This document shows positions 1 to 41,190 of a stretch of 41,190 nt of DNA, in pieces. Numbering within the stretch: the stretch's first letter is position 1; each line of letters starts with the position of its first letter. The notes beneath the pieces were generated by a model, which saw nothing but the letters and a program-made list of their open reading frames with translations, was not told where the DNA came from and did not search any database. Origin of the DNA: Ruminococcus sp. (GTDB lineage Bacteria; Bacillota; Clostridia; Oscillospirales; Ruminococcaceae); the NCBI GenBank assembly GCA_017460665.1, contig JAFUAO010000086.1, positions 1 through 41,190 on the forward strand, in the 5' to 3' direction. A program made the translations under genes and the position numbers.

Positions 1-78
1 ATACCTGCTTTCTGAAAAGATTTGTAATGTTTCCGCTCAGGAGCTTATTAAAATTCATTTTGGTTAGTGACACGAACG

Positions 79-110
79 CTGCTGTGAACACACAGCAGGT
101 ACAACCTGCT
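79..110 (+). other. Two mutually exclusive hairpins in the element's noncoding leader
   Basis: CTGCTGTG (79-86) pairs with CACAGCAG (91-98) over a 4-nt loop. AGCAGG (94-99) pairs with CCTGCT (105-110) over a 5-nt loop. Both structures use bases 94-98, so only one can form at a time. This could be an attenuator-like switch or part of a transfer origin. No T-run follows either hairpin, so a simple terminator is unlikely. Confidence 0.4.
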
Positions 111-123
111 TAATCGAATCTGA

Positions 124-202
124 TAATAAGAAGGCGGCTGAAGCTTTCATAAACGAACGCTAAGTTCCAAGGAGTTGCCGTCAGTCCATTACCTTCTTAT
201 TA
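124..202. repeat. 11-bp perfect inverted repeat upstream of the first element gene
   Basis: TAATAAGAAGG at 124-134 is exactly inverted as CCTTCTTATTA at 192-202, 57 nt apart. The right arm overlaps the -10 element proposed at 198-203. It may be a protein-binding site, part of an oriT, or a long-range RNA stem. A second, weaker pair (AGCATAG 213-219 with CTATGCT 248-254) lies in the expected 5' leader. Confidence 0.35.
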
Positions 203-203
203 T
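175..203 (+). promoter_or_regulatory. Promoter of the element protein at 279
   Basis: TTGCCG at 175-180 and TATTAT at 198-203 are separated by exactly 17 bp. This predicts a start point near 210 and a leader of about 70 nt before the gene at 279. Confidence 0.45.
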
Positions 204-278
204 ACAAAAATAAGCATAGCCTGTCACCACTGAGTCAGCAGTTAAGACTATGCTAATATTGTACCAAAGGAATTGAAT

Positions 279-1013
279 ATGAGCTTACCAAGAAACGAGG
301 ACGAGCAGCCGACCGAGCAGAAGTCCTCACAGGAAACATTCTATCCGTTTACACGGGAGTTTCTGAAAAAACAAGTACAGAAGAAACACCAAAGACAGAA
401 AGCCGCATCTATATCACAGGAAAGGGCGGAACAGGAGGACACGAGTATGGCGGAAGTGGAGAAGAGTCTGCCGCAGGGACTGGACGAAATTTCGGCGGCG
501 GTATGCCGTCTGGCGAAGCAGAGCGGAGCAAACACGGAGGAAGCCAAGAAGGACGAAAGAGTTCTGGTGATGGCATCGGCGGTACTGGAGATGTCCCGAC
601 TTTTGCGGAGCTTTTCGCAGACTATGAACGCCGAAATGGTGAGCCTGAACGAAAAGGCAAGTCAAAACCTGAACCTGCAAGAGCAGTACGCAAAAAGCGT
701 GGACGAGGTGACACATCAAGCGGTAGGTAATATTTATCATCAGGTCAAGGAACAGGAGAAAGAAGCGATCAACGTGCTTATGCAGTATGTTGAAGCGAAC
801 AGCGACCAGATGGAAAAGGACATTACAGCTTGTACGGAAAGCGTAAAGTCTGCAACTAAAGCTGCTGAAAATGCTTCGGCAAAAATTGCAAAATCGTTGG
901 AGCGTTTCCGTAGGGTCAAAACTTTCAGGGACTTACTCTACTACTCCGCACCTGTTCTTGTGGCGGTAGATATTATTCTCCGAGTAGTCGCTTTAGCGGC
1001 TCACATTCCATAA
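279..1013 (+). CDS. Mobile-element protein with coiled-coil-like body and C-terminal membrane anchor
   Basis: 244 aa from the ATG at 279, chosen over a TTG two codons earlier because AAAGGA lies at a good distance. The first 60 residues are highly charged and Gln-rich, as in a disordered tail. Residues 75-205 are rich in Ala, Glu, Lys and Gln and look like long helices or a coiled coil. The last 25 residues are hydrophobic and form one membrane segment, giving a probable C-terminally anchored protein facing the cytoplasm. I recognise no catalytic motif. Position and composition resemble accessory proteins beside mobilization genes, but the function is unknown. Its 3' end overlaps the convergent ATPase gene by 41 bp. 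Confidence 0.7.
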   Translation: MSLPRNEDEQPTEQKSSQETFYPFTREFLKKQVQKKHQRQKAASISQERAEQEDTSMAEVEKSLPQGLDEISAAVCRLAKQSGANTEEAKKDERVLVMASAVLEMSRLLRSFSQTMNAEMVSLNEKASQNLNLQEQYAKSVDEVTHQAVGNIYHQVKEQEKEAINVLMQYVEANSDQMEKDITACTESVKSATKAAENASAKIAKSLERFRRVKTFRDLLYYSAPVLVAVDIILRVVALAAHIP

Positions 1014-3273
1014 TATTGTTATGGGCATTTGGGGTGTAGCTTTGAAGCTCCGCAGCTCTTGTATGTACAAAGTCGGAGTCTTTACCATAAAGGTCAATGA
1101 AAATGCGAAACGCACTCACAAGCTCATTCCCCGCCGATGAATCATTCAGGCAGAGATGATACAGACCGAGGGAATAAATGCAGTCGGCATATACTTCGGT
1201 ATCTTGTAAGCCGTACTCCTGCAATGACTTTTCGGCAGAGGAAACTTGTGAGATTGCTTCATCAGTACGCCCAAGCGAAAACAGCAGATCGGCATAATTG
1301 ATGATCGCACGATACTTATCAAAATAAAATGTTCCGTCACCGTCAAGCTGATCGAACAGGGCAATTCCAATCTGCATAGCATTTAACGCTTCTTCTTTTC
1401 GGTCAGCGAGGTTCAGATAATAGCCGTAGGTGTTCACGGTATTTGCTTGTAATAGAATATCATCGCAGTCCCGTGAACGCTTTACGGCTTGCTCCTGATA
1501 TTCAAGTGCTTTGTTCAGATTGCCCTGCAACATTTCAAATGAAGCGGCATCGGATAAATACAGCGTGGACTGTTTTGCATCGCTGCTATGATGTAACCCT
1601 TTTTCCTGAGTAATCAGAAATCCGGTATAATAACTAATCCCGAAACGCTCCGAGAATTTATAGCAATCATGGAGGAAAGGGGCATAATCATCGAAATCCT
1701 TGAAATCTATATCTGTAATTGCGAAGCTGATAATATCGTGCATCTTCTCGCTGTCAATTTCCATATCAAAAGCTTCATTCACACAGATTGCACGAATGGA
1801 CTCAATCAATGCAGAACAATTTTCACTGTCAGGTTTAAGCTCAGCCTTCACAAGAGTATGGATAAGTGATTGAAGCGTGATTGTGCCATTATCGTATTCC
1901 TGTATCAAGCCGACCTCAATCAAATCCTCGATGATTACCATGTTACGCAAGCCCATTAGATTTGCAATGAAGTCCTTGCGAATACCGTCATAAGGAGCAA
2001 CAATCATCATCTGCAAAATGTTCTGATGCCGTTCGGGAAGCCCGATCAGGTCAAAAAGGTCTTTGATGTGATCGTAATAGGTTTTCTTTCTTGAATGCTT
2101 ATCTTTGGTGGCGGCAAACCGTTCGGCAATATACCTGAAACCGCCGTACAGTTTTCTTGACAGCGTTTTTGGTGTGTACAAGCCCTTATTCATCAATCTT
2201 GCACACAATTCAATGCAGTATGTATGATTTCCAATCTCCGAAAGAATATGAATTAGTGCATCCCTGTCACTATTCTGATATGGATAGAATTTGCTAATAA
2301 GCTCCAATGAAATATTGAATGAACGAAACTCTTTCAATTCATAAGTGCAAAGCTCATCATATTTCATGTGCGATGTAAAAATAACAGTGCAGCTCAAATC
2401 AAGTAAATCATAAAAACATTCATCATCTTCGGGAGTAGCATTGAAGTTATCAATTATCAGTAAAACGCCTTTACCGAGTGAGGACAGCAATTCAAGGTTA
2501 TTCTGATAGCGAGTATCCATATCGACAACAGGATCATTGAGGACATTTGCAATGATAGTTTTCAAGCTGTCCTTGTAGAAATAATATCCGAAATGAGCAT
2601 ATTCAGACTTGTGCTTTTGAGCATACGCACGAATAAGCTCGCTCTTTCCAATTCCTGCAAAGCCCGTGATGATAACTGTAGAATTATTCTGTACAAGCGA
2701 GTGCAGCTCGTCCAATTCATCATCACGACCGCAGAAATGCCGACAAGGAGCAACATACTCACTGTTTGCAAATAAGGCATCGTTCACAGGCGCAAGAGGA
2801 TTGGAATAGGACATAGCAATATAGCCGTTATCGCTCTTTGTGTATTGGCGAGTAACAGCAATATATACCGCTTCATAAATGATGTTTGTAAGTGCTGTAT
2901 CGTCCGTATAAGTCGGCTTGCATGAGCTGCAAATCTGCTTGCGATACTCCACGGAAAGCGTTTCATCATACTTTATAAGCTGATAGATTTCCTTGTAAGT
3001 ATTGGGCTTATCAAAGATATATTGGAGCAACTCCTTTATATCTTTACATAAAACAGAACGATCAGCATTCAGATAAAATTCACTCATTTCAGGAGCAACA
3101 CGGATTATGCCCTTATGCAGTTTCGTAGCAATCGGGCGGTCAAATTCATACACGCTTGTTTCCGCAAGATACGAGCCGAAAAGGATATTCAGAAGATTGT
3201 TATAATACATCGTAACCGATGAACCCATATTATTTATCAGTATATCGGTCACATTCTGAAAATCACACTGCAT
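973..3273 (-). CDS. STAND/NB-ARC-type ATPase with C-terminal helical (TPR-like) repeats
   Basis: 766 aa. The N-terminal 175 residues are an unrecognised domain and may be the effector. A motif CGRDDELDEL at 181-190 precedes the P-loop GFAGIGKS (204-211), the usual STAND layout. Walker B is LLIIDNFN (271-278), followed by a winged-helix-like stretch. Helical pairs resembling TPRs fill the last 250 residues (for example around 'LEYQEQAVKRSRDC'). STAND proteins switch on by nucleotide-driven oligomerisation after sensing a ligand with their repeats, and many act in phage defence or regulation. It is AT-richer than the chromosomal genes, reverse to its neighbours, and has its own promoter, so it looks like inserted cargo. 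AGGAG precedes the ATG by 9 nt. A defence role is inference. Confidence 0.75.
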   Translation of the reverse strand: MQCDFQNVTDILINNMGSSVTMYYNNLLNILFGSYLAETSVYEFDRPIATKLHKGIIRVAPEMSEFYLNADRSVLCKDIKELLQYIFDKPNTYKEIYQLIKYDETLSVEYRKQICSSCKPTYTDDTALTNIIYEAVYIAVTRQYTKSDNGYIAMSYSNPLAPVNDALFANSEYVAPCRHFCGRDDELDELHSLVQNNSTVIITGFAGIGKSELIRAYAQKHKSEYAHFGYYFYKDSLKTIIANVLNDPVVDMDTRYQNNLELLSSLGKGVLLIIDNFNATPEDDECFYDLLDLSCTVIFTSHMKYDELCTYELKEFRSFNISLELISKFYPYQNSDRDALIHILSEIGNHTYCIELCARLMNKGLYTPKTLSRKLYGGFRYIAERFAATKDKHSRKKTYYDHIKDLFDLIGLPERHQNILQMMIVAPYDGIRKDFIANLMGLRNMVIIEDLIEVGLIQEYDNGTITLQSLIHTLVKAELKPDSENCSALIESIRAICVNEAFDMEIDSEKMHDIISFAITDIDFKDFDDYAPFLHDCYKFSERFGISYYTGFLITQEKGLHHSSDAKQSTLYLSDAASFEMLQGNLNKALEYQEQAVKRSRDCDDILLQANTVNTYGYYLNLADRKEEALNAMQIGIALFDQLDGDGTFYFDKYRAIINYADLLFSLGRTDEAISQVSSAEKSLQEYGLQDTEVYADCIYSLGLYHLCLNDSSAGNELVSAFRIFIDLYGKDSDFVHTRAAELQSYTPNAHNNIMECEPLKRLLGE

Positions 3274-3309
3274 AGCCTTTCGCTCCTATCACATAAATTC
3301 TCAAGATAT

Positions 3310-3338
3310 ATTATAGCACAAAAAGCTATATCTTTCAA
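3310..3338 (-). promoter_or_regulatory. Promoter of the STAND ATPase gene
   Basis: On the reverse strand TTGAAA (3338-3333), a 17-bp spacer and TATAAT (3315-3310) preceded by TGC (extended -10). It points at the gene starting at 3273 and overlaps an imperfect inverted repeat (AAGATATA/TATATCTT). Confidence 0.65.
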
Positions 3339-3357
3339 GTAGTCAGGAGGTTATTTT

Positions 3358-3942
3358 ATGACGATTTTTGAGGATGTAAAAGAACTTGTCGATGTACCGA
3401 CAGCCGCCCGTCATTATGGGGTAGAGGTGAACCGCAGTAATATGGCGATATGCCCGTTTCATAATGAACACACACCCTCTATGAAGCTCTACAAAAAGAA
3501 TTATCATTGCTTTGGTTGTCAGGCACACGGCGATGTTATTAGGCTTGTACAGGAGCTTTTCGGGCTTATGCCAATTGAAGCTGTTAAGCAGATCAATTCC
3601 GATTTTTCACTCGGTCTTGATGTGGACAAGCCGCCCGACAGAGCAGATATAGACCGTATAACCCGACAAAGGCAGGAGCGTGAAGCCTACACAATATGGG
3701 AAAATCATTCTTTTAAGGTACTGAATGATTACCTGTGGCTTATGCGTGATTTTGCCGAGCGGTACGCTCCGCAGAGTATGGACGATACGCCCGATGAACG
3801 CTTTGTGTATAGTCAGCACCATTTGGGCTATGCGGAGTATCTTGCAGATGAATTTCTGCTTGCAGACAAAGAAGAAAAGTTATCAATGAAAAAGGAGATA
3901 GAACACATTGAGCGAGAAACAGAAAGACTTAAAAGAAGCTGA
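3358..3942 (+). CDS. CHC2 zinc-finger DNA primase domain protein
   Basis: 194 aa. C32 and H35 (CPFH) with C51 and C54 (CFGC) form the CHC2 zinc-binding motif of DnaG-type primases, which recognises template DNA. The protein ends soon after this module and a charged helical tail. It lacks the TOPRIM catalytic core, so it cannot be a full primase alone and probably works with the helicase encoded next, whose start lies 35 bp inside this gene. AGGAGG lies upstream of the ATG. This split primase/helicase arrangement is common in mobilizable transposons and ICEs, where it supports replication of the excised circle. Confidence 0.85.
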   Translation: MTIFEDVKELVDVPTAARHYGVEVNRSNMAICPFHNEHTPSMKLYKKNYHCFGCQAHGDVIRLVQELFGLMPIEAVKQINSDFSLGLDVDKPPDRADIDRITRQRQEREAYTIWENHSFKVLNDYLWLMRDFAERYAPQSMDDTPDERFVYSQHHLGYAEYLADEFLLADKEEKLSMKKEIEHIERETERLKRS

Positions 3943-5332
3943 ACAGGAAGTCACCGAGGAAATCGCTGATACAGTTTCCGAAGTGGTTGACGAGCCTGCA
4001 TCAGAGTCGCCACCCGAAAAGAAAAAGAAAGAGCGTGTGCTGCCCGACTGGATGCTTGACAAGACCACCGTCAACGAGCTGAAATTCTGCAAATATTTCG
4101 TGGAGAAGCACCCGTTGAAGTGTATCAAGGGACGGTTCTTTGATTATGACGGACTTGTAGATGAGAATGCACTCGGCAATGAGATCTACCGTATGCTCCG
4201 TCAGGGCGTTTGGATCGGACTTTCCAAAAAGGTAACGCTGATTATGGAAACGCTTCGGCATTACTGTTACAGTGAGCCGTTGCAGCCCGATACGAAGTAC
4301 ATACATCTGCTTAATGGCAAGCTCGACCTGAACGGCAACTTCTATCCGCACAAGGAATTTTGTGCGAACAGACTGAATGTATGGTATGATCCTGAGATAT
4401 GGAATCGTCCTGCATACTATCCCGAATTGTTCCTCAAATTCCTGTTGGAGCTTCTCACCCCTGATGATGTAACGACCTTGCAGGAATACCTCGGCTATCT
4501 GCTGATACCGTCCACCAAAGGGCAGAAGATGATGTTTATCATCGGTCAGGGCGGCGAGGGCAAGTCAAGAATTGCGATCGTACTCCGCGAGATTTTCGGG
4601 GATAGTATGATCACGGGCAATTTTCAGCGCATCGAAAATGACCGTTTCTTCCGCTACAATCTGAAAGACAAGCTGCTCATGGTAGATGATGATATGCAGA
4701 TGTCGGCACTTCCAAGCACAGGCTACATCAAAAACCTTGTGACCGCCGAGATACCGATCGATGTCGAAGCCAAAGGCAAGCAGAGCGAACAGGCATTGCT
4801 TTATACAAGGCTCTTGTGTTTCGGCAACGAAAGTCCAAAGGCACTATACGACAAGAGCAAGGGCTTTTCACGCCGTATGATTATCCTCACCACCCTGCCG
4901 CCGCCAGAAAACCGAGTTGTTGACCCACATATTGCCGACAAGTTTATCGCAGAGAAAGACAAGATATTCTGTTGGATGTATGACGGGCTGCGGCGGCTGA
5001 TTGCTAACAACTTCCGCTTTACGATCTCCGACAAGGCGAAGCTCAATGTTAAGGAAACAATGCAGGATAGCTGTAATATTCCTGAATTTCTTGCAGACGG
5101 CAGCCGTGTCACTTATGGGGAAAAGCTGTGTGTGACCTCATCGGCACTTTATGACAGCTACAACCGTTGGTGTGACGATAACGCACTTACCGCCTTGAAG
5201 CGTGAGACTTTTATTTCGTGGATAAAGCAGAATGAGGACAAGCTGAATGTGCATTATTCCACGAATATCGCATCGGGCGGAAAGAATGTCAGAGGGTTCA
5301 AAGGTATTGCCCTGACACTCAGCTATCAATAA
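3908..5332 (+). CDS. D5/P4-family primase-helicase (SF3 ATPase)
   Basis: 474 aa. The start is TTG at 3908, because AAAAAGGAG lies about 9 nt upstream inside the previous gene and no in-frame ATG has a better site. The first 45 residues are acidic then Lys-rich. A D5-N-like region precedes the SF3 helicase core, with Walker A GQGGEGKS (213-220) and Walker B-type LLMVDDD about 60 residues later. A C-terminal winged-helix-like segment follows. The family unwinds DNA as hexameric rings for phage P4-like and plasmid replication. With the overlapping CHC2 gene it forms a replication unit, and the cluster of GGCGTAT repeats directly downstream is a candidate origin for it. Confidence 0.85.
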   Translation: MSEKQKDLKEAEQEVTEEIADTVSEVVDEPASESPPEKKKKERVLPDWMLDKTTVNELKFCKYFVEKHPLKCIKGRFFDYDGLVDENALGNEIYRMLRQGVWIGLSKKVTLIMETLRHYCYSEPLQPDTKYIHLLNGKLDLNGNFYPHKEFCANRLNVWYDPEIWNRPAYYPELFLKFLLELLTPDDVTTLQEYLGYLLIPSTKGQKMMFIIGQGGEGKSRIAIVLREIFGDSMITGNFQRIENDRFFRYNLKDKLLMVDDDMQMSALPSTGYIKNLVTAEIPIDVEAKGKQSEQALLYTRLLCFGNESPKALYDKSKGFSRRMIILTTLPPPENRVVDPHIADKFIAEKDKIFCWMYDGLRRLIANNFRFTISDKAKLNVKETMQDSCNIPEFLADGSRVTYGEKLCVTSSALYDSYNRWCDDNALTALKRETFISWIKQNEDKLNVHYSTNIASGGKNVRGFKGIALTLSYQ

Positions 5333-5354
5333 CTAAACGCCAACACACAAAAAC

Positions 5355-5515
5355 GGCGTATAGGTGTATAAATCCCATAGAATTGAGAAAAACAGCGTAT
5401 TCTAAAGGCGTATGCCATACGGCAAGGCGTATATTTCATACGCCATTAGAAGCACCATACGCCTTATGTATACGCCAAAAATACCGAAACACAGCCAAAT
5501 ATACGCCTATACGCC
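5355..5515. repeat. Iteron cluster GGCGTAT/ATACGCC, candidate replication origin
   Basis: Eight exact copies of a 7-mer occur in 161 bp. Forward GGCGTAT is at 5355, 5407 and 5426. Reverse ATACGCC is at 5438, 5457, 5470, 5501 and 5509. A near copy AGCGTAT is at 5394. The forward copies lie left and the reverse copies right, so the block is roughly dyad-symmetric around 5435. The 5333-5561 stretch has no gene. P4-type helicases bind iterons at ori/crr sites, so this is a likely origin or regulator-binding region. No experimental link is known to me. Confidence 0.65.
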
Positions 5516-5561
5516 ATTATGACAAGTTGTTATCCTATATAGAGAGAAAAAGGAGACAGAC

Positions 5562-5747
5562 ATGAAAACAACAAACGCAAAGGAACTGAACGAGAAGTTT
5601 AAGGACTGTCCGACACAGACAACAGAGATAGAGATCGAGGGCAGAAAGTACATCGTTATCAGCCACTTCACAGGGCAGAAAGACCTTGATGATGTGGTTT
5701 ACAAGAACGCTTACAATCAGGCTATGATCGAGCTTCTCCACGCCTGA
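5562..5747 (+). CDS. TnpW-like small transposon protein
   Basis: 61 aa, with AAAAGGAGACAGAC before the ATG. The sequence (central IEIEGRKYIVISHF, C-terminal NAYNQAMIELLHA) resembles the small transposon-encoded TnpW family found just ahead of TnpX-type recombinases in Tn4451-like elements. The role of this family is not established to my knowledge. The gene lies between the iteron block and the recombinase, about 110 bp upstream of the latter. Confidence 0.7.
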   Translation: MKTTNAKELNEKFKDCPTQTTEIEIEGRKYIVISHFTGQKDLDDVVYKNAYNQAMIELLHA

Positions 5748-5776
5748 TATAAAAATGCAGAACAAAAGAAAAATAT

Positions 5777-5847
5777 CTCCCAAAGGGCTGGACTCTTATC
5801 TGAAATTATGCTATAATAGTATATATCGAAAGTAGCTGCTTTGGGAG
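5777..5847. repeat. 9-bp inverted repeat flanking the recombinase promoter
   Basis: CTCCCAAAG (5777-5785) is exactly inverted as CTTTGGGAG (5839-5847). The arms bracket the promoter, and the right arm ends just before the ribosome binding site. It could be an operator for autoregulation or a recombinase-binding arm. Confidence 0.4.
5789..5817 (+). promoter_or_regulatory. Promoter of the serine recombinase gene
   Basis: TGGACT (5789-5794), a 17-bp spacer, and TATAAT (5812-5817) preceded by TGC, an extended -10. The predicted start point near 5824 gives a leader of about 36 nt. Confidence 0.6.
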
Positions 5848-5859
5848 AAAGGAGTATAT

Positions 5860-7494
5860 ATGTTACCAAAGCAGACAGATTACAAGGTAGGGATTTATTT
5901 AAGGCTCTCAAAGGACGATGAGAGACAGGGCGAATCCCTCTCCATTGAAAACCAAAGAAAAATGCTCACGGACTATGTGAGTGAACAGGGCTGGACACTC
6001 TATGACGAGTATGTTGATGACGGCTACAGCGGCACCGACTTCAATAGACCGTCTGTACAGCGTTTGCTTGACGATGCCAAAACCGGCAAGATAAACCTTA
6101 TTATCTGTAAGGATTTAAGTCGTTTCGGACGGAATTACATCATGGTCGGTCAATACACGGACTACATATTTCCAATGTATGGTATCCGTTTCATCGCACT
6201 CACAGAAAATGTAGACACAGCTAATTCCGAGAGTGCAGGAATGGACATGATGCCGATAATGAACATTTTTAATGAGTGGCACAGCGCCAATACTTCCAAG
6301 AAGTTAAGAGCAGTTCACGCTTCGGGAGCTAAAGCAGGAAAGTATTATGCTACCTATTGTGCGTTCGGCTACTTAAAGAGTGATGATGGCAAACGCACCC
6401 CTGTTATTGACCCTTATGCCGCACCGATTGTCCACCGTATCTTTGAAATGAGAGCAAGCGGATATGGCATGAAGAAGATTGCTGATGTGCTGAATAGTGA
6501 ACATATTCCCACACCGATGAATTATCAGTACAAGCGTATTGGCAAGAACGACCCTCATGACTACACACACATTTGGGCGGCTTCTAATGTCAAGCTGATA
6601 CTGAACAATCCGATTTACATCGGCACGTTAGCACAGCACCGTTCAACTTCTGTTTCCTACAAAAATCACAAAAAGGTACATTATGACCCGTCAGAATGGA
6701 TCGTGATTGAAAACAATCATGAACCGATTGTTCCGAGGGAATTGTGGGATAAGGTGCGTGAGCTTGAAGCATCGGTCAGCCGTGGCAAGCGTGACAAAAA
6801 AGGTGATCTTGCACCGCTTTCGGGATTGCTTTATTGCGATTGCTGCGGTTATAAGATGAGACAGGAATATATCAGAGGAGCAAAAAAACTGAGATATTCA
6901 ACCTACACTTGCGGATTTCATTCCCGTTACGGAAAGGACTACTGCTCAACTCATCGAATTTACACAAGTGTGCTTACGGAACTGATCGTCAAGGATATTC
7001 GTGCAAAGCTACAGCTTATCGTTGATGAGGACAAGGCGAGAAAGCAGTTTCTTGAAAAGAAGTCGGGATTGCATAACGCACAGACCGCCAATGACAAAAA
7101 ACGTAAGCGTGAGATCGAGAAACGCCTTGCAGAGCTTGAAACACTGATACAGAGTGTTTATGAGAATATGGTTCTCGGCAAGGTTGCGGAAGATGTGTGC
7201 ATCGGACTTCTTGACAAATATCAAGCTGAAAAGAAAACTATCCAGTCGGAGCTTACTGCAATTCAGGAAAGTCTTGATACAATCGCACAGGACGAGAATG
7301 ATGTGGACGAGTTTATCCGCCGACTGAAAAAGTATGCAGGATTCGATGAGCTTACCCGTGAAATGGCTCTTGACCTTATTGAGTACATCACCGTTGATGA
7401 ATGCGTTCCAAGGTCTACCGAGCCGAGAACAATTCACATCTACTACAAATTCCTCGATAAACCGCTTAAAAACAAGAATAATGCATTGAAGTAA
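5860..7494 (+). CDS. Large serine recombinase (TnpX-like)
   Basis: 544 aa. The N-terminal resolvase domain has catalytic Ser17 in YLRLSKDD and the downstream SRFGRN motif. A recombinase DNA-binding domain follows at about 165-285. A Cys4 zinc ribbon (LYCDCCGYKM ... CGFHSRYGKDYC) lies at about 325-370, then a coiled coil at about 385-480. The C-terminal end (FDELTREMALDLIEYI) resembles DUF4368. These enzymes excise and insert mobile elements through a Ser-DNA covalent intermediate, often at GA dinucleotides. GAAAGGAG precedes the ATG. As the last element gene it marks the probable element end. All visible domains are complete, so it may be active. Confidence 0.93.
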   Translation: MLPKQTDYKVGIYLRLSKDDERQGESLSIENQRKMLTDYVSEQGWTLYDEYVDDGYSGTDFNRPSVQRLLDDAKTGKINLIICKDLSRFGRNYIMVGQYTDYIFPMYGIRFIALTENVDTANSESAGMDMMPIMNIFNEWHSANTSKKLRAVHASGAKAGKYYATYCAFGYLKSDDGKRTPVIDPYAAPIVHRIFEMRASGYGMKKIADVLNSEHIPTPMNYQYKRIGKNDPHDYTHIWAASNVKLILNNPIYIGTLAQHRSTSVSYKNHKKVHYDPSEWIVIENNHEPIVPRELWDKVRELEASVSRGKRDKKGDLAPLSGLLYCDCCGYKMRQEYIRGAKKLRYSTYTCGFHSRYGKDYCSTHRIYTSVLTELIVKDIRAKLQLIVDEDKARKQFLEKKSGLHNAQTANDKKRKREIEKRLAELETLIQSVYENMVLGKVAEDVCIGLLDKYQAEKKTIQSELTAIQESLDTIAQDENDVDEFIRRLKKYAGFDELTREMALDLIEYITVDECVPRSTEPRTIHIYYKFLDKPLKNKNNALK

Positions 7495-7547
7495 TGCGAT
7501 AAACAATCATATCTCCATTTGTGTGGTCAAATGAAGTTGTCAGTGTA

Positions 7548-7592
7548 AGACCGCCCGGGGTCTGACGGAGGGCAGTACAGGTCCTCCCTCCG
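7548..7592. repeat. Palindromes at the element/chromosome junction
   Basis: AGACC (7548-7552) pairs with GGTCT (7559-7563), and CGGAGGG (7566-7572) with CCCTCCG (7586-7592). The style matches the palindrome array at 11376-11558, suggesting a chromosomal interspersed repeat. The region 7495-7633 has no gene. Confidence 0.45.
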
Positions 7593-7633
7593 CTAAGATG
7601 ATTATACCACTTTTCGCCGGCCAATGCAAACGG

Positions 7634-7662
7634 TTGACAGAACGGGCGGCAAATGCTATAAT
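7634..7662 (+). promoter_or_regulatory. Consensus promoter of the lipoprotein gene
   Basis: TTGACA (7634-7639), exactly 17 bp, TATAAT (7657-7662), with an extended -10 TGC. It lies 34 bp before the chosen ATG, which rules out the longer reading frame starting at 7624. Confidence 0.85.
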
Positions 7663-7695
7663 TGGAGTATATTGCACATACAGAAAGGAACAGCT

Positions 7696-9009
7696 ATGAA
7701 AAGACTGACCGCATTGCTCATGGCCGCTGCACTGATCTGTGCCGGCTGCTCGGATAAGAATAAGGACAGCTCTGAGGAGAGCTCCTCTGCAAGCTCACAG
7801 GAGACCGTCTCGGAGGAGCTGACACAGGATAGCGAGAGCTCCGAGGCAGAGAGCTCCGGCAGGAAGGCCTCCCAGAAGCCTAAGGAGAGCCAGCTCTCCG
7901 GCGGCGAGCCCAATGACGAGCCTCAGCTCTCCGAGGAGACCATCACGACGGAGGACTTCACCGAGGTCAACATGAACCTCAACGTTTTGGAGGAGGATCA
8001 GGCGCCGAATTTGACCAAGATCCCGATCGACCTCAGCAGCTATCCTGGCTATACGTTTTACGGAGCTGCCTGCTCCGGGGACAGCCTCTGGTTCATGGGA
8101 ATGGACGAGAACGATACCGAGAACGTGTTCCTGACCCTTTTTCGGTACGATATTGCTCCAGGGAGCCTGACGGAGATCCAGAGATACGATATAGACAGCA
8201 CCTACGTTCCCGGTTTTTCGGACATTTTCTATGCCTGCGGAAGGCTCCTCTGCAACGCCTACAGCAAGGACGATGACCCCGATGCCCCCACTACGAGAGT
8301 GGCTGAGATAGATATGGAGACCGGCGAGGTCGTTCCTCTGATAGAGGGCAAGGGCTGGATCTGCACGGCAGAGGACGGCTTTATTTCCCTGATCACCGAG
8401 GATCTGGGCACGGAGCCGGAGGAGGAGTACGATATCGAGCTCCTTTCCTTCGCCCCGGATACCAAGGATACCAAGGAGCTCTACAGCGGCCCGAATTACG
8501 GCTGGTGGACGGACTATCCCGGAGAAAAGGCCTATGTTTACCCGAAGAACGACGTAGATGACTATGCGACCAGCTATGCCGTCGAGACCGACGGGTCGAG
8601 CCTTGACCCGGAGCTCCCCGGCTGCTATATCGACCCTGAGATCAACGACATTTACCTGTGCTCGGTGTCGAAAAACTCCGTGAACTTCGTCCAGCGCACA
8701 GAGGGCGAGATCACTAAGAGGATCCACACCTACGACATCCGCTCAAGGGAGCACCTGATCATCAACGCCTCCAATATGCCGGATATGTTCCAGCAGGCCG
8801 GGGACAGTATGCTCTGCCTTGATCCCTCCGGCTTTATCCAGACTATTTACTGCATCTCTCCACTTATCGGAACGGCCGCTCGCCTTGAGGATCTCAAGAT
8901 CGACTATGGCAATGCTATCGTCAGGAGCGGCAGCGGAGTCGTCACAGTTTCAGCCATGCATCAGGTCACCTCTGAGGATCCGGTGTATACGGTCTACCAG
9001 ATCAAATAA
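7696..9009 (+). CDS. Secreted lipoprotein, function unknown
   Basis: 437 aa from the ATG at 7696, supported by GAAAGGA and the upstream promoter. A lipoprotein signal peptide ends in the lipobox LICAGC, with the lipidated Cys at 18. Residues 19-80 are a Ser/Glu/Lys-rich low-complexity linker that would hold the domain off the membrane. The remaining ~340 residues contain repeated short beta-strand patterns with aromatic and Asp-rich turns (for example SLWFMGMDEND, FYACGRLLC). This resembles a beta-propeller, but I recognise no family. It is probably anchored outside the membrane. It is transcribed alone, as the next gene has its own promoter. Confidence 0.8.
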   Translation: MKRLTALLMAAALICAGCSDKNKDSSEESSSASSQETVSEELTQDSESSEAESSGRKASQKPKESQLSGGEPNDEPQLSEETITTEDFTEVNMNLNVLEEDQAPNLTKIPIDLSSYPGYTFYGAACSGDSLWFMGMDENDTENVFLTLFRYDIAPGSLTEIQRYDIDSTYVPGFSDIFYACGRLLCNAYSKDDDPDAPTTRVAEIDMETGEVVPLIEGKGWICTAEDGFISLITEDLGTEPEEEYDIELLSFAPDTKDTKELYSGPNYGWWTDYPGEKAYVYPKNDVDDYATSYAVETDGSSLDPELPGCYIDPEINDIYLCSVSKNSVNFVQRTEGEITKRIHTYDIRSREHLIINASNMPDMFQQAGDSMLCLDPSGFIQTIYCISPLIGTAARLEDLKIDYGNAIVRSGSGVVTVSAMHQVTSEDPVYTVYQIK

Positions 9010-9049
9010 AAGGGAAGTAGGCATATAGAAAAAATATTTCCAAAAAACG

Positions 9050-9078
9050 TTGATTTTTTTGTAACATTATGATATAAT
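9050..9078 (+). promoter_or_regulatory. Promoter of the HD-GYP gene
   Basis: TTGATT (9050-9055), 17 bp, TATAAT (9073-9078) with extended -10 TGA. The predicted leader to 9165 is about 80 nt. Confidence 0.75.
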
Positions 9079-9164
9079 GTTCGTAAATAGACATTATGTC
9101 GTGGCATTTGCCGGAATAATGGTCTGATCTCTTGTCTTATCTTTTGATGCAAGGAGGGGCTGCT

Positions 9165-11333
9165 ATGGAAGGAAAAACCCCTAGACCCAGATATAACCGG
9201 AACTTGATAACTGTTTTCCTGTGCGTTGCAGGTATAGCAGTCAACCTTTTGCTGGGCTGGATAGTGTCGAAGCTGGACGTGCCGCTGTATCTTGACACTG
9301 TGGGGAGCGTCACCGTCGCTATACTGGGAGGCTATCTGCCGGGAGTGATCGTGGGCTTCGCTACGAATATCCTAAAGAGCTTCACCGATCCTGCCTCGCT
9401 CTACTACGGAGTGCTCAACGTTCTGATAGCGCTGTGTGCCGCCTATTTTTCAAGGAACGGCTGGTTCCGCAAGCCCATAAAGTGCGTGGGAGCTATCCTC
9501 GTCTTCGCCTGTATCGGCGGAGGTCTTGGCTCGCTGCTGCCGATGTTCTTGGAGGAGCTGACCTACGACAGCTCTGAGCTGGGCGACCAGATAAGCCGTG
9601 CCGCTCATATCGGGAGACAGGCTGCGTATATCCTGTCAAGCATCATCACCGACCTTGTGGACAAGGCCCTGACCGTCCTGATTGTGGGGATCTTGGTGAA
9701 GTTCCTGCCGGACAAGCTGGAGAAGTTCTTCACCTTCACCGGCTGGATGCAGACGCCTCTTTCTAAGGAGGAGTCCGCCGCCGCCAAAAAGACCAACTTC
9801 CGTGTAATGTCACTGAGGACCAAGATCCTTCTGGTGCTGAGCATCTCGCTGGTGGCAGTCTCAGTTGCGGCCACTGGCATAAGTATGCTGCTGTACAGGC
9901 GAGCCCTCAAGACCGACCACACTAAGCTGGCGGAGGGCGCTGCAAGTATCGCTGCAAGCGCTGTCGACCCGGACAAGGTGGACGAGTACATCGAGCTGGG
10001 CGAGGCCGCCGAGGGCTACACAGAGACCGAAGCCCTCCTTAGGGAGATCCGCAGCAGCACCGTCGATATACAGTTCCTCTATGTTTATCAGATCCGTGAG
10101 GACGGCTGTCACGTCGTTTTCGACCTTGATACTGACGATATGGAGGGCTCTGAGCCCGGCGATGTGATCCCCTTCGACAAGAGCTTCGAGAAGGAGATCC
10201 CGGCTCTGCTGGCCGGTGAGCCTATCGAGCCGAAGATCTCCAACGACTCCTTCGGCTGGCTCCTTACGGTTTACGAGCCGGTGTACGACAGCGCCGGAAA
10301 GTGCGTCTGCTACGCCGCTGCGGATATATCCATGGACCAGATCGGCCTGATCGAGAGGAATTTCTTCATCGAGATGCTCTCGCTGTTTTTGGGCTTCTTC
10401 ATACTGATCTTCGTAACTGTCCAGTGGCTGATCGAGTACCACATCATCCTTCCGGTGAACTCCATCGCTCTGAGCACAGGCACTTTCGCCTACGACAGCG
10501 AAAAGGCCCGTGAGAACAGTATCGAGCGGATCCACGAGCTGAATATCCGAACAGGCGACGAGGTGGAGAACCTCTACCACGCCATTACAAAGACCTCCGA
10601 CGACAGTATGCGCTACGTTGCCGACGTCCAGAAGAAGACCGAGGAGCTGGCGCAGATGCAGAACGCCCTGATCATGGTACTGGCCGACATCGTGGAGAGC
10701 CGTGACCAGAACACAGGCGCTCATGTTCGCAAAACTGCCCGTTATACCGAGATAATCCTCAGCGAGATGAAGAAAAAGGGCTACTATGCCGATATGCTCA
10801 CCGAGAGCTATATCTCCGACGTTATCAATTCAGCGCCGCTCCACGACGTTGGAAAGATCCAGGTCCCCGACGCTATCCTCAACAAGCCCGGTAAGCTCGA
10901 CGAGGAGGAGTTCGCTGTGATGAAGACCCACACCACCGCCGGAAGAGACATCATCTCTCAGGCGATAGACCTTGTTCCTAACTCAGGATACTTGGACGAG
11001 GCCAGGAACCTTGCGGCCTTCCACCACGAAAAATGGGACGGCTCCGGCTATCCCAACGGTATCTCCGGCGAGGAGATCCCCCTTTCCGCCAGGGTCATGG
11101 CGGTGGCGGACGTTTTCGATGCTCTTGTTTCCAAGAGGAGCTACAAGAAACCCTTCGCCTTCGAGGACGCCATGCAGATCATCAAGGACGGCTCAGGGAA
11201 GCATTTCGATCCGCTGATCGTGGACGCATTCGTGGGAGCTGCCGAGGACGTGAAAAAGGTGGAGCAGGAATTCAGCGCCCTCTCCGACGAGAGCGGCTAC
11301 ATCAGCAAGGAGAAGATACATAAGAAGAAGTGA
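9165..11333 (+). CDS. Membrane-bound HD-GYP cyclic-di-GMP phosphodiesterase with sensor domain
   Basis: 722 aa from the ATG at 9165, chosen because AAGGAGGGG lies 5 nt before it. An earlier in-frame TTG has no such site. Order: N-terminal multi-helix membrane domain (about 14-200, resembling ECF-type substrate-binding membrane folds), a membrane helix near 220-245, a ~160-residue extracytoplasmic sensor (Cache-like), another helix at about 405-430, a linker helix, then HD-GYP at about 500-700. The metal-binding HDVGK, HTTAGRD, HHEKWDGSGYPNG and ADVFDAL motifs are all present, so hydrolysis of c-di-GMP is expected. The ligand is unknown. No GGDEF domain is present. A decayed gene at 17501-17693 encodes a similar sensor beginning. 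Confidence 0.9.
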   Translation: MEGKTPRPRYNRNLITVFLCVAGIAVNLLLGWIVSKLDVPLYLDTVGSVTVAILGGYLPGVIVGFATNILKSFTDPASLYYGVLNVLIALCAAYFSRNGWFRKPIKCVGAILVFACIGGGLGSLLPMFLEELTYDSSELGDQISRAAHIGRQAAYILSSIITDLVDKALTVLIVGILVKFLPDKLEKFFTFTGWMQTPLSKEESAAAKKTNFRVMSLRTKILLVLSISLVAVSVAATGISMLLYRRALKTDHTKLAEGAASIAASAVDPDKVDEYIELGEAAEGYTETEALLREIRSSTVDIQFLYVYQIREDGCHVVFDLDTDDMEGSEPGDVIPFDKSFEKEIPALLAGEPIEPKISNDSFGWLLTVYEPVYDSAGKCVCYAAADISMDQIGLIERNFFIEMLSLFLGFFILIFVTVQWLIEYHIILPVNSIALSTGTFAYDSEKARENSIERIHELNIRTGDEVENLYHAITKTSDDSMRYVADVQKKTEELAQMQNALIMVLADIVESRDQNTGAHVRKTARYTEIILSEMKKKGYYADMLTESYISDVINSAPLHDVGKIQVPDAILNKPGKLDEEEFAVMKTHTTAGRDIISQAIDLVPNSGYLDEARNLAAFHHEKWDGSGYPNGISGEEIPLSARVMAVADVFDALVSKRSYKKPFAFEDAMQIIKDGSGKHFDPLIVDAFVGAAEDVKKVEQEFSALSDESGYISKEKIHKKK

Positions 11334-11375
11334 GCTTTGATCAAAGTATCGGAAACGAATAAATAATTGCGGGGT

Positions 11376-11558
11376 GCAGGGAGCCGCTCGCTCCCTGCCG
11401 GGAGTCTGAGGGCAGAGCCCTCAGAATAGGCTTAAAGCGCCTCGCAAGGGGTGAATTGAAAAACAGTCCGGGGGACTGTTTTTCAAGAGGGGACGCCTTG
11501 TAAGAGAAGGCGTCCCCTTCCACCGGTCCATAATGTAGGCCTTGCCGCTCAGCGGCAA
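11376..11558. repeat. Array of five perfect hairpins (REP/BIME-like)
   Basis: Five back-to-back palindromes occur: 11376-11398 (8-bp arms), 11405-11425 (9-bp arms), 11458-11484 (12-bp arms around GGG), 11489-11517 (11-bp arms) and 11542-11558 (8-bp arms). All arms are exact. It fills the 3' space between the convergent genes ending at 11333 and 11609. No protein is supported here. It looks like an interspersed palindromic element, perhaps also stabilising or terminating both transcripts. Confidence 0.75.
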
Positions 11559-11573
11559 CGAAGTGATCTTCCG

Positions 11574-11605
11574 CAAAAAAAGTGTGCCAAACGGCACACT
11601 TTTTC
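11574..11605 (-). terminator. Terminator of the C39-like gene, probably bidirectional
   Basis: AGTGTGCC and GGCACACT (11581-11600) pair over a 4-nt loop. The reverse strand then has a T-run (A-run on the top strand ending at 11580), and the top strand continues with TTTTC. Confidence 0.85.
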
Positions 11606-11608
11606 TTT

Positions 11609-13951
11609 TTAATACCACAGTATCCTTCCGCCAAGCTCATTGAATACCTTGGCGAACTGTGTCTGGGTCATGGTGCGGCTGCCGCCTGTGTTGGGATCAC
11701 GGTAGGTGATCGTGTCACCGCTGTGTCCGCATACGCAAACTGCGTGCTCGCCGCCGGGCCAGCGGATATATCTGCCGGTCTGGTAGTCGTACCAACTGTT
11801 GGTGTAGGTTATGCCGACTGAGGGGTTCGTGCAGTACCATGCAACTACCGGGCTGCCGGCGTCAAGGAGCTTGATGATGTCCGCAACAGAAGCGCCTGTA
11901 CGGGTCTTTGCGCCGCTCTTGAACTTGTTGGCAGTATTGCACAGAGGAGCGTTGAAAACGCCGTAGGACCAGGAATTCCTAGGGTCACCTACGAACTCAC
12001 GCTCAGGGTCTGCACCTACCAGCTTTCCGCCGGAGTAATAAGGAACAGGGCCCTTTGCAAGGTTGTTGACGATCTGCTCCATGGTAACATTGACGTTGTA
12101 GTATTTCAAAAGTATGTACAGCGCAGCGCTCTCGCAGCCTGTAGGATAGTTGGGGTGCTGGTTGAACTCCATGCACTGGAGCATCACCGTGCTGCCGGTG
12201 GCCTTCTGGATATAGGCAGTGTTGACATAGCCCTTGATGCCTCTGTACTCTGCATAGGACCACTCTGTGCCGTACTTAGTAACGGTAAATCTTGCGCCGG
12301 CAGGGATAGTTCCCAGAACGGCAGCGCTGACATTGGCGGCCTTGCGGATATTGAGGTAGTCGTTCACTCCCTTGGTGGTGTAGGTCTCGCCGGAGGAGGT
12401 GTTGGTGACCTTCTGGATATAGGTCATGGAAACATAGCCCTTCACGCCGTTGTACTCGGCATAGGCCCATGTGCCATTGGTCTTGGTAACGGTGAAATAG
12501 GCGTTGGCCGGGATCGTTCCCAGAACGTCGGCGCTGGTGCTGGTGGACTTCCTGATGTTCAGGTAGTAGGTGACGCCCTTGGTGGTATAGGTGCCGGCAG
12601 TGCTTGTAATCCAGCTGCTGGTGGAAGTGTTCTTCTTCTGGATATAGGCTGCGTTGACCCAGCCCTTGACTCCCTTGTACTCAGCGTAGGCCCAGGAGCC
12701 GTTGTTGGAGGTGACGGTGAACTCAGCTCCTGCCGGGATAGTCCCCAGAACATCGGCGTTCACGTTGGCGGACTTCCTGATGTTGAGGAAGGAGTTCACA
12801 TTGTAGGTGGTGTAGGTCTCGCCGGCGGGCTTTGTGGTAGTGGGGACCGGGGGAGCGGTAGTCACCTTTGTGGTCGTGGTAGTTGTAGTAGTGGAAGTCG
12901 TGGTGGAAGTTGAGGTCGTGGAAGTAGTTGTGGGCTTTGCAGTAGTAGTCGCCGGCTTAGTGGTCGTCACAGGCTTTGTCGTGACGGGAGCCGTAGTAGA
13001 AACGGCCTTTTTCTGGATATAGTCGGTGCTCACGAAGCCCTTGATGCCCTTGTATTCTACAGCGGCCCAGGATCCTGTGATCGAGGTCACTGTGAACTCG
13101 GCACCTGCCGGGATCGAGCCAAGGATCTCAGCGGAGGCGCTGGCGGTCTTTCTGATGTTGAGGCCGGTGGTGACGTTCTTCGTGGTGTAGAGCTCGCCTG
13201 CGGGCTTAGTCGTAACGATAGGATTTGCTGTCGTCACCGGCTTAGTGGTAGTCACAGGCTTAGTGGTAGTTACAGGCTTTGTCGTGACGGGAGCCGTGGT
13301 GGAAACGGCCTTTTTCTGGATATAGTCGGTGCTCACGAAGCCCTTGACGCCCTTGTATTCCACAGCGGCCCATGATCCTGTGATCGAGGTCACTGTGAAC
13401 TCGGCTCCTGCCGGGATAGTCCCCACGACGGAAGCGCTGGTGTTTGCGGACTTCCTGATGTTGAGGAAGGTGGTGACGTCCTTGGTGGTGTAGATCTCCG
13501 CAGCCGCCACGGTGGTAACGGGGGCGGTGGTCTGCACGGGAGCAGTAGTTACGGGGGGCTCTGGCTGAGGGCCTGCTATGAGCTGGCGGAGAAGGATCAT
13601 ATCGAACACGTTGACCTTCTCGTCGAAGTTCAGGTCGCACAGCTTGATCTTGGCCTCAGTGAGCTCTTCTCTTCCCAGAAGAAATCTCTGTAAGATCTGG
13701 CCGTCCTTGTCATCTGTTACGCCGTCCTCGTTGAGGTCGCAGGACAGCTCCTCGCCGCCGACGGGCTCCTGACCTATCTCAGGCAGCTCTGCCGGAACAG
13801 CTATGTACGCATCATCGGCCTCTTCCCAGACCTCTGACAGCTCCTGTTCCTCCGACTGAAGAGCGGCCTCCTCAGCGAAAGCGGCGGTGGGGACACTGCC
13901 GCACATCATGAGGGCTGACATCAGCAGTGTAAGCAGTTTTTTCCTTTTCAT
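11609..13951 (-). CDS. Secreted dockerin protein with five SH3b repeats and C39-like peptidase domain
   Basis: 780 aa. The signal peptide ends near AFA (26). Residues 69-127 are a dockerin with two EF-hand-like calcium loops (CDLNEDGVTDDKDG and CDLNFDEKVNVFD), implying docking to a cohesin scaffold. Five bacterial SH3 repeats follow, each YTT.xVxxxLNIRK...GTIPAGAxFTV...GW/FVSxxYIQK, separated in the first half by Thr/Pro-rich linkers. The last ~175 residues are a C39-like papain-fold domain with Cys in PTGCESAAL, His in GGEHAVCV, and YRDPN. SH3b domains commonly bind cell-wall peptides, so wall or peptide processing is likely, but the substrate is unknown. AGGAGG precedes the ATG. Dockerins are typical of Ruminococcus cellulosome systems, where peptidase-bearing dockerin proteins also occur. 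Confidence 0.92.
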   Translation of the reverse strand: MKRKKLLTLLMSALMMCGSVPTAAFAEEAALQSEEQELSEVWEEADDAYIAVPAELPEIGQEPVGGEELSCDLNEDGVTDDKDGQILQRFLLGREELTEAKIKLCDLNFDEKVNVFDMILLRQLIAGPQPEPPVTTAPVQTTAPVTTVAAAEIYTTKDVTTFLNIRKSANTSASVVGTIPAGAEFTVTSITGSWAAVEYKGVKGFVSTDYIQKKAVSTTAPVTTKPVTTTKPVTTTKPVTTANPIVTTKPAGELYTTKNVTTGLNIRKTASASAEILGSIPAGAEFTVTSITGSWAAVEYKGIKGFVSTDYIQKKAVSTTAPVTTKPVTTTKPATTTAKPTTTSTTSTSTTTSTTTTTTTTKVTTAPPVPTTTKPAGETYTTYNVNSFLNIRKSANVNADVLGTIPAGAEFTVTSNNGSWAYAEYKGVKGWVNAAYIQKKNTSTSSWITSTAGTYTTKGVTYYLNIRKSTSTSADVLGTIPANAYFTVTKTNGTWAYAEYNGVKGYVSMTYIQKVTNTSSGETYTTKGVNDYLNIRKAANVSAAVLGTIPAGARFTVTKYGTEWSYAEYRGIKGYVNTAYIQKATGSTVMLQCMEFNQHPNYPTGCESAALYILLKYYNVNVTMEQIVNNLAKGPVPYYSGGKLVGADPEREFVGDPRNSWSYGVFNAPLCNTANKFKSGAKTRTGASVADIIKLLDAGSPVVAWYCTNPSVGITYTNSWYDYQTGRYIRWPGGEHAVCVCGHSGDTITYRDPNTGGSRTMTQTQFAKVFNELGGRILWY

Positions 13952-13998
13952 TTTTGTTCCTCCTAATGGTCTCTCTGAAAAAAAGCGTATATACTTAT

Positions 13999-14027
13999 AT
14001 TATACACATTCGGTGGAAGAATTGCAA
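13999..14027 (-). promoter_or_regulatory. Promoter of the dockerin/C39-like gene
   Basis: On the reverse strand TTGCAA (14027-14022), 17 bp, TATAAT (14004-13999). It lies about 50 nt before the start codon. Confidence 0.65.
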
Positions 14028-14082
14028 GTGTGACAGAAAACAAAGATATCCCGCAAAATTTTCCATATTTAGCAATATTTAC

Positions 14083-14111
14083 AAAAAAGCCGGCAGATCG
14101 CTGCTGCCGGC
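14083..14111 (-). terminator. Terminator of the Spo0A-like gene
   Basis: GCCGGCAG (14089-14096) and CTGCCGGC (14104-14111) form an 8-bp GC stem. On the reverse strand it is followed by six T residues (14088-14083). Confidence 0.9.
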
Positions 14112-14122
14112 GGTGTTTTATA

Positions 14123-14896
14123 TCAAAGGGCCTGGGGGTAGGCCTCGGGGAAAACGCTCATCCTGATATTGCCCGTGAGCCTGATCCTGTCGGAAATAAA
14201 GGCGATGAATTCCGAGTTGGTGGGCCTGCCGCTGTAGGTGAAGCCGAAGAAGCTCACGAGGCGGTCGCTGCCTGCACGCTCCCAGGTGATCTCGATAGCG
14301 TGGCGGATCGCACGCTCCACACGGGAGGAGGTGGTGTTGAAGCGCCGGGCGATCATGGGGTAGAGCTCCTTGGTGATCCCGGTAAGTAGGGCCGGCTTTT
14401 CTACGGTGAAGAGTATGGCGGCCCTCAGATAGTGATAGCCCTTGATGTGGGCAGGGACGCCAAGGCTCTGGATAGTTTTGGTGATCTTGATCAGCGTGTC
14501 ATTGTCCTCACTGAGCCCTTGACTGCGGCTGAGGGCTGTGACTGCCCGGTGGACCGCCTCGGCCTGTAAGGGCTGTACAAGGAAATATGCGGCGCCGCTC
14601 TCGGTGACCTGCTTCTCGATGAAGGAGTTGTCGATGTCCGAGGCAACGATGAAATGGGGCGCCTTTGGGGTGTGGGAGCGGATCTGCTTCATAAGGGCGA
14701 CTGCGTCGGTGTCCCTTAGGGTAAGGTCAGTGATAACGATGTCTGGGCCCTCGCTCAGGACCGTGTTCAGTACCGAGCTGGCTGTGTTCTTTCTCGTCAG
14801 CGTTTGGTAGCCCATGTCTCTTAGCTGTGATGCGAGCCTTATGCCGAATTTTGCTGTGTCGTCTGCGATGAGGATCTTGGTGGTTCTGTTGTTCAT
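14123..14896 (-). CDS. spo0A: Spo0A-family response regulator
   Basis: 257 aa, close to the usual Spo0A length. The receiver domain (1-120) has the acidic pair D11/D12 and the phosphoacceptor Asp57 in VITDLTL. The conserved Lys near the end of the receiver is replaced by Gln108 (YFLVQP), which may weaken phosphorylation signalling. The C-terminal domain keeps the Spo0A signature: GVPAHIKGYHYLR, the DNA-recognition helix NTTSSRVERAIRHAIE, and GRPTNSEFIAFI. Spo0A is the master regulator of sporulation entry and binds TGTCGAA boxes, one of which lies upstream of this gene. AAAGGAG precedes the ATG. It could be the orthologue or a paralogue; the Gln leaves this open. Confidence 0.88.
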   Translation of the reverse strand: MNNRTTKILIADDTAKFGIRLASQLRDMGYQTLTRKNTASSVLNTVLSEGPDIVITDLTLRDTDAVALMKQIRSHTPKAPHFIVASDIDNSFIEKQVTESGAAYFLVQPLQAEAVHRAVTALSRSQGLSEDNDTLIKITKTIQSLGVPAHIKGYHYLRAAILFTVEKPALLTGITKELYPMIARRFNTTSSRVERAIRHAIEITWERAGSDRLVSFFGFTYSGRPTNSEFIAFISDRIRLTGNIRMSVFPEAYPQAL

Positions 14897-14961
14897 ATAC
14901 TTATCTCCTTTTATTTATTACTGCGCCATGCCTGACCGTAATATCCGGCGCAGCAGTTTCA

Positions 14962-14990
14962 ATTGTACAGAGATCCGGACATAAATTCAA
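14962..14990 (-). promoter_or_regulatory. Sigma-A-type promoter of the Spo0A-like gene
   Basis: On the reverse strand TTGAAT (14990-14985), exactly 17 bp, TACAAT (14967-14962). The -35 element coincides with the -10 element of the proposed sigma-H promoter. Confidence 0.55.
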
Positions 14991-15012
14991 CTGTGAGTTT
15001 TATTATTCCTTG
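14985..15012 (-). promoter_or_regulatory. Possible sigma-H promoter of the Spo0A-like gene
   Basis: On the reverse strand CAAGGAATA (15012-15004), a 12-bp spacer, GTTGAAT (14991-14985). This matches the Bacillus sigma-H consensus RNAGGAWWW-N11/12-RNNGAAT at all positions but the first. B. subtilis spo0A also has a sigma-H promoter, so the match fits the gene. Confidence 0.45.
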
Positions 15013-15020
15013 TCAGATCC

Positions 15021-15027
15021 TGTCGAA
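15021..15027 (+). promoter_or_regulatory. Spo0A box (0A box)
   Basis: TGTCGAA is an exact match to the 0A-box core. It lies 8 bp upstream of the proposed sigma-H -35 region of the Spo0A-like gene, a position suited to autoregulation. A single 7-mer can occur by chance, so the weight comes from its position. Confidence 0.45.
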
Positions 15028-15064
15028 TGGAGTCGAAGGGTGGGGGAGCTCCCGGCAAAATGGC

Positions 15065-15096
15065 AAAAAAACTGCTCCCCCGAAAAGGAGGAGCAG
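15065..15096 (-). terminator. Terminator of the sdpR-sdpI operon
   Basis: CTGCTCCCCC (15072-15081) pairs with GGAGGAGCAG (15087-15096) with one imperfect pair. The reverse strand then has seven T residues (15071-15065), a few bases after the sdpI stop. Confidence 0.8.
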
Positions 15097-15101
15097 CAGG
15101 A

Positions 15102-15773
15102 TCAGTCGTTCCTGTGGCTGTATGCGTATACCGTGGGAACGATCACGGCAGCAGTGATCGTCACCAATTCCAGGAGGATGAAGAGCAGCGATGAGGCTCC
15201 CACGATGTTGATCAGGATCGCTGCGCCTATACAGAGGATACCGGCGGCCACATAGAGCTTCCCGGAAAAGCGGTGGACGGCGTTCCAGCAGCGCTCGTTT
15301 TTCAGTGTCCAAGACAGCTTTATGCCCAGGACTCCGTTCTGGCGGACGGTAGGGAGATAGTTGCCAATCACTATGAACAAGATCCCGATCAGCGCCGGGA
15401 ATATCCATTCAGATCTCAGAGGGATCCTGTCCCCCAGCTTGGCATCGGTCTTCATAATGAACAGCAGGACCCAGTTGACGATGATGATGAAGCCCTCTGC
15501 AATGATCAGAGTTACGGAAAGGGGCTTTAGGTTCTTCTCAAAGTTCTTGCTTTTTCTTGTTGCGGCTAGACCGATAGGGAAGAGGATCAGGAGTATCAGC
15601 GGAGGGATCAGTCCCTGCCACCGTGAGCCGGTACCGTCACAGACGAGGTCCGGCCCGAAGTGTGTGGGGACTGTGTCCGGGAGCGTCAGTATGAACAGCC
15701 CTGCAGCGACTAGGTCAACTGCGGCTGCGGCTATGAGTATGAGAGCAAGTCTCTTGTAAGCGGTGTTATTCAT
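15102..15773 (-). CDS. sdpI: SdpI/DUF1648-family membrane protein
   Basis: 223 aa with about six membrane helices. The N-terminal part carries the DUF1648 pattern (LPDTVPTHFGPD). The C-terminal part carries the SdpI signature (IGNYLPTVRQNGVLGIKLSWTL, then CWNAVHRFSGKL). In Bacillus subtilis SdpI gives immunity to the SdpC toxin and sequesters the repressor SdpR at the membrane. Here the gene overlaps the 3' end of an ArsR-family gene by 8 bp, the same pairing as sdpRI. No sdpABC toxin genes are in the window, so it may protect against toxins of neighbours or act in envelope stress. Confidence 0.85.
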   Translation of the reverse strand: MNNTAYKRLALILIAAAAVDLVAAGLFILTLPDTVPTHFGPDLVCDGTGSRWQGLIPPLILLILFPIGLAATRKSKNFEKNLKPLSVTLIIAEGFIIIVNWVLLFIMKTDAKLGDRIPLRSEWIFPALIGILFIVIGNYLPTVRQNGVLGIKLSWTLKNERCWNAVHRFSGKLYVAAGILCIGAAILINIVGASSLLFILLELVTITAAVIVPTVYAYSHRND

Positions 15774-16041
15774 GATCTTCTCCTTTCGTGCCGAAAAAAT
15801 CGGCCATGCTTTTCATGATGTCTTGGAATACGGTCAGGTTCAGACTGTAGGTGATGGTCTGCTTCTCCTTCGTGGAGAGCACCAGCCCGGCCTCTCGGAG
15901 TATCTTCAGGTGGTGGGAGATCGTGGCGGCTGAGATCTCGAACCGGTCGGAGATCTCTCCGGCGGTCAGGTCGGACTGCTTCAGCATCGTCAGGATCTCT
16001 CGGCGGGTGGGGTCGGCAAGTGCGTTCCAGACGTCCTTCAT
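15766..16041 (-). CDS. sdpR: ArsR-family repressor (SdpR-like)
   Basis: 91 aa single winged-helix domain: ALADPTRREILTMLKQ, the recognition region ISAATISHHLKILREAGLV, then the wing STKEKQTITYSLN. No cysteine metal site is visible, in line with SdpR-type autorepressors rather than metal sensors. GAAGGAGG precedes the ATG. It is co-transcribed with sdpI, and the leader holds inverted repeats that fit an autoregulatory operator. By analogy to Bacillus, SdpI bound to toxin would titrate this repressor and induce the pair. Confidence 0.88.
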   Translation of the reverse strand: MKDVWNALADPTRREILTMLKQSDLTAGEISDRFEISAATISHHLKILREAGLVLSTKEKQTITYSLNLTVFQDIMKSMADFFGTKGEDHE

Positions 16042-16071
16042 GGTGAGCCTCCTTCAATGTAATTTGATGAA

Positions 16072-16121
16072 CGTCTAAATAGACGGTAAAATTTTAGACG
16101 GTATTTCGATTTCCGTCTAAA
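16072..16121. promoter_or_regulatory. Probable operator of sdpR-sdpI: three GTCTA-type sites
   Basis: CGTCTA-AA-TAGACG (16072-16085) is a perfect inverted repeat. TTTAGACGG (16093-16101) is exactly inverted as CCGTCTAAA (16113-16121), 11 bp apart. The sites cover the transcription start and leader just below the -10 element, suited to repression by the encoded ArsR-family protein. Confidence 0.75.
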
Positions 16122-16124
16122 TAT

Positions 16125-16153
16125 AATATACCACAGCTTTTCCCGTTTGTCAA
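16125..16153 (-). promoter_or_regulatory. Promoter of sdpR-sdpI
   Basis: On the reverse strand TTGACA (16153-16148), 17 bp, TATATT (16130-16125), immediately above the operator repeats. Confidence 0.85.
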
Positions 16154-16295
16154 GGGGTATTTTGAAATTTATCAAAATAATTTTTCCGGAAGGCCCATTC
16201 TCCCCAAAATATCAGGGGAAATAACAGCTCATGGCTGCGGAGATCTCCGGTGGAGAGATGCAATTAGTTAGATCAGAAAAATATATCTCCAGCCC

Positions 16296-16324
16296 TTGAC
16301 TTTTTTCTCCAAAGATGATATAAT
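16296..16324 (+). promoter_or_regulatory. Promoter of the tRNA pair
   Basis: TTGACT (16296-16301), 17 bp, TATAAT (16319-16324) with extended -10 TGA, 15 bp before the first tRNA. Confidence 0.85.
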
Positions 16325-16338
16325 ATCATATGTGATTT

Positions 16339-16425
16339 GCGAGTGTGCTGGAATAGGCAGACAGGCTAGCTTGAGGTGCTAGTGTTGGAAACGACGTGTG
16401 GGTTCAAGTCCCGTCACTCGCACCA
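16339..16425 (+). tRNA. tRNA-Leu (anticodon GAG)
   Basis: Acceptor GCGAGTG pairs with CACTCGC. The anticodon arm is CTAGC-TTGAGGT-GCTAG, giving anticodon GAG (codon CUC). A long variable arm, a GTTCAAGTC T-loop and an encoded CCA end are present. Confidence 0.95.
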
Positions 16426-16428
16426 TTT

Positions 16429-16520
16429 GGACAGATGGCTGAGCTGGTCTAAGGCGCACGACTGGAACTCGTGTATACGTTAATAGCGTATCGAGGGTTC
16501 GAATCCCTCTCTGTCCGCCA
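16429..16520 (+). tRNA. tRNA-Ser (anticodon GGA)
   Basis: Acceptor GGACAGA pairs with TCTGTCC. The anticodon arm is CACGA-CTGGAAC-TCGTG, giving anticodon GGA (codon UCC). A long variable arm, a GGTTCGAATCC T-arm and an encoded CCA end are present. It begins 3 nt after the tRNA-Leu and shares its promoter and terminator. Confidence 0.95.
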
Positions 16521-16525
16521 AATAT

Positions 16526-16560
16526 AGCCGATCGTGGTCGATACTGCGATCGGCTTTTTT
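16526..16560 (+). terminator. Terminator of the tRNA operon
   Basis: AGCCGATCG (16526-16534) pairs exactly with CGATCGGCT (16547-16555), with six T residues overlapping and following the stem. Confidence 0.9.
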
Positions 16561-16726
16561 GCTGCTTAAATCTCGAAAATTTTACTTCGATCTTCATAGA
16601 TGACATTGAGCTGTTTTAGCTATGTGTAAGGATTTGAACTCTCAAAAGAGCAGATCAAGTCCCCTTCAAACGTCGAAATACAGGCAAATCTCGATTTTGC
16701 CAGTCAAAAATAGTATACAAAGTTTC

Positions 16727-16784
16727 GGACTCGGTTTTAGTGCTTTTCACGAAATGTGAAAGCACTGGGATCGAGTCCTTTTTT
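16727..16784 (+). terminator. Long stem terminator in a gene-free stretch
   Basis: GGACTCG (16727-16733) pairs with CGAGTCC (16772-16778). An inner hairpin (AGTGCTTTTCAC with GTGAAAGCACT) sits inside, and six T residues follow. The 16561-16983 region has no convincing protein gene. This terminator has no visible upstream gene, so it may be a relic or end a small RNA. Confidence 0.7.
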
Positions 16785-16983
16785 GTTCCCTAGAAAATGA
16801 AATGATAGAAAACAGATCAGCAATTTGTGAGCCGTTTTTGACGGCATCGGTGGTAGGTCAGGAAACTACACCACCTAGAGCAACAAAAGTCGCTGTGAAC
16901 GATTTTTGAGCCTCCTGTGCCAGATACATAGAAAGCAGATCACGCCTGCTGCCTATGGAATAATTATGACAGGAGGAAAACAG

Positions 16984-17469
16984 ATGAACAAATTTTACAT
17001 GAACGGTAAGCTGATACACAAGGCTTCCGATCACAACACCAAACGATGTGAGGTCGAGAAATGGGTATTCCTTCCTCACTCCGACTTTGAAAGGCTGAAA
17101 ACAAACCCATATCAGGAGCATGAAGCGATCACTGCTGCAAAGGACCTTATGTACGAGGACAAGAATGCCTATCACTGCATAATGCTGCTTGATGAGTACG
17201 GCGAAGACGGACTGCTCATCGAAGCGGAAGGATTTGATCATCCTCGCCTTTCCATGTTCGTACCTGATGCTAAGTCGATCTACGAAAGGTACCATACTTC
17301 CGAACCCGAACTGAAACCTCACGACATGATCAAGGATACTGTTGAAAAGATCACCGAACTTGCTCATACAGGCAAAACAGACTTCACATCGGCTGATATG
17401 ATCGATATGGATGAGATCGAGAGTCATGTTAAAAATACCGATCGCTTATTTTGTTCTGAACTGTCGTGA
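16984..17469 (+). CDS. Hypothetical protein of mobile-element type, probably with an altered C-terminus
   Basis: 161 aa from the ATG at 16984, chosen because AGGAGG lies 7 nt upstream. Longer in-frame starts have no site. The protein (MNKFYMNGKLIHKAS..., then EKWVFLPHSDFERLK) resembles uncharacterised proteins common in Ruminococcus mobile elements, possibly of the DUF6329 group (from memory, not checked). I see no catalytic motif, signal or membrane helix. The last ~12 residues run into sequence that belongs, on the other strand, to a decayed sensor gene, so the true C-terminus may have been replaced at a junction near 17,450. It lies 460 bp after the tRNA pair, a frequent integration site. 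Confidence 0.6.
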   Translation: MNKFYMNGKLIHKASDHNTKRCEVEKWVFLPHSDFERLKTNPYQEHEAITAAKDLMYEDKNAYHCIMLLDEYGEDGLLIEAEGFDHPRLSMFVPDAKSIYERYHTSEPELKPHDMIKDTVEKITELAHTGKTDFTSADMIDMDEIESHVKNTDRLFCSELS

Positions 17470-17500
17470 ACTCCTCTGTTTTGTTGCGGGTCGAGAAGCA

Positions 17501-17693
17501 CTACTTGGCGGCGTCGGCATCGATGGTGAGCTCGGCGAGATCGAGCGCTGGCCGATATCGCTGCTCCCTGATAGCGGCTGCCTATCATTTTAACGATGAG
17601 ATAGGACGCCCCGAAGCTCAGCAGGACGAAAATGAAGAGCATCAGAGCCGTCGATACGGCGATACTTTTCTTTATTGGACCTGACATTTTCAT
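17501..17693 (-). pseudogene. Frameshifted 5' remnant of a membrane sensor gene
   Basis: The first ~40 codons from 17693 encode a clear start and one membrane helix (SIAVSTALMLFIFVLLSFGASYLIV). The frame then degenerates into Arg-rich nonsense. In another frame the DNA reads RPALDLAELTIDADAAK followed by a stop at 17501, a pattern typical of the region after the first helix of Cache-type sensor proteins (compare LAEGAASIAASAVDPDKVDEY in the HD-GYP protein at 9165). The rest of the gene is missing. A good promoter is still present upstream. This is a truncated and shifted gene end, consistent with a rearrangement at the cluster border. Confidence 0.6.
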
Positions 17694-17741
17694 ACCTCTA
17701 TATCACGTGCAAAAGCACATCGTATTACTATGTATACCATT

Positions 17742-17770
17742 ATTCTATGCTAAAGAATGAAAATTGTCAA
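17742..17770 (-). promoter_or_regulatory. Intact promoter of the sensor remnant
   Basis: On the reverse strand TTGACA (17770-17765), 17 bp, TAGAAT (17747-17742), about 50 nt before the ATG of the decayed gene. The rest of 17771-17888 is AT-rich with no gene seen. Confidence 0.65.
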
Positions 17771-17888
17771 CTTGTTTATTAAAATCGGTGTCGAAGTCCA
17801 CGGAAATATTACATTTTCACAAATATTATCCAAGAAATATAAAATAGGAAAACAGGATCGCCCCAAAGAAAAGCGGTGCTTTTCGCAC

Positions 17889-17931
17889 AAAAAAACAGCC
17901 GCAAAGAAGCAAAAGCCTCTTAATGGCTGTT
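17889..17931 (-). terminator. Terminator of the NRPS operon
   Basis: On the reverse strand AACAGCC and GGCTGTT form the outer stem, with an inner AAGAGGC/GCTTCTT hairpin, then a T-run. It lies directly after the thioesterase stop codon, marking the end of the operon. Confidence 0.8.
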
Positions 17932-17936
17932 TTTGT

Positions 17937-18683
17937 TTAACGGCGGCTCTTATCCAGTACCTTTCGGAAATTGTCGCCTTCGTACAGGAAGAAATGACCG
18001 CCGTCAAATTCGGTGTAGCTGCTGTGCGCCGAGGTCATTTTCTGCCAGTTTTTCATATTGTCCCTGTTGAAATAGGGGTCGCTGCGTCCGCAGAAAACGT
18101 ATAGGTCGGTGCTTTTCAGCATAGCTCCGCTGTAGACGTAGCTGTCGTGGAGCAGATAATCGCCGTAGATGACGTCAAGGTAGAAGTCGAGGACGTCCTT
18201 GTTCTCGAAGAGCGCGGAGTCCGTGCCCGAGAGCAGCTTTACCTCGTCGATGAGCCGCTCCCTGCCCATCGACGTCTTATACCCCGGCGAGACCACGTCG
18301 GGGGAGCTGTGGGAGCATATTATCGCCCGCTCGGCAGGCGTCCCCATCTTCTCGAGCCTCAGCGCACACTCAAACGCTATCAGTGAGCCGAGGCTGCACC
18401 CGATGAGCGAGAAGGGCTTTCTCAGCTGCTCCGACAGCTCGGAGATTTCCCCGCAAAGGTGCGAGATGAGCCTGTCCCAGTCGCAGAGCGGCTCCTCTTC
18501 CATGCGCGAGCCGTGCGCGGGGAGCTCCGTCGGTATCACGGCGATGTCAGCGGCTTTGCCGATATTGCGGAAGAATGCCGACGCGCTCCCGCCTGCGTGG
18601 TGGAAGCAGAATAACAGCTGCCGCTCATTCCCGCTCAGTCTGTGCAGGTACGGGAAGCTTTTGTATCCGAGCCGAGTCCTCAT
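17937..18683 (-). CDS. Type II thioesterase of the NRPS cluster
   Basis: 248 aa alpha/beta-hydrolase of the GrsT type. Visible features are FCFHHAGGSASAFF (oxyanion region, 26-38), ELPAHGSR, nucleophile Ser97 in GCSLG, Asp in CGRSDPYF and His in FDGGHFF. The Cys before the nucleophile is unusual; most members have GHSMG. Type II thioesterases remove wrong acyl groups from carrier domains. Because no megasynthase in this cluster has its own release domain, this enzyme might also free the product. The ATG overlaps the stop of the preceding gene as ATGA, indicating translational coupling. It is the last gene before the terminator. Confidence 0.9.
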   Translation of the reverse strand: MRTRLGYKSFPYLHRLSGNERQLLFCFHHAGGSASAFFRNIGKAADIAVIPTELPAHGSRMEEEPLCDWDRLISHLCGEISELSEQLRKPFSLIGCSLGSLIAFECALRLEKMGTPAERAIICSHSSPDVVSPGYKTSMGRERLIDEVKLLSGTDSALFENKDVLDFYLDVIYGDYLLHDSYVYSGAMLKSTDLYVFCGRSDPYFNRDNMKNWQKMTSAHSSYTEFDGGHFFLYEGDNFRKVLDKSRR

Positions 18684-19996
18684 TTCATCAGCTCTTTCAT
18701 GGTGAGACCCTTTTCAGCTGCGAGGGTGTCGAAGAAATTCTTCATGAACTCCACGAGCTTTATGAAGTCCGCGCGGCAGTACACCTTGTCATCGAGGGCG
18801 AAGTGGAGCTCGAGGACGTCCTTCTGCTCGAATGCGACGAGGAAGATGTAATCAACGTCGAAAACGTGCTCGGGGATAGTCTGCGGCATCCACGATGTGA
18901 CCTCGACTCCGGGGAGATCGGAGGGCCCCATGCCCTTCATTATGTCCTGAGCGTAGCTGAAAAGGAAGCGCGAATACGTCACCTGCGAATAGAAACTGGG
19001 GGTGTGCTTCATTCCCTCGGAGGTAGTGAGCATTATGCTCTTGAGGAAGTCCTTGACCTCGGTGTCGTCGCGGGGGATGCTGTTGCGCAGGAGCATCGGG
19101 TCGAGCTGTAAAACGACTGTGTCGAAGAATTCGGGTACAGAGCGGTTCGCGGATATGCAGGTTATCGCTGTCTCGTCAGTGGAATACACGTGCGAGAGCG
19201 CAGCCTGATACGCGGCTATAACGAGGTTTCCCGCAGTTGTCTTGTAGTTCTTGCCCGCCTGCTTGAGGGTGCTCATAGGTATCTTCACGAGCTTTTCGTC
19301 CTCGCTTATGGAGTTGTTTTCGAGGGGCGCGTTATACTTGTAGAGCCCGTCGAGTCCCTCTCCTATCTTCTGCCAGTAAAGGGTGTTCTGCTCCATCACG
19401 CCGTTATCCTTGAACTTCTCGTAGAATTCGTAGAAATCGAGCAGCGAGCGCTTGTTTATCTTTCCGCCGCCCGGGAGACCGATGTAGTCGAGAATGAGCT
19501 TTTTCAGAATGAGCAGGAAGGCCTGTCCGTCAGCCATTCCGTGGTCTATGGCGAGCGCGAGGAAGTGGTCGTCCTCGCCGAGCTTGTAGAGAACTATCGG
19601 GCAGGCGCAGTCCCTGTAGTATTCGCGCTGAAAAACGTTGTACTGGACCTCCTTTTTGGCGTTCTCGAATCTCTCGTCGGGGTCGCTGCCCTCGGGCACC
19701 TTCTCCTCGAGCTGTATCTCGTAGCTTTCAAGTATCCTGAAATAGAGGTCGTCGGGGTCGTCCATATTGAGCACCGAGCGCATGGTGTCGATATCGCGGT
19801 AGCCGTTATTTATAGCCTTTTCCATTTTCTTGAGGTTTATCTTGCCCTTTATGCGCATACCCGCAGCGCATACGAGGGGGAATCTCTTGTCGAATCTGCC
19901 GTCGATGAGCTGCACGCCCCTGTTCATGAGCTTCACGAGCTCGAACGCCTCGAATTTGTCATTACCCTTTGAATCTTTTACATAAGCTGTGTTCAT
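18680..19996 (-). CDS. Free-standing condensation-domain protein with catalytic His
   Basis: 438 aa from the ATG at 19996, supported by AAGGAG and an ATGA overlap with the previous stop. The upstream in-frame extension belongs to the preceding gene. Length and pattern match one condensation/acyltransferase fold. The active-site motif reads AIDHGMADG (His152, Asp156, Gly157), equivalent to HHxxxDG with the first His replaced by Asp. The second, catalytic His is intact. Free-standing C domains such as VibH join a carrier-bound acyl group to a soluble amine, and relatives esterify alcohols. It is therefore a good candidate for product release or capping. The acceptor cannot be read from sequence. 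Confidence 0.8.
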   Translation of the reverse strand: MNTAYVKDSKGNDKFEAFELVKLMNRGVQLIDGRFDKRFPLVCAAGMRIKGKINLKKMEKAINNGYRDIDTMRSVLNMDDPDDLYFRILESYEIQLEEKVPEGSDPDERFENAKKEVQYNVFQREYYRDCACPIVLYKLGEDDHFLALAIDHGMADGQAFLLILKKLILDYIGLPGGGKINKRSLLDFYEFYEKFKDNGVMEQNTLYWQKIGEGLDGLYKYNAPLENNSISEDEKLVKIPMSTLKQAGKNYKTTAGNLVIAAYQAALSHVYSTDETAITCISANRSVPEFFDTVVLQLDPMLLRNSIPRDDTEVKDFLKSIMLTTSEGMKHTPSFYSQVTYSRFLFSYAQDIMKGMGPSDLPGVEVTSWMPQTIPEHVFDVDYIFLVAFEQKDVLELHFALDDKVYCRADFIKLVEFMKNFFDTLAAEKGLTMKELMK

Positions 19997-21258
19997 ATCG
20001 TTACTCCTTGTATCATATTTCTGAGGACGGTATCGGCTTCGCACCCGATAAACGCCCTTGTATAGCTGCCGAATACGGCGATCGTTTTTTCGTAGTCCCT
20101 GCGTGAGAACCTGCTGCGCGGGCAAACGAACTCCACCTCAAACACGTCTGCGAGCTCCTGTATGCGCAGGTAGATGAACGACGCGTCAACGCCGTCGAGG
20201 TAGAGGTCGGGCATATACTGCGTATATATGCCTTCGGGCAGGAAGGGCTTGCTGTGGTTGAGGAAGGACATACCGTAGCGGCTTATCGGGATATCGCGGA
20301 TATGCGCCGACTTGTGGCGGAGGTTGTCTCCCGCCTCGGCAGAGACCTTCTTCACGAAGGCTCCGAGCGTATCGTCGGTGTCAATGAGGATACGGCTGCT
20401 GAGGGGCTTGACGAACGGCCCGATTATTCCCCATTCGTCGAGGGAGTTCCTGTCGGTGGATACGTAGGATATCACATTGTCCGCGCTGCCGAAAACGGTC
20501 ATGAGTGTGAGGTGATAGACAGCCGTGAAGAGGCTGCCTGCGGTAGTTTTAAGCCTGCGCGCGGCAGACGAGAGCTTCTGCCGCGGGAAATACATAAAGC
20601 GAGGTCTGCCGTCGAAGGCGGGGAGGTCGCGCACATCGGGACTGTACGGCGGCAGCTCACAGCCGCCTATGTGACTGCGCCAGTATTCCGCGTCTGCAGC
20701 GGCTTTTTCGTCGCTGAGCCCCGCGATATAGTCCCTCATGCTCTTGGTCGAGACGCCTCCCGCTATGACAGTGCCCTTGTAGCAGCTGAGTATCTTCATC
20801 AGTGCCACGCCAATGGAGTGACCGTCGGAAACATAGCGGTCGAGGTAGGCTGCGAGAAAAAACTCCCCGCTGTCTATCCTGTAAAGCTCGGCAAAGAACG
20901 GGCTGAACGAGTATCTGTCCCTTACGGAGGAGCTCTGCGCGATAAGGCGGTTTTTGGCGTATTCGAGGCGCTCTGCGGGAGTCGCGCCCTCCGCGCTGAC
21001 GATATGCAGCTCCTCCGTGATGTCCTTGTCGAAGAGATAGCTGCTGCTGCCGTCGGCGTTCTTTACGAGGTGCATATGGAAGCAGTCGATCTCGGAATAG
21101 ACCTGCCTTACCGCCTCATTCAGCGCCTTGGTATCGACCTCCTCATGTATGCTCACGCCGTAGGAGACACAGCTTTCAAGTCCGCTTATCCGCTGACCGT
21201 CGAGCAGTGTTGTCCCGTTGATGCAAAAATCGGTATAGTCAAGTATGCTGTTTCCCAT
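19993..21258 (-). CDS. Free-standing condensation-like protein lacking the catalytic His
   Basis: 421 aa from the ATG at 21258. GAGGGG lies 10 nt before it, while an ATG three codons earlier (21267) has no spacing for a site. The protein shares the condensation fold pattern with its neighbour, but the active-site motif is YLDRYVSDG: Arg141 replaces the catalytic His, while Asp145-Gly146 remain. It may be a structural or acceptor-binding partner of the active protein encoded next, or use different chemistry. TGA of the NRPS gene and this ATG are separated by one base, the same junction style as at 24613-24617. Confidence 0.75.
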   Translation of the reverse strand: MGNSILDYTDFCINGTTLLDGQRISGLESCVSYGVSIHEEVDTKALNEAVRQVYSEIDCFHMHLVKNADGSSSYLFDKDITEELHIVSAEGATPAERLEYAKNRLIAQSSSVRDRYSFSPFFAELYRIDSGEFFLAAYLDRYVSDGHSIGVALMKILSCYKGTVIAGGVSTKSMRDYIAGLSDEKAAADAEYWRSHIGGCELPPYSPDVRDLPAFDGRPRFMYFPRQKLSSAARRLKTTAGSLFTAVYHLTLMTVFGSADNVISYVSTDRNSLDEWGIIGPFVKPLSSRILIDTDDTLGAFVKKVSAEAGDNLRHKSAHIRDIPISRYGMSFLNHSKPFLPEGIYTQYMPDLYLDGVDASFIYLRIQELADVFEVEFVCPRSRFSRRDYEKTIAVFGSYTRAFIGCEADTVLRNMIQGVTI

Positions 21259-21259
21259 A

Positions 21260-24200
21260 TCACACATTCCCCTCGATGAGAGCAGCTATCTCTGCGAGGT
21301 CCTCGGCGTTGAGAATGTCGAAGACTTGTATCTCCGCATCGTACGTTTCCTTAGCCCATGCAGCTATCTTCATGGCGGCAATGGAGTCTCCGCCGATGCC
21401 GTAGAAATCGTCCTCGGCGGTAATGGAATCGTCGCCGAAGATCTCCCTGCACGCAGCAATGAAGCGCTCGGTCAGCGAGCCGCTCTGTGTTGTCTCGTCA
21501 GCCTCGGAAGCGGCAGCGGGAGCCGCTTCTGCCGTAGCGCCGCTTTTTATGAGTAGCGCGGTCTTCCTGCGGTCTATTTTGCCGTTTCGGGTAGTGGGGA
21601 ACTCCTCTATGCGGAAATAGCGCTGGGGTATCATGTACGCCTGAAGCATTTCCGAAAGGCTGCGTTTCAGCTCTGCCTCGTCTATCTCCTTGTCGGAGGT
21701 GTAAACGGCGATGAGCTTGTCGGTATCCTCGTCCTTTATGACTATGCACGAGGATATCGGGTCATACGACCTTACGGCGTTCTCGACGCCCGTGAGCTCT
21801 ATCCTCTTGCCATTTATCTTCACCTGATAGTCCTCTCTGCCGAGTATGCGTATCTCGCCATTTTCGAGGTATTCGCCCCTGTCGCCGGTGTTGTACGCCC
21901 TTGCGCCGCGGTATTCGCTATAGCGCAGCTCAGTCTCGTCGGGGTCGCCGATGTAGCCGCCCGTCACGCCTGCGCCCGAGACGTACATCGTGCCGCTGAC
22001 ACCTATCGGGCAGAGAGCGCGGTGACTGTTGAGGATATAGTACGAGGTAGCGGGGAAGGGCTTGCCGTAGGGGATAAAGGCTGCGCCTGCCTCATCGGGC
22101 GAGACCTTGTGGCTGATGTTCCATATCGTCGTCTCGGTCGGACCTCCGACGCTGAAAATGTCGGTATCAGGCGAGGCGTCGAACAGCTTTTTCACGAGTG
22201 CGGGGCTTATCCAGTCGCCGCCCATCACGATCGTCCTGAGCTTCGCGACGGCGCTGCTGCCCTTATCGCCGAGCAGGGTCAGCATCTCCATGAACGCAGG
22301 AACGGAATTCCAGAAGTTCACATCGTATCTCATGATGAGGTCGTACCAGTGTGAGGGCTCCTTTTTCTTCTTCTCCGACGGGACTGCTATGCAGCCGCCC
22401 GCCGTGAGTATGCCGTACACATCGTAGAGCGACATATCGTGGCACAGGCTCGTTACGGCGAGCGCGGTCGGGATATAGTCCATGCCCATTATGCGGCGGT
22501 TATTGAAAATGCAGTTTGAAAGTCCCCTGTTGAGTACGGATACGCTCTTCGGGACGCCTGTAGTTCCCGAGGTGTTGATGATGACAGCCTCGGAGTCGGG
22601 GGCGCAGCTGTCGGCAAAGCCCGTGGTATCGGGGCTGCCTGTGAAAACGGAGCTGTCGCAGCGGATAACGTTGTACCTATCGCTGTCGATGCCTGCAAGG
22701 TGCTCGCCGAGCACTACTACAGCCTCCGCATTCACGTTGTCTATGCACTTTATCTGCGTTTCCTCGGGGAGCTCGGTCTCGAGCGGCATATACGAGATAC
22801 CCGCACACATACAAGCAGCCGAGACGATTATCTGTTCGGGAGCCTTGTCCATCACGAGGGCTATCCTTGCGGGCTTGTGTCCGCAGCGGCTCACGAGGAC
22901 AGAGATGAAGCTCTCGGCGGCGGCGCGGAGCTCCCCGTAGGTGTATTCACCTTCCTCGGAGACGATGGCTTTGCGGTCGGGATAGCTTTTGAAGGCGTTT
23001 ATGAGCTCTGCGCCTATCCACATTTTTTCTTCCGCGTTTTCGGCGTCCTTGTCATAGAGCAGAGCGGTTTCCGCGATGATGCTCATATCCCTGCTGCACA
23101 CCCCGATATCCCTCAGCGTTACGGCGTAGCTCTCATCGGAGGCTATCCTGCTGACGGTCTCCATGAAGCAGTCGGCAATGCCCTCGGCGGAGCGCGCGGA
23201 GATGATGTCGGGCTCGTAGTTCATGAGGAACACCTTGCTGCCGTCCATTTCCGTAAGGAGCACCTCTATCCAGTTCTGGCTGGTAAATGTCCTGACATAG
23301 TGCTTCGAGAAGTGCGTGAGCTCGCCGTGCCTGCTGCTGCCGACCGTGCTCGTGAAGGTCACGGGCGCAGGGATAGATGCGCCGATACGCTCCTGAAACA
23401 GCTTGAGTATGTCGGTTCCAGAAAAGCTGCTGTGCTCGCGGCAGTCGAACAGCGTCTCCTGCGTGGCAGCTGCGGTCTCGATGAGCGGGAGGTCCTTGGT
23501 GTCGTCGAAGTGTACGAACGTGAAGTTCGAGCACAGACCGACTGTGTTTTCGATGTTCCTGCACTCCTCGGGTCTCACGGACATCGGGATATTGATGAAG
23601 AAGCTGTGGTTCTCGCTGTAAAGGCTCAGCACCTTGCCGAATACGGTGAGGAGGAGCGCGAAGGGCGTGATATTGTTTTTTCTCGCCAGCTCGGACACAG
23701 CGGCGTACTCGCTCTCATCGAAGTATTTCACTATCTGCACCGCCGACGCCTTCTCCACCTTCTCGGGACGCTTCATTATCGGGAGGCGCGGTCTGTGGGA
23801 AATATTCTTCACCATCTCCGCCCAGAAGCGGCGGTCGTCCTCGAAGTCCTCGCTCGATTTTACGTCGCTGAGATACGAGCAGTAGTCCGCGAACCTGCAC
23901 GGCACCGAAGGCTCTTTTCCGCCGTATACAGCGTCTATCTCGTGAATGAGTATATCGAGTCCCTCGCCGTCGGAGACGAGTCCGTCATACGATACGTGAA
24001 TGATGGCGGAGGTGTCGGTCGTGCGGCTGACCGAGAAGGCTATCAGCGGGGGAGCGGCGGGGTCAAATTCATGCTCGTACTGCTTTGCACGGTTCTCCCC
24101 GAGCCTTGCAGCACGCTCGTCGTCCGAGAGGCCGCGGAGGTCATACTCGGGCACCTCGACGCTGACCTGATTCCTGATTATGCATTTGCCCTCGTCGACA

Positions 24201-24613
24201 TAGGCTGCCCTGAGCGAAACCTGACTGTTGACGATCTTCGTGACGGTGTCCCTGAACCTGTCGGTGTCGTAGTCATCGCACGCGAGCTCGAAATACGCCT
24301 TTGAGGCGCTTCCGCCGAGAGTGACCTCCTTTCTTCTGCCGATATATACCGTCTTCTGCATATCGGTCACGTGCACCACCTCGTCGTCGGACTGTCCGCC
24401 GCCGATGAGAGCTGCTATCCCGTTTACCGTTCCGCAGCGGTAGAGCTCCTTGAGCGATATCTTCTTTCCGAGGCTCTTCTTTATCTGCATTTGCAGCTTC
24501 GTGAACTCGAACGAGCCTCCGCCAAGCTCAAGGAAGTTTTCGTCGTTGCCGCACTCGTCTATCTTGAGTATCGTGCAGAACGATTCGTTCAGTTTCTGTA
24601 TTATCTCGTCCAT
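21260..24613 (-). CDS. NRPS: carrier - cyclization (Cy) - adenylation (Cys-like code) - carrier
   Basis: 1117 aa from the ATG at 24613, which has GGAGG 8 nt upstream (an ATG at 24643 lies inside the previous gene). Domains: carrier with Ser34 in LGGGSFEF (1-75); Cy domain (about 80-510) with QKTVYIGRRKEVTLGG and the DxxxxD motif SYDGLVSDGE (Asp210, Asp215); A domain (about 530-1025) with NTSGTTGVPKS, CHDMSLYDVYG, GGPTETTIW and NGKIDRRK; second carrier with GIGGDSI (Ser near 1077). My reading of the ten specificity residues is D-M-Y-N-V-G-V-I-W-K, close to the Cys code DLYNLSLIWK. The Cy motif usually ending TPQVxLD reads TSQNWIE here. No TE, reductase or terminal C domain. The order matches the start of PchE and HMWP2, which make aryl-thiazolines. 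Confidence 0.9.
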   Translation of the reverse strand: MDEIIQKLNESFCTILKIDECGNDENFLELGGGSFEFTKLQMQIKKSLGKKISLKELYRCGTVNGIAALIGGGQSDDEVVHVTDMQKTVYIGRRKEVTLGGSASKAYFELACDDYDTDRFRDTVTKIVNSQVSLRAAYVDEGKCIIRNQVSVEVPEYDLRGLSDDERAARLGENRAKQYEHEFDPAAPPLIAFSVSRTTDTSAIIHVSYDGLVSDGEGLDILIHEIDAVYGGKEPSVPCRFADYCSYLSDVKSSEDFEDDRRFWAEMVKNISHRPRLPIMKRPEKVEKASAVQIVKYFDESEYAAVSELARKNNITPFALLLTVFGKVLSLYSENHSFFINIPMSVRPEECRNIENTVGLCSNFTFVHFDDTKDLPLIETAAATQETLFDCREHSSFSGTDILKLFQERIGASIPAPVTFTSTVGSSRHGELTHFSKHYVRTFTSQNWIEVLLTEMDGSKVFLMNYEPDIISARSAEGIADCFMETVSRIASDESYAVTLRDIGVCSRDMSIIAETALLYDKDAENAEEKMWIGAELINAFKSYPDRKAIVSEEGEYTYGELRAAAESFISVLVSRCGHKPARIALVMDKAPEQIIVSAACMCAGISYMPLETELPEETQIKCIDNVNAEAVVVLGEHLAGIDSDRYNVIRCDSSVFTGSPDTTGFADSCAPDSEAVIINTSGTTGVPKSVSVLNRGLSNCIFNNRRIMGMDYIPTALAVTSLCHDMSLYDVYGILTAGGCIAVPSEKKKKEPSHWYDLIMRYDVNFWNSVPAFMEMLTLLGDKGSSAVAKLRTIVMGGDWISPALVKKLFDASPDTDIFSVGGPTETTIWNISHKVSPDEAGAAFIPYGKPFPATSYYILNSHRALCPIGVSGTMYVSGAGVTGGYIGDPDETELRYSEYRGARAYNTGDRGEYLENGEIRILGREDYQVKINGKRIELTGVENAVRSYDPISSCIVIKDEDTDKLIAVYTSDKEIDEAELKRSLSEMLQAYMIPQRYFRIEEFPTTRNGKIDRRKTALLIKSGATAEAAPAAASEADETTQSGSLTERFIAACREIFGDDSITAEDDFYGIGGDSIAAMKIAAWAKETYDAEIQVFDILNAEDLAEIAALIEGNV

Positions 24614-24614
24614 T

Positions 24615-25865
24615 TCATATTCCTCCGTTATTGTATATTTCATCTGCGAGTGAGATGTATTTTACATAGTTGTCGGCGAGCGTCTCCGCGAAGTCCTTGC
24701 TGAACAGCTCCTGCGGGTATACGATACTGATGTACAGACTTCCCTCGAGGACGAAGGTCTGCACATCGAGCATTACCTGCGGGGTCTGCGATATCATATA
24801 GCGGAGCCTGCCGATATTCTCCGTGAACAGCCCGCTGAGCAGCGGAACGTCGCAGACGGGCGAAAATACGACAGATGCCGCAGCCGCTCTCTCGGGGCAG
24901 AGCCGCGCTATCCTGCGCCTGATGTTAGCCGCTCTGTAGCCCGTGAAGGACATATACCGCCGATATGCAGCATACGCTCTCTCAGCGCCCTCGCGCGCGG
25001 GAACGTCACTGTCATAGGCCATCGGTATCAGCTTTATGTCCGTCAGGTCGCCGACGCAGCCTTTTTCAGCCTCGCTCCGTCGGAAGCACGGGTAGTTCAC
25101 CAGCAGCCCGCCGTCGCCCGTCATCGAGCACAGCGCGGCGGTGAAGGCGTACATCAGCCTTGCGTCGGCGTCCTCATCAGTTGTTATCCACGCGGCACAG
25201 TCAGTGAGCCTGTCCGCCGCTGCATAGCGGCACGCCGAGAGCTCCTCGGGCTTTGCGGAGTACGGCAGTGTCAGCCCATACGGGTATCCTGCGATATCCT
25301 CCGCGATGATGCTTTCAGCTCTCGCCTTCGTCGCTGAGGCAGCCGCCGCGCGGAGCTTCAGCAGCTTGTCCGTACTGTACACGCAGGTTTTCGGCTCTCT
25401 GCCGCAGTAGAGCTCGGCGAGCTCGGACAGCACCAGTACGAAGCTTTTCACGTCGCCCGCCACGAGGCTCCAGTCGAACGCGAGCATATTCTCGTCGCTC
25501 CCGAGCCTTATCAGCCATAATCCGCAGCATTCGCCGTTCTCCGTTTTGCAGCTGCGCACGGATACGCGCCCGCGGAAGCTCTTGAGCTCGGCGTCTTTTT
25601 CCTCATCGCTCAGCGCGGTGAGGTCGACGACCTCCATTCTGCTGCATTCGGGCAGCTCTTCGCGGTCGGTGATGATACCTCCCGAATAGACCGCGCGCAT
25701 TTCGGGGTGCATTGTGAAAAGCCTCCTCCACGCCTCGGCAAGGTGGGCCTCGTCAATGTCTCCGCAGTCGAATTCAAAATACGCGTGGCAGCCCACTCCG
25801 CCGAGCGGCAGAGACGGATCCTGTCCCGCTATATACGCGCACTGCGCGTCGCTCATGAACTTCAT
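24615..25865 (-). CDS. Free-standing Cy-like (heterocyclization-type) protein
   Basis: 416 aa, one domain. The N-terminus AQCAYIAGQDPSLPLGGVGCHAYFEFD is a clear Cy C1 motif. Near the C-terminus SQTPQVMLD (359-367) is the canonical Cy motif with its Asp367, and VVFSPVCD precedes it. The DxxxxD active-site region is altered: FDWSLVAGD has Asp131 and Asp138 with six residues between. Cy domains normally condense Cys/Ser/Thr and cyclise to thiazoline or oxazoline as part of a megasynthase, so a stand-alone copy is unusual. It lies directly between the AMP ligase (ATGA overlap) and the NRPS. It may complement the NRPS-embedded Cy domain, which has the opposite defect. Confidence 0.8.
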   Translation of the reverse strand: MKFMSDAQCAYIAGQDPSLPLGGVGCHAYFEFDCGDIDEAHLAEAWRRLFTMHPEMRAVYSGGIITDREELPECSRMEVVDLTALSDEEKDAELKSFRGRVSVRSCKTENGECCGLWLIRLGSDENMLAFDWSLVAGDVKSFVLVLSELAELYCGREPKTCVYSTDKLLKLRAAAASATKARAESIIAEDIAGYPYGLTLPYSAKPEELSACRYAAADRLTDCAAWITTDEDADARLMYAFTAALCSMTGDGGLLVNYPCFRRSEAEKGCVGDLTDIKLIPMAYDSDVPAREGAERAYAAYRRYMSFTGYRAANIRRRIARLCPERAAAASVVFSPVCDVPLLSGLFTENIGRLRYMISQTPQVMLDVQTFVLEGSLYISIVYPQELFSKDFAETLADNYVKYISLADEIYNNGGI

Positions 25866-27433
25866 CTCCGCTCACCCGCATACTCTCTCACGAGCCGCTT
25901 CTTATCGACCTTGTTCACCGCGGTCAGCGGGAAGCTCTTTACGTTTACGACGATGTCGGGCAGCTTGTAAGCCGCGACTCCGCTCTCTCTGAGGAAGTCT
26001 CTCAGTTCCCTGAGTCCGACCTCTTCGTCCAGCGGCACTATAAAGGCGGCGATGGCGCTTCCAAGCTCCTTATCGGGGATCCCCGCCACGGAGCAGTCCG
26101 CGACCTTATCGTATTTCCTGATATTGTTCTCGAGCTCGGACGGCATTATCTTTTCCCCGCCCTTGTTTATCTGCTCTACGGCTCTGCCGAGGAGCGTCAG
26201 CTCGCCGCGCCCGTTGAGCACCGCAAGGTCGCCTGTTCTGTAGTATCCGTCGGGCGTGAAGCTCTCGGCGTTTGCTTCGGGGTTGTTGTAATATCCCGTT
26301 ATGGTGTAGGGACCTCTCGTCACCATTTCCCCCGCCTGACCGTTCGGCAGAGGCTCGCCGTCCGCACCGAGTATGAGTATCTCGTCATACGGCGAAATGG
26401 GTATGCCCTGTCTGCCGCTGTCGGGGCGGAGCTCATCTGTGGGCGAATAGCAGGTATTCAAGCCCTCTGCCGTTCCGTATATCTGCAAAAGCTTACACCC
26501 CAGCACCTCCTCCGCGCATTCCTCCGTCTCCTTCGGGAGCATAGCTCCTCCCGTCATAACGAAGCTGAGGGAGGAGATGTCGTCGGAATCGTCGTCGCGG
26601 CGGTAGTCTATGCACATACCGAGCACAGACGGCACCATCGCCGTATACGTAGCTCTTTCCGCCTCGATACAGCCGAATATCTCCATCGGCGAGACCGAAT
26701 CGCTCATCACGACCCTGCCGCCGTACATGAGCGTGCCGAGCATACCGGGGTTGCCGAGCGTGAAATTGTGCGACGCGGGCAGAACGGCGAGAAATACCGA
26801 ATCGCTCCCGAGCAGGCAGCGCTCGCCGATGACGGTGTTGTCGTAGATGTAATCGCCGTGCGTGCGCGGTATCATTTTCGGTATGCCCGTAGTTCCTCCT
26901 GAGAGGAGCAGCAGGGCGATATCGGTGTAGTCGGGCTTTTCGTAGTCCGCGGGAACGTTACCGAGCTCCGCCTGTCTGCGTATGTCCTTGCCTGTGATCA
27001 TATGCCTTATGCAGGCGTTTTCCTCTGCGACGCTCTCCGCAACAGCGATACAGCCCGAATGGCACTCCGTGTCCATGCATATGTAGGCTTTCGGGCTGCT
27101 GAGTCTGCAAATGCCCGATATCTCGTATCTGCCGTGCGCGGGGAGGGTCATCACGGGAATGATGCCGCCCTTGAAGAGAGCGAAAAGCGTTACCGCGAGC
27201 TCCAAGGAATTTGGCACCTGCAATACGACTATATCGCCCTTTTTCAGTCCCAGCGAGAGGAAATACGCGAGCAGGCTGTCCGACATCGTGTCGAGCTCGC
27301 TGTAGCTTATCCGCTCGTCCTCGCAGACCACAGCCGTCTTATCGCCGTACTTCTCCGCAAGCTCGCCGAGCAGCACGCCGTACGTGATACATCTCCATTT
27401 ATCGCAGTGCTCTCTCACACCGTCCCATTTCAT
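25862..27433 (-). CDS. Aryl-acid AMP ligase (DhbE/EntE/PchD/YbtE family)
   Basis: 523 aa ANL-family enzyme. It carries the DhbE-type signatures VMTLPAHGRYEI, the P-loop LLSGGTTGIPK followed by MIPRTHGDYIYD, PASHNFTLGNPGMLGTL (the Asn after His contacts the aryl ring in DhbE), and YRTGDLA. It would adenylate an aromatic acid such as salicylate or 2,3-dihydroxybenzoate and load it on the first carrier domain of the NRPS. GGAGG stands 8-9 nt before the ATG. The window holds no isochorismate or salicylate synthase, so the acid comes from elsewhere in the genome or the environment. The ring substituents cannot be set from sequence alone. Confidence 0.9.
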   Translation of the reverse strand: MKWDGVREHCDKWRCITYGVLLGELAEKYGDKTAVVCEDERISYSELDTMSDSLLAYFLSLGLKKGDIVVLQVPNSLELAVTLFALFKGGIIPVMTLPAHGRYEISGICRLSSPKAYICMDTECHSGCIAVAESVAEENACIRHMITGKDIRRQAELGNVPADYEKPDYTDIALLLLSGGTTGIPKMIPRTHGDYIYDNTVIGERCLLGSDSVFLAVLPASHNFTLGNPGMLGTLMYGGRVVMSDSVSPMEIFGCIEAERATYTAMVPSVLGMCIDYRRDDDSDDISSLSFVMTGGAMLPKETEECAEEVLGCKLLQIYGTAEGLNTCYSPTDELRPDSGRQGIPISPYDEILILGADGEPLPNGQAGEMVTRGPYTITGYYNNPEANAESFTPDGYYRTGDLAVLNGRGELTLLGRAVEQINKGGEKIMPSELENNIRKYDKVADCSVAGIPDKELGSAIAAFIVPLDEEVGLRELRDFLRESGVAAYKLPDIVVNVKSFPLTAVNKVDKKRLVREYAGERR

Positions 27434-27445
27434 AAAAAGACCTCC

Positions 27446-29668
27446 TCATTCTCTTGCGCTCTTTAAGCTGTCGCTCATATTGATGTTCTTGACTTTTCGG
27501 CTCAGCAGCACGAGCGAGACCGCATATGACAGCACGATAGCCGCTATGAATATGACGAAGCCCTTCGCGCTGAGGTATACGGGTATCTGCGCCTGAAAGC
27601 TCGCTGTCGAGAAGTCGAAATACATCCATGTTATCAGCCAGCCTCCGCCGAGGGCAAGTACAATGCCAAAGGGCACGAGGATATGGTATATATTCGTGGT
27701 GATGCGGTCTATCTCGCGGCTGTGGTAGCCGAGTACCTTGAGCATGGATATCGTGACGGCGTTCTCCTCGATGAGCATATTCACCATGAGGTAGACGCTT
27801 ATCGCGCAAATGACGGTGCCGAATATCACCATCAGCCATATGAGAGCCTTCATGCCCGAGATGACGTTCTGTATCATTTCCTTCATCGCCTTTTTCTCGA
27901 TGACCTCGGCAGTCACGGAGCTGTCGATATCGAGCTCCTCCTCGGACATGACGATGTTGTAATAGCCCTCGTCGATGCCGATGAGGTCGGCGACGGTCTC
28001 GGCGGACGAGATCATCATCGACTGCGCGCGGTTGTTTATCACGCCCGAGACGGTAATGTCGTACTCCTCGAGCGAGCACGGGTCGTACACGGTGAGCACG
28101 TCGCCCTTGCCGACTCCGAATATCGCGGAAGCCATCGAGGAGATGTAGTATTTCCCGTCGAGGTCGGCAGTCCCGCCGTCGGTCGTCTCAAGGTTTATCA
28201 TGCTGCCCTCGCCGTACACTCCCGTGAGCATTATGCTGTTTTCGCTCCCCGTGACCTCGAAGGTGTTGGAGAGGAGCTTTTCGCCCTCCTGCTCATCATC
28301 GTTCATGGGGTAGGAGAGGATATATTCGTAGTTGAAGGAGCCGATGTCGTCGATGACGTTCTTCTCGTAGTTCTTGCATGAATCGTCCATCATGAGAGCC
28401 ATTGCCATGATCAGTCCGCTGACAACTATGCCGAGTATGACGACTATAGTCCTGCCGTAGTTGTTGAGAAGCGAGCGCAGGCGGAACTTGGTCCTGAAAT
28501 TCACGCCGCTCTCGACGAGGAGGCGTGATTCCCTGCCGCGGGTGCTTCTGCCACTGAGCATATCCGTGACGTTCATTTTCAGTATCCTGCCCGCCGTGAG
28601 GAGCGAGGTCACAGCGTATGCCGCAACGGGCACAACGAGGACTATCGCCACATTCACGGGGGATATCGTATATTTCACGGGGAGCTTCTCAAGCTTGAAG
28701 AAGAATTCCCCCGCAGCCATATCGACGAAGATGTACGTGAGGATTATTCCCGCGGCCTCGCCGAGAATGCCCGGGATAAGCGCGTACCATACATAGTGCA
28801 GCGATATCTCGCTCTTTCTGTAGCCGAGCGCGGAGAGGGTGCCGATGTGCTTCTTTTCCGACCTCACCTTTCGCCCGAGCACGACCGCTATTATCGCAAT
28901 GACGAGCAGGAGCAGGGCAGGGAGTATGCCGCCCGTTATGAGGCTGTACTGTATTATCGTAGCCTTGGGCGTGGATATGCGGTGGTTGGTGTCCGATGAC
29001 ATATACGAAAGAGTGTGGAACTCATCGTAGATGTACTTCCTGACGTCGTCCTGCCCGTTGTCACCGTAGGTTATCGAGTAGTAGAACTGTCTGTCGCCGA
29101 AGCTCTCCATCTCGCCGTCGGTGACGAAGGCTATGCCGAACTCCGACGCGCGGTGGAAGCTGTCAGACTGGTTCTCGATCATGTATAGGTAGTCGGGGCG
29201 CTCGGCAAAGCCCGTCACGGTATAGCTCCTGCCGCCGAGCTCTATCTCGCCGCCGACGGCGATATCGTTAGCCTCCGCGAAGCTCTGCGAGAGGCATATT
29301 TCGTCGTCTTCCTCGGGGGCCGAGCCCTTGGTCACCTCGGGGATATTGACCTTTTCCGTGAAGCCGAAGACGCGGACGGTATAATCGTCCTCCTCGAAGC
29401 TGCAATAGGTCTGCCTTTCGAGCTTTACGCCGTACTCCTCCTCAATTGCGGACAGGTCGTCGTCGGTCATCTCCTTCAGCGTCGTGAACTGACCGTCCTC
29501 GACGTTGTTGATGCGGAAGAGGTCGTGCACGTATTTGTCCTCGCAGATGACGGAGGTGCTGAACAGGAGATACATCAGTGCGGTGATGCAGGTGAGGAAG
29601 AAGATACCCGCATAAAACGAGAAATTATGTATAAAGCCTCTTTTGTATCTGTTGTTAAGTTTCTTCAT
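27446..29668 (-). CDS. FtsX-type ABC transporter permease
   Basis: 740 aa. Layout is that of a two-repeat FtsX/MacB-superfamily permease: a membrane helix near 15-38, a ~200-residue extracytoplasmic domain, three helices at about 240-370, another helix near 405, a second extracytoplasmic domain, and three final helices. MacB-type proteins use mechanotransmission to expel peptides or lipids rather than forming a classic import channel. It is encoded between the PPTase/ATPase genes and the biosynthetic genes, with an ATGA overlap to its ATPase, so export of the NRPS product or self-protection is likely. No import system with a binding protein is seen in the window. Confidence 0.85.
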   Translation of the reverse strand: MKKLNNRYKRGFIHNFSFYAGIFFLTCITALMYLLFSTSVICEDKYVHDLFRINNVEDGQFTTLKEMTDDDLSAIEEEYGVKLERQTYCSFEEDDYTVRVFGFTEKVNIPEVTKGSAPEEDDEICLSQSFAEANDIAVGGEIELGGRSYTVTGFAERPDYLYMIENQSDSFHRASEFGIAFVTDGEMESFGDRQFYYSITYGDNGQDDVRKYIYDEFHTLSYMSSDTNHRISTPKATIIQYSLITGGILPALLLLVIAIIAVVLGRKVRSEKKHIGTLSALGYRKSEISLHYVWYALIPGILGEAAGIILTYIFVDMAAGEFFFKLEKLPVKYTISPVNVAIVLVVPVAAYAVTSLLTAGRILKMNVTDMLSGRSTRGRESRLLVESGVNFRTKFRLRSLLNNYGRTIVVILGIVVSGLIMAMALMMDDSCKNYEKNVIDDIGSFNYEYILSYPMNDDEQEGEKLLSNTFEVTGSENSIMLTGVYGEGSMINLETTDGGTADLDGKYYISSMASAIFGVGKGDVLTVYDPCSLEEYDITVSGVINNRAQSMMISSAETVADLIGIDEGYYNIVMSEEELDIDSSVTAEVIEKKAMKEMIQNVISGMKALIWLMVIFGTVICAISVYLMVNMLIEENAVTISMLKVLGYHSREIDRITTNIYHILVPFGIVLALGGGWLITWMYFDFSTASFQAQIPVYLSAKGFVIFIAAIVLSYAVSLVLLSRKVKNINMSDSLKSARE

Positions 29669-30363
29669 ATTCCAATCTTCTCCGAGGGTATCTTGTTGCT
29701 GTTGAGCTCATTCACAACGACCTTTCCGTCCTTTATCCTGATTATCCTGTCAGCCATGAGGCGTATATCCTCGTTGTGGGTGATTATGACAATGGTGGTG
29801 CCGAACTCCTGATTCACCTTTTCGATGTATTTGAGTACGGCTGATGACGATTTTGAATCGAGCGCGCCCGTGAGCTCGTCGCACAGGAGTATCTTCGGGT
29901 TCTTGATGAGAGCCCTGCCTATCGCGGTTCGCTGCTGCTGACCGCCCGAGAGCTCGCGCGGGAAGCGGGCGCGGTACTTCTCGATACCGAGCGCCTTCAT
30001 AATGTCGTCCGCGTCGAGCGCCGAGGCGGAGATATCAGACACGACCTCGATATTTTCCCTGACAGTAAGGTCGGGGATAAGGTTGTAGAACTGGAACACG
30101 AAGCCCACGTCCGAGCGCCTGTATTCGGTGAGCTGGCGCGGCTTGAGCCCCGTTATCTCCTTTCCGTCGATGAGGATGCTGCCGCTGTCGGGAGAGTCGA
30201 TACCTCCGAGGATATTCAGCAGAGTGCTCTTGCCCGAGCCCGAGGGCCCAAGAATGACGCATATCTCGCCTTTTTCGATACCGAGCTCCGCGTGGTCGAG
30301 TGCATAGACGAGGGCGTCGCCTTTGCCGTATTTTTTTACTGCGTCCTTTACTTCGATAAACAT
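29665..30363 (-). CDS. MacB/LolD-type ABC transporter ATPase
   Basis: 232 aa. Walker A GPSGSGKST, Q-loop VFQFYNLIP, signature LSGGQQQR, switch His in ITHN. The residue after the Walker B Glu is Leu (LLCDELTGALD), where nearly all relatives have Pro (DEPTGALD); the catalytic Glu itself is present, so activity is still expected. AAGGAG precedes the ATG. It pairs with the FtsX-type permease encoded next, with a 4-bp overlap. Confidence 0.92.
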   Translation of the reverse strand: MFIEVKDAVKKYGKGDALVYALDHAELGIEKGEICVILGPSGSGKSTLLNILGGIDSPDSGSILIDGKEITGLKPRQLTEYRRSDVGFVFQFYNLIPDLTVRENIEVVSDISASALDADDIMKALGIEKYRARFPRELSGGQQQRTAIGRALIKNPKILLCDELTGALDSKSSSAVLKYIEKVNQEFGTTIVIITHNEDIRLMADRIIRIKDGKVVVNELNSNKIPSEKIGI

Positions 30364-30373
30364 AATATTCTCC

Positions 30374-30997
30374 TTATGACATTAATTCGTTTGGGTCTAC
30401 GTAGTGTATTTTCTCCCGCCGCTCGGAGCACACCGCAAGTGCTCCGCCGCGGACGCCGAGCACAGTGAAATACCTGCCGCACGAGCGGAAGCTCTTCTCC
30501 GCAGAGGTGCAGATGTCGTGCTCTGCGCTCCTTTCGGGTATGCCTGTTCCTACGCACTTGAAATAGCTCTCCTTGGCCGCCCATATGCGGGTGAGCTCCA
30601 TTCCGCCTTTCAGGAGCGCGCGCTCTCCCTCCGAGCAGAAGAGCTCCTCGACGCCGCCCGATCCGGAAATGGTCTGCTGAATGTCGACGCCGATGGGAGC
30701 GTCAGACACTCCCGCACATATCAGACCGTGTGAGTGGGAGAGATTGAAGTGGATATTGCGGCAATTTGTTAGTACAGGCTTACCGAAAGGGCCAAAATAA
30801 AAATACGGCTTTTCGTCAATGCCGTATTCTCTTTTCAGCGCATATCTCAGCAGAGCATACACTCCGCACGAGTCGACCCTGTCCGACAGCCTGCGGAACC
30901 TCTCCATGCTTACGAGTCGCTGGGGAGAGCACCTCGCGCTCAGAGCGTCCAAGGTCTGCTGAGACGCAAGTTTCGCGTCAAATCGGGAAAAATACAC
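30374..30997 (-). CDS. 4'-phosphopantetheinyl transferase (Sfp type)
   Basis: 207 aa from a GTG at 30997. The longer ATG reading (31045) would begin at the predicted transcription start and has no ribosome site, while AGAGG lies 7 nt before the GTG. Motifs: FGPFGKPVL, NLSHSHGL, metal-binding GVDIQ and WAAKESYFKCVG. The residue two after the Asp in the first metal motif is Gln rather than the usual Glu. The enzyme transfers phosphopantetheine from CoA to the carrier-domain serines (positions 34 and ~1077 of the NRPS). It is the first gene of the cluster operon, so activation and synthesis are made together. Confidence 0.85.
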   Translation of the reverse strand: MYFSRFDAKLASQQTLDALSARCSPQRLVSMERFRRLSDRVDSCGVYALLRYALKREYGIDEKPYFYFGPFGKPVLTNCRNIHFNLSHSHGLICAGVSDAPIGVDIQQTISGSGGVEELFCSEGERALLKGGMELTRIWAAKESYFKCVGTGIPERSAEHDICTSAEKSFRSCGRYFTVLGVRGGALAVCSERREKIHYVDPNELMS

Positions 30998-31050
30998 CAA
31001 TCCGCCTCTCAACCTTTCTGTATAAACAGTTGTAAAATATACCATAGGTT

Positions 31051-31080
31051 ATTATAATACTGATTTTGGTCCGCCGTCAA
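31051..31080 (-). promoter_or_regulatory. Promoter of the NRPS operon
   Basis: On the reverse strand TTGACG (31080-31075), 18 bp, TATAAT (31056-31051). The predicted start point is near 31044, giving a ~47-nt leader to the GTG at 30997. Confidence 0.65.
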
Positions 31081-31163
31081 TCACTGCTGAAAATATTGTT
31101 AAAAATTATCAATAAGCACGAGTGGAGTTAACAAAAATATATGTAACATAAATATTTGAATTT

Positions 31164-31172
31164 TATATAGCA
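31164..31172 (-). promoter_or_regulatory. Possible second, extended -10 promoter of the NRPS operon
   Basis: On the reverse strand TGC-TATATA, an extended -10 without a clear -35. The place where a -35 would lie is covered by the palindrome at 31183-31200, so binding there could block or activate it. Confidence 0.3.
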
Positions 31173-31182
31173 CACATATGAT

Positions 31183-31200
31183 GGTTAGCCTAGGCTAACC
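31183..31200. promoter_or_regulatory. 18-bp perfect palindrome, DtxR/IdeR iron-box-like operator candidate
   Basis: GGTTAGCCTAGGCTAACC is its own exact reverse complement. Its halves GGTTAG and CTAACC are those of DtxR/IdeR iron boxes (AGGTTAG-S-CTAACCT), but the half-site spacing is 6 bp rather than 1. It lies between the SLC13 gene stop (31207) and the NRPS operon promoter. It lacks a T-run and has no loop, so it is not a good terminator. Control by a metal-dependent repressor is inference. Confidence 0.5.
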
Positions 31201-31206
31201 AAATGA

Positions 31207-32457
31207 TCAAAAATGAAAAATGGAAGGCGTGAGACCGATTATCAGTAAGATGAGTGCCGACTGCAGGCTCCAGCCGTAACGGATATAATCCCTGAACTTG
31301 TAGCCCGCGCGCATCGTCATGCCGATGAATCCGCACGAAAGGGGCGTCATTATCGACAGTCCCGCAGCCATAGTCACGGCGACGACAAACGGCGTCGGCG
31401 CGAGTGAGTACCGCTCCGCAACGTCTATCGCGAACGGCAGTATCATTATCACCGTCGTCGTGTTGGCAAGGACGTTGCTGATGAGCACCGTCATCACCAC
31501 AAATACCGCAAGGAGAGCGATAGCGGGGACGTCGGCGGGCAGCGTCCTGTATATCCACTCCGACACCCTCTGAACAGCGCCGCTCTCGTTCAGTGCTCCC
31601 GCGAGCCCGATACTGCACCCGAGCCATATGATGACGTTCCAGTCGGTCTCTCTGAGAGCCTTTTTCTCGTCCACAGCCCTGCCAATGAGGCAGATGAGCG
31701 CGCCTATCACCGAGGCGACCCCGACCGAGACTGCCTCCGTAATGAACAGCACGAGCATGACCGCAGCAGCGATGAGCGTGACAGCTGCGCCCCGCCTGTT
31801 TATCCTCACATCTGTGAGTTCTTCGCTTGCCTCAGCGGGCTCATCTTTGCGCTCGCCCCATATTTTGATACCGCGCTTGTACGAGAAGCTGCATATCATC
31901 GCCGAGCTTGCGGCGAATATCAGGAGCCCCAGCGGCAGCAGCTCGAACATTGATATTCCCTGCCCCGTGGACTCCTCGGCGATAGACGACGCAATAAGGG
32001 TCGCGGGCGCGCCGATGAGGGTGCACTGTCCGCCGAGAATGGCGCAAATTATCACGGGCAGGATTATGTTTTTGGAGTCGATGTTTTTCTGCGCCTTGGA
32101 TATGCTCGAGCAAATGACCATCATCATCGAGCATACGACCTGATTGTTCAGGAACGCCGACATGAGCGCCGCGATACAGCCTGCGATGATTATGATGCGC
32201 TTTTCCTTGCCTTTTGAGAGGCTGAGTATGCGCGAGGCTGCCGCGCTGCCGAGACCGCAGTCGAAGAAGGCGATACCGAAGATCTCGGTCCCGAAGACGA
32301 TGAGCACGATGTCGTTTGTGAAGCCGCCGAGCGCCTTAGCGAGCGGGAAGCCTCCGAGGCATACCATCAGTATGCAGCCGAGCATAGCTACCGTTGAAGG
32401 CTTGAAGATATCGAGGATAAAGAGAATGATACATAAGATGAAGATTGCGAGGACCAT
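31207..32457 (-). CDS. SLC13/DASS-type (ion transporter superfamily) permease
   Basis: 416 aa from the ATG at 32457. A TTG at 32502 lies almost on the predicted transcription start, so it is not used. About 11 membrane helices, with two family hairpin motifs: GGQCTLIGAPATLIASS in the first half and SNVLANTTTVIMILP in the second. Relatives carry di- and tricarboxylates, sulfate or arsenite with sodium or protons. Its placement just upstream of the NRPS operon, same strand, 160-bp gap and own promoter, suggests but does not prove a link, for example uptake of a carboxylate precursor. Confidence 0.85.
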   Translation of the reverse strand: MVLAIFILCIILFILDIFKPSTVAMLGCILMVCLGGFPLAKALGGFTNDIVLIVFGTEIFGIAFFDCGLGSAAASRILSLSKGKEKRIIIIAGCIAALMSAFLNNQVVCSMMMVICSSISKAQKNIDSKNIILPVIICAILGGQCTLIGAPATLIASSIAEESTGQGISMFELLPLGLLIFAASSAMICSFSYKRGIKIWGERKDEPAEASEELTDVRINRRGAAVTLIAAAVMLVLFITEAVSVGVASVIGALICLIGRAVDEKKALRETDWNVIIWLGCSIGLAGALNESGAVQRVSEWIYRTLPADVPAIALLAVFVVMTVLISNVLANTTTVIMILPFAIDVAERYSLAPTPFVVAVTMAAGLSIMTPLSCGFIGMTMRAGYKFRDYIRYGWSLQSALILLIIGLTPSIFHF

Positions 32458-32507
32458 AGGGGAGAAAACCGTTCCTTCCTTAAAGTTAGTATAATAAAAC
32501 AATTTGT

Positions 32508-32536
32508 ATTATACCACTTTGTTACCTGCTTGTCAA
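32508..32536 (-). promoter_or_regulatory. Consensus promoter of the SLC13 gene
   Basis: On the reverse strand TTGACA (32536-32531), 17 bp, TATAAT (32513-32508). The predicted start point is near 32501. Confidence 0.85.
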
Positions 32537-32666
32537 TGTTTTTTCGAGCCGTCACAGTATATAAAATTTCAAGCCTGTAATATAAGATAGAAGATCATAC
32601 AGTCAGACTGGAGTTCGGGCAGTACAATGTGAGTGCGATCTTTCGGGCTATCTGAATGTGTAACAA

Positions 32667-32704
32667 AAACAGGCGAACACATTGAAGCGTCCGCCTGTTT
32701 TCCT
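32667..32704. terminator. Bidirectional terminator-like hairpin without obvious gene
   Basis: AAACAGGCG (32667-32675) and CGCCTGTTT (32692-32700) form a 9-bp stem, with T-rich sequence after it on both strands. It argues against a reverse-strand gene running through 32595-32870. The 32537-33020 stretch holds no convincing full-length gene. Confidence 0.6.
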
Positions 32705-32748
32705 GATCGGTCCGGCTATTGATCTGTTCCGCTGAGAGCAGAGCACAA

Positions 32749-32859
32749 ATGTATGCAGTTTTTAGTGGAAAACCTGTTAATAATATACATATTGACTTCG
32801 TAAATGCTTCAAACGGTGAGATCATTTCGTCAGCCAATTCATCAGAAATGGGTGAATGA
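32749..32859 (+). pseudogene. Short open frame, likely C-terminal remnant of a lost gene
   Basis: 36 codons from an ATG without a good ribosome site. The product (MYAVFSGKPVNNIHIDFVNA then SNGEIISSANSSEMGE) has natural-looking composition and is followed 47 bp later by a forward terminator. It reads like the tail of a larger protein. I do not recognise the family. Confidence 0.3.
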
Positions 32860-32905
32860 TCAGTTATCATTAACTAATTCAACAACTTCATATTATCCAA
32901 CTAGG

Positions 32906-32937
32906 CCACAGAGCAGATCTGTGGCTTTTTCCTTTTG
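32906..32937 (+). terminator. Forward terminator
   Basis: GCCACAGA (32906-32913) pairs with TCTGTGGC (32919-32926) over a 5-nt loop and is followed by TTTTTCCTTTT. The reverse strand has no T-run, so it serves forward transcription from the remnant region. Confidence 0.75.
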
Positions 32938-33020
32938 GAGATGAAAAATACAGGATCTGGAGAACAAGAGATGGTATGAGAGAATGTGAGGGATAGACTC
33001 CCGAAGCGGTTTCTATCCGC

Positions 33021-33533
33021 CTATATTATGCTCTTTCCAAGCAATTCAATAGAGTAAATATCATCAAACGAAACGGTGGTCTTTACGACCTTAAGCCTGC
33101 GGTAAGGCGGATCGATCTCTGCTACCACGCCAATAATTGTCGTATATTCGTCAACATCATAATAACGTATCTTTACAGTCGTTCTGAGGGTCAGTTTATT
33201 CAGAGTATTAGATACTTCATCGGCTTCATCTTCGCTTAGTTCTCTTTTAGGCTCTGTGATCCGCTCCTGCTCGCCGGACTCGACTATGTCCTCGGACTTA
33301 ATGGCGCTGGTGATGAAGCTGCCCAGAGAGGGATACGCAGCGATCGTTGGTCCGTCCTCCGTGTATACGGACGGCTCAGAGTTTTCCGCCGCAGCAGCAG
33401 ATCCGCTCGCCAGATACGGCAACCCATTTGCCGGCATTTCCCCTATTTTTCTTCCTGCTCGATCAAAAAATATGATCATATCGCTGTATTTGGTGCCGGA
33501 GAAGAAATAAGATCTGGCAAGACCGGTTTTCAT
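33021..33533 (-). CDS. YolD-like protein
   Basis: 170 aa if read from the ATG at 33533. No ribosome site is seen there and a terminator-like hairpin stands just upstream, so the start is uncertain. The last ~75 residues fit the YolD family: LSEDEADEVSNTLNKL, then TTVKIRYY...IIGVVAEIDPPYRRLKV, then VSFDDIYSIELLG. YolD-like proteins are often encoded beside Y-family DNA polymerases (UmuC/DinB), which are absent here. The N-terminal ~90 residues have no family match I can name. Separation from its usual partner and the missing ribosome site hint at a displaced or decaying gene. Confidence 0.6.
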   Translation of the reverse strand: MKTGLARSYFFSGTKYSDMIIFFDRAGRKIGEMPANGLPYLASGSAAAAENSEPSVYTEDGPTIAAYPSLGSFITSAIKSEDIVESGEQERITEPKRELSEDEADEVSNTLNKLTLRTTVKIRYYDVDEYTTIIGVVAEIDPPYRRLKVVKTTVSFDDIYSIELLGKSII

Positions 33534-33565
33534 AAAAACTGAAAGTCCCCGCAGATGCGGGGACT
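33534..33565 (-). terminator. Strong hairpin upstream of the YolD-like gene
   Basis: AGTCCCCGCA and TGCGGGGACT (33544-33565) form a 10-bp stem. The reverse strand continues TTTCAGTTTTT directly into the ATG at 33533. It probably ends the transcript from the Lon-N-like gene at 33666-34553. Confidence 0.65.
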
Positions 33566-33665
33566 CATTCACACTGGTATCGGGCGGACATGATGAGCTG
33601 CAGATCAATGCACATCATACGATAAGGCGGAAAAACATCATACTGTTTTATAGATCCGTTTATAG

Positions 33666-34553
33666 TCAGTCCAAATACTCTTTGACGGTGCGCCTTTTTG
33701 AAGCCGATATATGCTTTCTGGCGTTTTTGATCCTTCCATATTTTTCTGCAAGCTCTATGATACCGTCAGCAACATCTCCAAGGGGGATCCCAAGATCTGA
33801 AGATATATCTCGCAGAGATGTGTACGTTTGGTTTTCATAGAACCATTTTGAGACCAAATATGCGTATGTATCCTTGCCGCATTCCTTTAGGGCCCTTTCG
33901 TTTACATATCCGAAATGCCGGTAATAGTTTGAGTAAAGATCATACGCTGCCATCTCAAGATACTTTTCATTGTAATATCCGGTCGATGTTTCGAGATACT
34001 TAGACAGCATACCGTGAAGGATACGGTCTCTTTCTTTCAGATCATTTTCGGCAAGGGGAAGATAGCGTTCCTCTGCACTTAGATCCATGAGAGGTGATAA
34101 AGCGCTTACGACTCCTTCAAGGCTCGGATCATCTTCAAGGGGTATACTTATTTCCTCGATCTTTTCCTCGATGATCCGATGCTCCTCACTTTTAAGGTAA
34201 AGAGCTTCTCTTTCTGAAAGCTCTATCGTATCCGGGAGCGGTCCGTCGATCTCCTTGATAGTTGCCCCTATCCTGCCGTTTTTTACGATAATGTTTGAGA
34301 GCTCTATCTTGCTGCCTATCTCAAAGATCATCAGGTCATCATAATACTCGACCGAAACAGCACGGGCTCCCATAGGGTAAATATCCTCAGCACGCAGTTC
34401 ATCGAGCTCCCGTTCTTCCTTCATCACGACGAATAATACATCGTCATCCTCGTCCGGCAGCTCTCGGCAATACGGCTCGACTTTGTCGGCCCGTATGATA
34501 AAAACGGTATACGGAAGTATCATAGCATTGCAGATCGGTATGACTTTGATCAT
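33666..34553 (-). CDS. Lon N-terminal-domain-like protein with C-terminal helix-turn-helix
   Basis: 295 aa. The start (VIPICNAMILPYTVFIIR) matches the opening of the Lon substrate-binding (LAN/PUA-like) domain, which in Lon reads PLFPLRNMVLFPG. The pattern continues to about residue 125 (IELSNIIVKNGRIGATIKEI). No AAA+ or protease domain follows. Residues 130-230 are helical and acidic. Residues 240-280 (SLRDISSDLGIPLGDVADGIIELAEKYGRI) look like a helix-turn-helix. GGAGG lies 7 nt before the ATG. Proteins with a Lon N-domain alone bind proteins or small ligands; the combination with a helix-turn-helix suggests a regulator, but the function is unknown. Confidence 0.6.
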   Translation of the reverse strand: MIKVIPICNAMILPYTVFIIRADKVEPYCRELPDEDDDVLFVVMKEERELDELRAEDIYPMGARAVSVEYYDDLMIFEIGSKIELSNIIVKNGRIGATIKEIDGPLPDTIELSEREALYLKSEEHRIIEEKIEEISIPLEDDPSLEGVVSALSPLMDLSAEERYLPLAENDLKERDRILHGMLSKYLETSTGYYNEKYLEMAAYDLYSNYYRHFGYVNERALKECGKDTYAYLVSKWFYENQTYTSLRDISSDLGIPLGDVADGIIELAEKYGRIKNARKHISASKRRTVKEYLD

Positions 34554-34593
34554 GTATTTCCCTCCAAAACACGATATAGTTCCTTATAATTCC

Positions 34594-34622
34594 ATTATAT
34601 AATGGAAAATAGGGGGAGTCAA
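34594..34622 (-). promoter_or_regulatory. Promoter of the Lon-N-like gene
   Basis: On the reverse strand TTGACT (34622-34617), 17 bp, TATAAT (34599-34594), 40 bp before the start codon. Confidence 0.8.
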
Positions 34623-34716
34623 ATCAGATCCGTCATATATTTGATCTATATATCTATAGGCCGGTCCTATAATGTGCAATGGCCCATAGAGCATGGCATT
34701 GCTTCATTTCCGAGAG

Positions 34717-35406
34717 TCATTTGCGGATCTCAGTGATACTGCCGTCCGGAGAGATCACAGCGATCTGAAGAGGGATCTCCTTGCCGCTTGCTTCGATCGC
34801 ACGCTTCACGGCGTACTCCAGACCGCCGCAGCAGGGCACGGTCATTCGGGTGAGGGTGATGCTCTTTATGTCGTTATTGCGGAAGATCTCCGTCAGCTTC
34901 TCTGCGTAGTCCACATCGTCCAGCTTGGGACAGCCGATCAGCGTGATCTTGCCATTGATGAAGTCGTGGTGGAAATTCCCGTAGGCGTAGGCCGTGCAGT
35001 CCGCTGCGATCAGCAGGTCTGCGCCGCTGAAATAGGGGGCATTGGTGGGCAGGAGCCTTATCTGGACAGGCCACTGTCTCAGGCAGCTCTCAGCCCGGAC
35101 GCTGTCCCGGCTCTCCTTGGGAGAGAGTGACCTCATAGCAGTCCCCGGACAGACGAAGCCGGCCGCCTTTTTCTGCTTGTTCTCCTGAACGGCCTTCTCG
35201 TCGTAGGCCGCCGCTTCACGCTCTACAAAGCGGATAGCGTCCATGGGACAGGCCGGCAGACAGTCCCCGAAGCCGTCGCAAAAGTCGTCACGCATGAGCT
35301 TTGCCTTGCCGCCGACAATGGCGATCGCTCCCTCGTGGCAGGCCTTGGCGCAAAGTCCGCAGCCGTTGCATTTTTCCTCGTTTATCTCGATGATCTTCCG
35401 TATCAT
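34717..35406 (-). CDS. Two-cluster 4Fe-4S ferredoxin-domain protein
   Basis: 229 aa from the ATG at 35406, which has AAGGAGG 7 nt upstream (an ATG two codons earlier is too close to it). The N-terminal 60 residues hold two cluster motifs, CNGCGLCAKACHEGA and CDGFGDCLPACPMDA. The second replaces one usual Cys with Phe (CDGFGDC), so its cluster may have fewer ligands or be absent. The rest, with conserved cysteines (CPGTAM, CLRQWP, AADCTAY, IGCPKLDD, VPCCGG), matches a family of ferredoxin-like proteins often encoded beside Crp/Fnr regulators in anaerobes. A redox or iron-sulfur role is likely; the substrate is unknown. It is divergent from the Crp/Fnr gene. Confidence 0.85.
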   Translation of the reverse strand: MIRKIIEINEEKCNGCGLCAKACHEGAIAIVGGKAKLMRDDFCDGFGDCLPACPMDAIRFVEREAAAYDEKAVQENKQKKAAGFVCPGTAMRSLSPKESRDSVRAESCLRQWPVQIRLLPTNAPYFSGADLLIAADCTAYAYGNFHHDFINGKITLIGCPKLDDVDYAEKLTEIFRNNDIKSITLTRMTVPCCGGLEYAVKRAIEASGKEIPLQIAVISPDGSITEIRK

Positions 35407-35418
35407 GGTCATACCTCC

Positions 35419-35447
35419 TTGACTTTATGGTCTTATTATAGTATGAT
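35419..35447 (+). promoter_or_regulatory. Promoter of the Crp/Fnr regulator gene
   Basis: TTGACT (35419-35424), 17 bp, TATGAT (35442-35447). The predicted start point is near 35454. The Crp/Fnr site lies downstream of it, suited to self-repression. Confidence 0.7.
35435..35440 (-). promoter_or_regulatory. -10 element of the ferredoxin gene, activator-dependent type
   Basis: TATAAT on the reverse strand (35440-35435). No good -35 exists: the expected place reads CTTACT and overlaps the Crp/Fnr-type site. This fits a promoter that needs an activator. Confidence 0.6.
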
Positions 35448-35462
35448 TAGAATGAAAAGTAA

Positions 35463-35476
35463 GTTGTATTTACAAC
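35463..35476. promoter_or_regulatory. Crp/Fnr-type operator GTTGTA-TT-TACAAC
   Basis: A perfect inverted repeat of 6+2+6 bp between the divergent genes. Its centre (35469.5) lies 41.5 bp upstream of the predicted ferredoxin start point (35428), the classic class II activator position, and just below the start point of the regulator gene itself. Confidence 0.7.
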
Positions 35477-35491
35477 ATTTTTGGAGGTCTT

Positions 35492-36133
35492 ATGGATATT
35501 TCAGTTTTATGCACCTCAGCTCTTTTCAGGGGTTTCTCCCAGAGCGAAGCTGAGGAGCTCTTAGAGCTGCTCAGTGCCCGTGAAAGGCGCTTCAAAAAGG
35601 GGAGCCTTATCCTCTCCGCCGGCGACACCACCAGCCGGATCGGCTTCGTCAACAGCGGCAGCGTCACTGTGGAGAGCAACGATATGTGGGGGAGCCGCAC
35701 GATCCTCGACCTGATCGGCAGGGGACATTTTTTCGCCGAGACCTATGCTGTGCTCTCCGGCGAGCCGCTGCTGGTGGACGTTTGCGCCAATGAGGACTGC
35801 CGGATCGTTTTCTTGGACCTTAGGCGTATGGAAAGGCTCCCTGACAGCCTGAGGGCAAGGCTTTTGGAGGCCCTTCTGCTGATGACTGCAAGGAAAAATC
35901 TCCACCTGTCCGGGCGGAGCTCCCACACGGCTCCCCGGCAGGTCAGAGGGCGGATCATGGCATATCTCAACACGGTCTCTGTGCAGGAGCAGAGCCGGGT
36001 ATTCGACATACCCTTCGACCGCCAGCAGCTTGCGGACTACCTCAACGTGGACAGATCGGTGCTGTCCCACGAGTTGAGCAAAATGCAGTCCGAGGGCCTG
36101 ATCAAGTTCAGGAAAAACCACTTTGAGATATGA
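35492..36133 (+). CDS. Crp/Fnr-family transcription regulator
   Basis: 213 aa. An N-terminal cyclic-nucleotide-binding-type beta-roll (about 15-125: FKKGSLILSAGDTTSRIGFVNSG, GRGHFFAETYAV) is followed by a dimer helix and a C-terminal winged helix (about 145-213: FDRQQLADYLNVDRSVLSHELSKMQSEGLI). The four-cysteine N-terminal cluster of FNR is absent, so it probably senses through another route, possibly with the divergent ferredoxin-like protein. GGAGG lies before the ATG. The site at 35463-35476 would let it activate the ferredoxin gene and repress itself. Confidence 0.9.
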   Translation: MDISVLCTSALFRGFSQSEAEELLELLSARERRFKKGSLILSAGDTTSRIGFVNSGSVTVESNDMWGSRTILDLIGRGHFFAETYAVLSGEPLLVDVCANEDCRIVFLDLRRMERLPDSLRARLLEALLLMTARKNLHLSGRSSHTAPRQVRGRIMAYLNTVSVQEQSRVFDIPFDRQQLADYLNVDRSVLSHELSKMQSEGLIKFRKNHFEI

Positions 36134-36309
36134 AGAGCGCTGAGACTTCCCCAAAAGAAAGATAAGGACTTGTTAAGAAATACTGTGGAACGATAGCTTC
36201 GGCAAAACAAAGGTCACACATGAAAATGCTCTATAGATCATTGGAAAGATGCTGCACAGCTCTGCCGGGCGGCCGGAGGGCTTTTTGCTTTTGCAGGGGC
36301 ACCTCCCCA

Positions 36310-36339
36310 TTGACGGAGCGGCAGGATCTGTGATATAAT
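36310..36339 (+). promoter_or_regulatory. Promoter of the Bce-type operon
   Basis: TTGACG (36310-36315), 18 bp, TATAAT (36334-36339) with extended -10 TGA. The 36134-36309 stretch has no gene. Confidence 0.75.
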
Positions 36340-36382
36340 AAATAAAGTTAATGAAAAGCTGGCTGCCATGATAGGAGGAAAA

Positions 36383-37045
36383 ATGAAAAAGATACTGCTG
36401 ATAGAGGACGAGACCGCCCTCCGTGAGGAGCTGTCCGTTTTGCTGAAAAACGCCGGATATACGCCTGTTGCCGTCACCGAATGGGAGAACGTGCCGGAGC
36501 AGATGAAAAGCTCCGGGGCTGACCTGATACTGCTGGACATAAACCTTCCCGGTCTCAACGGCGAGGCCCTTTTGCAGGAGCTCCGCCGTGAGAGCTCCAC
36601 ACCGGTGATAATGCTCACCAGCCGCACCGGAGGGATCGACGAGGTGCTCTCGCTGAGCTACGGCGCCGACGACTACATCACAAAGCCATACGATCCAACG
36701 GTCCTGCTGCTGAGGATCTCTGCGGTGCTCAAGCGCACCGGCAAGACCGGCGCTGTCCAGAGCTATCACGACGCTCAGGTCAGCTCAGTGAAGGGGAGCA
36801 TCTCCAGGAACGGCTCGGAGCAGATCCTCACCAAGAACGAGATGATCATTTTCCAGCTCCTGCTGGACCGCCAGGGCGAGATCGTGACCCGTGACGACCT
36901 GATGACGGCCCTCTGGGACAATGATGAGTTCGTCAACGACAACGCCCTCTCGGTGAACATAAGCCGCCTTCGCAGCAAGCTGGCGGAGCTGGGACTGGAG
37001 GAGGCTATCGAAACTCGGAAGAAACAGGGGTATGTGCTGAGATGA
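36383..37045 (+). CDS. OmpR-family response regulator (BceR-like)
   Basis: 220 aa from the ATG at 36383, supported by AGGAGG. An ATG five codons earlier precedes the site and is not used. The receiver has acidic E8/D9, phosphoacceptor Asp52 (LILLDINLP), Thr in MLTSR and Lys in ITKPYD. The C-terminal winged helix (about 130-220) ends with RKKQGYVLR, as in the OmpR/PhoB class. The stop overlaps the histidine-kinase start as ATGA. With the kinase and ABC genes it forms a BceRSAB-like module that answers cell-wall-active peptides. Confidence 0.9.
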   Translation: MKKILLIEDETALREELSVLLKNAGYTPVAVTEWENVPEQMKSSGADLILLDINLPGLNGEALLQELRRESSTPVIMLTSRTGGIDEVLSLSYGADDYITKPYDPTVLLLRISAVLKRTGKTGAVQSYHDAQVSSVKGSISRNGSEQILTKNEMIIFQLLLDRQGEIVTRDDLMTALWDNDEFVNDNALSVNISRLRSKLAELGLEEAIETRKKQGYVLR

Positions 37046-38070
37046 GACTGAAGGACTATATAAGGGACCGGCTCCCGGCTCTGGTGATCTGCGTAGCGGC
37101 GATCGCTCTGGCGGTGCTGTTCATGACCGCATACCGGCTCCCGGGGGAGGGTATCGGGATCATCGGGGGGATCCTTGCTCTGGGAGCTCTCTCCGCAGGG
37201 CTGTGGGACTTCCTCCGCAGAAAGAGATGGTATGGAAAGCTGCTGAGATGCGCTGAGGAGCTGGACAAGAAATACCTCCTTGCGGAGACAGTGGGCAAGC
37301 CGGAGCTCCTTGACGGCAGGATCCTCTACGAGGTGCTGAGGCAGGGGAACGCCTCCATGTGCGAGCAGGTAGCGAACTATCGCCGTGAGAGCCGTGACTT
37401 TAGGGAGTACATCGAGCTTTGGGTCCATGAGATCAAGCTGCCCGTGGCCGGCTTGCAGCTCATGTGCCACAATAACGGCGACCAGCGGTACTCCGAGCAG
37501 CTCCGCCGGATCGACGGGTGTATCGAGAACGTGCTCTACTACGCACGCAGCGGGAGCGCCGAGAAGGACTACATCATCAAGCCCGTGTCTCTCAAGCGCA
37601 CCTTCGCCGACGCCGCCCTCAGGAGCCGTGAGGAGCTCCAGGAGCGTGGGATCTCTCTTAGGACGGAGGGCCTGGACACGGAGGTGGTCACCGACGGCAA
37701 GTGGCTGACATTCATATTTGGCCAGCTAATGGCCAACAGCATGAAGTACGGCGCAGAGGAGATCTTCGTCAGCGCTCAGGTGCTGCCGGACCGGACAGAG
37801 CTCCGCTTCCGTGACGACGGCTGCGGCATTGCCGAAAGCGAGCTGCCTTACATCTTCGAGAGGTCCTTCACCGGCTCCAACGGCCGCACTCAGGCAAAGT
37901 CCACCGGCATGGGGCTCTACATCGTCCGCAAGCTCTGCCGGAAGCTGGGCCACGGGATCTCGGCCAGCTCAGAGCAGGGGAAGTTCACCGAGATCTGCAT
38001 GACCTTCGGAAGGAACGACCTCCACGATGTGCGGCAGCAGCCAAGGTTACAAGATCGTAAGGATCCGTAA
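37042..38070 (+). CDS. Intramembrane-sensing histidine kinase (BceS-like)
   Basis: 342 aa. Two N-terminal helices (about 12-31 and 38-55) are joined by a very short loop, typical of kinases that do not sense by themselves but through a partner transporter. The phosphoacceptor is His129 in WVHEIKLPVAG. ATPase boxes: N-box QLMANSMKYGA, G1 RDDGCGIAESELPYIFERSF, G2 STGMGLYIVRKLC. Known BceS-type kinases are activated by conformational signals from the BceAB transporter, encoded downstream here. Confidence 0.92.
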   Translation: MRLKDYIRDRLPALVICVAAIALAVLFMTAYRLPGEGIGIIGGILALGALSAGLWDFLRRKRWYGKLLRCAEELDKKYLLAETVGKPELLDGRILYEVLRQGNASMCEQVANYRRESRDFREYIELWVHEIKLPVAGLQLMCHNNGDQRYSEQLRRIDGCIENVLYYARSGSAEKDYIIKPVSLKRTFADAALRSREELQERGISLRTEGLDTEVVTDGKWLTFIFGQLMANSMKYGAEEIFVSAQVLPDRTELRFRDDGCGIAESELPYIFERSFTGSNGRTQAKSTGMGLYIVRKLCRKLGHGISASSEQGKFTEICMTFGRNDLHDVRQQPRLQDRKDP

Positions 38071-38100
38071 GATAAAAACAGCGACCGGAGCTCAGAGCTG

Positions 38101-38109
38101 TGCTATAAT
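38101..38109 (+). promoter_or_regulatory. Extended -10 promoter of the small protein and ABC genes
   Basis: TGC-TATAAT with no clear -35 (GCGACC at the 17-bp position). This is the expected target promoter for the response regulator encoded upstream. Confidence 0.5.
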
Positions 38110-38158
38110 AAGATCATCGAAGGGGCGAAAGCTCAAAAAAATGAAAAAGGTGATCTGT

Positions 38159-38371
38159 ATGAAAAACACAACTAATAGTATCAAGAGCATAAAGAGAGGG
38201 CTGGCTTTATCAGCGGCAGCGATGCTCATAGGGCTCATCGGCATCATACTTCTTTTTGTGAAGGAAAATAGGTGGGACGCAGTAGGCTGCTCGATCCTTG
38301 CCTGCAATGCTGTGATCTTTTGCAGCTATCATGAAGAGCTCAAAAAAGCCTCTGCGGTAAAGGCCGGATAA
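38159..38371 (+). CDS. Small two-helix membrane protein of the Bce operon
   Basis: 70 aa from the ATG at 38159, preceded by AAGGTGA. An ATG at 38141 is possible but has a weaker site. It has two hydrophobic helices (LALSAAAMLIGLIGIILLFV and AVGCSILACNAVIFC) separated by a short charged turn. Unknown family. It lies between the kinase and transporter genes and is probably made with the transporter. Confidence 0.7.
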   Translation: MKNTTNSIKSIKRGLALSAAAMLIGLIGIILLFVKENRWDAVGCSILACNAVIFCSYHEELKKASAVKAG

Positions 38372-38393
38372 AGAGAGAGGAGGATAAGGCGAA

Positions 38394-39158
38394 ATGGAAC
38401 TTCTGAAAATACAGCACATCGAAAAATACTACGGGAGCAAGTCCAGCCTGACCAAGGCGATAGACGACCTTTCGTTCAGCGTTGGAAAGGGCGAGTTCGT
38501 GGCTATAATGGGAGCCTCGGGCAGCGGCAAGACCACCCTCCTCAACTGCATCTCCACTATCGACCGTGTGACGGCAGGGCATATCTTCCTTGAGGATACG
38601 GATATAACCGCTCTCAAGGGCAGGGAGCTGGGACGCTTCCGCCGGGAGAAGCTGGGGTTCATCTTTCAGGACTTCAACCTGCTGGACACTCTCACAGCCT
38701 ATGAGAACATCGCTCTTGCGCTGTCGATCCAGAAAAAGCCTGTGGCTGAGATCGAAAGGGCAGTCGATACCGTCGCTCAGCAGCTGGGTATCACTGAGGT
38801 GCTGAAAAAGTACCCCTACCAGATGTCCGGCGGCCAGAAGCAGAGAGTCGCCTCCGCAAGGGCGATCGTCACCGAGCCGAAGCTGGTCCTTGCTGACGAG
38901 CCTACGGGAGCTCTTGACTCGAAGTCCGCTAAGATGCTCCTTGAGCGCTTTAGCTATCTCAACACCCAGCATCAGGCTACGATCATGATGGTGACCCACG
39001 ACAGCTTCACCGCCAGCTATGCGAGCCGTGTGATCTTCATTAAGGACGGCAGGCTCTTCAGCGAGCTGAGCCGTGGCGAGGACAGCCGCAAGCAGTTCTT
39101 CGACAGGATCATCGACGTTGTGACCCTTTTAGGAGGTGACGTCAGCGATGCTCTTTAA
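38394..39158 (+). CDS. ABC transporter ATPase (BceA-like)
   Basis: 254 aa. Walker [11 protein letters not shown]-loop IFQDFNLLD, signature MSGGQKQR, Walker [13 protein letters not shown], switch His in VTHDSF. All catalytic residues are present. AGGAGG precedes the ATG by 10 nt. It overlaps the permease start by 11 bp. BceA-type ATPases drive release of antimicrobial peptides such as bacitracin from their lipid targets. Confidence 0.93.
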
Positions 39159-41190
39159 GCTCTCTGTAAGCAATATCCGCAGGAGCCTGCGTGACTATGC
39201 GATATACTTTTTCACACTGATGATCGGCGTGGCGGTGTTCTATGTGTTCAATGCAGTCAGCGGTCAGGTTGCCATGACCCGTGTGGACTCCGACACCCGT
39301 GAGATCGCAAGGATCCTGAGGATCGCGATCTCCTCCACCAGCGTTTTCGTTGCGGGAGTCTTAGGCCTGCTGATCGTCTATGCCAGCCGCTTCCTGATGA
39401 AGCGCAGGAACAATGAGTTCGCCCTGTACCTTATGCTGGGCATGAGCAAGGGCAAGATCTCGGCGATCCTCCTTTTGGAGACAGTGATCATCGGTATCGG
39501 CTCACTGGCCGCCGGGCTCCTTCTGGGGATCTGCCTTTCACAGGTCATGAGCGCACTGGTGGTCTCACTATTCGAGGCCGACATGACGGCATATCACTTC
39601 ATGATCTCCGGGAGCGCCATTGCAAGGACAATGATCTGCTTCGCTGTGATGTACCTTGTGGTGATGCTGCTCAGCAGCGCCGTTGTCAGCCGCTTCAAGC
39701 TGATCGACCTTATGCAGTCCGGCAAAAGGTCCGAGCAGATCAAGCTCAGGTCCCCGTGGCTGTGCGTGGCAGTCTTCCTCCTGGGAGCCGCTATCCTCGG
39801 CACCGCCTACTATATGGTGGGCTGGCGCTTCACGCATCTCACCGGTAACGGGTTCGTGCTGTGTATCGCTGCCGGCATACTTTCCACTTTCCTGATCTTC
39901 TGGTCAGTCTCCGGCATGATCCTGAGAGTCGTGATGAGCATGAAGAGGACCTATTTCAGGAGCCTCAACAGCTTCACCTTCCGCCAGCTCAGCAGCAAGG
40001 TCAACACCATGGTGTTCTCCATGTCGGTGATCTGCATAATGCTCTTCGTGACCATTTGTGCACTGTCTGCTGCATTTTCGCTGAGGAATTCCATGAATGC
40101 GAACCTCAGAGAACACTGCCCGGCTGACTTTGAGCTGTCAGAGTACCTCGACGAGCCCCTTCCAGAGCTGGACGTTCTTGCTGAGGCTCAGGCAAGAGGC
40201 CTCGACCCCACGGACTACTCTGACAACTGGCTGCACATAGCCGCCTACGGCGACGAGGAGCTGACCTTCGAGAGCTTCTGCGGAGAGCATTTCGAGGAGC
40301 TCAGGGAGAGCTTCACCTCGATAAACGGCGGCTTTTACGAGCAGATCGTCGGCGTTGACGACTACAACGCCCTCATGGAGCTCTACGGCAGAGAGCCTGT
40401 CGAGCTGGGCGATGATGAGTACGTCCTCATGTGCGATTTTACGGCTATCGAGAAGGTCCGCAGCGAGGTCCTGGAGGACGGCGGCCGGATCAGCGTTTTC
40501 GGCAGGGAGCTGAGCCCCAAGTACAGAAAGTGTCAGCCGGGCTTCATCGAGCTTTCGGCTCAGAGCATCAACGGCGGTATCTTCGTCGTGCCTCAGGCGC
40601 TGGTGGAGGGCGCTGCTCCCATGGCAGACTACGTCATCGGCAACTATTCCGCTACGGACGAAGACGAGATCAGGGCCGTCGATGAGGAGCTGAGGAGCTT
40701 CTACGCCGACCATATCCGTGGAGACCTCAGCGGCTTCTCCGTCAAAAAGAACGGCGGATCTCTGGGCTTCACCACAAAGCTGGAGATCTCATCGGGAGCT
40801 ATCGGCATCGGCGCTATCGCCACCTTCCTTGGGCTGTACATCGGCCTTGTGTTCCTGATCGCCTGCGGAGCGATACTGGCCCTCAAGGAGCTCTCCGAGA
40901 GCGTGGACAGCATCGGCCGCTACGAGATGATCCGGAAGATCGGCGCCGAGGAGAGCGACATCTCAAGGTCCCTCTTCCGCCAGACAGGGATATTCTTCCT
41001 GCTGCCGCTGCTGCTGGCGATCGTACACTCAGTGGTGGGCATGAAGTTCGCAATGTACTTTCTCACGGTATTCGGCACGGAAAGGATCGGGTCCTCGGTG
41101 GCCCTGACCTCAGTGATCCTGCTCCTGATCTACGGCGGATACTTCCTTGTGACGTATTTTTGCAGCAGGAACATCATCAGGACCAAGAGA
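39148..41190 (+). CDS. BceB-type ABC permease, truncated by the window end
   Basis: 681 codons without a stop, open at the right edge. The start ATG at 39148 lies inside the ATPase gene with AGGAGG before it. Start: [21 protein letters not shown], then the first helix, as in BceB/MacB permeases. A group of helices follows, then a large extracytoplasmic domain (about 320-545) between helices, which in this family binds the peptide or its target complex. With the kinase it would form a sensory complex. Only the last helices are missing, as BceB proteins are about 650-700 aa. Confidence 0.9.
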   Translation, partial: MLFKLSVSNIRRSLRDYAIYFFTLMIGVAVFYVFNAVSGQVAMTRVDSDTREIARILRIAISSTSVFVAGVLGLLIVYASRFLMKRRNNEFALYLMLGMSKGKISAILLLETVIIGIGSLAAGLLLGICLSQVMSALVVSLFEADMTAYHFMISGSAIARTMICFAVMYLVVMLLSSAVVSRFKLIDLMQSGKRSEQIKLRSPWLCVAVFLLGAAILGTAYYMVGWRFTHLTGNGFVLCIAAGILSTFLIFWSVSGMILRVVMSMKRTYFRSLNSFTFRQLSSKVNTMVFSMSVICIMLFVTICALSAAFSLRNSMNANLREHCPADFELSEYLDEPLPELDVLAEAQARGLDPTDYSDNWLHIAAYGDEELTFESFCGEHFEELRESFTSINGGFYEQIVGVDDYNALMELYGREPVELGDDEYVLMCDFTAIEKVRSEVLEDGGRISVFGRELSPKYRKCQPGFIELSAQSINGGIFVVPQALVEGAAPMADYVIGNYSATDEDEIRAVDEELRSFYADHIRGDLSGFSVKKNGGSLGFTTKLEISSGAIGIGAIATFLGLYIGLVFLIACGAILALKELSESVDSIGRYEMIRKIGAEESDISRSLFRQTGIFFLLPLLLAIVHSVVGMKFAMYFLTVFGTERIGSSVALTSVILLLIYGGYFLVTYFCSRNIIRTKR

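Follow-up and report, generated by a model that had tools for sequence, protein, structure and literature searches.

A predicted iron-repressed operon of Ruminococcus sp. in which two proteins may share the work of thiazoline formation

Introduction

The domain order of VibF is Cy1-Cy2-A-C1-PCP-C2. Here, Cy2 condenses, Cy1 cyclizes, C1 takes no catalytic step and C2 releases the product, as described in the available excerpt of PMC5577590. BasD has been read likewise, by analogy with vibriobactin and fimsbactin (excerpt of PMC12005286). In the excerpted accounts of BmdB, EpoB, PchE and HMWP2-Cy2, an Asp (with Gln) is a cyclodehydration residue. PchE performs both steps, and other residues replace the dyad Thr there (excerpt of PMC8807600). 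The separability of condensation and cyclodehydration has so far been argued from VibF and single mutants. A natural pair, with two residue sets on two proteins, makes separability directly testable.

Equibactin offers a further reference point. Its production depends on salicylate in the medium (excerpt of PMC3672683), a precedent for the absence of a salicylate synthase. EqbA, the Fe-dependent repressor of equibactin, binds with Fe2+ to a palindrome with the core GTTAG-N6-CTAAC, according to the excerpted account.

Results

A nine-gene operon

We analysed a 41,190-nucleotide contig of Ruminococcus sp. (JAFUAO010000086.1 of assembly GCA_017460665.1), hereafter the window. Nine head-to-tail genes occupy positions 17937-31045 of the minus strand, and all frames are open. 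The ORF-to-ORF gaps are +10, -4, +12, -4, -29, -8, -133 and -4. Hence, because the listed ORFs nearly abut or overlap (+12 to -133), we consider them one operon. Some genes probably begin downstream of the first start codon of their listed ORF. Gene families were called using Pfam/NCBIfam profile searches. The features are as follows.

31207..32502, minus strand: CitMHS/DASS-type transporter (PF03600, 192 bits); probable start ATG at 32457
31183..31200, no strand assigned: predicted iron box (operator) GGTTAGCCTAGGCTAACC, a perfect palindrome upstream of the operon
31051..31080, minus strand: promoter-like TTGACG-18-TATAAT (11/12 consensus match; called from consensus only)
30374..31045, minus strand: 4'-phosphopantetheinyl transferase, PPTase (PF01648, 38.7 bits); probable start near 31000
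29665..30363, minus strand: ABC exporter ATPase (PF00005, 125 bits)
27446..29668, minus strand: FtsX-type ABC permease (PF02687, 97 bits, two stretches)
25862..27433, minus strand: aryl-acid AMP ligase (TIGR02275, 446 bits)
24615..25865, minus strand: stand-alone Cy protein, predicted trans cyclodehydratase (PDB matches, motif table and tree)
21260..24643, minus strand: NRPS, T-Cy-A-T (PF00550 in two stretches, PF00668, PF00501); probable start ATG near 24613
19993..21267, minus strand: C1, condensation-fold protein (PF00668, 82 bits)
18680..20125, minus strand: C2, condensation protein and candidate release enzyme (PF00668, 73 bits); probable start ATG near 19999
17937..18683, minus strand: type II thioesterase, TEII (PF00975, 113 bits)

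The unit also takes in the operator and, probably, the transporter gene at 31207-32502. In genome G500, which holds a near-copy of the locus, the PPTase ORF begins at the equivalent of residue 16.

An earlier, sequence-only reading had proposed one reverse-strand operon with this gene set, and the Pfam/NCBIfam matches to nine genes bear it out. The same is true of its aryl-capped, Cy-containing NRPS system lacking a salicylate synthase, thiazoline reductase or TE domain. Three free-standing condensation-fold proteins had been described. All three are present, but one (24615-25865) is a Cy. The predicted MacB-type exporter was correct as to an ABC/FtsX transport pair; this is a separate ATPase and FtsX-type permease and not one MacB protein. 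The permease scored 26.3 bits against MacB_PCD, just short of the cut-off of 27, and has relatives in clusters L038, L039, L044, L050 and L206. The reading knew of no product with this architecture, and our search of open-licence PMC papers found no matching description. Relatives found by tblastn against plasmids were all below 60% identity.

Comparison with described systems

VibF (known here by description) and VibE resemble the locus in having two Cy units with a predicted condensation/cyclodehydration split. In the excerpted account of VibF, as predicted for the window, an inactive C is followed by an active C, and an amine takes up the released acyl group. Cy, Cy-A, C1, C2 is also the gene order in the window. 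Unlike VibF, the window encodes Cy, C1 and C2 as individual proteins and has its aryl carrier joined to the NRPS. Unlike for vibriobactin, Cys is the probable incorporated residue, and we found no isochorismate pathway. The anguibactin (AngN/AngM) and acinetobactin (BasD/BasB) systems are similar to the predicted one in that two Cy domains lie on a protein other than that of the A domain and a C domain carries out release onto an amine (excerpts of PMC5577590 and PMC12005286). However, both Cy domains lie in one protein there, whereas in the window one is free and one is in the NRPS.

The equibactin cluster of Streptococcus equi, as excerpted, is similarly Gram-positive, with an aryl ligase, PPTase, type II TE and ABC genes. 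It also lacks a salicylate synthase and shares the operator core. In contrast to the operon described here, the cluster has three Cy domains, MT, E and TE domains, a reductase, the importer EqbHIJ and a regulator gene. The pyochelin proteins PchD and PchE provide an aryl ligase and a carrier-Cy-A-carrier module, and the stand-alone Cy is nearest the PchE Cy in the PDB. Yet the window has no E insert, PchF, PchG or salicylate synthase, and its cyclodehydration residues sit in another protein. Among single-stretch PDB matches to the Cy-A part, the bacillamide synthetase BmdB scores best (408 bits). Unlike BmdB, the window has no partner oxidase or decarboxylase and would use an aryl cap in place of an amino acid (bacillamide features in part from the abstract of PMC8795117).

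Two Cy proteins, one retaining the cyclodehydration residues

The protein at 24615-25865 scored 27.1 bits against PF00668, under the cut-off of 30.6. It matched eight PDB sequences. Seven are named as the Cy-bearing PchE, EpoB, HMWP2/Irp2 or bacillamide synthetase; the eighth, 6lta, is named just 'Nonribosomal peptide synthetase'. The best match was PchE (8e-22). In the motif SQTPQVMLDVQ, the dyad position is Ser, and the catalytic Asp and helper Gln are retained. The embedded Cy (about residues 85-510 of the NRPS) has DGLVSD and the Thr, but in its motif, TSQNWIEVLL, Glu replaces the catalytic Asp and the helper Gln is missing. The two are encoded by separate ORFs (24615-25865 and 21260-24643), not as one polypeptide.

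This pattern was first noticed in the window, L045, L046 and L047. It then held in L088, L096 and L204. Hence, across the free-Cy clade loci, from five lineages, Asp occurs in 7/7 stand-alone Cy proteins and Glu in 7/7 partner NRPS Cy domains, which also lack the helper Gln. Asp was found in all 38 other Cy domains of cluster loci, 35 of them also with Gln (four rows, C-type or without the position, were set aside). The same residue is present in 23/23 Cy domains from 78 outside loci (four further rows have no residue at the site; HH/HR-type rows were skipped). 'Stand-alone' was defined as under 430 aa, so a 494-aa protein (L048:4100-5584) was counted among the others. This longer free Cy has all of Thr, Asp and Gln, and no partner with Glu accompanies it. 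Hence, a free Cy need not imply one. In the second-module Cy domains of L042, L043 and L049, Asp is kept and Gln is absent. A 346-aa Cy-like frame in genome G025 was rejected as a further free Cy; cut by a contig end, it is uninformative.

In a tree of Cy sequences, the stand-alone proteins formed one group and the Glu-type domains another. With midpoint rooting, the stand-alone group lay among aryl-first Cy domains. Near-copies (rows of L045, L054, L203 and L208) and any row lacking the motif region were omitted from the tree, to which Cy domains from six of the outside loci were added. The grouping suggests that the co-occurrence reflects one ancient event since kept, not several independent ones. 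Ring closure seems to have shifted from the assembly line to a protein of its own. The Glu of the embedded Cy may still act as a base.

Predicted building blocks

The NRPS carrier motifs are GGGS, from residue 41, and GGDS, from residue 1084. The A-domain code is DMYNVGVIWK. Six of its ten positions equal DLYNLSLIWK, the code of many neighbours, which we take to be the Cys code. The call of a 'Cys-like' A domain thus stands for six positions; the other four differ, and Cys is the likely, though not certain, substrate.

The aryl-acid AMP ligase first proposed was assigned to the DhbE/YbtE family by TIGR02275 (446 bits, 1.6e-133; below the equivalog cut-off of 723.6) and by DhbE (1md9, 8.9e-119), its best PDB match. 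CahJ-type enzymes and PchD were also among the best. The pocket letters are N-F-N-M-A-I-N-T-K. The Asn that binds aryl hydroxyls is retained, and a further Asn occurs where aligned DHB enzymes carry Ser and salicylate enzymes carry Cys. Because the A code is divergent and the ligase pocket unusual, ring and cap are uncertain.

We found no second chorismate-binding enzyme in 17/17 genomes. Each has one PF00425 protein (15/15 + 2/2), taken from its length as anthranilate synthase. A search for a salicylate synthase elsewhere in the genome gave none. Together with the non-canonical ligase pocket, this suggests that the aryl acid may be imported.

Condensation-fold proteins and release

The C1 motif is degenerate (DRYVSDG, of the form DRxxxDG) and the catalytic His is lost. 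C2 has DHGMADG (DHxxxDG, versus HHxxxDG), with the catalytic His retained. Two canonical C domains were thus ruled out by C1. DRYVSD and DHGMAD are suggestive of Cy domains. This assignment was also rejected: the best PDB matches were weak and mostly C-type, and 12 of the 14 rows compared, those other than C1, carry xHxxxDG. The Pfam scan found no TE domain for release, the sole thioesterase being the separate TEII (GCSLG at 95, GGHFF at 228). No amine-supply gene was found within the operon. The predicted product is most likely an aryl-capped thiazoline amide released by C2.

The predicted iron box

The palindrome GGTTAG-N6-CTAACC lies at 31183-31200, ahead of the operon. Its core, GTTAG-N6-CTAAC at 31184, equals the EqbA operator core. 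In G500, the arms are conserved and the centre is altered; both promoter hexamers at 31051..31080 are identical. The box is ~100 bp upstream of this best promoter match. Hence, the repressed promoter may be another. The transporter gene has its own promoter match (12/12, at 32536-32508). A terminator reading of the palindrome was rejected: although it can fold (z -2.1), it is not followed by a T-run, and the arms recur in other copies around unrelated centres. The 19-bp DtxR/IdeR box was rejected too; its half-sites are similar, but they are spaced by 1 (excerpt of PMC8464063) and not, as in the window, by 6, and the EqbA box fits.

Among 125 genomes of the genus, 48 box sites were found, versus 3 sites of the reversed pattern; the exact box is absent from 89 of these genomes. 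The pattern adjoins feoA/feoB in the genome's own contig G000:C70 and in other genomes. In the neighbourhoods viewed (19 of 23 sites in one scan and, for the 48 genus sites, those within viewed loci), feoA and/or feoB occur in 17/38 distinct box loci. Other neighbours include flavodoxin and a repressor-like gene.

The exact core, at spacing 6 only, was present in 8/20 loci selected for holding Cy or aryl-ligase clusters and absent from 12/20 (Markov null mean 0.125, maximum 1, 40 runs). Since the pattern was defined on the window, we also counted without the window and the near-copy L045 (6/18). Two of the loci, L088 and L096, are close to each other. The count used exact cores and not PWM scores. 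In a wider PWM scan of the cluster loci, most scores overlapped the null (largest 13.4), and a few exceeded it besides exact cores. One site, in L040 at 5653, scored 21.1 and is 47 bases ahead of the first cluster gene. The operon is probably switched on under iron scarcity.

Transport

Homologues of the CitMHS-type transporter (E<=1e-20) occur in 8/18 genomes, one copy each. Seven lie within an aryl-NRPS cluster and the eighth is on the same contig as one. Members of the CitMHS family carry metal-citrate. No FecCD permease exceeded the Pfam cut-off of 26.5 in G000 (21.2 bits) or G500 (19.9 bits), each genome being about 93% complete. Hence, no classical ferric-siderophore importer was found. 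The original statement of 'no import system' needs qualifying, given the adjacent and conserved CitMHS-type gene. Ten cluster-side and ten flank ORFs contained no DtxR-family regulator or EqbHIJ-type importer. One more ABC ATPase is encoded in the flank, at 38394-39158.

Discussion

Proposed pathway

With moderate confidence, we propose that the operon is repressed by iron and makes an aryl-capped thiazoline (or methyl-oxazoline) metallophore, with Cy labour split over two proteins. The genes, motifs, co-occurrence, box and box neighbours are read from sequence; the chemical steps, product and metal are what we infer. In low iron, a DtxR/EqbA-like repressor would come off the 31183-31200 box, allowing the operon to be transcribed. 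The PPTase would prime both NRPS carriers. An aryl acid, probably imported and probably with an ortho hydroxyl, would be loaded by the ligase on the N-terminal carrier, and Cys (likely) by the A domain on the C-terminal carrier. Amide formation would fall to the embedded Cy (Thr, Glu for Asp, no Gln). The stand-alone Cy would then dock in trans, close the ring and dehydrate it, a division comparable to that of VibF Cy2 and Cy1. Transfer of the aryl-thiazoline acyl group to an amine by C2 would release the product. C1, having no catalytic His, may be structural, like the inactive C1 of VibF. TEII would clear wrong acyl groups and the ABC/FtsX pair would export the product. The adjacent CitMHS-type transporter may import either the aryl acid or the metal complex.

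Hence, a gut- or rumen-type bacterium should probably build and export a small iron-binding molecule. The operon points to an EqbA-type iron box and rich aryl-thiazoline pathways in fibre-digesting anaerobes; we found no description of such metallophores from these organisms in open-licence PMC papers. Environment-derived aryl acids are a possible currency in gut iron competition. A broader proposal, to which we give slightly less than even chances, is that free-standing Cy proteins of Ruminococcaceae-type gut and rumen anaerobes are dedicated trans cyclodehydratases. These would partner condensing-only NRPS Cy domains in iron-repressed pathways. Some would build metallophores from gut or rumen aryl acids (plant phenolics) via a co-regulated CitMHS-type transporter.

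Alternative explanations

The stand-alone Cy, derived from a PchE-type aryl-first Cy, could do both steps in trans, leaving the embedded Glu-type Cy as a structural or docking relic. Its place among aryl-first Cy domains (midpoint root) is consistent with this; their solved relative, PchE, does both steps using stand-ins for the dyad Thr (excerpt of PMC8807600). The free Cy of L048 also keeps all residues. However, the embedded Cy is present in all 7 pairs and, in the window, retains DGLVSD and Thr under purifying selection (NRPS residues 1-660, dN/dS 0.08 versus G500). Condensation in VibF is moreover done by Cy2 (excerpt of PMC5577590), the A-adjacent domain. We think a relic rather unlikely. 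The A domain raises a separate issue. A second-module-type A domain (DMYNVGVIWK) could take Thr, Ser or modified Cys, to give a linear or oxazoline product. Set beside the Cys-type codes that most neighbours have, it differs by G at 301 and V at 322, and both the A code and the Cy group with the second modules of L042, L043 and L049. Against this, the code agrees with that for Cys at Y239, N278, I330, W331 and K517, and BmdB, the best Cy-A match, is a Cys enzyme. A residue other than Cys is unlikely.

The sequence-only reading had left a metallophore and a signalling molecule side by side. An iron-responsive signal or antibiotic would be exported under iron limitation and never re-imported. 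FtsX-type exporters serve antimicrobial export too, the Pfam scan of the operon turned up neither a receptor nor a substrate-binding protein, and neither G000 nor G500 has a FecCD importer above cut-off. Yet the box also adjoins the iron-supply genes feoA/feoB, flavodoxin and a repressor-like gene, and equibactin, with the same operator core, is a siderophore (excerpted account). The relative L048 carries an Irp3-like reductase (21.7 bits, below the cut-off of 27), and ABC proteins of half-transporter size are near L048, L096 and L207. Because the box is shared with feo genes and the EqbA core, the metallophore is now favoured and the signal less so; we put the probability of a signal or antibiotic as low. 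Finally, the operon might be a functionless remnant in decay. G500 and L047 each have the NRPS in two frames, C1 has lost its His and the embedded Cy its Asp. This is very improbable. All window frames are open, the Asp-to-Glu change is common to an old group and the operator arms are conserved in G500. The G500 locus, L045, has the same genes at 96-100% protein identity, although C2 is cut by a contig end and the NRPS frame is broken. Between the window and G500, dN/dS was 0.02-0.36 over nine stretches, CitT included and TEII excluded.

Operon organisation and a near-identical copy

We scanned ten minus-strand ORFs, from 17937 to 32502, against Pfam and NCBIfam. Nine form an operon with overlaps or intergenic gaps of at most 12 bases. 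In order, they encode a PPTase, an ABC ATPase, an FtsX permease, an aryl-AMP ligase, a stand-alone condensation-fold protein, a T-Cy-A-T NRPS (Cy, heterocyclization domain), C1, C2 and a type II thioesterase (TEII). The tenth ORF, upstream of the operon, encodes a CitMHS/DASS-type transporter. The features discussed below are:

31207-32502, minus strand, CitT/CitMHS-type transporter gene
31183-31200, palindrome GGTTAG-N6-CTAACC (predicted iron box)
24615-25865, minus strand, stand-alone Cy
21260-24643, minus strand, NRPS containing the embedded Cy
19993-21267, minus strand, C1
18680-20125, minus strand, C2
17937-18683, minus strand, TEII

The genome assembly (G000) is 2.87 Mb in 104 contigs and is 92.9% complete. 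A second genome of the genus, G500, encodes the same proteins at 96-100% identity; there, C2 is truncated at the contig end and TEII is absent from the contig. Between the two, dN/dS was 0.02-0.36 across nine compared stretches, a set with CitT included, TEII excluded and the NRPS represented by residues 1-660 only. The NRPS is split into two frames in the G500 locus (L045:9512-12909) and in that of G463 (L047:2039-5044), with neighbouring genes open; this is either assembly error or decay. Immediately past the operon end lie tRNA-Leu and tRNA-Ser genes (16339-16520). GC content dips to 0.44 at 16001-18000, compared with 0.54-0.55 to both sides. Further along, one protein (11609-13951) combines five SH3_3 repeats, a C39-like peptidase domain and a type I dockerin, which points to a cellulosome-making host. 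Together with the family-level relatives described below, this dockerin is consistent with a gut or rumen anaerobe of Ruminococcaceae type.

Predicted catalytic residues are divided between two Cy domains

A PDB search with the stand-alone Cy protein, at E values up to 1, returned NRPS chains only. Of the eight chains hit, seven carry the name of a Cy-bearing synthetase (PchE, 8e-22; EpoB; HMWP2; BmdB). The motif SQTPQVMLDVQ retains the Asp and the helper Gln, with Ser at the dyad Thr position. Two papers describe these Asp and Gln residues as important for cyclodehydration in PchE (D480, Q482), EpoB and HMWP2-Cy2; the Asp also matters in BmdB, where the Gln is missing (PMC8807600, PMC9547227). 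The embedded Cy retains DGLVSD and the Thr. In its motif TSQNWIEVLL, Glu replaces the Asp and Leu replaces the Gln.

We tabulated this motif for the Cy-type domains of the loci compared, setting aside four rows that were C-type or lacked the position. Stand-alone Cys have the Asp in 7/7 cases and the Gln in 6/7, and all seven partner NRPS Cys have Glu without Gln. The remaining 38 rows, including two extra L046 Cys that do not adjoin the stand-alone Cy of that locus, all have Asp, with Gln (35) or Ile (3) at the helper position. Outside these loci, Asp was found in 23/23 Cys having the position (78 named loci; four rows lacked the position and the script skipped C-type HH/HR rows). The Asp/Glu pattern emerged first from the window plus loci L045, L046 and L047. 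It held in the later tests: L088 (Ruminococcus sp. UBA4275), L096 (Oscillospiraceae bacterium RGIG2780, goat omasum) and L204. Because the window and L045 are near-copies, as are L088 and L096, the seven pairs represent five lineages.

One locus counts against a simple rule that a free Cy predicts a Glu-bearing partner. L048:4100-5584 (G456) encodes a 494-aa free Cy with Thr, Asp and Gln all present and about 68 extra N-terminal residues; it has no Glu-bearing partner Cy and its tree position is away from the stand-alone group. The extra residues are docking-like, and the gene adjoins an Irp3-like reductase gene. Separately, Ala (FACN/FAAN) is common at the dyad Thr position in Cys right after an aryl starter, with Asp and Gln constant (L039, L042, L043, L048, L049, L050, L052 and L053; outside loci L055, L073, L074, L110, L112, L114 and L124). 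PchE is also of this Ala type.

Origin and distribution

A tree of 54 Cys was drawn with a midpoint root, for display only. The stand-alone Cys form a single group (100/97) placed among aryl-first Cys. The Glu-bearing Cys also form a single group (99/94), adjoining the second-module Cys of L042, L043 and L049 (jointly 100/100), in which the Asp is present and the Gln missing. Since each partner forms one group, the pair apparently has a single origin and was then retained; the tree has long branches and drew a program warning on one long-branch join. The A-domain code, DMYNVGVIWK, is the same as that of the L043 second module and parallels the grouping of Glu-bearing Cys with second modules.

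With the stand-alone Cy as query (E <=1e-6), 25/125 genus genomes had a Cy-type match. Four of these (G000, G500, G464 and G463) encode a free-standing Cy in an open frame of 416-418 aa. Profile searches, counting the window's genome, matched 24/396 genomes at family level, with further free-standing forms in G853, G779 and G540, and 15/398 at phylum level, with no further Cy frame below 700 aa. The stand-alone Cy as a single-protein query matched 3/394 genomes at order level. Clusters with an aryl ligase and T-Cy-A-T recur in the genus (L038, L039, L040, L042, L043, L046, L048, L049, L050 and L052). Among the proteins scanned, nitroreductase-family enzymes occur in L039 and L040, and an Irp3-like reductase scored under the cut-off in L048. 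Another genus member (G035:C1:685013-738455) has very long NRPS frames (maximum 8673 aa), which do not resemble the window's system.

Proposed chemistry and substrates

VibF has the domain order Cy1-Cy2-A-C1-PCP-C2; the operon's gene order is Cy, T-Cy-A-T, C1, C2. C1 has lost the motif His (DRYVSDG) and C2 retains it (DHGMADG). In VibF, according to PMC5577590, Cy2 condenses and Cy1 cyclizes; C1 catalyses no step, and acylation of the amine falls to C2. We propose roles from this division of labour, the gene order and the C1/C2 motifs. By analogy, the embedded Cy would carry out condensation and the free Cy cyclodehydration; C1 would be structural and C2 would release the product. The chemistry itself would be of a known kind; the proposed dissection and regulation are new. 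Our search of the open-licence PMC literature found neither such a cluster in Ruminococcaceae nor a free single Cy paired with a Glu-bearing partner.

The ligase pocket retains the Asn expected to contact aryl hydroxyls, followed further on by Phe, Asn, Met, Ile, Asn and Thr. The ligase has Asn at the position that is Ser in DHB enzymes and Cys in salicylate enzymes among the aligned PDB enzymes, and relatives L042, L043, L046 and L049 share the Asn; the role of this position was established in work on BasE (PMC12005286). In all 15 genus genomes searched and in the two named relatives, we found exactly one chorismate-binding enzyme, probably anthranilate synthase judging by length. Hence, these assemblies give no support for salicylate or DHB from the standard pathway, which leaves an imported acid, anthranilate or some other acid as candidates. 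Equibactin depends on salicylate from the medium, according to PMC3672683.

A predicted iron box upstream of the operon

The sequence GGTTAGCCTAGGCTAACC lies between the transporter and PPTase genes. In G500, the arms are kept and the centre differs. GGTTAG-N6-CTAACC occurs at 23 sites in 12/18 genomes (reversed pattern, 0) and at 48 sites in 36/125 genus genomes (reversed pattern, 3). We viewed 38 distinct box loci; feoA and/or feoB were present at 17, including one in the window's own genome. That locus encodes FeoB (PF02421), a FeoA that shares 77% identity with a FeoA confirmed by Pfam and, by eye, a second FeoA-like frame. Other neighbours include flavodoxin/DUF2325 and a weak Fe-dependent-repressor match (25.5 bits against a cut-off of 26); at several sites, the neighbours have no obvious connection with iron.

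The core, GTTAG-N6-CTAAC, occurs in 8/20 cluster loci, one per locus and always outside ORFs of at least 100 aa, compared with a Markov null mean of 0.125 and maximum of 1 (40 runs). None of the 20 loci has the core at spacings 0-5 or 7-12. The core ends about 35 bases ahead of the transporter gene in L088 and L096; in L039, 590 bases separate it from the next ORF. The equibactin operator, to which EqbA binds in EMSA with Fe2+, has the same core (PMC3672683). Given the feo neighbours, the cluster-locus counts and the EqbA operator, we read the operon as putatively under iron control.

Transport and uptake

Single-copy close homologues of the transporter occur in 8/18 genomes. Seven lie inside an aryl-NRPS cluster, about 5 kb from the ligase in L088 and L096; the eighth (G029) is on the ligase's contig, roughly 20 kb away. 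FecCD above cut-off was found in 5/7 genomes searched, G000 and G500 being those without. Its absence counts against a classical siderophore and makes uptake the least secure part of the metallophore reading.

In L223, L224 and L226 (G048, G461 and G044), a divergent ABC ATPase, 51-52% identical to the window's, and a large permease-like neighbour share an intergenic region and iron box with feoA/feoB. Hence, such an exporter may itself be part of the iron regulon. In L227 and L230, a box lies beside a conserved gene pair. One member encodes a 188-aa membrane protein (MKGKDLINIGIF...) that by eye resembles an ECF S component, the other a protein of 307 aa; this pair is a possible uptake route. 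Only the 307-aa protein is listed in L239. One box site in G045 has an NRPS match about 2 kb away. L209, L217 and L235 each have a box 60-100 bases ahead of a gene for a secreted protein of about 480 aa; these proteins form a family with no assigned function.
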